Shown in pieces: positions 1 to 64,000 of a DNA stretch of 64,000 nucleotides (position 1 is its first letter; every line of letters starts with the position of its first letter). The translations under genes were made by a program, and so were the position numbers. Below the pieces are notes generated by a model. The model did not search any database and had not been told where the DNA came from. It saw only the letters and a program-made list of their open reading frames with translations. Origin of the DNA: Glandiceps talaboti (Eukaryota; Hemichordata; Enteropneusta; Spengelidae); assembly GCF_964340395.1 (NCBI RefSeq), contig NC_135551.1, forward strand, positions 7,951,379 to 8,015,378. Direction: 5' to 3'.

Positions 1-1016
1 GAATTAGAAATTTATTCACAAAACGTTTTACACGGATGTGGTTTTTTCATGATTTAGAAAATGATTGCATATCAGAATAATAGAAATAGTTAGTGCAGCG
101 TGTAGAAGCAGATTGGAGTTATTTCCAGTGTACATGTATATTGAATCTGAATACCTGAAAATCTGATGTTGTTTGATTCAACGTTGTTATTTTATGGTTG
201 TGTTTGTCTTTTGTATTACGCCAAATAAAAAAACTATGTTTCCAATAACCCGACCAACTTTAGTTTAAGCCCCCCCCCCCTCAATTCTCTATTTCTGTGT
301 ACAGTTTCATGCCTCTGTGGTCACATTTGTATAACAGTACAGTCTGCATCATTAGTAACGTGTTCATCTATTTAACTTATAATTGTCTTCATTTACTTCT
401 TTTACACCTCATCAAATTCTCTCAGAAGTATTGTGACTGATTACTATCTTATTTTGGGGTCGAAGTATTAAAAATTTAAAGTAAAATAAAATAAAATTCC
501 AACCTACCTATCCTATTTTCTGAAGTCATGTTAGCGGAAACAAACTATTTTTTTTTTTTCATTTTTGTCTTTAGTCATGTTATTTTTGGTTGAGTTTGTG
601 TTTTGTATTCCATGTGAACATACAAACATTTACTACAAAGAACAATTCAAGCTAACATGAAGGATGGAAGATTGAATCAATCAATTATTAAAAAGAAATA
701 TGAAATTTGTATTAGTTTAAGTTCATAATCATGTTGGTGATGACTATTCTCTTGTTTCAAAAAGAACTGATATCAGGTTGGCATGAATAATGGACAGCGC
801 CCTCTGGTGTTATGTAGTAGTAAATGTTAATAATGGATTATGCAGAAAAGTATGAATGTATTAATTTGATATGAACAAAATAGAAATCAACCCTATTGGG
901 GTCAGTTTGAAATTCAGGTATACAAATGAAATGAGAAGTTTAGATTAAGGTAATACTAACAGTTGCAGGAAAATGATTTTAAAAAATACTGAGACTTCTG
1001 TTTTTTCTGTGTTCAG
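1..1016. other. Intron, with CTCF-like motif at 795-811
   Basis: Intronic sequence 5' of the first recognisable ARFGEF3 exon, with no coding exon identified. The minus strand at 795-811 reads ACACCAGAGGGCGCTG, two changes from the vertebrate CTCF core CCACCAGGGGGCGCTG. The same flanking words (catgaataatgga) recur at about 1826 with a second such motif, so both seem to lie in copies of one short interspersed repeat. Confidence 0.45.
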
Positions 1017-1104
1017 ACGCTAGCACCGGTCCAACAAAGGTTCTATGTGATGACGTAGTCAAGGTCTTAGATTATTTTTGTAAAAAACTGGAGAACTGCC
1101 ACAG
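1017..1104 (+). CDS. ARFGEF3: ARFGEF3 exon 1 in window
   Basis: The acceptor is TTCAG and the donor is CAG|GTAAGT. It encodes ASTGPTKVLCDDVVKVLDYF followed by a lysine-rich end, matching the human segment STVESLCDDVVSVL. It starts with 2 nt completing a codon begun in an upstream exon outside the window and ends after 2 nt of a codon. Confidence 0.88.
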
Positions 1105-4100
1105 GTAAGTTACAACATACCTTAGTGATATGCATGCAACATAATAGTCTTCATAGCATGTTGAGTCATGCCCCATGCTAGCAAAACCCTGCTTTTTAGC
1201 TTCAGGATCATATATCATAATATCCTGTGTAGTCATAGCGATGTAGTATTATAACATTTTGAAATTTATTGTTTGACAACGCTGCATGTTTTAACACGAT
1301 TTGATTTATATTGTGTAAAATTAATCATATCCTGCATTCAGTTCTGACATGTATGAGTTCCAAGTTAAAAAAAAAAAAATACCAAAAAAATTGTATGGAA
1401 AATTTCCCAATTTCGCAAAATAAATTGAACAAGGTGTATTATAATGTATGTAAAATATACCCAGTGGCAATCGAATGATTTCATTACTTTTTCTTACAAG
1501 CATAACTAAAATATCAAAAATGTGTACCTGTGTTTGATGTATGTTATTTCTGTACTCCAGTGATAATGACAAGTTTGAAGAGGTATTGTGTCGACTGGCT
1601 TCAGACTCCTTTCTTAGATCGGTGTCTGACAGGTATATGAATTACCCTATTACCATAGCAATAATTACCATGGTGATGGTCAAAACTCATTACAATTTAA
1701 CTCTTCATCAGTGTTAAATTAACAATCACCATGGTGACGGCCACAACTTGTTACTATGTTACATTATCAGTGTTATATTTCACATACATCGTGGTGATGG
1801 CCATACTGTTGGTTTAAAAAAGACATGAATAATGGATAGTGCCCTCTAGTGGTGTAGTGTTGCAGTGAGTGTAAATCATAGCTGAAGAAGAAAGATGAAA
1901 ATATTTGTGTAAAACACTAAAATATTATAATATTTCATTAACAAAAGCATGAAAGAAAGTAGCAAAGTCTGTAACTTCAATTATTTTTTCCAATGATTTC
2001 ACTACGTACATGATAAAACCACAGTGGAATTAGTTGAATGTTAGATAAATATGGTGTCCTATGTGTATATAGATAGCCAGTTTACGGTAATGACTTTGAT
2101 TCTGATAGCTGTCATATTTTAAGACGATAACATTCGGAATCACAGTCAATACTGTTAACAGTCCAACACATTGAAGATGTTTCTACTCAAACGAAAATGC
2201 CATAAATTATTTTGATAGTTACAAAATATAAAATCAAAACTTTGCACCAAGACAAAGCACACCCTTCCACATAATGTGTGTGACACCATCCTGTGAAGTG
2301 ACATGAGGGAATAAACTTGTATGGTTCTCATAGTCTGACCTTTGACCTAAATGATCTACATCCACATGTTAACTGCACTGTATCACTAGAGGGTGTCAAT
2401 GTCTATGTATGAAATAGTAACTCTATAATAGCTCTGCACTGCTATGCTACACCCCTCCCTACACATCCATACATTGCAATTGTTTATATTAATTTCTAGG
2501 GGCACAGTATAGAAATCTGCAATTTTCTTGATGATTCTTAAAACAGTTGATATTTATCTGAGTAACATATTAGGGTAAGATAGAACACATTGGATACTAA
2601 ATAACATAAATAGTACCGGTACTCTTTATTCATCTAAATAAATTTTGGAAATTTGGCCATGGAGCAGTGCCCCAGTTGCCCCCAGTGTTGTTCTTAGAAT
2701 ACATCCAAAAAGAATCTTAGTCTTCTTTAAAAAAAAAAAGTATAGTAACACTTCCAAAACTGAGATTCAGACATTGGAGTTCAAAGAACAATGATTGCAA
2801 CTGGCAATAAGTACATAATTTTAATTCCGTTTTTTCCCAACTTGTCTTTTGTGTACAAACAAATACACCCCCACCCCACCCACACTATAGATATAAGGAC
2901 ATATACATGGAATAGTCTATTTGAATTCAAAGAAACTCAAAAGGAACGTGCAAAGTTTTAAACTGTGCCCCAATAAAAAAATCACCTTCACTCTAACTTT
3001 CCCTTTCTCCTGGAGTATCTAGCTATAATGGTGGTGTATTACATAGACATCTTATAATCTTAAAACTGCTGTTAAAATCTTACACTATAGATGCAAATTT
3101 ATATATATACACGATCCAGCCAAGACTTTGTAAATAATACATAGCAACCAAACAGCTGCATTCATACATTCCCATGCTTTCCTTTGGTTACAGTAGGGGG
3201 TGTTCTGTAGGTTTTTTTTTTCTGCATTGGCCAAATGAAAGATATAGTATTATTGCAGTTACCTGACCCTTGTGACATAATAAATGCAGTGTAAGAAAAA
3301 CACTACCATGAAACTAAAAATATATATAAAAAAATTAATAAGTGCCCTGAATCCTGAAAATTTAATAGCTTGATATAATTAATAATACATGTTTATACAA
3401 GTAATGATTGAATGATATCAAGTCCACCATTAACATTTATAAGAAAAGTAGTTTAAGAAACACACTGCTGCTGTCTATGAAACTAAAATATATACATAAA
3501 AAAAATATAGAAAAATAAAATAGAAATAAGTGTCTTGACTCCTGAAAATGAACAATAGTTTGATATATAGAAAGGTACATGTTTATACAATTACTGATAG
3601 ATATCAAGTCCCCAGTAGCTGTACTAAGAACTGTAAATGGAGATATTTACAATACTAGAAAACTTTGCGATTTTTTTCCAAAGCATTTTAGTCACTACTT
3701 ATTTTTTTGCATTTTTGGTTTCCAGTAAAATAAGCGAACATAAATCTGTAGTGAAAATTTTTTCAGGTTTACACTGTTACAGTAACTTATTGTCATTGAT
3801 AAAAGTATTTTAATTGTTGTAGTACTAAAACTTTTCAAGCATGACTATTTTGTTAGCAAGGCTAGTAATTCAGCTCTACATAGAATTAAAATAGTAGGTA
3901 TTATCTTGAAAATAAGGTATAAAGGATATTTCAAATTTGTAGATTATAACGGTTACCATGGGAAACAAGTCTTGGAAATAAGGTAGAATTTACTTTCGTT
4001 CCACCCTGTGAAATGTAGACTGTAAGATATGTCATGTTTAATACAACGCCCTCACTGGCCAGTTCTATCAGTGAAAGGAGTTGACTGATGTGTGAGGGCG

Positions 4101-6346
4101 CCCCATCATGGCATACCTTACAGACTGAAAAAAAACTCACTAAGGGAAGAAGTCCATTTCAAGTTGCCGGTACCGCAGGCGGTTCCCGCGGGAATCCAAA
4201 CCCTCCCGTACCGCCGGCGGTTTTACCGCTTTGTTACCGTGCATATTCATGAGAAACTCATTACCGCTTGACATGGCATAATGAATTCAGTGTGAATGGG
4301 GTACCTGAATATTAATCAGATCGTTGTTTCTGGTCGGTCCCGCGGGAACCGCGGTTTCTTCCGTCAATACAAAGAGGTTTTAGACAGTAAAAAGTTACTG
4401 TCTATGGTTCTATGAGAATACAATAAAATGGCGATAATAAAGATAATATAGATGTGTATAAGCCAAATGTTTATGGTAGGGGTAAAAATATGCTCGTTTT
4501 ATATGATCGTATAAATTCACTGCAAGTAATGTTACAATTGGTTAACTGCGACGTACGTTAAAAATCATCAGACGATTTCGAGTCAAGAATAAACATTGCC
4601 ATACGAATCAAGTTTATTGGAACATGTAATCAATTTGTGACGAAAAGTCAGACACAACTGCTTTCATTCTTCGATCGCAGCGTGCATGCAGTGTGATCGA
4701 ATAGTGGAACAGCAGGCTTTGGTAAAAATATGATAACTCCGTGCAAGTGGGTCAAATGCTGAGCGGGTTCATCGAAAGGGTAGGACTTTGAATTAAATGA
4801 ATAAAAATACTGTGAATAAAAACCAGTATCATAGTGTCACTAGTCTTTTGTCCTGGTTATATTTATACATTTTTCTATTGTATACAGTTCTGACAGTGAA
4901 TATGAAATCCGTAATGCTTACTATACATCGTGACCGATGAAACGTTCACACTTTCTTCGTACACTATCATTGGCTCGTATTTTAAAGAAAAGCTACGAAT
5001 TACGTCATATTGCACATTTGTCTATAAAAGCATCAAAGTGTAGTAAGAGGTTGTAAACGACTTATTAATTGTCCAGTCTATGGTGACAACAATTAGTCTT
5101 TAGTTGAGAGGTGTGACCGAAATCAAATAGTTATGACAATAAAACAGTATTAGACACAAATGATGTACATGTACACGCGAGTAGAAAAAAAGGCATGTAC
5201 AAAAATATGTCAGTCGAAATGTGCAACTATTTCATACACAAAGTCTTCGGGTGGCCATGGCCGCGACGTTTTGGTCTCGTGTTACCTCATGATTTTTCAG
5301 ATATTCCTTTCTGAAGTATGTACAACCTAAAGTAAAGCAGTTACGTTTTATTATAAGGGCAGTTTTCATTTCCTTTTACCAAGCGCACATGGCAAGGGGG
5401 ACGTAACATGACCCCTGACCGACCTTGAAGTAATCATGACGTAGCTACAAGTGTGAACAGATCTGATCGCCACATTTTCGTATCGATGAACACGCCGCGC
5501 CATTGCTTATAGACTTTCTGGTGTCGCAGAAGTGTCCTCGCAAGTTTGACTAATTGAGTCCAAAATCTTCTTGCAAATTGCAGATTTTATTCGCATTTTA
5601 CGATTTGGCGAGTGGGCATTATTATTTTAATCATTTATCGATACTGTGACGTGAGGGTTCATGTCGGTACCTGTTTAAGTTGTGTCAGTTTTGAACATCA
5701 ATCTCAGTGTCTGAACGTCACCCATGTCCTCATTGAGTTCGGTGGTCTACTGAATTCGGAAAAAAAAAACATGCGACAAATCATCGGACCTGCAAAACAT
5801 CTCCGAATAGCATCGTGTGCGACATGTTTGCGATCTATTGTTCTCTCATGAACAATGAATTTAGGTGTTGTCGGAATAATCAAAGGACATGCCACACAAA
5901 AGACTATGGAGATAATGTCGTGGTCCCGGTATCGTCGGTTTCCCGTGTACATACAAGCTCATTACTGACAGCTGAACCCGGTACCGCTGTTACCGCGGTA
6001 AAGGTGTGTTTCCCGCGGGAACCGCCCGCGGTACCGGCAACTTGAAATGGACCTCTTCCCTAAGGGTAAAAAAAAATTGTTAACTTTTACCTGATTTAAA
6101 ATGAACTTGGTAACTTATGGCAAACAATTCCTAATATATAATGTAAGAATCAACTTGACAACTATTCAGGATCTTGAAATGTAACATCTGTTTGTTCGGT
6201 TGTTTTTTCTTGCTTGCACAGATGGACAGGTCCTCAAAGTCAACAATTAATGGGATTATATTTAGAATGTGTTTTGGTCATATTGTCAAGTTCGTCGACT
6301 GATCTCAGAACTGATGAAACTTTTATCAACATTGTGTGGTGAGTTT

Positions 6347-6406
<60 letters not shown>

Positions 6407-7203
6407 GTATTACACAAAGTACAAACAGTATCTTAATAAGAACTGTACCAAACAAGTCTTGCACTACACACAGTACAAGCATTGTCATCAGGTGATCACA
6501 TGACATCACAAATGACATCACAAATATGCAAATTACCAAACCAGTCTCACATTACACACTGTACTAGCATTGTCATCAGGTGATCACATGACATCACAAA
6601 TGACATCACAAATATGCAAATCAATTAGGAACAAGTCTCTCACACACTACAGACATTGCTGTCGGCTCTTATAAAACTTTAAATGTAGCATCGATGACAT
6701 ATTATGCATGACAATAGATGACATCATGAAATCATAGGTTGTCATGGAAATGATACTTATCTAACTAATGTATGACAATTGTTTCTTGTTACAGGCAACA
6801 ACTATGCCCAACCCTGATATCCATCTTGGGAAACCCCAAGAATGAAAAGTCTATAATCTCATCCCATAATACTGGTAGCCTTGACAACGAAGCCAGAGGT
6901 GTGTCTGATCATGGGCGTGGTTCAGGTTGCTCGGCAACTGCACCCAGCATTATCCATTCAGCAGCAAAGAGTGTGTATGCTATTGGTGTACAGCTGTTGA
7001 GATTAGTCGGTACGGTAGGATCGTTACGACCTGTACTGTCATCGTTATTTCATCGGTTTCTACTCTACCCACCTCCACAACATCGATATGAAGCATTGAA
7101 AGCTGTCAAGGAGGTGAGATCATTATGAGTAAATACTTATAGTCAATAATTTTAACTAGAGTATGTAAGTTAGCGGTGATATCATAGAGTGTTGGTGATG
7201 ATT

Positions 7204-7239
<36 letters not shown>

Positions 7240-7332
7240 GCGATGACGATGACGATGACGATGATGATGATGACGATGACGACACCGGCGATGCCACTGA
7301 CTTTGATGATGATGAATGTGGTGATGATGATG

Positions 7333-7363
<31 letters not shown>

Positions 7364-10300
7364 GGAGTCGGAGGTCGTCGATGACAACAACAGTGATGAT
7401 GGTGCATGTGTGTTTGTATGCATGCATCTACACCTATTTGTCTATCCATCTATACTATCAACATTCAATAACAATGGCTACATGGAGTAAAAAGACAAAT
7501 CCACAAGTTGTTAGGGACATTAACTTCTCCCATGTTAGAAGGTAACAGACAATAATATTCATTCTGTTGATTGTGTTGATAGGTATTTAGTACACCACAG
7601 GGAGTGTTAGACATGGCTGGTCCACCACTCTATGACACAAAGACAATCAAATCTACACAGACTTCAAGGAATTCAGATCTAGACCTTCTAAAACTGTAAG
7701 TTATCAACATAATTTATATAGACATACCCTGTATAGAAATTACAGTGTTTAGTTCACACAAGGCAACAACATATCAATGACTGAAAATATCCCTAGATGT
7801 CAAATGAATTATATGAAATGTTTATGATATACAAGCAGTTCAAAAATTGGAAAAAGAACAGTGATTTTTCAACCTGGCCTGGTCGATGACCCTCATCAAA
7901 TTAAAATCTATATTATGTTCTATTTTTCACAGTTTTACTGCTTATGTGCATTATAACTTTAAAGTGTAATTCAATCAACATATAACTGTTTTACATTTGA
8001 TGTAAGTTATGCAGTGTTCTTGCTAAGGGTGGTAAGTAGGTAAAATCTACCCGAGTTTCTTAGTCATTTTACCACAGATCCCTACCAGTGTGTTTGGTAA
8101 GTAGGTAAAATCTACCCGAGTTTCTTAGTCATTTTTCCACAGATCCCTACCAATGTGTTTGCTAAGGGTAGTCAGTAGGTAAACTCTATTTTTGAGCTCC
8201 CCAGTCATTTTTACCAGGGTTCCCTACCAGTATATTTTTGTGAAGGGTGATAAGTATGTAAAATCTACCTGAGTTCCAGTATGTTTGCTGCTAAGGGCAG
8301 TAAATCTATTAGGTTTTCCAGTCATTATTGTAATAGATATTCTTTCTGGTTCTGTCATGCTTTTGAAGTTTACACTACATACTTCAGTGTTTTTGCTAAG
8401 GTTTGGGAACCCCGGTAACAGAAAGGGGGAAAGAGGTAAAACTGGTAGTGCTTCCCATGCAATGTGTCATAATTTTGGTGGGGAACCCCGGTAAAATGAT
8501 GTGGGAACCCCGGTAGATTTTACCTACTTACCGCCCTTAAATAAAACACTGTACTTAGAGTTAACTAATAATGAAATGATTTATTTGTTTAGATTACTAG
8601 ATGGTATAGTAGAATCGTCTCACAGTAATGAGGGTATTGTATGTCATACCAGTGTAGCCTGTGTTGTAGCGTTACTAACAGCTCTTGAAGACATCAGTCA
8701 GGGCAAATGTTTATCTGATCTACATATCACAGAGATTAATAAACAGTTGGATTTACTGGATTTGCAAGAAACACAAGGTGAGTGGGGATACAGTTTGATG
8801 ACCAGTGTATTAATTTTGATTTGTTTAATGAACCATGTATACAAGATTAATCCGCTTTGTACGAGGGTGGGGGTGGGGGGTGGGGGGTGGGTGTTTGTAC
8901 ACTCTAAAGTTGGGAAAAATGGTATTAACAAGCTCAGAGGTCAATTTTTGATCATTTTTGGAAAAGTATAGTTTAAGGCTATTGAGAATTGAAAATAAGT
9001 GTAGTAGAGTCACATCTTCAGCCAGTATTGTGAGTACAATCAGGAATATACCAGTATCCCTAAAATTAATGATTTACTTATACAACTGTTGACATCAGAC
9101 TGTGGACAAATGGTAACCTGTTACAAACAGGGAAAGTTAACAACTAAATTGGATTGATAACACTTGGCACAGCATGTTGGGAGGACAGAGACTGGTTACA
9201 TTTCATCATTTGATAAGAACAGTTTTATGGCCATATGACATATTCGTCATGTTTGCAAACAAATTTCCAGTTCCCTTGGCATTTTAAGTATACATAAAGA
9301 AACCATAAAACTGTTTTTATCAAACCATGGTGTGTAATACTAGTCTCTACTGTTCCTACATGCTGAGCCAAGTGTTATTAATCCAATTCATTTGTTTACT
9401 TTCCCTGTGTGTAACAGGGTCTGTTTGCTCATGGTCTGATGTTGGCAGTTGTAATAACAATATGGATTGGAACAATTTGACAGTTTATTTTTATTTTATC
9501 AGTTTTGTCTGATGAGACAGAGGCAGGTGGTTTGGCAGAAAATAAAGAGGTTATAGCAGTTGATAGTAATGGTGTTATTGGACCAACAATGCCTGAAGAA
9601 ACATGTTTGGATAAAAATGGTAGTGATGAAAAAGAGGAGGAAGAGGGACAGAAGGAGGAGGAGGAGGAAAAGAAGGAAGATGATCAGGAGAAAAATGGGG
9701 ATGTGAATGTAGGGAAAGGTGAGGAAGAAGTCTGTCAAATGAACGGAGATGACAGGATTGGAATGACTGACGTACAAAGACAATCCCGAGGTGGTGTTGT
9801 TGTGAGAGATACTTTAACATATCAAACGGATGTCACAGGTAAAGAACTGTGTGATATTAAACCACTTGAAGACGCTGTCATAGAACGACTGACGGAAGAC
9901 AACACAGAAACCTATGAAGCACACCTTGAGGTAGACAATGTAAAACAACAACAAGATATTGACATTGTGCAAGAAAGTGAACCCAATGATGATAGTGATT
10001 ATGTTGCTAGGCAACAAGAAAGTGAAGATGAAGAGATGTTGAGGAAACAGATCTCGGCCGAAGCAGAGATGGAGAAACAAAGAGCAAGAAGGAGAGAAGA
10101 GTTGGAAGCTGTTGCTAAGATGAATGCAGAGGCTGAGAAGGAAGGGGCCAGAGACTTTGTAAATGACTTGATATCTCTCTTACCATCTTTACTACAATTA
10201 ACAGATGCTAGTCAAGTGGACGAGACTCTACTAAGATTTGCATCCAGGTTTTGTGCAGGTAAATTATATACTAATTAACTTTGCACCTTGTACTTTTAGA

Positions 10301-13300
10301 CTATAACTTTATCATTGATGACACTGTTCACATGATTGAAATCACAAGCGCAGTTTCTAAGAAAGGGTACATAATTTTACTACATATCATATTGATGGTT
10401 AATTCCCGTTTACGTATGAAGACCACAGACAGTATGGCTGCCACAGACAGTATGGCAGCTACAGACAGAAGCAGGCATAAATCAGACATGTTTTGTGAGA
10501 TAACAAAATGGCTGCTGCATCATTTAATTTTTTTGACACTGTCACTCAGTTTGTAGTTTTTGATAACACAGGTACTTAATGTTTTGACAATAATGACCAA
10601 GTTGAACCCATTTGAAGTAACAAAACCACATGTAGGCATAATGATAAGATAAGTAATATTTGTACCTGAAATAGAATTTTACTATCTAGGTGCAATTATG
10701 AAAATAATAACCATTCAATTTTTTAGTCAACACCATTGACTTCTGCTCAATGCAGTACCAGGTACATGTGAGAATAAGCCAACCGTTGTGTTCTATTTTG
10801 ACTCTAGAGCATGTGGTAAAATGCTATTGCAGATGTCGTGAAATCATCTAGATGTCTTTATTTACCTCTATTTCCATCATTTTGTGTCGTTTGTGTTGTT
10901 CCGGGTGATCGCCACCTTTCCACATCTGACCCTGTGTAATAGAAAATCTCATTTAAATCTTGCGCTTTTGAGTAGCCAATCAGGATGAGCGTTACATTGG
11001 CAGCTGCGCACACTGGAGAAATTGAAAAAATCAAATAAACAAATGTACACACAGAGGATTGTGTTGGCGACACGATGTGTCTGTGACGGCTCCGTCCCTC
11101 TGAACGATTTTGAAAAAAGCGTGCAGATTGGTTGAAGAAAACTTTCAAGGTCCTTGATATTCAAACAAGATTTTCTGTAACACATGGTCAGATGTGGTCA
11201 AGCGGCGATCACCCGGAACTAAACAAACGATACAAAACAATGGAAATAGAGGTAAATAAAGACATCTAGACGATTTCACCATATCAGATTTTAATCAGAT
11301 TGGTATCAGTACTGAGACTGATTTGATAGCAATGCTATTGTATTGTTACATGGGTTTACATAGTGTAGTACGGTACAGTACTACCAGAAACCAGTAGTGA
11401 GCAGTCTTGATGTACAATATTTTAATTTAATCAACAGATGGTGTCGTAAGAAGCAGTGTGTTCACAGGTAAAAATTGGGTAACATTTGATGGTGTGCAAC
11501 TCAAATAATCCTATTCTTACCATATTCTATTTACATGTCATGTCAGCTACATATTTCAGCTACTAGTAACAAACTTTGCAATGTATCAGTTGTGACTGAA
11601 GGAATGATATCATGGTAAAATACTACTGGGAAATGCACCATAGTGTCTTCATCTCAAAATACTACAAAACTCTTTTAACATGGCTGGAAAGCAAAGCATG
11701 TGCAGCAGTCATTTAATCATGCATGATATATCTGCTCTTAAGTTGATGGAAACTGAACTACAACTTTCCGCTGAGACTAACTTTTTTTTTTTGCATTTTC
11801 TTTTTCTCAATTAGAGGATAATATGGAATGATTTTAGGATGATGCAACTTTTTTTCTTAAACCCATGTTCTTGTTTCTATAACTAGTTGTAGGTGTATAG
11901 ATACAGTATATAATTTAGAGTCTGAACAATAGCATCTTGTGTTAAAGGAATGCTGACAAAGTAACATGTAGAATATTGAAAAATCTCATGTTTTGACATT
12001 TTTTTAATGATTTCGTTGTGTAAAAAGGCCCCAGATTAAATAAGATGACTCAATGAAAGTTTATATTATATATGTAATATATATATACTACATAACTCTT
12101 TTGAATGGAATTTTAATAAAACTGTCCCTGAAAGAAGACGTTTACTTTTAACTTATGCAAGGGCACATTATCAATGTCAGTATTTATATACATTTGAAGT
12201 GAACCGGACCGTTACTTCCACATCGTAAACAGGATTTTTAATGTATGATCGATCATTCAGCTTTCTAGTAATATTTTTTTCAATAGACATTTTATCCTAC
12301 AAATTCCTGCTAAGCATGAAAATATGAATGAAATTACAAAGCAAATAACGATATTGAAAGTAGCAAATATTCATAAATTTCATTTCATTTTACACCAAAA
12401 AGTACTAATAGTTCATAATAAGCTCACCAAAGTTTTCACCAGGTACCCATCATGGCTTCATCAGTGTCTCATGTCAGGACAAAACGTAACAAAGCCATGA
12501 TCTATACCTGGTGAAAGCTTTGGTGAGCTACTAGTAGTTCTTGGTGCAAAAATGAAGTTAAAGTGATGTATATAAAGTGAATGTTTCCACAGATATGCTT
12601 TCATTATTTTAGGAAATAATTATAAATTTGTCAATATTTTCACATTGCATTATATGTATCACAGATTCACATCGATATAAATTGTTACTACATGACAACA
12701 AACCCATGACATATTATTTCCACGGGCATTCATACTGGTATTTTATGGGTTATTTCTAAAACTGCATCGATGGTTCTGCTCTTAAACTCTTCTCTCTCTG
12801 TGTCACCAGGTGATTGTTTTCTTAGTCATTGCGTTATCATCTCTTCCTACAGTGTACAGCACTTGGTTGGTAACATGGTAATATGGTGAAACACCATCAA
12901 CGTTTTGGTTCAAAACTCATCGGTATACTGATACTGAGGAATACATTATTTTTGCTTTTCAGTTTCTTGTTGCAAGTTTTCAGCTGTTGATTTTTATCAG
13001 CTGAGATGTAATTTCAGTGAAATTACTTTTAATCAATGTTCTGTGTACCTCACATTTGATATGAAAGCGCAAAGCAGCTGACTTCCATTTTTTACAAAAT
13101 CCTTTTGAATCATCATAGGTTTTAGTATTCCATTGTATTTCCATTAGTGATCAACCCTTGAAGACACTCAGTATTTTTCATAAATGTAGAGCGCCCCTAC
13201 ATGGCCAAAATACTATTTTCCAGCAACTTATTGACCAATCAGAAAGGTCCTTTCATACCAACCACTTTGCTTCACACAACAAGTCAACATTTTGAAATGG

Positions 13301-16300
13301 AAGCTCATGTAATAAAATCACTGTATTGGGCATTAAGTTGTCAAATTTCGCCAATCAGATTGAAAAAGTTTTGGGTTATGCTACACACACAAATATTTTC
13401 TCAGTGTCTTCGAAGAGTTTGTATGGTGTTACAAAGGAATGCAAAACTTGAAAAGTCCAGTCAGACTAGTCACCTTTTTCTGCTTTTACTTCACTTGTAT
13501 TGATTACTGCTTACTGTACAAACACACATTGTAAAGACAAAGAGTTTAGCATATTTGTGATGTCATCGCCAGATATTTCCCACAATCCCTTGCAGGAAAT
13601 CAAAAATGGCTGAACTCATGTCAAGTGCAGTTGGGCTTCTTTACAAGATTTCAAAGTTGAATAAATTATCGAAGTGCTATTTTGTCACTGAAAATGATGC
13701 GTAAGTTGATAGCGTTTATCAATACAAGTGTAGTAAAGCCAGAAAAAATCCTGAATGAACTTTTCCTTTGTTTGTTCAAAACAATTTTTAGTGAAAATCT
13801 TTTGAAAATAGTGTATTCCACGGTATCGTACAACGCAATCAGTGTATTGGGTATTGGTGAAATGTACACATCAAGTACAGTTATTCATTATTGATGATCA
13901 ATTTCATGTTTTGATTTCACAGCTGTGGAAGCTAAGAGAAGGAAAGTATCACTAGATAAAGATGCCAGCAGTACTGGTTCTCCTCACAAACATCCTACAA
14001 TGCCAATCTTGAATGCAGATGGCATCTATGTGGCTACTTATTATGCCTTGCTGTTAAACTTAAAACTTGTCAAGAAATGTCATTATGAACAGCCAAGTTC
14101 ATTACCAATCTCAGAGGTTAGTTCTACTTAATTGTCATGTGTAATTACAATTAAAATCACAAGACGTCAAACAAAACATTGTCTGACTCAGTAAGAATCT
14201 TTAAAAACAGTGCTACGTTTTAACATCTGGCTCAACAAAATTCTAACCAAGATATTTGTCAAGCAAGTCAATAATATGTATTAATGTTAGTAAGATTTCT
14301 GTTGAACCAGACAATTGCTTTGTTTCAAGTGTCATGATTTTCAATGTATACAGCTGCATGTATTAATTTTGTTACTCAGTTTTAAGTGAAGACTTTAATC
14401 GTATGCACTTTAGTACAGCAGTTCCATTTAGATGTTATTCCCCAATATGTTTTGTTCATTCAGCCAAGGAAAATACGAGTGACCTAAGGGGTCTTTATCA
14501 CTATGAGTCGATAGACAAGCATTTTCTGGCTGAATGAAGAAAAATTTTGGAAAATAACATAATTATACCAGCGCCAGTAATATCAAAGAAAAGTCAGGGA
14601 AAGTAATGGCATCATATTTCAAACACAGTAGAACCAGTGACATAGACACACGTTGTCGTGACACAGACACGTGTTGCCATGACGTAGAATGACCAGAGTA
14701 TATACTAGTATTCCATATTGTTTGTTCTAATGGCGCGTGCATGGTATTATGGATTTTATACATTTGTGCCACTTTAGGTCCTTGCCAGGGGTAGTAATAA
14801 TTGTACGTGTACTAAATTTTATGAAAATGTAATTTCTCAAAAACAGCGATACTGACATAATGTTAACCTGGGCAAATTTATCAGCAATGATATAACATGC
14901 AGAAGATACCAGTGATTGACACTATAGTCATAAAAACTAATTAACTGATTCTCTTTTTGCAGAAAGAGTTTGTTAGAAAAATCCATGATGGTGTGTTTCT
15001 AGTCTACCTATCCTCTACATGGCTATCAGAATTATATAATCAAGTTATTACAAGGAATCTTATAGGAGAAGCTGGTTATACTCAACCAACTATAGATTAT
15101 AACAGTGCACTGATGACATTATTAACAGGTTAGTGTCTACAGGATTTATACGCTGTGATGTCTGTAGACTGGTTGGCATTGCAAGTATCCTATGTAGTAG
15201 ACAGATAATCAGTGACACATTGTCTATGACTATGGAAAGCAAGTTATCTGATATTTAAGATAGACACAGTTATATAACTACTGTTTTGCAGTATGATAGA
15301 TTACAAGCCTGGGTGATAGGGGGTGCAGTGTGATAGATTACAGGCCTGGGTGATAGGGTGTGCAGCATGATAGTTTACAGGCCTGGGTGATAGGGGATGC
15401 ATCATGATAGATTACAGGCCTGGATGGGGGATGCAGCGTGATATATTACAGTCCTGGATGATAGGGTGTGCAGCGTGATAGATTACAGGCCTGGGTGATA
15501 GGGTGTGCAGTGTGATAGATTACAGGCCTGGGTGATAGGGTGTGCAGTGTGATAGATTACAGGCCTGTGTGATAGGGGTGCCTTAGTTGTATAGATATAG
15601 TCTCCCTGTATTCAAAACTTGTTATCAGTGACATCACCCTACTGCGAGTGTAATTACATCAATATCTATTGCTATCTTATATCAGCATGTTGCAACAACA
15701 GTTTTAGTTTGTGTTAGTTTCCTGATAGTTGACTTGCCACCGTTGTATTCCATTGTTTGTCCATTTATCCATTCCTTATAAACACTCCATACAAGTAATA
15801 TAAAGCAATTTGAAAGATCATCCCATTGCTTTTTCTTCACAAAAAAACGTTTTCACAGTCAGGTAAGATTTCATGGTCACATGGTGTGACTCTGCTTTCA
15901 ATTGAAAACTTATAAGTTATATGAAATATTAATACATCATGATACAAACAAATAAACAAATATCACATTGTGTGTTTGATTCAGATATTGATGGTCTTGG
16001 TAACCGTGACATTGGAGGTCAAATGTTAAGAGAATCAACTTGTCAGAGTACTCTATCAGCCAATAGGAATACTGGACAGGAACAGGCTTTAGAGGCTGGT
16101 AAGTAAGAACTAAGTAAGACAGATTGTAATTGGAAGTTATATAGTAGAACATCACTGATTGGTTGTTATATCAGAAGCATCAAGATGTCAACATCTCTGA
16201 TTGGTAGACGGATATCAAAGTAAGACCATCTCTGATTGGTTGAGACCTATCAAGCATGAAAGTAAGACTATCTCCGATTGGATGGAGGCCTCCTACAATG

Positions 16301-19300
16301 ATTATCAGTAACTATCGTGATTGATTTTGATTTAGGCCTGTAAAAGAAAATCTCTGATTGGGTACAACCTTATTGGTAACAGAGATCTAAGTAAAATCTT
16401 ATATGATGCCAAACATTTTTACGTCAAAATTTTCAGTTTGTGTAAAATACTTAAAGCATAAAATTCTGAATTTATGGTAATGAAGGGTAATGTTTTCAAC
16501 TACACTATCTGAAAGTTACAGTAATATGAAATGACAAGCTTTTGCTGTGCACATGAAATTTTGAATTACCTTTCAATTTTTTTCCTCACCTTTTTTCAGG
16601 TTTGAAGTTTTCCAAGATAACTTTGGTAACCATCTGGGAACAAGTCTTGGAAGTGTTGTCTCTTCCCTTGGCAACCAAAAATATCACTGTAGTTGGCAGT
16701 ATTGCATTTCTTCTTGGAACTGAGGGTGCCAAAGAACAAAGTAGTCGAGATAGGGAGGCCATAATGATGAGTCTAGATGGATTGAGAAAGGCAGCCAGAC
16801 TTAGCTGTACACTAGGTACTGTATAACTTTATTGCTATGAAAACAACACTTCGATTTCAGTCACACTTTCACATTTTTTCACATTTGAGCTCCTGAGAGT
16901 CATTTTGAATTCATGATTTAACATCACCTACATTACACACAATTTCAGAGAAAAAACAATTTGAACTTATGCTTAATTTGTTGTTTTTTTTACTGTGGAA
17001 TGCATCACCTCATGGGAGTCAGCAGAAATGCATATGCAATAGTTGAACAAGAATAATACATTCAATGAACAACACCATGAATGTTTATTGTTCTCTTTTT
17101 GATATTCATGTTTGCTGACTCCTATGAGGCAACATGGCCCACTACAAATACCCAAACAGGCATAAGTTCAAATTGGCGTTTCTCTGAAATCAAGTGTAAT
17201 TGTAGGTGACTGGCATTCATAAAATGACTCTCCAGAACCCAATGTTTATGAAAATGTCTCAACTTCCTGGAGTAGTGTTCCCCTTTTTAAAGAGGGAATA
17301 CTGATGTAGCTGCTAAAGATGTTTATTGCTCATGTTCGTGATTTCTCACTATGAATGTTTACATTCTAGGTGTACAAGACAGATGTGCTAGTGTTCTAAG
17401 TCAGTTGGCTAGTGCATCGTGTGTGTATGCTGATCCTACAGTACAGACAACAGACCCTAAGAAACAGTCATTAAGGAGTCGCCTAGCAACAGCCAGTAAG
17501 ACAGGAGTCAGATTACATACATCCCATGTACTCAGTATGGATGGCTTACTAAATATGGGATTAGAGATAGGTAGTCATTCAGAGGAGAGTTGGAAACATG
17601 TGTTCAGGTAAGATTGTTATGACTTCAGTATGGGATATTGTTGTACATACATATTCTTGGTATTTGCACTGCAGTACAGCACTGAAAACATTGTTGCATA
17701 CCTATATGCAAATGAGTGTGAGAAAGTTGCAACTTGGTACAGCTTGGTACAGTTTCAACTTCAACATGGTACATGGAATCGTGAACCCTCATTTTACCAA
17801 ATTTACAGTTTCGGATAAATGTATGCAATGATAACGGAACCCCATGACAAACAAGTGCCAGTGAGTCTTATGACTCGTGCTTGCAGTCTTTCCTTTCGCA
17901 CTTTCTCACTTGTTTTGCTAGAGAAAGTACATGTATGGTCACAGCAAACACCATAAGTACTCCTGCAGATATCCTTAGTGTACAAGACTGGCATTCTCAG
18001 TTCAAAAGGCTTTTACCTACCTGCATTAGTTCCTGCACAAGACCACTATACAAAGTAAACCAGTGTGTTAATTAAGATAGAGTACACCACACTGTCACTC
18101 ATGGCGCAGAAAGATTTTACCTACCCTCCCTCCTTCCTCAGTTCCTGCACAAACCAAAATGCAAAGTAAAACAGTGTGCTAACATAGAGTACGACATGGT
18201 CACTCACAGTTAAGGAAGGTTTACCTATTACCATCTCTCTCATTCCTGCACAAAACCACCAAATAAAGTAAGGTATGCTAACACATCTGTATTATGTTGT
18301 TTCATTTCAGATGTTGTGCCTATGTATCACAGCTAGAACATTCACACTTCAGTAGTGGTAACACACAGCCTACAGTCAGCATAACTAAAGTACAGGAACA
18401 ACAACAGAGTGACAGTCCGGGTTTGTACGATGATAACACAGGTGATCTAGATATGATGAGTACATACTCACAGCCTATATCTACACCTATACAACAAGCT
18501 GTTAATATACATGATATTATACAACAGAACAATGAAGAGATGGGATTTGATATGACATTGACTAGAGGTGGAGTACTCAGTGTTTCCAATGCTGCTAAAA
18601 CGGTGTATGGATTGTCAGCTGATGTGGACAGGTTAGTTTGACAGTGTGTCTTAGGTGTTGTGTTACAGGTTAGTCTGACGTTTGTTAGGGTTGTGGTATA
18701 GGTGAATTTGACTGTTAGGGGTTGTGTTGTAGGTGAGTTTGACTGTTAGGGGTTGTGTTCTAGGTGTGTTTGACAGTGTGTGTTAGGGGTTGTGTTATAG
18801 GTTAGTCTGACAGTGTGTGTTAGGGGTTGCGTTTCAAATTAATTTGAGTGAGTGGCCAATGCTGATAAAACGGAATAGATTGTGGACAGGTTAGTTTGAC
18901 AGTGTGTATTAGGTGTTATGGGTTAGCTTGAGATAGTGTGGCAAGGGCTTTGTAATAAGTGTTGCCAATGTTCCTAAAACGGTGCAAAAATTACTGATAT
19001 TTGAACCTTTGAATATTGGTATTCAGAAACTCATTAGTGGCAATTCTACATAGATCTACAAAATGTACACTGGTGAGATATGCCTCCTGAATTTGATTTC
19101 AAGGAACTAGTGTCTGAAAATAGAAATGAGAGGCAATTGTAGAATATTTGACTTACTGTGTTGTAAAGGATGGATTGTGGTTTGTACACATCACAGTCAT
19201 TACTACATGACACTGAACATATCTAAGTGTTTTCTAGACATGACAAGTAGAACGTAATGAAGACCTCCACACTGTGGAGCATTACATGTGATGAGGATTG

Positions 19301-22300
19301 GCAACCTCGGTAACAGAAAGGGGGAAAGGGTTAAAAAAGGCAGTGTAATGGTAATTTTGTTTGGGAACCACGGTAAAATGAGATGGAAACTCAGATAGCC
19401 ATTACATACTTACCGCCCTTAGTAAAAACACTATTCATAAAGTCTTTTGCATTGTAATCTTGTCATTTCTTGATAACATGTAGACTTCATACAGTGTCCT
19501 ATAATGTCCTCTTTTCATTTTTCATCTGTAGACTATTTGAAGAGGCTGCATCCAATCTCAATCTACAAGCCTTAGTTTGTTTTCTACGTGAACTGTGCAA
19601 GGCATCTCAGACCCAGCTGTTTGATACAAATAGATTCAATGCTGACATCACACTCAGCAATCCCACAATGCCAAGTAAATCTATATCCACAGCTGGTAAA
19701 CTAAGTCATGTGACATCACTACATTTATTCCGTGTAGCTGATGTCATGTTAAAGTGTGTACGTGATGACAACAGACCATTATTACATATCATGCAAGCCT
19801 GGGGAGTTGTTGCACCACACTTTGTTGAGGTAAGTATCTTCATTACTAGAGTCAGCTTTGCCAGTGCCTTCCAATGGTTGACAGATTGCTGTTGACGAAA
19901 GTGGCACAAGCTGAGTTTATTCCCTTTTTGCTCAATTGAAAAAAAAGGAAAAGAGAAAAAGTATATTCATATAAAATCTTGAAACCTCAACCTACTATAA
20001 TGCTAATGTCGATGAGCATTGTTTCAATAACATTACAATTGTCTTCTGGCTTTGTTAGAACAGTTGATTGCATTTGTAGGCATTTCGTCAACATTTTATT
20101 AGATGTATAGGTTATGTCATCTTGTATTTTACAAGTCATATCCTAATTCCAACTTTGAGTTTAGTCAATTTACACAAGTGATGGTTAAGTATGCTTCAGT
20201 TAGCAGAATACTGTGGGCACCTTGCAGTATATATTACACACAAAAACCCCCTATGTTAACTCAGCTTGTGTGCCTTGAGTCATCACTGGTATATGTATGC
20301 TAATTCCGGCATTCATCCAGTTATCATTTATTCATGAATACTCAATATCAGCCAGGCATTTGCAATATTATCCAATCTCTTGATTTTCACAAACACCATT
20401 TCGCTAATCACACAAAATTTCAAGATTTTACTTTATTTGAAAATTTATTTAAAAGATCACTTAAACTTTTGATTCTAGATAACCATGTAAATAATAACTG
20501 ACTTTACCAGACATATTTTGTACCACAAATCACACAGAAGTGCTGATGTGACCTTTGAACTTTATTGACCTTTGACCTTGCAGGCTGCCTGTCACAAGGA
20601 AAGACAAGTATCCAAGAAAGCAGTGGCGGCAATCCATGATGTCCTGACTGAATTGTTATCTAGTAAAACTGAATTACCTCATTTCAACTTCCATGAATCT
20701 TTATTCAAACCATTGGAAAGTATGTTATGTCTTGAACTGTGTGATGACGATGTACAAGATCAGGTACTTATCGATTTCATTGAGATTATTACTATGTACA
20801 TGTATTTATTATGTTACCCGGGTAGTTGAGCTTTCGGTTTTCTAAGATAGACACAAACTAAAACTATTGTCACAACATGTTGATACAACAATGCTAAGCT
20901 ATTGAATGGACGTGGGTTTAATTATAGTCTCAGTAGGGAGGCGGCTCTGAAAACTAGTTTATTTAGAGTTCCATGAACTTGAAGTGCTGTTTTGTGACTT
21001 CCAATGTTTACACTATGTTGATCACAGGGTGATTAAAATTGCACAACAGAGGAACCGCTAGCATCATTTGTGTAATCTACCACATTGAAGAGCAATAGAT
21101 TTAGTTTGTGTCTATCTTAGTAAACCGAAGGCTGGATTACCAGTGTCATAAGTTGATTGTGCTACAAATGACTGTGTTCACTTTCATCGATTTCATGGAA
21201 ATGGTCACGTATTAAAGCAGTCCTAGGATCATTTCCCATTCATTTTAGTTTCATATTATTTGTGTTTGTATTTTAATCTCCTTACTGTCATGTTAATTGT
21301 TAATACATGTCTCTTCTTTTAACATTTTACTTGTTTTATCTTATCAATGTTTTATTCAGTTCTTTCCAATCATTAGTTGTCATGTTTATTCAGTTCTTTT
21401 AATGAGTACATGTGGAAAGCCAATTACCAATGCATTTGTGAAAATCTATTTGTTAATTCAACTAACTTGGCTACGAATAACAATAACCTTGCTACAAATA
21501 ACTAACTTTGCTACAAATAACAATAACCTTGCTACAAATAACTAACTTTGCTACAGATAACTAACTTTGCTACAGATAACAATAACTTTGCTATAAATAA
21601 ATAACTTTTGCTACAAATAACAATAACTTTGCTACAAATAATAACTTTGCAACAAATAACAATAACTGCTACAAATAACAGTAACATTGCTACAAATGAC
21701 AATAACTTTTGCTACAAATAATAACTTTGCTACAAATAACAGTAACTTTGCTACAAATGACTACATTTTGCTACAAATAATAACTTTGCTACAAATAACA
21801 GTAACTTTGCTACAAATGACAATAAATTTTGCTGCAAATAATAAGTTTGCTACAAATAACAATAACTTTGCTACAAATAATAACTTTGCTACAAATAACA
21901 GTAACTTTGCTACAAACAACAATAAGTTTGCTACAAGTCTACAATTGTGTTCATTTCATGTAGATTGTGTCTTCCATCTGTGAGTTGGTAGAGGCTTCAT
22001 CATGTAACATAAAGTCAGGATGGAGGCCATTGTTTGGTACACTGAGGGCAGTCAAGGCACATAAACAGAAGATAAATGATGATGAAAGATTACAACAACA
22101 TACAGCACCAGTATTTGATGTCTTTGAAGCTTTCTTGAATACAGACAATGTTTTTGTCTTTGCCAATGCAGCCATTGACTGCGTACTGTGTCTTCTCAAG
22201 TTTGTCAGAGGTCCAGGTAAGTTGAATACAGACAATGTATTTGTCAGAGGTCCAGGTAAGTTGAATACAGACAAGGTATTTGTTAGAGGTCCAGGTAAGC

Positions 22301-25300
22301 TGAATACAGACAGTGTATTTGTCAGAGGTCCAGGTAAGCTGAATACAGACAGTGTATTTGTCAGAGGACCAGGTAAGCTGAATACAGACAATGTATTTGT
22401 CAGAGGTCCAGGTAAGCTGAATACAAACAGTGTATTTGTCAGAGGTCCAGGTAAGCTGAATACAGACAATGTGTTTGTCAGAGGTCCAGGTAAGCTGAAT
22501 ACAGACAGTGTATTTGTCAGAGGTCCAGGTAAGCTGAATACAGACAATGTTTTTGTCAGAGGTCCAGGTAAGCTGAATACAGACAATGTATTTGTTAGAG
22601 GTCCAGGTAAGTTGAATACAGACAGTGTATTTGTCAGAGGTCCAGGTAAGCTGAATACAGACGGTGTATTTGTCAGAGGGCCAGGTAACCTGAATACAGA
22701 CAATGTATTTGTCTTTGCCAATGCAGCTATTGACTGTAGACTCTTCCTTCTCAAGTTTGTCATCACTGGTCCAGGATAATTGATGCTGTTGTGTAGATAT
22801 TCAAGTGTTCTCTAAGTGATACAAGCGTACCAGTGTATATGGAGACCTTTGTGAGTGAGCGTTCTCTTGAATATTAGCCCTACATCTTGTAAGAGAGTAG
22901 CAGTACTTTAAGTCTTGCAAATATTAACTCTGTGTTAACAAATTTAGAATCTTTAGTTTGAATGTCCAGAAGTGCATTCTAGACATCTCTCAAATCAGAA
23001 ATGAATTTTTATGGCATAAACATATGTTATTGTAATTGTTTCTATAGGTGAGTGTGAATTAATCTCTGCAGAAGATGACGATGGTGGTAACAGTGATTCA
23101 AGTTCTACAGCGGCATCAGATCATTCCCTTCCACTACAAGCTGTAGATCTATGTCTTCCAGCTTTAGACTATCTCCATCGTTGTCACAAGATCCTTGCCT
23201 CTATATACAGTATGCCAGTATGTCCTGTATTCCATGGTGCACAGTCCATACAACTAAACACAGCGTTACTGACGGCTGAATTAGACATATCACCTGGTAG
23301 GGAGTTCTCCGGTAGCGTACCAACGATTCTACAAGATGCCAAGTTAGCAAGAACACAGGATTCATTTGATGACGACGCCGCTGCTGCTGCTGCTGCTGCT
23401 GCTGCTAAGGAAGCTGAACTGTTGGCTGCCGTGTCTATTGATAGCATAGATGATGAGAGTGGCATCATCAGAGTCTGGTTTCTGTTGTTGGAAGGATTAA
23501 CTGGTGCTGTGTCAACATGTCCTAGGAATTACCAACCACAGACTTTGGAATTGTTGTTTGAGTTGCTGAGAGCAATTGCAGCTATTCCAGGTATGAATAA
23601 TGTAATGTACACACTTTGAGAAAAATCTGATAATAACGAATACAAAGACCCTTTAACTCCTTGCTGATAATGATATAGACCATGTAGTTCCTTGTTGATA
23701 ATAATGTAAACCCTCTAACTCCTTAGCTGATAATAATGTAAACCCTCTAACTCCTTAGCTGATAATAATGTAAACCCTCTAACTCCTTAGCTGATAATAA
23801 TGTAAACCCTCTAACTCCTTGTTGATAATAATGTAAACCCTCTAACTCCTTAGCTGATAATAATGTAAACTCTCTAACTCCTTAGCTGATAATAATGTAA
23901 ACCCTCTAACTCCTTAGCTGATAATAATGTAAACCCTCTAACTCCTTGTTGATAATAATGTAAACCCTCTAACTCCTTAGCTGATAATAATGTAAACTCT
24001 CTAACTCCTTAGCTGATAATAATGTAAACCCTCTAACTCCTTGTTGATAATAATGTAAACCCTCTAAGTCATTGTTGATAATGATATAGACCCTTTAACT
24101 CTTGTTGATAATAATGTACACCCTCTAACTTATTGTTGATAATAATGTACACCCTCTAACTTATTGTTGATAATAATGTACACCCTCTAACTTATTGTTG
24201 ATAATAATGTACACCCTCTAACTTATTGTTGATAATAATGTACACCCTCTAACTTATTGTTGATAATATTAATAATGTAGACCCTCTAACTCCTTGTTGT
24301 AGTGCAACAGAAATGCTGTAACACAATGCTAACTTTCAACCCTCTGAAAACCATATAAATTGCACTGTAGTGTATGAAAGATGTGATCTATTGCAAAGCA
24401 CATTACCTTGTTCTATCGTATGAGAAATGAAACTATGATTGTAGTTTCTGGACCCCATAGAACACTCACACAACTTAAGTGGCATCCTTCAGATAATAAT
24501 ATCACTCAATCTCACATTCTACCATTGACACTTTTCAGGACCTCAGTTTGCAGTGTTTGCAGTGACCAACCTCCTACTACCAATGTTGTTATCGTGGGTT
24601 CGTAGAAGTACACGTACTAGTTACTGGGATACCTCATTGGCTAACTTTAAACACGCATGTGGCCTGTCAGCTGAATTGGTAGTAGATCATGTGGTCTATT
24701 TTGTAACCAGTGACATCATCATCCCAGGTGTACATCGCATGATAAAACAACTGTTTGATTTGTTAGTGGAATGTATCGGTCAACCAATGGAATCTATCTC
24801 AAGATTAGGGTGTTCTTGTATCAGGTAAGTGTATTGGTTAAACACTACAATCCCAGGTGTTCATTGGCTGGTAGACAGTCCATGTATTGGTTAAACACTA
24901 TAATCCCAGGTGTTCATTGGCTGGTAGACAGTCCATGTATTGGTTAAACACTACAATCCCAGGTGTTCATTGGCTGGTAGACAGTCCATGTATTGGTTTG
25001 ACACTATAATCCCAGGTGTTCATTGGCTGGTAGACAGTCCATGTATTGGTTAAACACTATAATCCCAGGTGTTCATTGGCTGGTAGACAGTCCATGTATT
25101 GGTTAAACACTATAATCCCAGGTGTTCATTGGCTGGTAGACAGTCCATGTATTGGTTAAACACTACAATCCCAGGTGTTCATTGGCTGGTAGACAGTCCA
25201 TGTATTGGTTAAACACTACAATCCCAGGTGTTCATTGGCTGGTAGACAGTCCATGTATTGGTTAGACACTACAATCCCAGGTGTTCATTAGATGATATTT

Positions 25301-26009
25301 AAAGTATGTATGGACTATAGAATTGCAAGTTTATATCGGATGGTGATAAGTACATCATGTATACATTTGTAATCAGGACATTTACAGTGCATTTGTTTTT
25401 AGGTATTTTACATGAGTTCCACAGGTATTTTACAAGATTTCCAAAAGTATGGTACATAGTCACTGAGTATGCAAAATTAAGGGAAAATAACTGTTCTATA
25501 GTCATAAAGACTGACAGGTAGCAATAGTTGTTAGTCCTTATGGAAAAACTGTTCCTTTTTACTAGATTATTAGATATACAGTTTATGACCTGTATCTACT
25601 AGCTATGACTACTGACCAACATTAATTTTCACACTGTTCATAGTACAGAAATCTGTGCAAGTTGTCTTTTTCTCCTTAGACATGGTATTGATAGGGAGAA
25701 AAGTGCAACAAATGCAAGTAAGAAAATTATGGCATAATTTTTCTAATATTTTTTAGACATGTGTTATTGAGAGCTGGACCAGTATTTACAGACGACATGT
25801 GGACCATAGCATGTCATAGTATGCAGCAAGCTATATCAGTTAGTCTTCATAGTATTCGGTGTTTGATGACAAGTTTTCATCCTGGTTCTGAGGATTTCAC
25901 TGGTGATGTGGGTCAAGTCAAGGTGGCTGCAAGACGAGACTGTACAGAAATGGAAGCTGATAGACTCAGACAGATTGCACAACAGGTTAGTAGCCCCCCC
26001 CCCCCCCCC

Positions 26010-26064
<55 letters not shown>

Positions 26065-29000
26065 AAAAGAAAAAAAAAGAATTGTTTCTGATCAGGACAT
26101 ATTGTTGAAAGTGGTGCAATGACATGAATCATTTTTTTTTCTTCTTTTTCTTTTTTTTGTTTAATTCTCAACAAACCTGACAGTCTACTATGTATATCAG
26201 TTACTGTTCTTTTTATTTGATACTTTGCAGCAAAAGTGTGTATTTTGGGCAGATGTTATTTGCTTGTTCACGGTTGGCCCTGCAGTAGCAATTAATGTAT
26301 GGAGGGTTATTATTACGTTTCCCCCCAGATCTGCAGACTGCATTGGCTAGACAAACACACACACATGAAAAGGTCGGCGCGGGGGGTATTTAACTTATGC
26401 GTGCGCTGATCAGAAACAGTTCTTTTTTTTTGGCCTAGTCAAAGATTTAACTCTTTAAGTTATCCGTCTCTTGGTGTTTGAGTAGAGTGACAGATACATC
26501 ATTGTGGGACACTAACTTAATCACTAGTTTTAGCTAATGGTTATAAAGGAACACCCACCATAACAAATTGTTCAGATGTTAACATTTTAGTAGTTCACTA
26601 TTAAAGTCAGTAATTAATTGAAAGTTCACATTACTTTATAAATCAGCATATTATTCATATATAATAGTCAATGAAAACATACTGTTTTATAACCTACTGT
26701 CAGGAACCTTTCATCTGCAGATTTCTTTCTATCTGACTGAATGTGTCATTTCTAAACAAAACTTTGAAATGATTGTTGTTGCTTTCTCTTGTTTTGCTCT
26801 TTGATCCCCGACCACCACTAACACCTCCTCTCCCCTCCCAAGTACTATTCTTAACATATAAAATCACTTGTATAAAAAGTTTCTTGTATTGTTGGTATAA
26901 CGTAGAACTCACTGACAGATTTATTAGCTCCGCTGTCAGCGAAAGCTGAAAGCGTAGCTTTAGGTATAGGTGGGTATTGAGGTATAGAGAGTAGAGTGAA
27001 TCATAGGTGTCCGTCAAACTTTTATATTTTTACTATCTACTCCGGAAGTGACAGTCGGAATTCTTCGATATTTGGTGTGCATGTTCCCTGGGGGGAGGCT
27101 ATTCAGATTTGTTCATGCCAAGTTGATCTGTGCCATTTTCAATTTTTTATGATTTTTTTTCATAAAATGTCATTTTCATCAACTCCTTGAAAACCTCTTA
27201 TTTTCTTTGATATCTGGCGTGTTGATGCGCAGGGGGTAGCTTACTCAGATTTGTTAATTTCAAGTCAGCACATCCTCATTTTTATTTTTTATGATTTTTT
27301 TTTTGTAATTTGAAAAAAAAATGAATATGTTAATGAGCATAATGACCGACGCCATATTGGAAATCAGTCGACGAGACTTTAAGTAAACTGCCACTTTTCA
27401 AAAGACACTATTGACGTCAAACAAGCAATGTAATATGTGCTATAGTCATAATTCTACGCATTGGGCTCCCAAATGACAAGCGTTTGTTCGAAACAGGGTT
27501 GTAAACTTCAAATCCAATTCTGCACCTTTCTACATAATCAGCCAGTCCGCAACATCCTCATTTGCATACTCTATCCTGATTCGACCAGAAGCTGAAGGTG
27601 ACCTCATTTGACCGAGCGATTTTCCACAGCAAGTATCTTGAGTATCAACACAGGACGTTCTTGGTACTCACTAAAATCACACTTCAGACCCACTATAAAA
27701 GTGTGATGTTTTCAGATAACATGTAACTTGTGGTTAATTCTATATTGTCGTGCAATTTGGAATGACAGTGAACCAGAATTCAGACAACTTGCGTAAGGAA
27801 GGGCATGCCAGGCATGCGGTTGAAGTTATGGCCGACAGTTCACATGTAAAGTTAAACGACATGAACGTGTCTTGCCTTTCCAAAATGCAAATATTTGGCA
27901 AGTAAAAATAATTAAAATAATTACAACTTTAATTTGGCTTCAGACTTTGTATTATGTTTTGCGTATCTTTCCCCGTTTTACATGTAAATCCGAAAGGGTT
28001 CTCTCTCATCATGTCATCAGTGTCAGTGATCATACCGCGCGGGGCTGCTTTGAGTACGAGCGAAGTGAGGCATGTTGAGGTATTTTGTTGAGAATTATAA
28101 ATATTGCGAAATGTCAAGTACAAGGTTTAAATACAATGGAATGATGAAAAAAATGGCAGAGTCTGCTGACAGGCGCCGGTCACAAGAAACACTGTGAATT
28201 AAAATATCAGACGATGTATGTATTAATCGCCGACAATCCACCCGTATGCACGAGGGACTAACCCGGAAGCAAGTCGTTGTCAGCCATACGTTACAGTGGT
28301 AACATCGTCCGAGAAATCGCTGCGTTCAGAGTGTCATTATTCACAGAATTGTTGTTTTCGAGTGAAAACCCGTCTTGAATTGTATAACTCTAACAAATGA
28401 AGACATGTCAAGTTATATTTTGAAAGTTGTATCGCTAGTTTGAGACGATTTTCTCACGTACTATAGTACTATCGAGGCTTACTTGGAAGTAGTAGGACCT
28501 TACTCCAGTTCATCGGGAAGTTTAGCCAGTCCGATAATTCTTTCTGGTTTAGTTTACAACACTTTTGATCACGCAGATTTTTGTTGTTGTGATGAAAAGA
28601 AATAAAAAAAAAGATCATTTCAACCATTTCGTTGTGTTTTCTTTGTGAAAGGTAACCGAACATGAACGAGTGTTACCACTGTAACGTACGGCTGAGAATG
28701 ACTCTCTTCCGGGTACTTGAGATTGTCGCCGTACGGAAACTAAGATGGCGATTAATACATTTCTTCCCTATATATATCTACCACAACTAGTACAAGTTGA
28801 ATGTTGTTGACTTTGTAAATTTGTTAGAAAATTGAAATTCAAATTGCCTCAAAATTATTTTAGATCCCTAGTTTATTTCATTCATCATTAAAATTTTCCA
28901 GGGTTACAGCTGTAAGACACTGGAATTATTTATAGCCAACCTCAAAATCCTCTTTTTTTCTTTTTCTTGTGTGCATTTCCCAGTCATTTTTTTCTGAGAT

Positions 29001-31370
29001 TTTGTGCAATTTTTCATAACAGTAGATTTTTGTCATAAAATGGTGACTATGGTATAAAAGTACAATACATTACCAACTTTTGTGTAAAATGTGTTTTATA
29101 GTGAGACATCATATGAAACCACTAACCACTTTATTGCATCGCTAAAACAAAACTGCATAGTGAAGAGCTGAAGACCTGAACCACTTCTACATGTCACCAA
29201 AATAAAAAATTAAATTAAAAAAAAAACAGCGGAGCTATTCTGACCGATAGGTCGCTTGTATTTTTGTTGTAGGTGTTCCTCTTGGACTCTCAGTTTACAG
29301 CCAGTGATAACGACAATGATTCTGATGATAATAGGTCCTATATATTTATAATGTACCCACCTGATACAGATGCAACAAGTGTTAACATCGACCTCATTAA
29401 AACTAGGTAAGTAACCCCCTGATAAAGAGGCATCAAGCGTTAACATTGACCTCTCAAAACTAGGTAAGTAACCCCCTGGTACAGATGCATCAAGTCTTAA
29501 TATAGACCTCATTAAAACTAGGTAAGTAACCCCCTGATACACATGTATCAAGTGTTAACATTGACCTCATTAAAACTAGGTAAGTAACCCCCTGATACAC
29601 ATGCCGCAAGTGCTAATATAGACCTCATCAAAACTAGGTATGTATACTACCAGTGCACATAAAATTGATCACACCAAACCAGAGTAATTATCCCCCTGTT
29701 AGTTATGTATTGTCATCAACTGTATACAATACAAGTGTAATCTCACTATTGTAACATGCTGAATGCCCAACCCCATAAGAATTGCCTTGTTGTCACATGA
29801 TCAAACGTTGATGTCTAACTGCTTTTTTTCCTGTAGGATCCCATTTCGTCACATTGTGGTAGGTTTAATGGCCAACCAGATACTACTACAGACATTGGGT
29901 ACTGTACTCCTGTATGGTGCAGAACACAAAACCAGTAACGAGAAAGGCATCATCTCAGACAGTGCAGTTCAGTCTAACTTACAACGCCAAGAATCCATGA
30001 GTTCCATCGACGGGCCACAGACTCTTCTACCGGGACTTCTATCGTACCTGTCTAGCAAGAATCTGTCTCTTCTACTGGAGTGTTTTATAGAGTCCTATAG
30101 GACAGCCTGTGACTTTGACGTCAGACCAGGTCTGAAATTCCTGCTACAGAAAGTAGCCAAGTTAAGTGTTGCTGTAAATATGTATCGGCAGACGGCGCTA
30201 AGTTTTACGTTTTATCTCCATACCTTGTTAGAGATATGTCACCATGCAAAGGAGGACAGTCTGGCTGCAGAGACGGTGAAAAAAGCCGTCACATTGGGGA
30301 TCTCTAGCCTACATGGCCAGCATAGGAAAGAAGTACTGAAACATAAAGAAAGTAATGAGAGAGTTGAGACGAGTGAAAATGGTTGTCATAGCGACAGGGA
30401 AACGATGGGAGATTTGAGGAAAATTGAGGAAGATGATGGATTGGGAAAAGAGAAGTTTAGAAGTTCATCCGTTTCTAGTTTAGGGAGTGTAGATTCAGAA
30501 GGTCGATATAAGACAACGAGTGAGCTGTCCTTCCCACCAGCACTGTCTTTCCATCCGGAAGACGAAGATGACTTTATTTGGGTTGTGAAACGGTTGCTAG
30601 GCATCTGCTATGATGTATGCTCACTCTACATCCAACTACACTTAGATAAAGATGAAGATTTCATAGATACAGAGCGTATAGCTGAACAACCACTGTTCCT
30701 TCTGGTGGCACCACTCAGTCCCGATGAACCAAGTCACAAAGGGAAAAAGTTATTCAGCTTCCCACCACTTGAGAAACAAGTCAGTAAAGAACTTATTGAC
30801 CCGCAAGAGGTCAAAGGTCAAAGGACACAGTGGTCGCCCAAAATCAAAGCTGAAGACACAAGTAGGTTGGAGAAAGCTTTCAACATCAAAAAAGACGAAA
30901 GGAAGTTAGAAAAGAAGAATAGCAGAGAGGAAGGAAAGTTGTACACCGTGGCGACGAATAAAACTATTAAGAGTCTGATGCACGAATACAAGAAAAGAAA
31001 GTTACACCATTCAAGGTCGACCTTCGTTAAGAAACCAACATTCAAAGAAAAGAAGGTCGCTTTACAGCAGATGAAGAAACAAAACAAAGCTAGCACACCT
31101 GAAGAACAGAAAAGACAACAGGAGATCCAAAAACAGCAGGAGAGTTCGATTATGAGAGATAGTGAGGCACATATGAAGGCCTGGACAGACATGATATTGT
31201 CAATGTTACAGCTTTTACAGTTGCTACCAGATAGACAATTTAATTGTCTTCTTCCAGCTACTTTCCCTGCTGTCAATCAGCTGGTATGTCACGTCACTGA
31301 CACTGTAGTTAGGGAAGCTGTTATGGAATTCATGGAAAGGGTAGCCAGGAATCATGGAATTATCCCATAG
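1017..31370 (+). CDS. ARFGEF3: ARFGEF3 (BIG3) orthologue, 3' portion, 22 coding exons
   Basis: This is a large cytosolic scaffold related to the BIG Arf-GEFs. Vertebrate BIG3 is known to restrain insulin and glucagon granule biogenesis and to bind prohibitin-2. Exons: 1017-1104, 1561-1632, 6222-6338, 6795-7113, 7583-7695, 8593-8777, 9503-10258, 11438-11467, 13923-14116, 14963-15128, 15985-16098, 16600-16815, 17370-17607, 18311-18631, 19532-19829, 20584-20763, 21964-22216, 23048-23590, 24539-24824, 25757-25985, 29273-29406, 29837-31370. All have AG/GT borders and compatible phases, giving 6,386 nt of coding sequence (about 2,128 codons). Order and motifs follow remembered human ARFGEF3, for example LCDDVV, VSDHGRGSGCS, LLYPPPQHR, SLDGLRKAARLSC, PVFDVFEAFLNTDN, YKKRK and the CHVTD C-terminus. 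Roughly the first 190 residues lie upstream of the window. The Sec7 region is degenerate. Exon limits were read by eye. Confidence 0.93.
1561..1632 (+). CDS. ARFGEF3: ARFGEF3 exon 2 in window
   Basis: A 72-bp exon between CTCCAG and CAG|GTATAT, phase 2 on both sides. It reads SDNDKFEEVLCRLASDSF then LRSVSDR. Human ARFGEF3 as I remember it has no clear counterpart, so this may be an extra, skippable 24-residue cassette. It is supported by an open frame, matching phase and good splice sites rather than by homology. Confidence 0.65.
1633..4143. other. Intron with two local tandem duplications
   Basis: No exon seen. A ~75-bp unit around ACCATGGTGATGG repeats two to three times at about 1655-1806. 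A ~180-bp unit with the words catgaaactaaaatatata and catgtttatacaa repeats twice at about 3295-3625. A CTCF-like motif CCACTAGAGGGCACTA lies on the minus strand at 1837-1852. Confidence 0.5.
4144..6060. mobile_element. PIF/Harbinger-like non-autonomous DNA transposon, 1.9 kb
   Basis: Both ends carry an inverted repeat of about 50 bp beginning GGGAAGAAGTCCATTTCAAG at the left and ending CTTGAAATGGACCTCTTCCC at the right. It includes GC-rich words such as GCGGTTCCCGCGGGA. It is flanked by direct TAA copies at 4141-4143 and 6061-6063, matching the TWA target duplication of PIF/Harbinger elements. No transposase motif was found in the short open frames inside, so it is probably a non-autonomous member. 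It lies in the intron just before exon 3. Confidence 0.82.
6222..6338 (+). CDS. ARFGEF3: ARFGEF3 exon 3 in window
   Basis: It lies between TTGCACAG and TG|GTGAG. It reads WTGPQSQQLMGLYLECVLVI then LSSSSTDL, closely matching human SQQLQLLYLECILSVLSSSS. It contributes to the helical N-terminal DCB/HUS-type region. It begins 161 bp after the end of the 1.9-kb Harbinger-like element. Confidence 0.9.
6350..6404. repeat. (AT)n microsatellite
   Basis: An almost pure AT dinucleotide tract of about 55 bp, 12 bp after the exon 3 donor. Confidence 0.95.
6445..6660. repeat. ~95-bp tandem duplication with ATF-like and octamer motifs
   Basis: Two near-identical units contain GTCATCAGGTGATCACATGA, two TGACATCA words and ATATGCAAAT. 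TGACATCA resembles an ATF/CRE half-turn variant and ATGCAAAT is the POU octamer. Binding is inference only. Confidence 0.7.
6795..7113 (+). CDS. ARFGEF3: ARFGEF3 exon 4 in window
   Basis: It carries two of the most diagnostic BIG3 motifs, GVSDHGRGSGCSATAPS and FLLYPPPQHRYEALKAVKE (human GVSDHGRGSGCSCTAPA and VLLYPPPQHRVEAIKIMKE). It also carries LCPTLISILGNP. Acceptor TTACAG, donor GAG|GTGAGA, ending in phase 0. Confidence 0.95.
7195..7380. repeat. (GAT)n compound microsatellite
   Basis: A GAT/GAC trinucleotide tract with interruptions in the intron after exon 4. It produces long Met-, His- and Ser-rich open frames that are not genes. Confidence 0.95.
7583..7695 (+). CDS. ARFGEF3: ARFGEF3 exon 5 in window
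   Basis: Acceptor TTGATAG, donor CT|GTAAGT. It encodes VFSTPQGVLDMAGPPLYDTK ending in SRNSDLDLLKL. The human counterpart is GSPQRLCDLAGPSS ending in SHLDLLKL. Phase 0 start, phase 2 end. Confidence 0.88.
8010..8551. mobile_element. MITE with ~37-bp terminal inverted repeats and internal tandem copies
   Basis: The left end reads agtgttcttgctaagggtgg and continues taagtaggtaaaatct. The right end is its complement (agattttacctacttaccgcc, then cttaaataaaacact). Inside, an ~80-bp piece of the left end repeats about four times. Shorter relatives occur at about 19296-19432 and 33954-34107. Target duplication not clear. Family unknown to me. Confidence 0.7.
8593..8777 (+). CDS. ARFGEF3: ARFGEF3 exon 6 in window
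   Basis: It reads LLDGIVESSHSNEGIVCHTS, then VACVVALLTALEDISQGK. The human counterpart ends in SCVCTLLGALDELSQGKGLS. Acceptor TTTAG, donor CAAG|GTGAG. It starts 41 bp after the terminal inverted repeat of the MITE at 8010-8551. Confidence 0.9.
9117..9418. mobile_element. Palindromic foldback MITE, 302 bp
   Basis: Arms 9117-9230 and 9303-9418 are inverted copies with only scattered mismatches, separated by a ~72-bp loop. Ends read CCTGTTACAAACAGGGAAAG and CTTTCCCTGTGTGTAACAGG. As RNA it would form a hairpin of more than 100 bp. No coding capacity. No clear target duplication. Lies in the intron just before exon 7. Confidence 0.85.
9503..10258 (+). CDS. ARFGEF3: ARFGEF3 exon 7 in window: acidic linker and start of degenerate Sec7 region
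   Basis: A 756-bp exon. The first half is very acidic and poorly conserved (runs of E, D and K, residues about 30-60 of the exon). A likely coiled-coil stretch follows, with EAEMEKQRARRREELEAV. The end reads LLQLTDASQVDETLLRFASR, which aligns with the Sec7 motif [20 protein letters not shown] of active Arf-GEFs. The glutamic-finger block PGEA is replaced by TDAS, so exchange activity is not expected. Human BIG3 also lacks it. Confidence 0.9.
10838..11279. mobile_element. Foldback MITE, 442 bp, ~125-bp arms
   Basis: The left end gtgaaatcatctagatgtct is mirrored by the right end agacatctagacgatttcac. The arms continue through taaataaagacat, ccgggtgatcgcc and the cagatgtgg/ccacatctg words. The centre holds unrelated sequence of ~190 bp. 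No target duplication evident. Confidence 0.82.
11438..11467 (+). CDS. ARFGEF3: ARFGEF3 exon 8: 30-bp microexon
   Basis: A 30-bp exon between AATCAACAG and CACAG|GTAAAA. It adds DGVVRSSVFT and keeps the phase (1 in, 1 out), so including or skipping it would not shift the frame. It is supported by splice signals and phase only. The human segment at this point (MMHSPGFDGNSS) is weakly similar. It lies in the loop of the degenerate Sec7 region. Confidence 0.55.
11468..13922. other. Long intron (exons 8-9) with one small foldback
   Basis: 2.4 kb with no exon recognised. It holds the inverted repeat at 12384-12557. The rest is AT-rich without evident repeats. The open frame at 13201-13503 has no recognisable family and no matching phase, so it is not called. 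Confidence 0.5.
12384..12557. mobile_element. Small foldback element
   Basis: Left arm ttcattttacaccaaaaagt through gctcaccaaagttttcacca to catcatggctt. Right arm is its complement (aagccatgatctatacctgg to ttggtgcaaaaatgaag). The left arm has ~10 extra bases. About 174 bp in total. Confidence 0.7.
13923..14116 (+). CDS. ARFGEF3: ARFGEF3 exon 9: second half of degenerate Sec7 domain
   Basis: It contains ILNADGIYVATYYALLLNLK, matching human MNADSLYTAAHCALLLNLKL and the Sec7 helix ADTAYVLAYSIIMLNTDL. Acceptor TTTCACAG, donor GAG|GTTAG, ending in phase 0. A lysine/serine-rich loop (EAKRRKVSLDKDASSTGS) precedes the Sec7 helix. Confidence 0.93.
14432..14560. mobile_element. Short MITE, ~130 bp, family member 1
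   Basis: Inverted ends atgttattccccaatatgtt and aaaattttggaaaataacat, followed inward by ttcattcagcca / tggctgaatgaa. The same family occurs at 36603-36770 and its duplicate 51682-51850, with conserved interior words (gagt..gacttaaggggcc, agtcgatagac). Confidence 0.72.
14963..15128 (+). CDS. ARFGEF3: ARFGEF3 exon 10
   Basis: It encodes KEFVRKIHDGVFLVYLSSTW, then LSELYNQVITRNLIGEAGY, then LMTLLTD. Human has KEFMKQVQTSGVLMVFSQAW and NMLGEAGYWGSP. Acceptor TTTTTGCAG, donor CAG|GTTAGT. Confidence 0.93.
15290..15578. repeat. ~37-bp minisatellite, about 8 units
   Basis: The unit reads GATAGATTACAGGCCTGGGT followed by GATAGGGTGTGCAGTGT, with a few variant units. It lies in the intron between exons 10 and 11. 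Confidence 0.9.
15985..16098 (+). CDS. ARFGEF3: ARFGEF3 exon 11
   Basis: It encodes DIDGLGNRDIGGQMLRESTC, matching human DIDGLESSAIGGQLMASAAT. Acceptor GATTCAG, donor CTG|GTAAGT. Confidence 0.9.
16100..16380. repeat. Degenerate array starting at the exon 11 donor
   Basis: Diverged units of roughly 60 bp share (a)gtaagac and tctctgattggttg. They start within a few bases of the donor GGTAAGTAAG. The units are too divergent to fix a consensus. Confidence 0.5.
16600..16815 (+). CDS. ARFGEF3: ARFGEF3 exon 12
   Basis: It contains SIAFLLGTEGAKEQSS and MMSLDGLRKAARLSCTLG, near-identical to human LAFILGAEGIKEQNQ and CMSLDGLRKAARLSCALG. Acceptor TTTTTTCAG, donor CTAG|GTACTG. Confidence 0.95.
16887..17240. 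mobile_element. Foldback MITE, ~354 bp, ~145-bp arms
   Basis: Left words gagagtcattttgaattc, cacctaca, atttcagagaaa, caatttgaacttatgc and ctcatgggagtcagca all return as complements on the right (tgctgactcctatgag, gcataagttcaaattg, tttctctgaaat, tgtaggtg, aaaatgactctcc). No coding capacity. Confidence 0.82.
17370..17607 (+). CDS. ARFGEF3: ARFGEF3 exon 13
   Basis: It reads GVQDRCASVLSQLASASCVY, then TGVRLHTSHVLSMDGLLNMG, LEIGSHSEESWKHVF. Human has GVWLHTAHVLCMEAILSVGL and EMGSHNPDCWPHVFRVCEYV. It begins 130 bp after the foldback MITE at 16887-17240. Confidence 0.95.
17985..18285. repeat. ~105-bp degenerate tandem repeat, three units
   Basis: Units share ttacctacc, ttcctgcacaa.acca, aaagtaaa.cagtgtg.taa and catggtcactca. 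The array ends about 25 bp before the acceptor of exon 14. Confidence 0.7.
18311..18631 (+). CDS. ARFGEF3: ARFGEF3 exon 14
   Basis: It reads RCCAYVSQLEHSHFSSG (human RVCEYVGTLEHNHFSDG), then a Gln/Ser-rich linker, then GGVLSVSNAAKTVYGLSADV (human GGSLMSGSSAAKVVLTLSTQ). The last ~55 nt and the donor are copied in degraded form downstream in the intron. Confidence 0.93.
18575..18990. repeat. Array derived from the 3' end and donor of exon 14
   Basis: The exon end gccaatgctgataaaacgg and gtggacaggttagtttgaca, together with the following tgtgt.ttaggtgtt, recur at about 18850-18925. A more decayed copy (ttgccaatgttcctaaaacg) lies at 18961. Between them a ~45-bp unit gttaggggttgtgtt.taggt repeats about five times. 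Confidence 0.75.
19296..19432. mobile_element. Fragment of the 8010-8551 MITE family
   Basis: It shares cggtaacagaaagggggaaa, the ggtaaaatgag block and the terminal cttaccgcccttagtaaaaa with the larger copy at 8010-8551. It lies in the intron between exons 14 and 15. Confidence 0.65.
19532..19829 (+). CDS. ARFGEF3: ARFGEF3 exon 15
   Basis: It reads LFEEAASNLNLQALVCFLRE, then LHLFRVADVMLKCV, then PLLHIMQAWGVVAPHFVE. Human has RLFEDATDKLNLMALGGFLY and PLLHVMRCWSLVAPHLVEAA. Phase 0 end. Confidence 0.95.
20584..20763 (+). CDS. ARFGEF3: ARFGEF3 exon 16
   Basis: It reads AACHKERQVSKKAVAAIHDV, then LCDDDVQDQ. Human has AACHKERHVSQKAVSFIHDI and ELCDEDVQDQ. A 180-bp phase 0 exon, acceptor CTTGCAG, donor CAG|GTACTT. 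Confidence 0.95.
20829..21133. mobile_element. MITE with ~40-bp inverted ends, 305 bp
   Basis: The left end agctttcggttttctaagat continues agacacaaactaaaactattg. The right end carries the complement caatagatttagtttgtgtc followed by tatcttagtaaaccgaaggct. It lies in the intron between exons 16 and 17. Target duplication not resolved. Confidence 0.8.
21465..21946. repeat. TTTGCTACAAATAACAATAA-type minisatellite
   Basis: About 20-25 units of 18-22 bp (ctacaaataacaataacttt and variants with cagtaac or gacaat). It stops 18 bp before the acceptor of exon 17, so the branch point of that intron probably falls at or inside the array edge. Confidence 0.92.
21964..22216 (+). CDS. ARFGEF3: ARFGEF3 exon 17, hemmed in by two minisatellites
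   Basis: It reads IVSSICELVEASSCNIKSGW, then APVFDVFEAFLNTDNVFVFA, then LLKFVRGPG. Human has SIGELVEVCSTQIQSGWRPL and APVFDVFEAFLNTDNIQVFA. The acceptor is 18 bp after a TTTGCTACAAATAA-type array. The donor CCAG|GTAAG opens a 39-bp in-frame array that repeats the exon end and the donor, so the true 3' limit may vary between transcripts. Confidence 0.93.
22137..22776 (+). repeat. 39-bp in-frame minisatellite that repeats the exon 17 end and its splice donor
   Basis: The exon end (AATACAGACAATGTTTTTGT to GGTCCAG) and donor GTAAG are repeated as a 39-bp unit. After the genuine donor there are 11 more GGTCCAGGTAAG or near-identical copies and one GTAAC variant. A last, longer partial copy of the exon (22694-22776) ends in GGATAA, with no GT donor. 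The unit is 13 codons, all open, encoding KLNTDNVFVRGPG with N/S/K/G variation. Every donor sits in the same codon phase. Confidence 0.93.
23048..23590 (+). CDS. ARFGEF3: ARFGEF3 exon 18, with polyalanine run
   Basis: A 543-bp exon with LCLPALDYLHRCHKILASIY (human LCLPALDYLRRCSQLLAKIY) and a run of ten alanines after DDD, mostly GCT codons at about 23378-23407. It then has RVWFLLLEGLTGAVSTCPRN (human EVWIILLEQLTAAVSNCPRQ) and LELLFELLRAIAAIPG. The GCT tract is a candidate length polymorphism inside an acidic, poorly conserved linker. Confidence 0.94.
23625..24300. repeat. ~32-bp minisatellite, about 20 units
   Basis: The unit is CTCTAACTCCTTAGCTGATA followed by ATAATGTAAACC, with sub-variants (CTTGTTGATA, ACACCC...CTTATTG). 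It starts about 35 bp after the donor of exon 18. Confidence 0.95.
24539..24824 (+). CDS. ARFGEF3: ARFGEF3 exon 19
   Basis: It contains SYWDTSLANFKHACGLSAEL and SRLGCSCIR. Human has SYWDMASANFKHAIGLSCEL and SRVGCSCIRYVLVTAGPVFT. Acceptor CTTTTCAG, donor ATCAG|GTAAGT. A 53-bp minisatellite starts right after the GTAAG. Confidence 0.95.
24826..25290. repeat. 53-bp minisatellite abutting the exon 19 donor
   Basis: The unit TGTATTGGTTAAACACTATA continues ATCCCAGGTGTTCATTGGCT and GGTAGACAGTCCA. It repeats about 8 times, nearly identically, beginning right after the donor GTAAG. The unit's ATCCCAGGTGT also occurs inside exon 19. Confidence 0.95.
25757..25985 (+). CDS. ARFGEF3: ARFGEF3 exon 20
   Basis: It reads HVLLRAGPVFTDDMWTIACH (human YVLVTAGPVFTEEMWRLACC), then a segment ending in EADRLRQIAQQ (human EYWRIRAMAQQ). 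Donor CAG|GTTAGT, followed at once by a C-run and a long A-run. Confidence 0.94.
25994..26430. repeat. C-run/A-run tract with inverted flank
   Basis: A run of C then a long A-run starts 9 bp after the exon 20 donor. The words agaattgtttctgatcag (26078) and ctgatcagaaacagttcttt (26406) are inverted copies, each next to an A/T run, suggesting an A-rich foldback insertion. Lys-rich and Phe-rich open frames here come from the tract. Confidence 0.6.
26925..29259. mobile_element. Helentron/HINE-like element, copy A (2.3 kb)
   Basis: About 600 bp at the left and 570 bp at the right match copy B (48,089-50,986). The cores differ completely. A 12-bp inverted pair TAGCTCCGCTGT / ACAGCGGAGCTA lies at the left end and near the right end. 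The right one is followed by a small hairpin GACC-GATA-GGTC and a short tail GCTTGT. A left hairpin TCAGC-GAAA-GCTGA follows the left inverted motif. Subterminal inverted repeats, a 3' terminal hairpin and no clear target duplication fit non-autonomous Helentrons. No Rep/helicase was seen, so family placement is inference. It ends 13 bp before exon 21. Confidence 0.62.
28216..28768. repeat. Inverted repeat inside Helentron-like copy A
   Basis: Left arm gtattaatcgcc through ggtaacatcg (28216-28302) is complementary, with mismatches, to the right arm at about 28670-28768 (gttaccactgtaacgtacgg through ggcgattaatac). The right arm runs into the part shared with copy B. It may be a separate MITE or an internal foldback. 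Confidence 0.6.
29273..29406 (+). CDS. ARFGEF3: ARFGEF3 exon 21, directly downstream of a Helentron-like element
   Basis: It reads VFLLDSQFTASDNDNDSDDN, then a hydrophobic SYIFIMYPPDTD and SVNIDLIKTR. Human has VFMLDTQCSPKTPNN and CQLIIELPPDEKPNG. The acceptor TTGTTGTAG lies 13 bp after the end of a mobile element. The 3' end plus donor (CTAG|GTAAGTAA) is repeated about four more times in the intron. Confidence 0.9.
29357..29643 (+). repeat. ~58-bp array derived from the 3' end and donor of exon 21
   Basis: The exon end (gatgcaacaagtgttaacat..cctcattaaaactag) and donor GTAAGTAACCCCCTGATA repeat with donors at 29407, 29464, 29522, 29580 and a GTATGT at 29638. Reading past the first donor meets TAA at once, so use of later donors would add a premature stop. 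Confidence 0.9.
29837..31370 (+). CDS. ARFGEF3: ARFGEF3 last coding exon with stop
   Basis: A 1,534-bp exon read from the acceptor CCTGTAG. Conserved blocks are FRHIVVGLMANQILLQTLGT, CFIESYRTACDFDVRPGLKF, WVVKRLLGICYDVCSLYIQL, KLYTVATNKTIKSLMHEYKK and the C-terminal PAVNQLVCHVTDTVVREAVM, followed by a GIIP-type end before TAG at 31368-31370. A Lys/Glu/Gln-rich, coiled-coil-like linker lies between them (about 30,730-31,150). The human protein ends similarly (CISQLTCHVTDIRVRQAVRE, then YDIIV). Confidence 0.96.
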
Positions 31371-31870
31371 ATGCTTCAAGCCTGACTTTCCTGTAAGAGT
31401 GGTTAGGGAAGCTTTCTGGAAGTTTGTGGAAAGGGGAGCAAGGAATTACAAAATTATTCCATAAATGCTTAGTTCCAGACTGTCCTTAAAGAGTACTTAG
31501 GAAATATGTTATGGAATTTATGGCAAGAGTAACCAGGAATTATGGAATTTATGGAAAGGGTAGCCAGGAATTATGGAATTAGATTTGTCCATTCATGGTT
31601 TTCAATCATTGGTATGAGTAGCAGTGGGAAAGTTTAGGGAAAAGAAAGCCAGGAATCATGGAATTATCCCACAAATGCTTCATTCCTGACTATCTTTCTA
31701 GAGTAGTTATGGAAACTGTGATGGATTTTATGGAAATTTAGCCAGGAATCATGGAATTATCCCACAAATGCTTCATTCCTGACTATCTTTCCAGAGTAAT
31801 TTAATGGAAACTGTGATGGAGTTTATGGAAAATAGTAGCCAGGAATCATGGAATTAACCCACAAAGTGAA
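31300..31870 (+). repeat. ~100-bp degenerate array spanning the ARFGEF3 stop codon
   Basis: The end of the coding sequence (gttatggaattcatggaaag..gtagccaggaatcatggaat, tatcccatagatgcttcaag, cctgactttcc) recurs about four to five times in the 3' untranslated region, each time more changed. The original unit holds the C-terminal codons and the TAG stop. Confidence 0.82.
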
Positions 31871-34800
31871 CTGGTATTTCTTGGTATCAATGATCAGTAA
31901 GATAGTATGCCAATCTCTATAGGTTATACAGATAGCTACTGATTTCACGCACAAAAAAAGAAAGCATGAAATCGTGCAATTATATCATAAACTCTTCAAA
32001 CTCTCTCTGGCTAAATCTGTCAATCTTGTGTTATATTACCTTTTTACAATTTATGTTGTCTTTGATGGTGAAATATTGGAAATGTCAGTTTTGAATATTG
32101 ATGAGCAGGATGATAGAAACGATGTCATTATATTTATATAATTAGAGATAATTAAATTATAATTAAATGTAAATTAATTATATAATTAAAGCCTGAAATA
32201 TTTGAACTACTTGAAGATAGTGGTATACCTTGAGGTGACGTTGCTAGACTTGTAGAAATGGAATCTTGATTCTACAACTTTAAGCGTTCTCAGTTCAGTG
32301 CTTTGAAGTCAACTTAGTCATGTATTATATATAGAACACACTATTTATTATAAGGACTATCTAAACACTATGCAGTCAAGTGTTACAAACTTTGTCAGGT
32401 TTATGTCTCACTCATCTGATGTTGGACTATGACTAGATTGCTTCGTTTATCTCTTATTTTATTTATATATAGAGATATGTTTTCAATTTTGTGGTTCTGG
32501 GAGTGAACAACAAGAAGTGAGGAACAACAAAATTGTAAAACGAACGACAATACAAAGGAAATAGAGTTAAAGAACACAATTGAGCTATAGGCACACATCA
32601 GATGTTTTCAATTTTGTTGTTCTGGATGTGCGAATGGTGCTCGCTCCCAAAGAACAAAATTGAAAAAAAAACGGCAACATATGAAGGAATTAGATGTAAA
32701 TAAAACAAGCAAGCCGTATTACTACATTAGATTTTAATATATTGGTTGCCATAGCAAACACACTATATTGGTATTTTGATGGTTGCCAAAGCAAAACACA
32801 CGATATTGTTATTTTGATGGTTGCCATAGCAAACACTATATTGATATTTTAATGAATAGTAAAGTTAAAATGATAACAGTTGGACATTTTGTTTAATCTT
32901 TCTCTCTATAAATTATTAGTCACTGTACTGTACATTTTTGGAAATTCTTTCGACCAAAACTTAATTCTTCAGCCTTTTAGGGAACATGATAGAGTTTGTC
33001 AAGAAGTAGAATTGGTTATTATGGTAGATCACTAGATGCATCAATGTAGTCTGTATGGTAGGCTATGTTATGGCGCCCTCATGCTCCACCAATGCCTTTT
33101 CATCATAGAGGGCGCCCTAACATACGCCAACCCCATTCACCGTTGACGGCGCCTTCACATCAGCCAAACCCTTTTCTCCATTGAGGGCAAAACAACATGA
33201 ATTTTGGGTACAGACCCACAAATAAGTAGATATGAATTTATTGTCTCAGAACAAGTCAATGAAAAAGAACAGTACTGCCAGTTTACTTACATTTCAACTT
33301 CTCTTCTACTCGACAAAAAACTGAATTCAGATGTTGTCTTATTTCGTTGTTGAATTCTCCCAGATATCAGAGTTTATTTTTGGATAAATCTACAATTTGT
33401 GAATTCACTATAGTGTCAACATTTCACAGTAAATTGTCATTTTGAGACTTTAGTATAGCTAGTTGTAGACACCTAGAGATAGAGAGTAGTTTGAGGTAGT
33501 TATGTGAACTATTTATGTGTATAGTATATGTTGATTAGTTTGTGTTGTCTTTTTTCTGGTGCAATTTATCTCAAACGACATGTTGTATAGTTTCTTCTCT
33601 ATAACTTATTATATGATAATTATTATATATTTTTAGTATTAGTTGTTTTTATTTGTAAAAGTGTATGCTCACTGTTTTACAAGAGTACACTAGTAATTTT
33701 AATTCAAGGGCAACGCCACTCCAGGAAATAAAGGTATTTTCAGTTACTTTAGGTTCTAGAGAGTCGTTTCATCATTTTTGTCATCTCTTAATTTTCATTC
33801 GGTTGCCAAGGGACACCAAATTGAAATTCTTTCTCACCTGTATTGTTCTTTCAGTAATGCACCATTACATCATGGGTCTTAGCAGACATGATTATTCATG
33901 AGATGCACACTGAATATTCATGACTCCTCATAGCTTACTTCTTACAGATAAATAGTGGTGTTTTTGCAAAGTTGTGGGAACAGTAACAGACAGGGGTAAC
34001 TTTGGTAAAACTGGCATACATTATAATATAATTTTGGTAGGGGAACCCTGGTAAAATGACTGGGGAACTCAGGTACATCTTACCTACTTACCACCCTTAA
34101 CAATATTAAGTTTGCATCTATAAATATTCATGTCTACGAAGACCCATGATGCAATGGTGTAAAGATTTATAGAGGTGAAAAAGTTTCAATTTGGTGTTTC
34201 TTGGCAACCAAGTGGCATTTATGTAATGTGAAATCCTGAAATTCTCCAGAATTCAAAGTTTATGAAAATACCTTTTTTTTCTGTAGTGGTGTTTAGTCCC
34301 CATTAAAGTATATGATGTCAATGGTCACAAAGTTTTAAGTTTGAAAGCTGCTTCTCAGAAACTTCATTTCTTTCTGATAATATATAAGTGGAACCAGGCA
34401 TGCAAAGATATCAAGTAATTTGGCATGAATTAAATGCCGGAGGGGTTGGGGGATAATGAGAAACTAATTCACCTAATTGTCATTTCTTTCTGATGTTACA
34501 CAAATGGAATCAGGGGTACCAAAGATAAGAAATTAGTTGGGGTAATCACTAAATGTAAAACAATTTTAAAGGAAATTGTTTTTAAATTCTGGGATGGAAC
34601 TAAATTAAACATAACCACAAAATGTGTTTGTCACTGAAAATAAATAAGAGATTATTATTTTAATGTCTGTGGTAGGAAATAAATATGAACACAGAATGGA
34701 AAGGTCATTTCTCTATTTTCAATTATTTTGCCAAAGTCTGGGATGGAAATAAGTTTCACGTCACAAAATCTCCAATTACTGTAGGTGATCAAATTGTGTT

Positions 34801-36602
34801 GCAATCTGTCAGTAGTTTTAAAAAGTGTACACAATGATAGATCTTTCATTCTAGTAACACCCAGGGTACCACAGGGTGTCACCGTAAACTTGTGCAATAT
34901 CACCATACACCAAAGATTTACACCTGTCCAGTTAAAGAAATAATCATTAAGGGTACAACTTAACAGAATACAAATGTTTTGATTAAGCTTATAAAACCAA
35001 AAAGAAATTCTTAAAAGTTACATTGGCATACATGCACAATTGTTCTAGAAATTTTCAGAAAATATAAACTGGTTTATATCTGTGTATGGTGTTCCCTTAC
35101 TTTTAAGACACATGCCAAACTTTGGACTTTAAGATTGGGTAACAAGTGTAGGAGTGAAAATTTCAGTCATGTCCAGGACGGAGGGTATGACCTTAAGTCA
35201 CCATTACTCAAATGTACATTAAAGCTGCACTGGCTGTCAATGGGGTATTATTTTTTCGATCAGAAAACAAACAATATATCCACTGTAAATTGTTAAAATA
35301 CCAACAATTAGACATTGTATATGTCAAATGGATGTCTATTTTATATATAAGTAGTATAGTAATAAAGATGACATTGTGATTCATTGGGATGCTGAATTTT
35401 GGGTACAGACACACAAATCAGTGTGGTTTAATATATCGCACCACTGGGTATTTGTGTACTATGGGCCATACTATATTGTACTGCTACACAAATATGTACA
35501 CCCACAGTGGAATAAACAAAGCTAATGGTGAACAGTATTAAGACTAAGTCATTATATCTAAGCAAACAGTTTCAAAATATGTTTCATTTACAGCCTGTGC
35601 ATTTTTAATATTTTAGTTTCACTGCCTTATTTCTGTATATATACAGGAAAGACTCTGATTTACAGGATTTCCAAAAATTATGATACCAGTCAAGTATACA
35701 ACTCAAGTGGAATTCGAAGGAATGTATTATGTAAAAGTTTGAAGAACTACTTGTCCTATATTATTCTCATGTCATTATTCATTTCTTTGACATAATATGA
35801 CATTACTCAATGACTTGTGAGTGTAAGTGTGGCATACTCTAGGTATTTGCGCAAATGGTTGTAGTATAGTGTTCCCAGCAGCCATACTTACTGCCTGTAA
35901 AGTGCAGCAGAAAGCACTGCAAGTAGAAGTGCAAACACCCCAGAGTACATACCCACATTGGAACTCACATAGAATGAGGGTCAGTTGTTATTGCATATGT
36001 CTATCCAAGATAGCAAATTTCTGTACAAATTATACTTTGAAATGACATGCTTTCATGTACGAACAATTGTGCCTACATTTGCACATTACTTGCATGCAAG
36101 TATGCCATAATGTTTCTTGTATTGCACTATAGTGCAAATACCACTAATACCCATGCAAGTAATCTCTGGTACCTATTGTAATAATATACTCTACAGGTTG
36201 ATGTCCTACTAGGACGGTAAAGTGTCACTTTGTGGAGTTCTATCTTTATCTGGACACTCTCTGTGACATCAAGGCTTTAAATTGAAACAAATTTGATATG
36301 CCAGACCATTATCTAACTGTGCCCTTTCTGATTTGTTTTATGATGTATGTGTATATTTCTGATGGTTAAAATCTTAACTGTGTTGTTTTATTTGGCTGAA
36401 AGATTCTCTCCGTTGTATTTACCTTGGTGAGTCATGTAATATAGTTTGTTTAGAACTACATTTTATGTTGTATAGAGAAATAAATCAGTAAATAGATATA
36501 CAAATACTACATTTGTCTTCTGATTATTCACTTTCTACTTAGCATGTTTATAGCTCCAACTGTCTATGATAACTATTGTATATTTAGTGTTATTACGAGG
36601 GA
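31371..36602. other. ARFGEF3 3' UTR and intergenic region up to UNC93A
   Basis: After the decaying array there are AATAAA words at about 32,699 and 33,727 that could serve as polyadenylation signals; the real 3' end is not known. A ~52-bp unit (gatggttgccatagcaaaca..actatattg) repeats three times at 32,745-32,850. A short GGCGCC-rich repeat lies at 33,065-33,190. An imperfect ~120-bp duplication (tttctgat..aca..tggaa.caggg) lies at 34,370-34,560. No gene recognised. Confidence 0.5.
33800..34211. mobile_element. Foldback MITE with a second MITE in its loop
   Basis: Left arm ggttgccaagggacaccaaa through catcatgggtcttagcagac to attattcatgaga. Right arm is the complement (tctataaatattcatgtcta, gacccatgatgcaatggtgt, ccaaattg/caatttgg, ttggcaacca). 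The ~150-bp loop at 33954-34107 is a copy of the 8010-8551 MITE family, so it inserted into the older element. Confidence 0.75.
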
Positions 36603-36770
36603 TAATTACATATTATTCCTTAATATGTCTTCGTCCAGCCAAGGGAAATATGAGTAGTGACTTAAGGGGCCATGTCATTGTAAGTCGATAGATGACCAAA
36701 AACAAAACAGTTCCATCATGAGTATTTTCTGGCTGAATGAAGAAAAATATTGGGGAATAATATAATTATA
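36603..36770. mobile_element. MITE of the 14432-14560 family, in UNC93A 3' flank (copy 1)
   Basis: Ends taattacatattattcctta and tattggggaataatataatt are inverted copies. The interior shares gacttaaggggcc and agtcgatagat with the copy at 14432-14560. It lies 130 bp downstream of the UNC93A stop on the gene's strand, probably inside the 3' UTR. Confidence 0.7.
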
Positions 36771-36896
36771 CCTCCTCAAGCATATCTTATGAAAATGGGG
36801 GAAAAAATAGTGGCAATTTGGAACATTTTGACTCATATTTCGAGGAGTCAGAACCAGTGACGTAGACAGTTAAATAGAAGTTTCCATGTTCATGAT

Positions 36897-37132
36897 TTAG
36901 TTCTCTGATTTGACTTTCACGTGACCTTTCGTCACTTCTTGGTGATGTTTGAATTCTAAGATAAAGTATGATATAAATGCCAAAATTGAAATGATAATCA
37001 AAATTGAAATCTTGATGTAAACACATAGAAATAGACTTAAAGCAAACCCTATAGAAAACCCTGCTGCAGTCCAAAGGATCTTATTGGCAAAGGCAGCTTC
37101 CTTCATGTTTGGAAAGACCAATGCGTGCATAG
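36897..37132 (-). CDS. UNC93A: UNC93A copy 1, exon 3 with stop
   Basis: From acceptor CTTCCAG. It encodes MHALVFPNMKEAAFANKILW, then two membrane spans, then a charged tail ending KVKSEN. Human has KSKEAAFANYRLWEALGF. Confidence 0.92.
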
Positions 37133-40100
37133 CTGGAAGGAAAGAGGGAAAAAAAGAGAGTATTATACATTTTTTGAATAGATACTGACTTGTGGAAAAA
37201 GTGGAACATGCTTTTGCATCTATTTACATATGTAGTGTCAAACAGGCACTCCTAGCCCATATTATGTATTCCCACTATCACTTTCAGATTGATGTATAAA
37301 TGCAATTTTCGATTATTGTACGTAAAAGGCGTATGAGTATACTTCCCTACTTAATTAACGATCAATTTGACTTTTAATGGTGATACCAAAAGTTAGCTAC
37401 TTACTTGCGGACTCTAGCATAACAATGCTGTCAGCAGCTCCACTTAAAACTGCGATTAGGAAAAACAGTGCCAATGTCAAGGTATTATCTTCAGGTTCCA
37501 TAACCAATAACAGGATGTAGCAGGAAAGTAGACACGTGAATGCAACCACCATCATGATGACTCGTCCTGATGTATTAGCCATCTTACTTGCTAGAACTTG
37601 AACAAGCATACTTGTAGTACCATAACACATAAAGATATATCCAACCATATCCACACCGATGGCACATGAAATGTAAGACTAGCAAAATTAAAAAACAACA
37701 ACAAGAAGGTAGTTACACTTTATGTAATAGTATGTGGTATGTGATGAATCGAGGAAGTGTGGTCAAAGGAATAAACCCCTTTACAATCTCGCCGCCATCT
37801 TGATTTCCAAATATGCAATGTGCAGGGTCAAAAGTTTTAAATCTGCAGTCAATACCTGTACAAAATGAACGGTCGACTGTCTGTCCAGATCTATCCACAA
37901 ATCATCTATATTTTGTGTTTGGAAATTAGTATGGTTCTTTCTAGTATCTAAGAGTCAATTGTCTCGGCAAGTGTATCCTGTAAATGTAGCTTTTGATTTT
38001 AATGAATCATTTGCATAACCAATGATTTTAGTAAAAGTTGTACAGAATGTACGATTCAAATTTCATGTAATTCTGTACATATATATTGGCAAAGTGTGCA
38101 AGTCCTATAAACATTGCTAATGATATTGATACGATATTTGCATGATAAAGGATATTGGGAATAGGGAACTTGCAATCCAGACTGAGCATGCTCAGACACA
38201 AAGGACTGTGGCATTATCTGTGGTTATCGTAATATTTTATCCAGAGCTACCGATGTAATAAACCTCCCACACTGGTCAGGGTAAATATGAATTGCTCATT
38301 GGTGGTTATAAACAATGTAACAAAATTGTTTACAATACCAATTGATTAGTATTTATTATCACATTTCCCATGATGCAACATTCAACATGGCGGGTTTGCA
38401 AGTTCCCTATTGGCCTTTAACATTCATATAATTTTGTGCAAAAATAATGTCCACGACATAATTACTTAGTTTTAAACACAAAGACAAACATACCCAATGA
38501 CAGACAGACACAAGATTATAATCTACTCAGCTTTACTGACCCCATTCAGATTACATCATTGCCATGACAACAAGCTTAAGAGGGATGAGTAAACAATTTG
38601 ATAAGCATTCAAAAAACAGACGTAAACTCAATGTCTCAGGATCCAGTAAGGGGAAAACAATATATTTTTTGTCCCGGAATGCAAAATCCCGTGCTATAGC
38701 CATCATACACAATGTAGGGGCGAAATTAATAGTTTAAAGTAGGATAAAAAAAAACTAATTTCATTTAGTTAGACCTCAGATCCCCCCACCCCCACCCCCT
38801 TCTAACGAAAGTTTTTTAAAAATTTTCCTTACAACTTGGCACTAATACGCTTCCGTACGATACAGCTTGATTGTGAACTACTTAATATTTACGTACGATA
38901 CTCTGCATAGACCCTTTTGTGTAGGGTCAATGGTGAAATTGGGTGTGCACGGTGTAGTTGTTGAGCAAGTTATAAGAAGCTCGCTTGTTTGCATTGCCAC
39001 GTCACATCACTTGTCAAAGGAGGTCACCTTCGACTCCGGGTTTAACCACCCGCTTTCTACCGAAAATCTTAAACCGACCTTGCCTATTTCTAACTACATG
39101 TATAACCTTTTAAAAGTACACAAGAATCCATCTATTTTATAAAAAATTGTAAATTTTGGGCGAAGCAACAAAATGGGAGAAAAACCGAGCCGAAATTTAC
39201 GACCTCAGCGGGTTCAAGTATTCTTCACGAAATCGCCGAAAAATCACAGTATTCCTATCAATAATTCCAAAGTCGATTCTTCTAGCACGGAGGGAGAAAT
39301 ATCAGTCGAGATTTTCACTTTTATAGTATCCAATATGATGAATTATTGTGAAAGTTACGACGAGTTGAAAATGCCCCTAAATACGGCTGGTTAGCTCTGA
39401 GCCGGCCACCATTGTAAACGTACCACGTCGCGTCCACGATCGAAGTAATAAGCCAGGGTAAGCTTTCACAGTTGTTTTACCCATCATGCTTTGCACCCTT
39501 TCCCCCCTCCTCTGACGATCCTTGAAATAATTGGCCAGCGTCCAAGTCAGGCCCGGCGTACGTAATACTTATTACAGGTTAGTTATGATTCACTGGTCAT
39601 TTCGACCACAAATTCGAACCGCGAAGTGAAATGTAGCCAATTTCAGTAGTTCGAGAGCTATTTTTAGTGTAAGGCTATTCAATATGCAAATGAAGTAATT
39701 CCTATAAGTATAAGTAAACTCAGAGCCCAGACGAGTGGACTTTGCTTGGTCCCCCGGCGTTGTCCACCCTTTAGGTAGTTCGTCGGATGGCAGAGATATA
39801 GAGAGATAATTTTCCCCTATCTACTTCAACCAGTTTAACAATCCTGATCTGTTAAACTTTACTCGAAGAAAATAAAGTCAAATGTATTATTTAAGATATT
39901 CTTCTCCAGCGTATTTTCTGTTCTGGTGATCTTTGGGTCGTTAACCCCATACCATAGACTCCCCGATTCCTGAATTATCGAACTGGTGAGACATCGGAAG
40001 AAGACCACATCGACAACGCTACAACCAAAGACAACGTTCAACTTTATTTGGTTGGTGCGGGCCGAAGTTCGATCAACGGAAGTCAGTTACCACATGGTGC

Positions 40101-41620
40101 ATGCTGGCAGCTACTACTATATTTGCGTCGATTCCCCTCCCTTACCCTTTAACCTAATTATTCTTTTACAGAATTTGACCTTAACGTCAATTAATCCAAA
40201 TAAACACAGAGTCCAGAACACAATTAAACGACCCCAACCGATACATCGTCGCAAACCACGGCCTGTTTTACGGCAACGTTCTTAACGAGCAAATAACAAC
40301 TCTGGCTTGTGAGAATGAACCGATACGATTGTTACACATGTAACATAATATTTATTACATACCCTCAAATAACTTCGAAAGACAATTACAACAATTACAT
40401 AGGTGCCGTTCACAGTGGGGATGTAGAATTTTTTAAGTTGAAATGTGGATCATTAGTTATATAGAAAATAAACAATTGAAGACATTAAAATCATCAACTT
40501 GTCCATGTGTAATGTTTTATTGTCAGCCTGTTGCTACACTAATTAATTAATTAATTAATTAATTAATTAATTAATTAATTAATTAATTAATTAATTAATT
40601 AATTCATTCATTCATTCATTCATTCATTCATTCATTCATTCATTCGTTTGTTTGTTTAATTACCTTTGGGAAGTCCCCACTGATAAAAGTCACATGCATA
40701 CCGTTGAGGAGAGAGATGGGTATCAACATCATCATGTTACGATTGAACCACAGCCTGATAGTCTTTCCAAGGTCCTTGAACTTCTGTCCCTTAGGCTTTA
40801 GTGAATGTTGCCTCTCAAGGTCGTCCACAAAGAAAATCACTATGCCAACTGCAGCAAGTCCAAGGGCAACATATATTCCAAGTAGTATGTATGTCAAGTG
40901 TTTGTCAGGTGGATTACAATAAGTTGTCACATTACCTTCTGTTTGTTGGCAGTCACTGGCACCACACGTATAGCTATCAATGTCTGACATTGATGTATCG
41001 TTTGTGTTTGAGTCATGACGGCCCCTGAAAATTATTGTTGCAGGTATAAAAGCTGTGACAGAACCCAAAAAGAAGGAGAAGGTCAATACTGCCATAACCT
41101 TGTTGATCATTACATCTGATGATTTACCTTTATTTTGAGCGAGTAATTGGCCCATAGTCTCCATATAGCTTGGCTGTGCTGTCCATAGAAGTGACGTTCC
41201 AACACCGACGATAATTGAAGCAGGTATCATTGTATACCATTGTGGGTAGAAGTTGGCAAGGGTGTATACGACATAACATGCTGGACTCCATATCATTGTT
41301 TGTTTGTTCCCAAGCCATTCAGTGATAAAAGACGCGAGAAATAGACCAGAAACTATAGAAGTGATGTAAAGAGTAACCAGAGATGCAAAACCTAGTCCCT
41401 CAATACAATTAAGATTACTCTGTAACCCTTGAAGACCTTGGAAGGCAGAAAAGGTACAGAAAAATGACAACGAAGCACACAACACATTTTTCCATAGAGA
41501 TTTGTCAGTGATTGTGATAGTTGTGTCTGAATCCCCTTCATGAAATTCGTCAGTTTTGTCGACCATCCTATCCATTTCAGCCTCAGCAAGGGGAACCATT
41601 CCAGCTGCAGTATTATTCAT
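36897..41620 (-). CDS. UNC93A: UNC93A-like 12-span membrane protein, copy 1
   Basis: Three coding exons on the - strand: 40664-41620, 37405-37678, 36897-37132 (957+274+236 nt, 488 residues). All introns are GT..AG and phases join. It matches remembered human UNC93A (457 aa): FSAFQGLQGLQSNL, YTCGASDCQQ (human TSCGASDC), LLGIYVALG, SYISCAIGVDMVGYIF, KEAAFANK. About twelve hydrophobic spans are visible, seven in exon 1, three in exon 2 and two in exon 3. The loop before CGASDC has NDT, and NVT follows it, both possible N-glycosylation sites. The start is the first ATG after an in-frame stop, with a fair context (AACATGA). An upstream non-coding exon is possible. Substrate unknown; UNC-93 family members modulate ion channels or carry MFS folds. 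Confidence 0.93.
37405..37678 (-). CDS. UNC93A: UNC93A copy 1, exon 2
   Basis: From acceptor TTTTGCTAG to donor GCAA|GTAAGT. It encodes SYISCAIGVDMVGYIFMCYG through NTSGRVIMMV to GAADSIVMLESA. Compared with copy 2 it has E for A and F for L in the MEPEDNTLTLALFF segment. Confidence 0.92.
38160..38411. mobile_element. Short-TIR MITE in UNC93A intron, copy 1
   Basis: Perfect 16-bp inverted ends AATAGGGAACTTGCAA and TTGCAAGTTCCCTATT, 252 bp apart in all. Duplicated with the gene (53237-53488, where one base in the left end differs). Confidence 0.65.
38870..40330. other. CpG-richer block inside UNC93A intron 1 (copy 1)
   Basis: A stretch with many CG dinucleotides (for example accacgtcgcgtccacgatc at about 39,420) in an otherwise AT-rich intron. 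It has short open frames (38867-39142, 39173-39394) of no recognised family. It is nearly unchanged in copy 2 (53,940-55,390). It may be an internal promoter, an unrecognised exon or an old insertion. The sequence does not decide. Confidence 0.4.
40541..40645. repeat. (TTAA)n(TTCA)n microsatellite
   Basis: A tetranucleotide tract of about 105 bp. The copy at 55,612-55,697 is shorter and has TTGA interruptions, so it is a fast-changing marker between the two blocks. Confidence 0.95.
40664..41620 (-). CDS. UNC93A: UNC93A copy 1, exon 1
   Basis: It carries the N-terminal acidic tail and seven membrane spans up to the codons for SGDFPK, ending in phase 0 at donor AAAG|GTAATT. The donor lies only ~25 bp from a (TTAA)n/(TTCA)n tract. 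Confidence 0.92.
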
Positions 41621-41884
41621 GTTGGTTGATGTTTTAGCCACACTGTCCAGACAACTATTTTAATACACCCACTATACTTGATACCGCCTTTCGGAGGGTA
41701 CAAAGCACGGATAGGTAAAGGCCAGGTCAGGTCACGCATGTAGGTCAGGCTATTGTCATGGCCATCCCAGCATACCCATTCGCAGCGATATCCCATAATC
41801 TATCACTGCCATGATTATTTGGCCAGTCTACTCCTTAAACCACATGTGGAAGTGATCATTTGCTTCAAATTTACTTTCAGATGA

Positions 41885-42340
41885 AAATCATGTAAAACTT
41901 TTTTCACTAGGTACGGCCGTCTGATTAAGGGATAGTTTATAAAGTTTATAACGTTTAGAACGATATTTAGATCGGATAATTAGTGGATATATCCTTGTAA
42001 AACTGTTTTCTTCACCAGCGACAGCCTGTCTAAATAGCCGATAGTTTATAAAGTTTAGAACGATATTTAGATCGGACAATGATCAGATATATTCTTGTAA
42101 AACGTTTTTTTTTCACTACGAACTAATTAATATATAGTTTATAAAGTTGAAAAATATTAGAACGATATTTAGATCGGATAATTATCGGATATATCCTTGT
42201 AAAAAAATGTTTTCACTATGATAGTCTAATTAGCGGATAGGTTATAAAGTTTAAAACGATATTTAGGTCGGTTAATTAGCGGATATATCCCTGTTTATAC
42301 TTGTAAAACCTTTTTTTTCCACTACGACTGGTCTATTATA
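41885..42340. repeat. ~105-bp tandem array upstream of UNC93A, copy 1
   Basis: Four units share gatagtttataaagtttaga, acgatatttagatcggataa, ggatatatccttgtaaaac and tttttcacta. A single decayed unit lies at 47,575-47,650. It sits between the UNC93A 5' end and the LINE. Confidence 0.9.
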
Positions 42341-42575
42341 AATTTAAGCAATAAACCACCCCCTGGGGATGGTATACCAAGATGTTTTGACCAGTGAACG
42401 AAATATATTCACGAGCGATATTATATTATACTAGTATATTGAAAATATCGGAAACAAGATAAGAACTATATATATGCAAATGTCAGCAGATGAGTAACAA
42501 CGCGTTACGCATAGCTCCGTAAAAAACATCAAATACTACCAATGTAAACATCAACCCGACCTCAAGAACAGCAGC

Positions 42576-43457
42576 ATGAAATGCAACGACTGTGGGCATT
42601 CGCGAGGTGTGCGATTATGCCAAGGAGATCTCGAATTATGTAGGAAATGTGAGGCAAAACGTTTCCCGCCATCAAGTTCAAATGCAGCTGCCAAGTCCCA
42701 AGACAATGCCAAGATGGCCGACAATGGAGATAATAGTCAACTAACACAGATTCAGTCTACCCTTGCACTACTAAGCGAGAAGATAGACAAGATACCGACC
42801 GTTGAAAGGAAACTGAGTGAGTTACAAACCTCTGTCGAATATATTAGTAACTTCTTTGACGTTTATCAGAAAAGGATGGAGGAAATTCAGATTGAAAATA
42901 AAAACCTAAAAGAACAACTAGAAGTAGTTAGCGGCAACATGAGTACAACACAAAAGGAGCTTCAAGATCTACAGCAGTACTCAAGAAGAAATAATCTTGA
43001 AATTCACGGCGTTCCTGAACATCCAGATGAAGACACAGACACAATTGTGAAGAAAGTAGCTGAAGCATCCGGAGTAAACATATCTAAATATGACATAGAC
43101 ATTAGTCATCGACTAGCAACCAGAACACACAACGAAAACAAACCTACCCCAATTATAGTGAAATTCACGAGAAGAACGGTCCGAAATGCAATCTACAATG
43201 GGAAGAGAAACATCAAGAACAAAACTAGCAAGGACATGAATATTGACAATGACACACAAAACCGTATCTACATAAATGAAAACCTGACACCGTCTAACAG
43301 ACAGCTATTCAACAAAGTCAACGAAAAAAAGAAGGCTCTGAGGTGGAACTATATTTGGACATATAACGGCACAATATATGTCAGACGCTGCCAAGGGGAT
43401 CCTGCTATCAAGATATCTTCAGTTCAAGACATCAACAGAATGACAAACAGACAGTAA
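42576..43457 (+). CDS. LINE ORF1 protein, copy 1
   Basis: 293 residues. The N-terminus has a small Cys cluster (CNDCGH, LELCRKCE) like a zinc-finger or PHD remnant. A coiled coil follows at about residues 60-135, then the YSRRNNLEIHGVPE motif and an RNA-binding-like C-terminal half (IVKFTRRTVRNAIYNGKRN). It is the nucleic-acid chaperone type of ORF1 found in several LINE clades. The frame is intact. Confidence 0.88.
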   Translation: MKCNDCGHSRGVRLCQGDLELCRKCEAKRFPPSSSNAAAKSQDNAKMADNGDNSQLTQIQSTLALLSEKIDKIPTVERKLSELQTSVEYISNFFDVYQKRMEEIQIENKNLKEQLEVVSGNMSTTQKELQDLQQYSRRNNLEIHGVPEHPDEDTDTIVKKVAEASGVNISKYDIDISHRLATRTHNENKPTPIIVKFTRRTVRNAIYNGKRNIKNKTSKDMNIDNDTQNRIYINENLTPSNRQLFNKVNEKKKALRWNYIWTYNGTIYVRRCQGDPAIKISSVQDINRMTNRQ

Positions 43458-43522
43458 GAGTAAATACTGGATATAACATTTATTGTTTTTTCTTTGGTAA
43501 TGTATTTTTCTCCATTTAGTAG

Positions 43523-46449
43523 ATGAATTGTAACCAAAGTAACATAGACAATTTATTTACTGTTGTAAATCATTCTTTAGAGCCAACTACGTTCAACCAA
43601 AATTTTTGCCATGATTTTACCAATTCATTTTGTGTGTCACACATAAATGCCCGTTCTCTTTCCAATTGTATAGATGACGTCCGTCTTTTGTACAATCAGT
43701 GTATTACAAATCAATTCCATATTATTGGTGTCTCTGAAACATGGAAAGTTGATAACCCAAATCATCTTAATATACACAATTATTCCCTTGAAATAAATTG
43801 CAGAAAGACTGGTCAGGGAGGAGGAGTAGCAGCATATATTCATTCATTTCTCGACTATAAGATGTTACAGTTTAATGTTATTCATTCAGAATCGATATGG
43901 TTTGAAATTTATGGCAGAAAAAAACGAATCATTGTTGGAGTTTTATATCGCAAGCCAGGGACAGATATTGTAGAATTTGAAAATAGTCTTTCTGAGGTAC
44001 TTTGCAAGGTCAAGTTAGATAGGAAATTTTGTATCCTCATGGGAGACTTCAACATTGACAGTGGAAAGTCAGATTGTAACACAGTGAATTTTATATCCAA
44101 GATGCAATGCTTTCTCCTCAATCAGATTATCACACTACCAACGAGGGTCACTGCTTCTTCCTCGTCTACAATTGATCATATTTATACAAATATAAATACT
44201 TGTCATGTAAATACTGGTACACTTGTTACAGATATATCTGACCACTTTCCAATTTTTGCAATGTTTGAAAACTTTAATATTAATTTACCAATTTCACAAT
44301 CAGTCACAAAGAGGGATTTCAAGAATTATGATCGAGATAGTTTTATTTCGGACCTACAATATGTTGACTGGAGTTCCGTTATCAATAACAACAGCAATGT
44401 GGATGAAGCATTTGATGCATTTAGTAGTTTATTTACCGATGTTTGTGACCACCATGCACCGCTGAAAGTAAAAGTTGTCAAAGTTAAAAGGAAAAAGAAT
44501 CCATGGATTACAAAAGCAATCAAGAAATCAGTAAAAACAAAACATAAGCTGTTGTCAAAGGTAATCTCGAGTCAGCATAACCCAGATGTAATGTTACGTT
44601 ATAAAACCTACAGGAACATTCTTACAAGTACAATAAGAAAAGCGAAACAGACTTATTATGCTGATTTATTCACTGTTAGTAAGGGTGCCAGGTTGTGGAA
44701 TGTAATTAATGACGTGTTAGGCAAGAAAAACTGTTCAGATAAAGTACCACCTACTCTAAAGGTGGATGCAAATAGTTCTACACGTATTGTATCAGAACCA
44801 GCTGATGTTGTTGAGGAGTTCAACAAATATTTTGTTAGTGTTGGTCAAAGGTTGGCAAATAATATTTCACCGACCAATTGTGATTTTTGGCAACATATGG
44901 GCTTACCTCAGTTACAGTCATTTTTTCTCTTCAACCTGTTACGCCTCTTGATATCAAAGCGCTTTTAATTAATTTAGATAGAAAAAAGGCTAGTGGGTGG
45001 GATAATTTAATTCCACGACTCCTCATTGATGCTGCTGAAGTAATAGCGCCGCCTTTGGCTCACGTCATAAATTGTTCATTTTTAATTGGTACATTCCCAT
45101 CAGCGTTGAAGGTCGCCAAAGTGAAACCCATTTTCAAGAAAGGGGAGAATGACTCTGTTGGAAACTATGGACCTATATCTATTTTGCCCCTATTCAGTAA
45201 AATCATTGAAAAAGTCATAAATAAACAAATCATCTCTTATCTGGACAAATTTAATATTTTGTATAGACATCAATATGGTTTCAGAGAGAATCACAGTACC
45301 AAACTTACCTTGATTAATTTAGTAAATCACATTCTTAAAGAGATTGATAAAGGGAATTTCACTCTAGGGGTATTTATTGATTTCAGTAAAGCGTTCGATA
45401 CAATCGATCATTCGATCTTATTAGCCAAGCTTGAACATTACGGGTTCCGGGGCACTTGTCATAACTGGTTCAAAAGCTAGTTTGTCCAGCTAAACGGTCA
45501 TATATCGGAAAAACGTTTTATTCACTTTGGAGTACCCCAAGGCTCTGTACTAGGCCCAACTTTGTTTTTAATGTATATAAATGATCTTCCAAACTCGTCC
45601 TCTTTCTTTGATTTCCGTTTGTTCGCAGATGATACCAATCTCTTTCATACCTATTCACAGGTTGGGGAAATTAATTTGGATCATGTTTCGGGTCAATTAC
45701 ACGAGGTTCAACGTTGGTGCAATACAAACAAATTGACAATAAATAGTGAAAAATCAAATTTTATAGTATTTAGAGGGCGCAAAAAGAAAGTAAATTTGAT
45801 TGGTGATATCACATTACAAGGCAAAAGCATCAAGGAGGAGGATGTTGTCACCTTTGTGGGAATTTCTTTAGACAAACATCTCTCTTGGTCCGACCACATC
45901 GAAAAGGTAAACAAGCTAATCAGAATAAAGTGTGGGATTTTGTATAGACTTAGACATATATTACCATTACACATTTTACTACTCTTGTACAACACATTCA
46001 TACTCCCCCATATCAACTATGGCCTTGAGGTTTGGGGTAACACTTATTCATCACATCTAAATCGTATATTAATGTCACAGAAAATGATTGTTCGAACAGT
46101 TTTGTTTAAATCTCCAACGGATCACTCATCTCCTTTGTTTGCTCAGTTGAATATTCTAGATGTTTTTAAACTGCATAGATATTTGATAGGTTCCTTTATT
46201 TATGGCTTGATCCATCAACTATCACCACACACTTTGTATGATTATTTTGAACCTTCACACCATAACTACAATACAAGACTCTGTTCATATCAAAATATTT
46301 ATCCATATTATGCCAGAACAAACTCAGGTCAGTTTTCTTTCTCCTTCTCAGGGGCAAAAATCTGGAATAGCATCCCTGTCAACATAAGATGTATCAATAC
46401 GCTAAACGAATTTAAGCGATCTTATAAACAATTTCTTCTAGAAGAGTAA
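43523..46449 (+). pseudogene. LINE ORF2 (endonuclease + reverse transcriptase), copy 1, disrupted
   Basis: The apurinic-type endonuclease is in the first frame (INARSL, IGVSETW, GVLYRKPG, MGDFNID, SDHFPIF). The reverse transcriptase follows in the next frame ([41 protein letters not shown]). The frame shifts near 44,925, where this copy has two more bases than copy 2. An 18-bp in-frame gap at about 45,478 creates a stop. So this copy is not active. Confidence 0.88.
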
Positions 46450-46694
46450 ATTAAACCACTGTCCGTACAATTTATTGTTACCGTATGTTCTTCATAAGTA
46501 CTATGAACTCCGAGGTACTATGTATTTCCTTTTGCTATATCACTTTGCTGTCAAACATTGTATATAACTATGGTAGGGGACAGGCTTGATAGCTGTAAGC
46601 TAAATCCCGATTCCCCTATTTACCCACGAAATAGTATTTTTGTATGTGTATCTGTAATGTTCATTTGTGCTTTTGGGTAAATAAATAAATAAAC

Positions 46695-48088
46695 ACAAAA
46701 CACTAAACACAAACTAACGTTTTCTCGTTTCATATACGCCGGCCTCTGTGACTAATTTGCATAACAATAACGCTGCTTTCAAGACAGCTGATCTTGACCT
46801 CAACGTGAACGCCGGTCGTGCAGCGACTGGATTTATTTTATCTGCTGGTCGTTTCTAGGGATAATCTGTACATTGATCGGCTCATTAAAAGTGCACAGTG
46901 ATGAATAAACAACCTGTTTGACTCAAGGTCAAACAACCTGTTTGACTTGAAGTTGTTTATTGAATACAGCGTGCTTCGATCTCGATCGTTCCCGGCCGAA
47001 TTCGCGACTCGGTGAAGTGATAGACAGGTTGATATTTACAATGTATTTATATTACTGGAAGTTACGTCAGCAGATTTTCGGGTTTGAGGATTTCCCTCTC
47101 GGATTGATGACTGATAGTTTAGGACAGGATCCCAGACAAATTTGTATTTAGATTAATGGTAAGTCAGCCAGTGTAAGCTCTTTCACTTGCTTCATTTTTA
47201 TGACAGAACGGGGCAGCTCACCAATGTTTCCACTCCAGCCGCGCCGAGGCTGGGACCGATCTCGTGCATGCCTTGACCTTAGTACATGTAGTAGGCGATG
47301 ATTTGAACAAATACGCGATGATTTGGTTGCTTTCGAAATATCCTTCATAATTTCTCATAAAATATTGTCTCATTGAGAGAAAATCCTCCTATGACAATTC
47401 GAAGAGTTCACTATCAGTATCACGGCGGACTACAACTCAACGCTCGTAGACGAACACAATTTGGACGCGTGCCAACCGTGCATTATCGTTCGTTTTAGAC
47501 GTGCTAGTTCGATGTCTAGACCAATCAGATCTCTCGATTTGCGCCATCAATATACTGGTATAATATAATATAATAGCAGATAGTTTATAAAGATTATAAA
47601 GCGTATAACGTCGATATTTAGATCAGAAATGATAAAATATCCAATGCAATCATTTAGTCTTATTATACAACATTCGTTCATTTGCATGTTAGGTAATATT
47701 CATTTATGGCAAGTTAGAACTCTGTATTGATCATTCAATATTAAATACTGTGTTGTTTTCCTTATTAGATATCAGGGATCATAAAATTATAGCTTGTACA
47801 AACAGTGTATTTGTGTAATCATCTTTGAACTTTGACATTGGTAAAGTACATCACAGTACAAAGAGCAAATAGATGATATCTCTATTTAGCCTAATGATAG
47901 TAATAACGATAGATAATGATGTTTTATTTCACAGATTCAAAAGGCATAATGATAATAATAAGATAGAAAGACATAAGAAAATTCATACTTATTTCCATAA
48001 GATGGGAAAACGGGGAAAATGGAAATTAGTTGTCTGGCAACTAGTCAAGTCCGTTCCCGCATATTTAAATGTCTTCTCCATAACTTAT
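46695..48088. other. Sequence between LINE copy 1 and block copy 2
   Basis: No gene recognised. It holds a small inverted/direct repeat at 46,905-46,965 (aataaacaacctgtttgact twice, then gttgtttatt), one decayed unit of the ~105-bp array at 47,575-47,650, and some CG-rich words at 47,230-47,480 that could be a promoter. Not found in copy 2. Confidence 0.4.
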
Positions 48089-50986
48089 TAGCTCCGCTGT
48101 CAGCGAAAGCTGAAAGCGTAGCATTAGGTATAGGTTGTATAGAGTATAGAGTGTATAGGTGAATCATAGGTGTCCGTCAAACTTTTATATTTTCACTATC
48201 TTCTCTGAAAGTAACTGCCAGAATACCTCGATATTTGGTGTGCATGTTCCCTGGGGGGAGGCTATTCAGGTTTGTTCATGTCAAGTTGATCTTTGCCATT
48301 TTCAATTTTTTATGATTTTTTTTCCAAAAATGAAATTTTCATCAACTCCTCATATACTTCAAGTCAGATTGCTTTGATATCTGGTGTGTTGATGCACAGA
48401 GGGTAGCTTACTTAGCTTTGTTAATTTCAAGTCAGCACGTCTTCTCTTCTATTTTTTATGATTTTTTTTTTGTAATTTGAAAAAAAAATGAATATGTTAA
48501 TGAGCATTATGACCGACGCCATATTGGAAATCAGTCCGTGAGATTTTAGGTTAAGTGCAACTTTTCAAAAGACACTATTGACGTCAAACAAGCAATGTAA
48601 TATGTGCTATAGTCTTAATTCTACGCATTGTGCGCCCAAATGACAAATATTTGTTCGAAAAAGGGTTGTAAACTTCAATTCAAATTCTCCACCCTCCTAC
48701 AGAATGGTTCATTCCAGTATATGCACCTCATGATCAAGTGAGAGGTTACTAAAATGCCCATTGCAGGTAGTTGGACGGGATAGTATCTTTTCGATAGGTA
48801 TACGTATATTAGGGAGCTCAGAATTCAAACCACCGGCTATATGAATTCACGGTCATAGTAAAATTCATTTGATTTTTAATTTGCTATTTTGACCAACTCC
48901 GGTTGTCTATTCGCGATAAAATTACGATTAGTTTGGAAACGGGGTGGATTTTCTATGATTCCGTGTCATAAAAGCTTATCATGTGTTGTGTAGTTTTCGA
49001 AAAGCACACCCGGTGGGAAAGTCGCCTAACAGGCGATCTCGCGCCATTGCTGTACTACGTGGCACTTTATTCTGGCGGGGTGTCTCTTGAAAACGGGAAT
49101 AGCGAAGGGTGAGCCAATCAAGTGAGACCTTTCAAATGTAGTTAATATTATAGCCAATAAAATTAGTTGTACGATGATATGTGTATAATAAGGGTAAGGC
49201 TGGCCTCCACACTGTAACAAGTAAAGTTGAAATCTTTGTCGCATTCGTATTTGTGTACGGATGCGTAGTCTTTCTAAACAGTAATTTTTAGATGAGTTAG
49301 TATTTAAACTACATTTCTGAGTTAATTATTCGGTAGGTTATTGACGAGCTCCCTTTGTAAAAACGCTGTACAAATTGAATGTTGGCGTTCGCCCGGGCCC
49401 GGCCACGTTCAACGGAACTGAGTGAAGCTCAGTCATAATGGTGGCTGTACAAAATCGAAGACGCAATTTGACCGTATTGTTATTTCAGTGAGTTTATTCA
49501 GCAAGAAAACAACGTGTTCTGTATGTTTTTGTACTTCCTACATGTGATGATCGTTTTTTTTTACCGATACAACTTACAGCCTACAATGAAACTGCTAACT
49601 TGGCTAGTAACACTGACACGATCCCGTGTTCCGTGTTCATGTTTTGGGGCACATTTCTAAATACACGAAACCAGTTATTGAATGTGTAGTGGATATTGAT
49701 ATTCAGTTTGAAAAATTAAAATCCTGAACTTTATTTTGCGAACGGTTTTGTCATTTCTTAGTAATTATAGGGCCGACTGTATCACGTTTAACGTTTATGT
49801 CAACCCGGAAGTACATAGACACGAAAATAGACGAAGTGACTTGTACATGTAATTAGTAACAAAATTTTGCTGTAACTGCTGATAACCTTCAAATTTATTT
49901 ATTTTTATGTTGTAAATACATTCTAATATGCACTAAGGACAACACTATAAAGACTTGCTCTATGGGAAGGTATTTTTTTGTCTTTTAAAAATGCAATAAT
50001 TAGATCTATGTGTACCAGAAATGTTATGTACTATTTAAGCTAGAAATAAGACCACATAATATCTTATTACTCCCCCCCCCCAATTAAGACAAACTACTCA
50101 CAGAAAGCAACAAAAAAGAGAAGAAGCTCCAAAACATAAAAAAGAGAATAAAATTACAGTAAAGAGTTGATGATGCACAAACAACTACAAAGAAATAGAC
50201 AGTTCAATTACAACACAGGGTTTGAAATAAATATGGGGTTTGGAAAAGTGAATTAGAAGTAGAGCAAAAACTAAGAGAGATGAAGAGCCTAAGTGAACAA
50301 GCGAAAGCACCTAAGATAGGACCACCAAATTTTTTGCAGGACTACTACGTTATCAATTTTACCAGTCCTGTGAGATAGTGACTTTTTTACTCCAGTGTCG
50401 AACCCTGAATTGGCTGAGAATGACTCTCTTTCGGGTACTTGGGATTGTCGCCGTACGGAAACTAAGATATGGCGATTAATACATTTCTTCCCTATATATA
50501 TCTACTACAACTAGTACAAGTTGAATGTTGTTGACTTGGTAAATTTGTTACTGGAAAATTGAAATTCAAATTGCCTCAAAATTATTTTAGATCCCTAGTT
50601 TATTTCATTCATCATTAAAATTTTCCAGGGTTAAAGCTGTAAGACACTGGAATTATTTATAGCCAACCTCAAAATCCTCTTTTTTTCTTTTTCTTGTGTG
50701 CATTTCCCAGTCATTTTTTTCAGAGATTTTGTGCAATTTTTCATAACAGTAGATTTTTGTGATAAAATGGTGACTATGGTATAAAAGTACAATACATTAC
50801 CAACTTCTGTGTAAAATGTGTTTTATAGTGAGACATCATATGAAACCACTAACCACTTTATTGCATCGCTAAAACAAAACTGCATAGTGAAGAGCTGAAG
50901 AACTGAACCACTTCTACATGTCACCAAAATAAAAAATTAAATTAAAAAACAAACAGCGGAGCTATTCTGACCTATAGGTCGCTTGT
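48089..50986. mobile_element. Helentron/HINE-like element, copy B (2.9 kb)
   Basis: The left ~610 bp and right ~575 bp match copy A, with the same TAGCTCCGCTGT / ACAGCGGAGCTA pair and terminal hairpin GACC-TATA-GGTC plus GCTTGT. The ~1.7-kb core is unrelated to that of copy A. It sits exactly where block copy 1 reads ataacttattatatgataat (33,601-33,620) without an element. No replication protein seen. Confidence 0.65.
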
Positions 50987-51681
50987 TTTATGATAACTAT
51001 TATCTATTTTAGTATTAGTTGTTTTTATCTGTAAAAGTGTGTGCTCCCTGTATTACAAGATGACTCGTATTACTTTAAAATGACACGCTTTCATGTACAA
51101 CGAACGATGCCGCTGCCATTTACGTATTACTTGCATGCAAGTATGCCATAATGTTTCTTGTATTGCACTACAGTGCAAATACCACTAGAACCCATGCAAG
51201 CTATCTCTGATACATATGTAATAAATATACTCTACAGGTTGATGTCCTACTAGGATAGTAAAATGTCACTTTGTGAAGTTCTATCTTTATCTGGACATTG
51301 TGTGACATGAAGGTTTTAAATGGAAACAAAATTGATATGCTGGATACCATTATCTAACTGTGCCCTTTCTGATTTGTGTTGTCTCAGACCACTGTCTGAG
51401 GTTTTGTGAAGTACAAGCCTATGGTATGTGTATATTTCTGATGGTTAAAATCTTGACTTTCTTGTTTTATTTGGCTGAAAGATTCTCCCCGTTGTATTTA
51501 CCTTGGTGAGTCATGTAATATAGTTTGTTTAGAGATACATTTTATGTTGTATAGAGAAATAAATCAGTAAATAGATATACAAATACTACAATTGTCTTCT
51601 GATTATTCACTTTCTACTTAGCATGTTTACAGCTCCAACTGTCTATGATAACTATTGTATATTTAGTGTTATTACGAGGGA

Positions 51682-51850
51682 TAATTACATATTATTCCTT
51701 AATATTTGTCTTCGTCCAGCCAAGGGAAATATGAGTAGTGACTTAAGGGGCCTTGTCATTGTAAGTCGCTAGATGACCAAAAACAAAACAGTTCCATCAT
51801 GAGTATTTTCTGGCTGAATGAAGAAAAATATTGGGAAATAATATAATCAT
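51682..51850. mobile_element. MITE of the 14432-14560 family, duplicate in UNC93A copy 2 flank
   Basis: The duplicate of 36603-36770, with a few substitutions and one 1-base gap at the right end. Same position relative to UNC93A. Confidence 0.7.
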
Positions 51851-51976
51851 ACCTCCTCAAGCATATTTTATGAACAGGGGGAAAAAATAGTGGCAATTTG
51901 GAACATTTTGACTCATATTTCGAGCAGTCAGAACCAGTGACGTAGACAGTTAAATAGAAGTTTCCATGTTCATGAT

Positions 51977-52212
51977 TTAGTTCTCTGATTTGACTTTCAT
52001 GTGACCTTTCGTCACTTCTTGGTGATGTTTGAATTCTAAGATAAAGTATGATATAAATGCCAAAATTGAAATGATAATCAAAATTGAAATCTTGATGTAA
52101 ACACATAGAAATAGACTTAAAGCAAACCCTATAGAAAACCCTGCTGCAGTCCAAAGGATCTTATTGGCAAAGGCAGCTTCCTTCATGTTTGGAAAGACCA
52201 ATGCGTGCATAG
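51977..52212 (-). CDS. UNC93A: UNC93A copy 2, exon 3 with stop
   Basis: Equivalent of 36897-37132. One residue change (KGHMKV). Confidence 0.92.
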
Positions 52213-55200
52213 CTGGAAGGAAAGAGGGGAAAAAAGAGAGTATTAGACATTTTTTGAATAGATACTGACTTGTGGAAAAAGTGGAACATGGCTTTGCATC
52301 TATTTACATATGTAGTGTGAAACAGACACTCCTAACCCATATTATATGTATTCCCACTATCACTTTCAGATGTATAAATGCAATTTTCGATTATTGTACG
52401 TAAAAGGCGTATTAGTATACTTCCCTACTTAATTAACGATCAATTTGACTTTTAATGGTGATACCAAAAGTTAGCTTCTTACTTGCGGACTCTAGCATAA
52501 CAATGCTGTCAGCAGCTCCACTTAAAACTGCGATTAGGAAAAGTAGTGCCAATGTCAAGGTATTATCTGCAGGTTCCATAACCAATAACAGGATGTAGCA
52601 GGAAAGTAGACACGTGAATGCAACCACCATCATGATGACTCGTCCTGATGTATTAGCCATCTTACTTGCTAGAACTTGAACAAGCATACTTGTAGTACCA
52701 TAACACATAAAGATATATCCAACCATATCCACACCAATGGCACATGAAATGTAAGACTAGCAAAATTAAAAAAAACAACAAGAAGGTAGTTACACTTTAT
52801 GTAATAGTATGTGGTATGTGATGAATCGAGGACGTGTGGTCAAAGGAATAAACCCCTTTACAATCTCGCCGCCATCTTGATTTCCAAATATGCAATGTGC
52901 AGGGTCAAAAGTTATAAATCTGCAGTCAATACCTGCACAAAATGAACGGTCGACTGTCTGTCCAGATCTGTCCACAAATCATCTATATTTTGTGTTTGGA
53001 AATTGGTATGGTTCTTTCTAGTATCTAAGAGTCAATTGTCTCGGCAAGTGTATCCTGTAAATGTAGCTTTTGATTTTAATGAATCATTTGCATAACCAGT
53101 GATTTTAGTAAAAGTTGTACAGAATGTACGATTCAAATTTCATGTAATTCTGTACATATATATTGGCAAAGTGTGCAAGTCCTATAAACATTGCTAATGA
53201 TATTGATACGATATTTGCATGATAAAGGATATTGGGAATAGGGAACTTGTAATCCAGACTGAGCATGCTCAGACACAAAGGACTGTGGCATTATCTGTGG
53301 TTATCGTAATATTTTATCCAGAGCTACCGATGTAATAAACCTCCCACACTGGTCAGGGTAAATATGAATTGCTCATTGGTGGTTATAAACAATGTAACAA
53401 AATTGTTTACAATACCAATTGATTAGTATTTATTATCACATTTCCCATGATGCAACATTCAACATGGCGGGTTTGCAAGTTCCCTATTGGCCTTTAACAT
53501 TCATATAATTTTGTGCAAAAATAATGTCCACGACATAATTACTTAGTTTTAAACACAAAGACAAACATACCCAATGACAGACAGACACAAGATTATAATC
53601 TACTCAGCTTTACTGACCCCATTCAGATTACATCATTGCCATGACAACAAGCTTAAGAGGGATGAGTAAACAATTTGATAGGCATTCAAAAACCAGACGT
53701 AAACTCAATGTCTCAGGATCCAGTAAGGGGAAACAATATATTTTTGTCCCGGAATGCAAAATCCCGTGCTATAGCCATCATACACAATGTAGGGGCGAAA
53801 TTAATAGTTTAAAGTAGGATAAAAAAAAACTAATTTCATTTAGTTAGACCTCAGATCCCCCCACCCCCACCCCCTTCTAACGAAAGTTTTTTAAAAATTT
53901 TCCTTACAACTTGGCACTAATACGCTTCCGTACGATACAGCTTGATTGTGAACTACTTAATATTTACGATACTCTGCATAGACCCTTTTGTGTAGGGTCA
54001 ATGGTGAAATTGGGTGTGCACGGTGTAGTTGTTGAGCAAGTTATAAGAAGCTCGCTTGTTTGCATTGCCACGTCACATCACTTGTCAAAGGAGGTCACCT
54101 TCGACTCCGGGTTTAACCACCCGCTTTCTACCGAAAATCTTAAACCGACCTTGCCTATTTCTAACTACATGTATAACCTTTTAAAAGTACACAAGAATCC
54201 ATCTATTTTATAAAAAATTGTAAATTTTGGGCGAAGCAACAAAATGGGAGAAAAACCGAGCCGAAATTTACGACCTCAGCGGGTTCAAGTATTCTTCACG
54301 AAATCGCCGAAAAATCACAGTATTCCTATCAATAATTCCAAAGTCGATTCTTCTAGCACGGAGGGAGAAATATCAGTCGAGATTTTCACTTTTATAGTAT
54401 CCAATATGATGAATTATTGTGAAAGTTACGACGAGTTGAAAATGCCCCTAAATACGGCTGGTTAGCTCTGAGCCGGCCACCATTGTAAACGTACCACGTC
54501 GCGTCCACGATCGAAGTAATAAGCCAGGGTAAGCTTTCACAGTTGTTTTACCCATCATGCTTTGCACCCTTTCCCCCCTCCTTTGACGATCCTTGAAATA
54601 ATTGGCCAGCGTCCAAGTCAGGCCCGGCGTACGTGATACTTATTACAGGTTAGTTATGATTCACTGGTCATTTCGACCACAAATTCGAACCGCGAAGTGA
54701 AATGTAGCCAATTTCAGTAGTTCGAGAGCTATTTTTAGTGTAAGGCTATTCAATATGCAAATGAAGTAATTCCTATAAGTATAAGTAAACTCAGAGCCCA
54801 GACGAGTGGACTTTGCTTGGTCCCCCGGCGTTGTCCACCCTTTAGGTAGTTCGTCGGATGGCAGAGATATAGAGAGATAATTTTCCCCTATCTACTTCAA
54901 CCAGTTTAACAATCCTGATCTGTTAAACTTTACTCGAAGAAAATAAAGTCAAATGTATTATTTAAGATATTCTTCTCCAGCGTATTTTCTGTTCTGGTGA
55001 TCTTTGGGTCGTTAACCCCATACCATAGACTCCCCGATTCCTGAATTATCGAACCGGTGAGACATCGGAAGAAGACCACATCGACAACGCTACAACCAAA
55101 GACAACGTTCAACTTTATTTGGTTGGTGCGGGCCGAAGTTCGATCAACGGAAGTCAGTTACCACATGGTGGCATGCTGGCAGCTACTACTATATTTGCGT

Positions 55201-56672
55201 CGATTCCCCTCCCTTACCCTTTAACCTAATTATTCTTTTACAGAATTTGACCTTAACGTCAATTAATCCAAATAAACACAGAGTCCAGAACACAATTAAA
55301 CGACCCCAACCGATACATCGTCGCAAACCACGGCCTGTTTTACGGCAACGTTCTTAACGAGCAAATAACAACTCTGGCTTGTGAGAATGAACCGATACGA
55401 TTGTTACACATGTAACATAATATTTATTACATACCCTCAAATAACTTCGAAAGACAATTACAACAATTACATAGGTGCCGTTCACAGTGGGGATGTAGAA
55501 ATTTTTAAGTTGAAATGTGGATCATTAGTTATATAGAAAATAAACAATTGAAGACATTAAAATCATCAACTTGTCCATGTGTAATGTTTTATTGTCAGCC
55601 TGTTGCTACACTAATTAATTAATTAATTGATTGATTAATTGATTGATTGATTAATTAATTAAGTAATTCATTCATTCATTCATTCATTCATTCATTCGTT
55701 TGTTTGTTTAATTACCTTTGGGAAGTCCCCACTGATAAAAGTCACATGCATACCGTTGAGGAGAGAGATGGGTATCAACATCATCATGTTACGATTGAAC
55801 CACAGCCTGATAGTCTTTCCAAGGTCCTTGAACTTCTGTCCCTTAGGCTTTAGTGAATGTTGCCTCTCAAGGTCGTCCACAAAGAAAATCACTATGCCAA
55901 CTGCAGCAAGTCCAAGGGCAACATATATTCCAAGTAGTATGTATGTCAAGTGTTTGTCAGGTGGATTACAATAAGTTGTCACATTACCTTCTGTTTGTTG
56001 GCAGTCACTGGCACCACACGTATAGCTATCAATGTCTGACATTGATGTATCGTTTGTGTTTGAGTCATGACGGCCCCTGAAAATTATTGTTGCAGGTATA
56101 AAAGCTGTGACAGAACCCAAAAAGAAGGAGAAGGTCAATACTGCCATAACCTTGTTGATCATTACATCTGATGATTTACCTTTATTTTGAGCGAGTAATT
56201 GGCCAATAGTCTCCATATAGCTTGGCTGTGCTGTCCATAGAAGTGACGTTCCAACACCGACGATAATTGAAGCAGGTATCATTGTATACCATTGTGGGTA
56301 GAAGTTGGCAAGGGTGTATACGACATAGCATGCTGGACTCCATATCATTGTTTGTTTGTTCCCAAGCCATTCAGTGATAAAAGACGCGAGAAATAGACCA
56401 GAAACTATAGAAGTGATGTAAAGAGTAACCAGAGATGCAAAACCTAGTCCTTCAATACAATTAAGATTACTCTGTAACCCTTGAAGACCTTGGAAGGCAG
56501 AAAAGGTACAGAAAAATGACAACGAAGCACACAACACATTTTTCCATAGAGATTTGTCAGTGATTGTGATAGTTGTGTCTGAATCCCCTTCATGAAATTC
56601 GTCAGTTTTGTCGACCATCCTATCCATTTCAGCCTCAGCAAGGGGAACCATTCCAGCTGCAGTATTATTCAT
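51977..56672 (-). CDS. UNC93A: UNC93A-like 12-span membrane protein, copy 2
   Basis: Same three-exon structure as copy 1: 55716-56672, 52483-52756, 51977-52212 (488 residues), all splice sites kept. Only about four residues differ from copy 1: I for M in SYMETMGQ, A for E and L for F in MEPEDNTLTLALFF, and M for V in KGHVKV. Both copies therefore look functional at the protein level. The near-identity means reads or assays may not separate the two. The same LINE and array lie upstream. Confidence 0.92.
52483..52756 (-). CDS. UNC93A: UNC93A copy 2, exon 2
   Basis: Equivalent of 37405-37678. Donor GCAA|GTAAGAAG. Two residue changes from copy 1, both conservative in position within or near a membrane span. 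Confidence 0.92.
53237..53488. mobile_element. Short-TIR MITE in UNC93A intron, copy 2
   Basis: Duplicate of 38160-38411, with a C to T change in the left terminal repeat (aacttgtaa). Confidence 0.62.
55612..55697. repeat. (TTAA)n/(TTGA)n(TTCA)n microsatellite, copy 2
   Basis: Counterpart of 40541-40645 with fewer units and TTGA interruptions. Confidence 0.93.
55716..56672 (-). CDS. UNC93A: UNC93A copy 2, exon 1
   Basis: Equivalent of 40664-41620, with the same first ATG and donor. One residue change (YMETIGQ). Confidence 0.92.
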
Positions 56673-56936
56673 GTTGGTTGATGTTTTAGCCACACTGTCC
56701 AGACAACTATTTTAATACACCCACTATACTTGATACCGCCTTTCGGAGGGTACAAAGCACGGATAGGTAAAGGCCAGGTCAGGTCACGCATGTAGGTCAG
56801 GCTATTGTCATGGCCATCCCAGCATACCCATTCGCAGCGATATCCCATAATCTATCACTGCCATGATTATTTGGCCAGTCTACTCCTTAAACCACATGTG
56901 GAAGTGATCATTTGCTTCAAATTTACTTTCAGATGA

Positions 56937-57393
56937 AAATCATGTAAAACTTTTTTCACTAGGTACGGCCGTCTGATTAAGGGATAGTTTATAAAGTTTA
57001 TAACGTTTAGAACGATATTTAGATCGGATAATTAGTGGATATATCCTTGTAAAACTGTTTTCTTCACCAGCGACAGCCTGTCTAAATAGCCGATAGTTTA
57101 TAAAGTTTAGAACGATATTTAGATCGGACAATGATCAGATATATTCTTGTAAAACGTTTTTTTTTCACTACGAACTAATTAATATATAGTTTATAAAGTT
57201 GAAAAATATTAGAACGATATTTAGATCGGATAATTATCGGATATATCCTTGTAAAAAAATGTTTTCACTATGATAGTCTAATTAGCGGATAGGTTATAAA
57301 GTTTAAAACGATATTTAGGTCGGTTAATTAGCGGATATATCCCTGTTTATACTTGTAAAACCTTTTTTTTTCCACTACGACTGGTCTATTATA
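56937..57393. repeat. ~105-bp tandem array upstream of UNC93A, copy 2
   Basis: Four units matching 41885-42340 almost base for base. The unit number is unchanged between blocks. Confidence 0.9.
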
Positions 57394-57628
57394 AATTTAA
57401 GCAATAAACCACCCCCTGGGGATGGTATACCAAGATGTTTTGACCAGTGAACGAAATATATTCACGAGCGATATTATATTATACTAGTATATTGAAAATA
57501 TCGGAAACAAGATAAGAACTATATATATGCAAATGTCAGCAGATGAGTAACAACGCGTTACGCATAGCTCCGTAAAAAACATCAAATACTACCAATGTAA
57601 ACATCAACCCGACCTCAAGAACAGCAGC

Positions 57629-58510
57629 ATGAAATGCAACGACTGTGGGCATTCGCGAGGTGTGCGATTATGCCAAGGAGATCTCGAATTATGTAGGAAA
57701 TGTGAGGCAAAACGTTTCCCGCCATCAAGTTCAAATGCAGCTGCCAAGTCCCAAGACAATGCCAAGATGGCCGACAATGGAGATAATAGTCAACTAACAC
57801 AGATTCAGTCTACCCTTGCACTACTAAGCGAGAAGATAGACAAGATACCGACCGTTGAAAGGAAACTGAGTGAGTTACAAACCTCTGTCGAATATATTAG
57901 TAACTTCTTTGACGTTTATCAGAAAAGGATGGAGGAAATTCAGATTGAAAATAAAAACCTAAAAGAACAACTAGAAGTAGTTAGCGGCAACATGAGTACA
58001 ACACAAAAGGAGCTTCAAGATCTACAGCAGTACTCAAGAAGAAATAATCTTGAAATTCACGGCGTTCCTGAACATCCAGATGAAGACACAGACACAATTG
58101 TGAAGAAAGTAGCTGAAGCATCCGGAGTAAACATATCTAAATATGACATAGACATTAGTCATCGACTAGCAACCAAAACACACAACGAAAACAAACCTAC
58201 CCCGATTATAGTGAAATTCACGAGAAGAACGGTCCGAAATGCAATCTACAATGGGAAGAGAAACATCAAGAACAAAACGAGCAAGGACATGAATATTGAC
58301 AATGACACACAAAACTGTATCTACATAAATGAAAGCCTGACACCGTCTAACAGACAGCTATTCAACAAAGTCAACGAAAAAAAGAAGGCTCTGAGGTGGA
58401 ACTATATTTGGACATATAACGGCACAATATATGTCAGACGCTGCCAAGGGGATCCTGCTATCAAGATATCTTCAGTTCAAGACATCAACAGAATGACAAA
58501 CAGACAGTAA
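57629..58510 (+). CDS. LINE ORF1 protein, copy 2
   Basis: 293 residues, intact. It differs from copy 1 at three residues (K for R in HRLATR, C for R in TQNRIY, S for N in INENLT). Confidence 0.87.
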   Translation: MKCNDCGHSRGVRLCQGDLELCRKCEAKRFPPSSSNAAAKSQDNAKMADNGDNSQLTQIQSTLALLSEKIDKIPTVERKLSELQTSVEYISNFFDVYQKRMEEIQIENKNLKEQLEVVSGNMSTTQKELQDLQQYSRRNNLEIHGVPEHPDEDTDTIVKKVAEASGVNISKYDIDISHRLATKTHNENKPTPIIVKFTRRTVRNAIYNGKRNIKNKTSKDMNIDNDTQNCIYINESLTPSNRQLFNKVNEKKKALRWNYIWTYNGTIYVRRCQGDPAIKISSVQDINRMTNRQ

Positions 58511-58575
58511 GAGTCAATACTGGATATAACATTTATTGTTTTTTCTTTGGTAATGTATTTTTCTCCATTTAGTAG

Positions 58576-60575
58576 ATGAATTGTAACCAAAGTAACATAG
58601 ACAATTTATTTACTGTTGTAAATCATTCTTTAGAGCCAACTACGTTCAACCAAAATTTTTGCCATGATTTTACCAATTCATTTTGTGTGTCACACATAAA
58701 TGCCCGTTCTCTTTCCAATTGTATAGATGACGTCCGTCTTTTGTACAATCAGTGTATTACAAATCAATTCCATATTATTGGTGTCTCTGAAACATGGAAA
58801 GCTGATAACCCAAATCATCTTAATATACACAATTATTCCCTTGAAATAAATTGCAGAAAGACTGGTCAGGGAGGAGGAGTAGCAGCATATATTCATTCAT
58901 TTCTCGACTATAAGATGTTACAGTTTAATGTTATTCATTCAGAATCGATATGGTTTGAAATTTATGGCAGAAAAAACCGAATCATTGTTGGAGTTTTATA
59001 TCGCAAGCCAGGGACAGATATTGTAGAATTTGAAAATAGTCTTTCTGAGGTACTTTGCAAGGTCAAGTTAGATAGGAAATTATGTATCCTCATGGGAGAC
59101 TTCAACATTGACAGTGGAAAGTCAGATTGTAACACAGTGAATTTTATATCCAAGATGCAATGCTTTCTCCTCAATCAGATTATCACACTACCAACGAGGG
59201 TCACTGCTTCTTCCTCGTCTACAATTGATCATATTTATACAAATATAAATACTTGTCATGTAAATACTGGTACACTTGTTACAGATATATCTGACCACTT
59301 TCCAATTTTTGCAATGTTTGAAAACTTTAATATTAATTTACCAATTTCACAATCAGTCACAAAGAGGGATTTCAAGAATTATGATCGAGATAGTTTTATT
59401 TCGGACCTACAATATGTTGACTGGAGTTCCGTTATCAATAACAACAGCAATGTGGATGAAGCATTTGATGCATTTAGTAGTTTATTTACCGATGTTTGTG
59501 ACCACCATGCACCGCTGAAAGTAAAAGTTGTCAAAGTTAAAAGGAAAAAGAATCCATGGATTACAAAAGCAATCAAGAAATCAGTAAAAACAAAACATAA
59601 GCTGTTGTCAAAGGTAATCTCGAGTCAGCATAACCCAGATGTAATGTTACGTTATAAAACCTACAGGAACATTCTTACAAGTACAATAAGAAAAGCGAAA
59701 CAGACTTATTATGCTGATTTATTCACTGTTAGTAAGGGTGCCAGGTTGTGGAATGTAATTAATGACGTGTTAGGCAAGAAAAACTGTTCAGATAAAGTAC
59801 CACCTACTCTAAAGGTGGATGCAAATAGTTCTACGCGTATTGTATCAGAACCAGCTGATGTTGTTGAGGAGTTCAACAAATATTTTGTTAGTGTTGGTCA
59901 AAGGTTGGCAAATAATATTCCACCGACCAATTGTGATTTTTGGCAACATATGGGCTTACCTCAGTTACAGTCATTTTTTCTTCAACCTGTTACGCCTCTT
60001 GATATCAAAGCGCTTTTAATTAATTTAGATAGAAAAAAAGGCTAGTGGGTGGGATAATTTAACTCCACGACTCCTCATTGATGCTGCTGAAGTAATAGCG
60101 CCGCCTTTGGCTCACGTCATAAATTGTTCATTTTTAATTGGTACATTCCCATCAGCGTTGAAGGTCGCCAAAGTGAAACCCATTTTCAAGAAAGGGGAGA
60201 ATGACTCTGTTGGAAACTATAGACCTATATCTATTTTGCCCCTATTCAGTAAAATCATTGAAAAAGTCATAAATAAACAAATCATCTCTTATCAGGACAA
60301 ATTTAATATTTTGTATAGACATCAATATGGTTTCAGAGAGAATCACAGTACCAAACTTACCTTGATTAATTTAGTAAATCACATTCTTAAAGAGATTGAT
60401 AAAGGGAATTTCACTCTAGGGGTATTTATTGATTTCAGTAAAGCGTTCGATACAATCGATCATTCGATCTTATTAGCCAAGCTTGAACATTACGGGTTCC
60501 GGGGCACTTGTCATAACTGGTTCAAAAGCTACCTGTCAGGTCGCTCCCAGTTTGTCCAGCTAAACGGTCATATAT
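58576..60575 (+). pseudogene. LINE ORF2, copy 2, frameshifted and truncated
   Basis: The endonuclease and the link to the reverse transcriptase are open to 60045. One extra A in the run at about 60,030-60,040 shifts the frame, and the reverse transcriptase continues in another frame ([48 protein letters not shown]) until the breakpoint. It keeps the 18 bp that copy 1 lacks and lacks copy 1's two-base insertion. Confidence 0.86.
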
Positions 60576-60579
60576 ATGT

Positions 60580-61110
60580 ATATTCTAGCCATTAATGACC
60601 ACTATTAGCCTCCTGCTAGCTAGCTAGTAGCTCCTAGCAACTCTTGATTCTGCCAGGGCCATTACGTGACAGTTTTTCAAGCTAAACGCCATGAACAGCC
60701 GCTATTAACCACCTACTGACTAGGTTTTAGCTAGCTACTAGCTAGCAGCCTCAGACTCTGCCAGGGCCCTTTCTAGGCTGCTATTTAAGCTAATAACCAT
60801 TAATCATCCACTGTTAGGACCTGTTTGCTAGCTATTAGCTAGCTGCCAACTAGCAACCTCCGACTCTGCCAGGGGCCTGTCATAAAGCAGCCATTCAATG
60901 TATATAGCCATTAATAGCCGCTATTAGCCCCTGGTAGCTGGCCATTAAGCAGTTACCAGCTAGAAACATGTGACTCTAGCAACCTCTGCTATTCAAGGTG
61001 TTAGCCATTAATAGCAGTTATTAGCCCCTGCTAGCAAGCTATTAGCTAACTATATCAGCTTGCAGCCTCTGACTCTGCCATGGACCTGGCTAACTAGGCA
61101 GCTAGTCAAC
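60580..61110. repeat. CTAG-rich ~110-130-bp degenerate tandem array
   Basis: Four to five units share agccattaatagccgctatt, agcccctgctagctagctat, tagctagc and cctctgactctgccagggcc. It starts directly at the end of block copy 2. Many small palindromes (GCTAGC, CTAGCTAG) are present. No coding sense. Confidence 0.85.
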
Positions 61111-61130
61111 TGTGGCGGAATGGGATATGA

Positions 61131-63523
61131 TGCCACGGTAATGACAATGTCGGGAGTGCACTCATTTTGGTTTTCCGGCATTCATCTCAACCAATTACCT
61201 CCAAATACAATATTGATTAATGCACTGCCTTCATGCAAACTCACTGTAGTTTTAGAAGGAAGTAACTGTTAACATTACCAATGTGTTGGCACCGGTGGGA
61301 TCAGCTCCTTGCCTTTGATTCGGTGACCATTTTCATGTAAAATCCCCGGTCTCAAGTAGGATCCAAATCTAGGACAAAACATTTGAAAAGAGGAGGGTCA
61401 TGTTTTAGAAAAGGTAAATCAGTCAGTCAGTCAATCAATCAATCAGTAAACTTGTATTTTAAGAAATTAGCGACTTTTCCTAGTAAAATATTTCTGGCTA
61501 CATCCGTATTTGAGACGGAGTTCAAGGAACATAGTTATTTTCAAGCGTGGCTGGATCACTGACTTGAGATTGACCCCTCAGGTAGTATGTCATAACGTAA
61601 ATACAGTGAGTGATTTATTCAGACATAACAATATGTTGGACACTTTGTTAGTACTAATAAAATTTTGATTGGTGTGGTAAAGACTTGTTTGTGCAGTGTT
61701 GTTGTGGCAATTAGGAAAACAATATCTGGATGGCATGTTTAAAATTTGAGATGTAACACGATATACTATCTACTATAAGGAAAAATGACCTTTCAATGAC
61801 GAATTGCAGGACATTAAGTACACTCCTAGAACTGGAAGATCGACTTTGTTGTAACATTTGAAGGATGGAAATTGTACATTAATTATCAATTAGTTGGATT
61901 CAATGGTATGACAGTAACTCCATCTTTGTCTTTTGGTGGGTATTAGAGAAGGCTGTTAATCTTGAAATGTCAAAACTAAAGGAATTAGTACAGCAACTAA
62001 AATATCATATCCTATGTAACAGGTCTAAATATGTATTTTTTTTTTAATTTTAATTTTTAATTTGTAGATAAACTAAAATTTACAACACTTGCCCTCCTAA
62101 ATTTACCCCAATGGCATGACTTGATTCGGGTGAACAAACTTTTATGGAAACGAAAGGAGACCAAACAAAGTGAGTGACTTGTTCGAAAAATCTCCGGGGC
62201 AACTTGATGTGTAAAGATGTAGAGCTAGAGACATACAAAAATGTCGTCCTCCACAGTTTCCGAAAACCGATACTCTTCCTAATACCAACGCCTAATGCCT
62301 GGTATATCCTGATATAGTAATGAAATTATTGTTATCAGTGTATGAATTAATGTAGAATTAGATAGCTGAGGTTGCCTTTTAAAAGTATTTAACCACTGTT
62401 TTATATAATCCAATATATATATACTGCTCTGGATGTATGCTAGGGCCATGTACAATCTGGTTGCTTTGACGCTCTGCATATACAGGGTAATCTCCTCAAG
62501 AAAACTTGGCATTTTTACAATTTAAGTTACAATATGAGAGTGTAGTTAGAGGACCCCGTGACTAAACTGTTGCAGTTACTGACCAATTACTAGACCAATT
62601 AAAATATAGAAATGTTAATTTAAGGTACATATACTTTAGCAGTATGCTCTGAGAGGAACGTTGATAAAATGAGACTCCAATATCCACAATAAACTGTGTG
62701 TACCACCAGTTTACAGTGTGAAATCAGATAGATAATAAAGTGCAACAGTGAAGTTCACCTAATGCAGTGGGACTACAGTAAAATATGGGTGGCTGTGGAA
62801 ATGGATGATAAATACACACACATTTTTAGAAATGTGTAACTTTTTCAAGTGGGATGTTCCTCTTTGTGAACAGTATAGTAAATTTTAGAAACATGATGCG
62901 TTACTTTGTCTTTATACCTTTAAATCGTAAAAGTAAGTTTAACAAAATGGTGTAATGGTTATCGTAATGAATAACAGGACAAATGGATGCAGGGTTGGGC
63001 TTCAGGGTGACCACTCATTTTTTATGGTATATGCAAATGCAAGTGATTGTACTTTTATCATATCACCGAAACCCACGAGCCAAGACTCCTACACTGAGTT
63101 CACCAGGATGTTGACAGTAACTTTAAAACACACGATTTTAAATTTGTACACACAAACGAGCAGTAAAATAGCTATTTCTTGATTACTCTCCAATTGTGAC
63201 ATCTTGCCAATGGGATTTTTCTTAACCCTTGTCAATTTCATTGTCGTCGTCTATTCTACTTAAATTACCATTTTCACAATCATTTCTACTATTTTCTTTC
63301 ATTGTTAATTTAGAACTTAGAATTTAGAAAAGATGATAAAGAGCGTGGTCACTGTGCTATGTTACCGCTCACGTGACTGTACTGTTACTTTAGAGTTTTA
63401 CAAGGTATAGAATTCATAAGATCTGAATTAGTATAAGATAGGAGTATTTAGGCTTACTGGTGTGTACTTTTTTTTGAAGATTACACGAATAATGTGATTG
63501 TGTGTAATCTATACTACCATCCG

Positions 63524-63591
<68 letters not shown>

Positions 63592-64000
63592 GTCTCTGTC
63601 TGTCCCTCTGTCTCAATGATGTTACCTGCTTTTGGCCTGCGACAATTTATTTCCACCCCTTCCCCGTAATCAAATGGTTTACCCCATAACGTGTACATGT
63701 GACTGACGCGTGACTTACATACTTAGCCAGAAATAGTTTCAATGGTATTCAGCGAAACATTATTCACTCACAGTTGACTTGTTTAGTTTCGTTTCAGTTC
63801 ACTTCGTTTCGCCGAATTAACCGCACAAACTTACGAACATATAGTACTGTTGATGTCATTGATCGTACGGTCGAAACGCATTGTTCCCAACAACCAACTA
63901 ATGTTTAACTAATTTGTTCATAAACATGATGTTGAAGACATTTTTTGTATAATATGTACTGCTTTATTTTAGCGATAACATCTTTGTATGATATGCAGTT
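61131..64000. other. No recognised gene; one microsatellite
   Basis: AT-rich sequence on the far side of the breakpoint, unrelated to 45,506-48,070. Short open frames (61060-61272, 62279-62512 on the - strand, 62955-63182) show no known motif. The only clear structure is the (TGTC)n tract. Confidence 0.5.
63521..63598. repeat. (TGTC)n microsatellite
   Basis: About 18 TGTC units with slight change at the end (TGTGTCTCTGTC). Confidence 0.95.

Follow-up and report, generated by a model that had tools for sequence, protein, structure and literature searches.

The window, that is, the whole stretch of 64,000 nucleotides that was analysed, lies at C4:7951379–8015378 of a 590-Mb assembly in 47 contigs and carries on its forward strand a gene whose product fits a BIG3/ARFGEF3-like protein. 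For the Pfam search its exons lying inside the window, and only these, were joined into a stretch of 2112 residues, in which Sec7-like_HDS (4.4e-13), BIG2_C (2e-11), and Sec7-like_HUS (0.0048, below its cut-off) were found, while no Sec7 domain was reported within this stretch. ARFGEF3 is not known to have a working Sec7 domain, and it is the HDS and BIG2_C matches, in the company of this missing domain, that suggest the assignment; the first-pass annotation had already named the ARFGEF3 family, with which the matches agree. One exon of the gene gives the Sec7-like_HDS match by itself (21964–22215, E=7.7e-6). A search for solved-structure relatives of this exon region returned a single, uninformative match (E=0.37), and in the window as a whole zero Rfam families reached the gathering score.

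The tail of this exon, together with the beginning of the intron, has been amplified (Table 1). TRF delimits a tandem repeat at 22201–22713 with a period of 39, 13.2 copies, 93% matches, 0% indels, and a score of 893, which is far beyond chance. Each unit consists of exon tail plus GTAAG, so that the repeat spans the exon-intron boundary and, in 12 copies and a terminal one, repeats the donor. Counting the donor of the exon itself, there are 13 donors, with the +1 G at 22217+39k (k=0..12), those of the array lying from 22256 to 22685; 12 of the 13 read CAG/GTAAG (the slash marks the junction) and the 13th, at 22685, CAG/GTAAC. The agreement with CAGGTAAGT is complete (9/9) in donors 1, 2, and 11; one position deviates (8/9) in the remaining nine GTAAG donors and two (7/9) in the GTAAC donor. 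The 14th copy, at 22775, is spaced by 90 bp and reads CAG/GATAA, a dead donor; the sequence following it is presumed to be the original intron start. The tandem donors proposed in the first-pass annotation are thus real, as is the closing exon-tail copy with its donor lost.

Table 1. Features of the BIG3/ARFGEF3-like gene discussed in the text (positions in the window; a slash marks a splice junction)
Feature	Positions	Strand	Remarks
Third donor array, same gene	18586–18984	+	Exon end 18631 (CAG/GTTAGT); units of ~31–37 bp
Coding exon with amplified tail	21964–22216	+	Acceptor TTTCATGTAG/ATTGTG, donor CAG/GTAAGT; Pfam match
TTTGTC direct repeats, two in the exon	22153–22206	+	At 22153 and 22201, 48 bp apart
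First donor, GTAAGT	22217–22222	+	CAGGTAAGT match 9/9; presumably used
Twelve 39-bp units	22222–22689	+	Exon tail shortened by 48 bp, followed by GTAAG; in the last unit GTAAC
Terminal, diverged, fuller exon-tail copy	22690–22779	+	3-bp insertion; dead donor GGATAA, then TTGATGCTG
Next exon	23049–23590	+	Acceptor TTTCTATAG; start TAG/GTGAGTG; in-frame join with the first and every array donor
Second donor array, same gene	29353–29644	+	Exon end 29406 (TAG/GTAAGT); spacing 57, 58, 58, 58 bp
Coding-end duplication	31305–31865	+	~94-bp degenerate units of last codons and 3' flank; splice site absent

The first copy is intact: the exon is open, it has the HDS match, it ends in CAG/GTAAGT, and the next exon follows in frame; splicing probably takes place there. 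The unit, with a consensus peptide of GKLNTDNVFVRGP, is a multiple of three nucleotides, free of stops, and puts all donors in a single phase. The frame of the exon accordingly stays open from 21964 through the array up to a stop at 22777–22779, which is supplied by the terminal copy's own dead donor, GGATAA; whichever of the 13 donors were spliced, the junction with the exon at 23049 would be in frame. On these points of frame and phase the first-pass annotation holds as well.

The most convincing explanation, which we regard as probable, is that the array is a minisatellite of the mirage type, near-neutral intron DNA next to which the first donor is mostly used. The term mirage was coined for tandem repeats of exon-intron boundaries in Adh3 of amphioxus, and globin genes proved to contain them too, as outlined in PMC3087553. 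Here, a duplication across the boundary would have seeded the repeat. The 87-bp unit that is repeated starts at exon base 22135 (TTGAATACAG...) and includes the first five bases of the intron. The four bases TTGA occur twice, at the site of exon base 22135 and again as intron bases +6 to +9, and the copies could have been joined at this word. Loss of the 48 bp between the TTTGTC words may then have turned the 87-bp unit into the 39-bp unit, which would have expanded, in a genome rich in minisatellites, through slippage or through unequal exchange. We infer this order of duplication, 48-bp loss, and expansion from the sequence, and a unit built on the 87-minus-48 model differs from the first unit at 1/39 positions and from the following eleven at between 1 and 6, most in the last. 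Divergence is highest in the far-end unit, and units 5 to 9 show an alternation of two variants, a pattern that looks as it does in tandem-repeat turnover. The remaining array would be removed along with the intron, and it may be tolerated because the first copy leaves exon and donor intact and later donors would merely insert 13-residue units. The two further donor arrays and the coding-end duplication in the same gene also speak for this explanation.

The array is known from a single assembly, and an aberrantly assembled mirage in a draft genome is described in PMC3087553; an artefact, of the array as such or of its copy number, is nevertheless scarcely credible here. The units differ from each other at several sites, the array is flanked by the exon on one side and by a distinct, fuller copy on the other, it gives one match in the 590-Mb genome, and comparable arrays exist elsewhere in the gene and genome.

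The open frame invites another reading, close to that of the first-pass annotation, which had considered possible a coding-length polymorphism through donor choice or array size. Several of the 13 donors would be used, adding 0 to 12 extra 13-residue units (KLNTDNVFVRGPG and variants) just past the HDS domain, in an insert differing among transcripts and individuals. The shared phase, the open frame, and the nearness of all 12 GTAAG donors to CAGGTAAGT speak for it. The frame, however, is one fact and not twelve, since a unit length divisible by three sets the phase of all donors at once; moreover, about one third of such arrays would look alike, because the unit is mostly exon sequence, already open, to which only GTAAG is new. 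The frame match is thus most likely a coincidence, of roughly one in three, and selection is not needed to explain it. In amphioxus, in the accounts given by PMC3087553 and PMC3902484, regular splicing is reportedly undisturbed by the mirages of Adh3, the globins, and troponin C.

Changes between the copies were also examined for their coding effect. Among the twelve units 6/10 distinct changes are synonymous (0.30 expected, uncorrected P=0.05), and between exon and terminal copy 5/8 (uncorrected P=0.05), some of which may have arisen on the exon, where constraint would favour synonymous change in any case. In the 57/58-bp array 5/13 changes of the intronic units against their own consensus are synonymous (P=0.33) and 7/17 against the exon (P=0.17); in a 48-bp array near the window, described below, the figure is 1/10. 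The excess among the 39-bp units is the only sequence sign that might indicate translation, a weak one drawn from ten changes and uncorrected.

The other donor arrays serve as controls of the frame. At 29406 read-through meets TAA at the first donor, which makes the 57/58-bp array a built-in control within the same gene, and at 18631, where donor-like sites are found together with diverged exon-tail copies, an in-frame TGA follows the donor by a few codons. All five AGGTAAG arrays among the matches listed were inspected, and a candidate exon that is open and has an acceptor was seen in one case, locus L035 on contig C1, which has at least eight donors at 50-bp spacing and a stop preceding the second donor; L032, L033, L034, and L036 were left out of the count, their upstream exon being unconvincing. 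A further candidate exon, near the window at C4:8050463–8050586 on the minus strand, has a 48-bp array that is in frame and open. Neither of these two candidate exons has an accepted Pfam match, and a PDB search with the one by the 48-bp array gave weak matches only, the best to a WD protein (E=0.019). WD and TPR matches occur in neighbouring predicted coding stretches on the same strand as this exon. An 82-bp AGGTATG array at C4:8055442 was dropped, a long open frame being absent upstream.

Arrays open past the first donor thus number 1/3 in the ARFGEF3-like gene and 2/5 with the two candidate exons added. No excess of open frames is visible among donor arrays at so small an n, and the idea of general selection on their frame was dropped. 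Three of the five exon-end arrays are untranslatable past the first donor and yet present: the stops soon after it at 18631, 29406, and L035 argue that donor copies build up regardless of translatability. As arrays accumulate at exon ends whether they can be translated or not, a function through donor choice is little supported, and the use of several donors in the 39-bp array is unlikely. Its stronger form, a length dial in which a choice is made among 13 near-equal donors, size differs between individuals, and selection on the amino acids keeps the unit, is quite unlikely. What stands of the first-pass annotation is the structure, the common phase, and the lost last donor, and the coding-length polymorphism by donor choice has little in its favour. 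Polymorphism in array size is likely, as expected for a minisatellite; amphioxus mirages vary in length among haplotypes and even somatically, according to PMC3087553.

Whether arrays are preferentially placed at donors was judged from the first 32,000 bases, of which arrays with a period of at least 15 cover 4082. The placement tests used 20 donor positions, two of which (6339 and 7111) are off by 1–2 bases. Donor ends fall inside an array in 3/20 cases, where random shifts of the positions would give 2.5 (P=0.50), and array ends lie near acceptors in 1/21 against 0.79 expected (P=0.56). Array starts between −60 and +10 of the donor are found at 4/20 exons against 0.77 expected (P=0.004), an interval chosen post hoc, so that the donor-side bias is no more than a lead, although placement purely by chance may be too simple a view. 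When triple motifs were counted across the genome, AGGTAAG reached 8090 against 2671 in the backward control and AGGTGAG 3141 against 4920. The two motifs point in opposite directions, and these are overlapping matches, of which, among the matches listed, single arrays yield tens; the idea that donor motifs are preferentially amplified was accordingly dropped. Single-word counts in a 293-kb sample, the window's own arrays included, were 48 for AGGTAAG and 33 in the backward control.

The mitochondrial unit of the assembly was considered with regard to the host. It has 15,435 bp and 35% C; ten correctly framed genes (the misframed cob left out) contain AAA twice, AGG twice, and AGA zero times, the anticodon of tRNA-Lys is CTT, and nad4L adjoins nad4. 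A second tRNA-Lys, with anticodon ttt and located inside nad5, was taken as false. ATA presumably stands at Ile positions, judged by the cox1 and cox3 consensus. In the descriptions of PMC2697986 and PMC3121625, ATA=Ile is common to echinoderms and hemichordates, a moved nad4L marks echinoderms, and Balanoglossus has no AAA and a tRNA-Lys with CTT; nd5 and cob are adjacent in the two hemichordates compared, whereas here cob lies between atp6 and cox3. The code and tRNA-Lys, as read from this unit, point to an enteropneust hemichordate, with which the position of cob does not fit. A search for the GFP family gave no match, which carries little weight, as the control genomes gave none either.

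Coding minisatellites, that is, VNTR proteins with repeats of whole codons, share with the 39-bp array the whole-codon repeat, but its translation would hinge on donor choice. Tandem duplication of segments bearing splice sites is also known from intron gain, with ATP2A1, 24-bp AGGT repeats in fission yeast, and potato RdRp among the cases treated in PMC4974935. As it has been suggested that new introns can arise from mirages themselves (PMC3087553), and the model is laid out in both papers, the array could be taken for an intron gain underway, its repeated AG/GT sites being recruited as a new donor-acceptor pair to give a separate intron or exon. Each unit does contain CAG/GT; however, the donor is lost in the terminal copy, and, in contrast to the cases in which a new intron is made, the copies here appear inside an existing one. 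We hold this outcome to be very improbable.

The closest likeness of a mirage-type minisatellite with mostly first-donor use is to the amphioxus mirages of Adh3, the globins BflGb6 and BflGb9, and troponin C, and to the PGBD5 duplications, those in the latter two genes having been added by PMC3902484. As these sources present them, the exon-intron boundary is duplicated, many copies keep AG/GT, and the exonic part of the copies is situated within the intron; the units measure 10–72 bp in Adh3 and 150–160 bp in the globins (PMC3087553, PMC3902484). No report of mirage-type arrays outside cephalochordates was found in the literature searched, which mostly excluded subscription papers; an earthworm paper (PMC12783039) deals, in what it presents, with repeats within an intron. 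Judging by the mitochondrial features the host here is not a cephalochordate, although the host is the place where mirages were reported and not a structural trait. Allele length and splicing were studied in amphioxus; the present array differs by its probable enteropneust hemichordate host, its 12 GTAAG donors, and its frame-keeping unit. Since these 12 donors are near-identical, share a phase, and leave the frame intact, they form a natural test of 5' splice site choice. The gene, with its three donor arrays, extends exon-boundary minisatellites from amphioxus to what is probably a hemichordate.

The window holds two copies of a 9.1-kb segment that are 98.8% identical. By eye, the minus strand of the segment appears to carry a gene resembling those for membrane transporters, and the segment also seems to include part of a LINE-like element. 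Elsewhere in the same genome, a 51-kb contig (C40) carries the mitochondrial genome as head-to-tail units of 15,435 bp, with cox1 present in three copies and cob located between atp6 and cox3.

Coordinates of the features (C4, contig NC_135551.1; L012, a stretch of C4 near the window)
Feature	Position	Strand	Copies
21-bp array	window 21463-21936		~24
Start of exon after main array	window 23040-23056		
53-bp array	window 24830-25289		8.7
~94-bp coding-end repeat	window 31305-31865		
9.1-kb segment, first copy	window 36345-45479		
9.1-kb segment, second copy	window 51424-60531		
Candidate exon, end copied as 48-bp unit	C4:8050463-8050586 (L012 5085-5208)	minus	2.6

Two further arrays flank exons of the ARFGEF3-like gene: the 21-bp array ends 28 bp upstream of the 21964 exon's acceptor, and the 53-bp array starts directly 3' of the GTAAG donor that belongs to the exon ending at 24824, an exon that the array does not include. 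Outside the window, the 48-bp unit copied from the end of a candidate exon is in frame and includes the donor; this exon, putatively WDTC1-like, had no match in a Pfam search. In the 3' flank of the ARFGEF3-like gene, within the window, degenerate units repeat the final codons of its coding sequence and the bases after them; they resemble the arrays at exon ends, except that no splice site is present. Recursive splice sites have a donor-like exon start, and the exon following the main array, which begins donor-like (TAG/GTGAGTG), resembles them in this.
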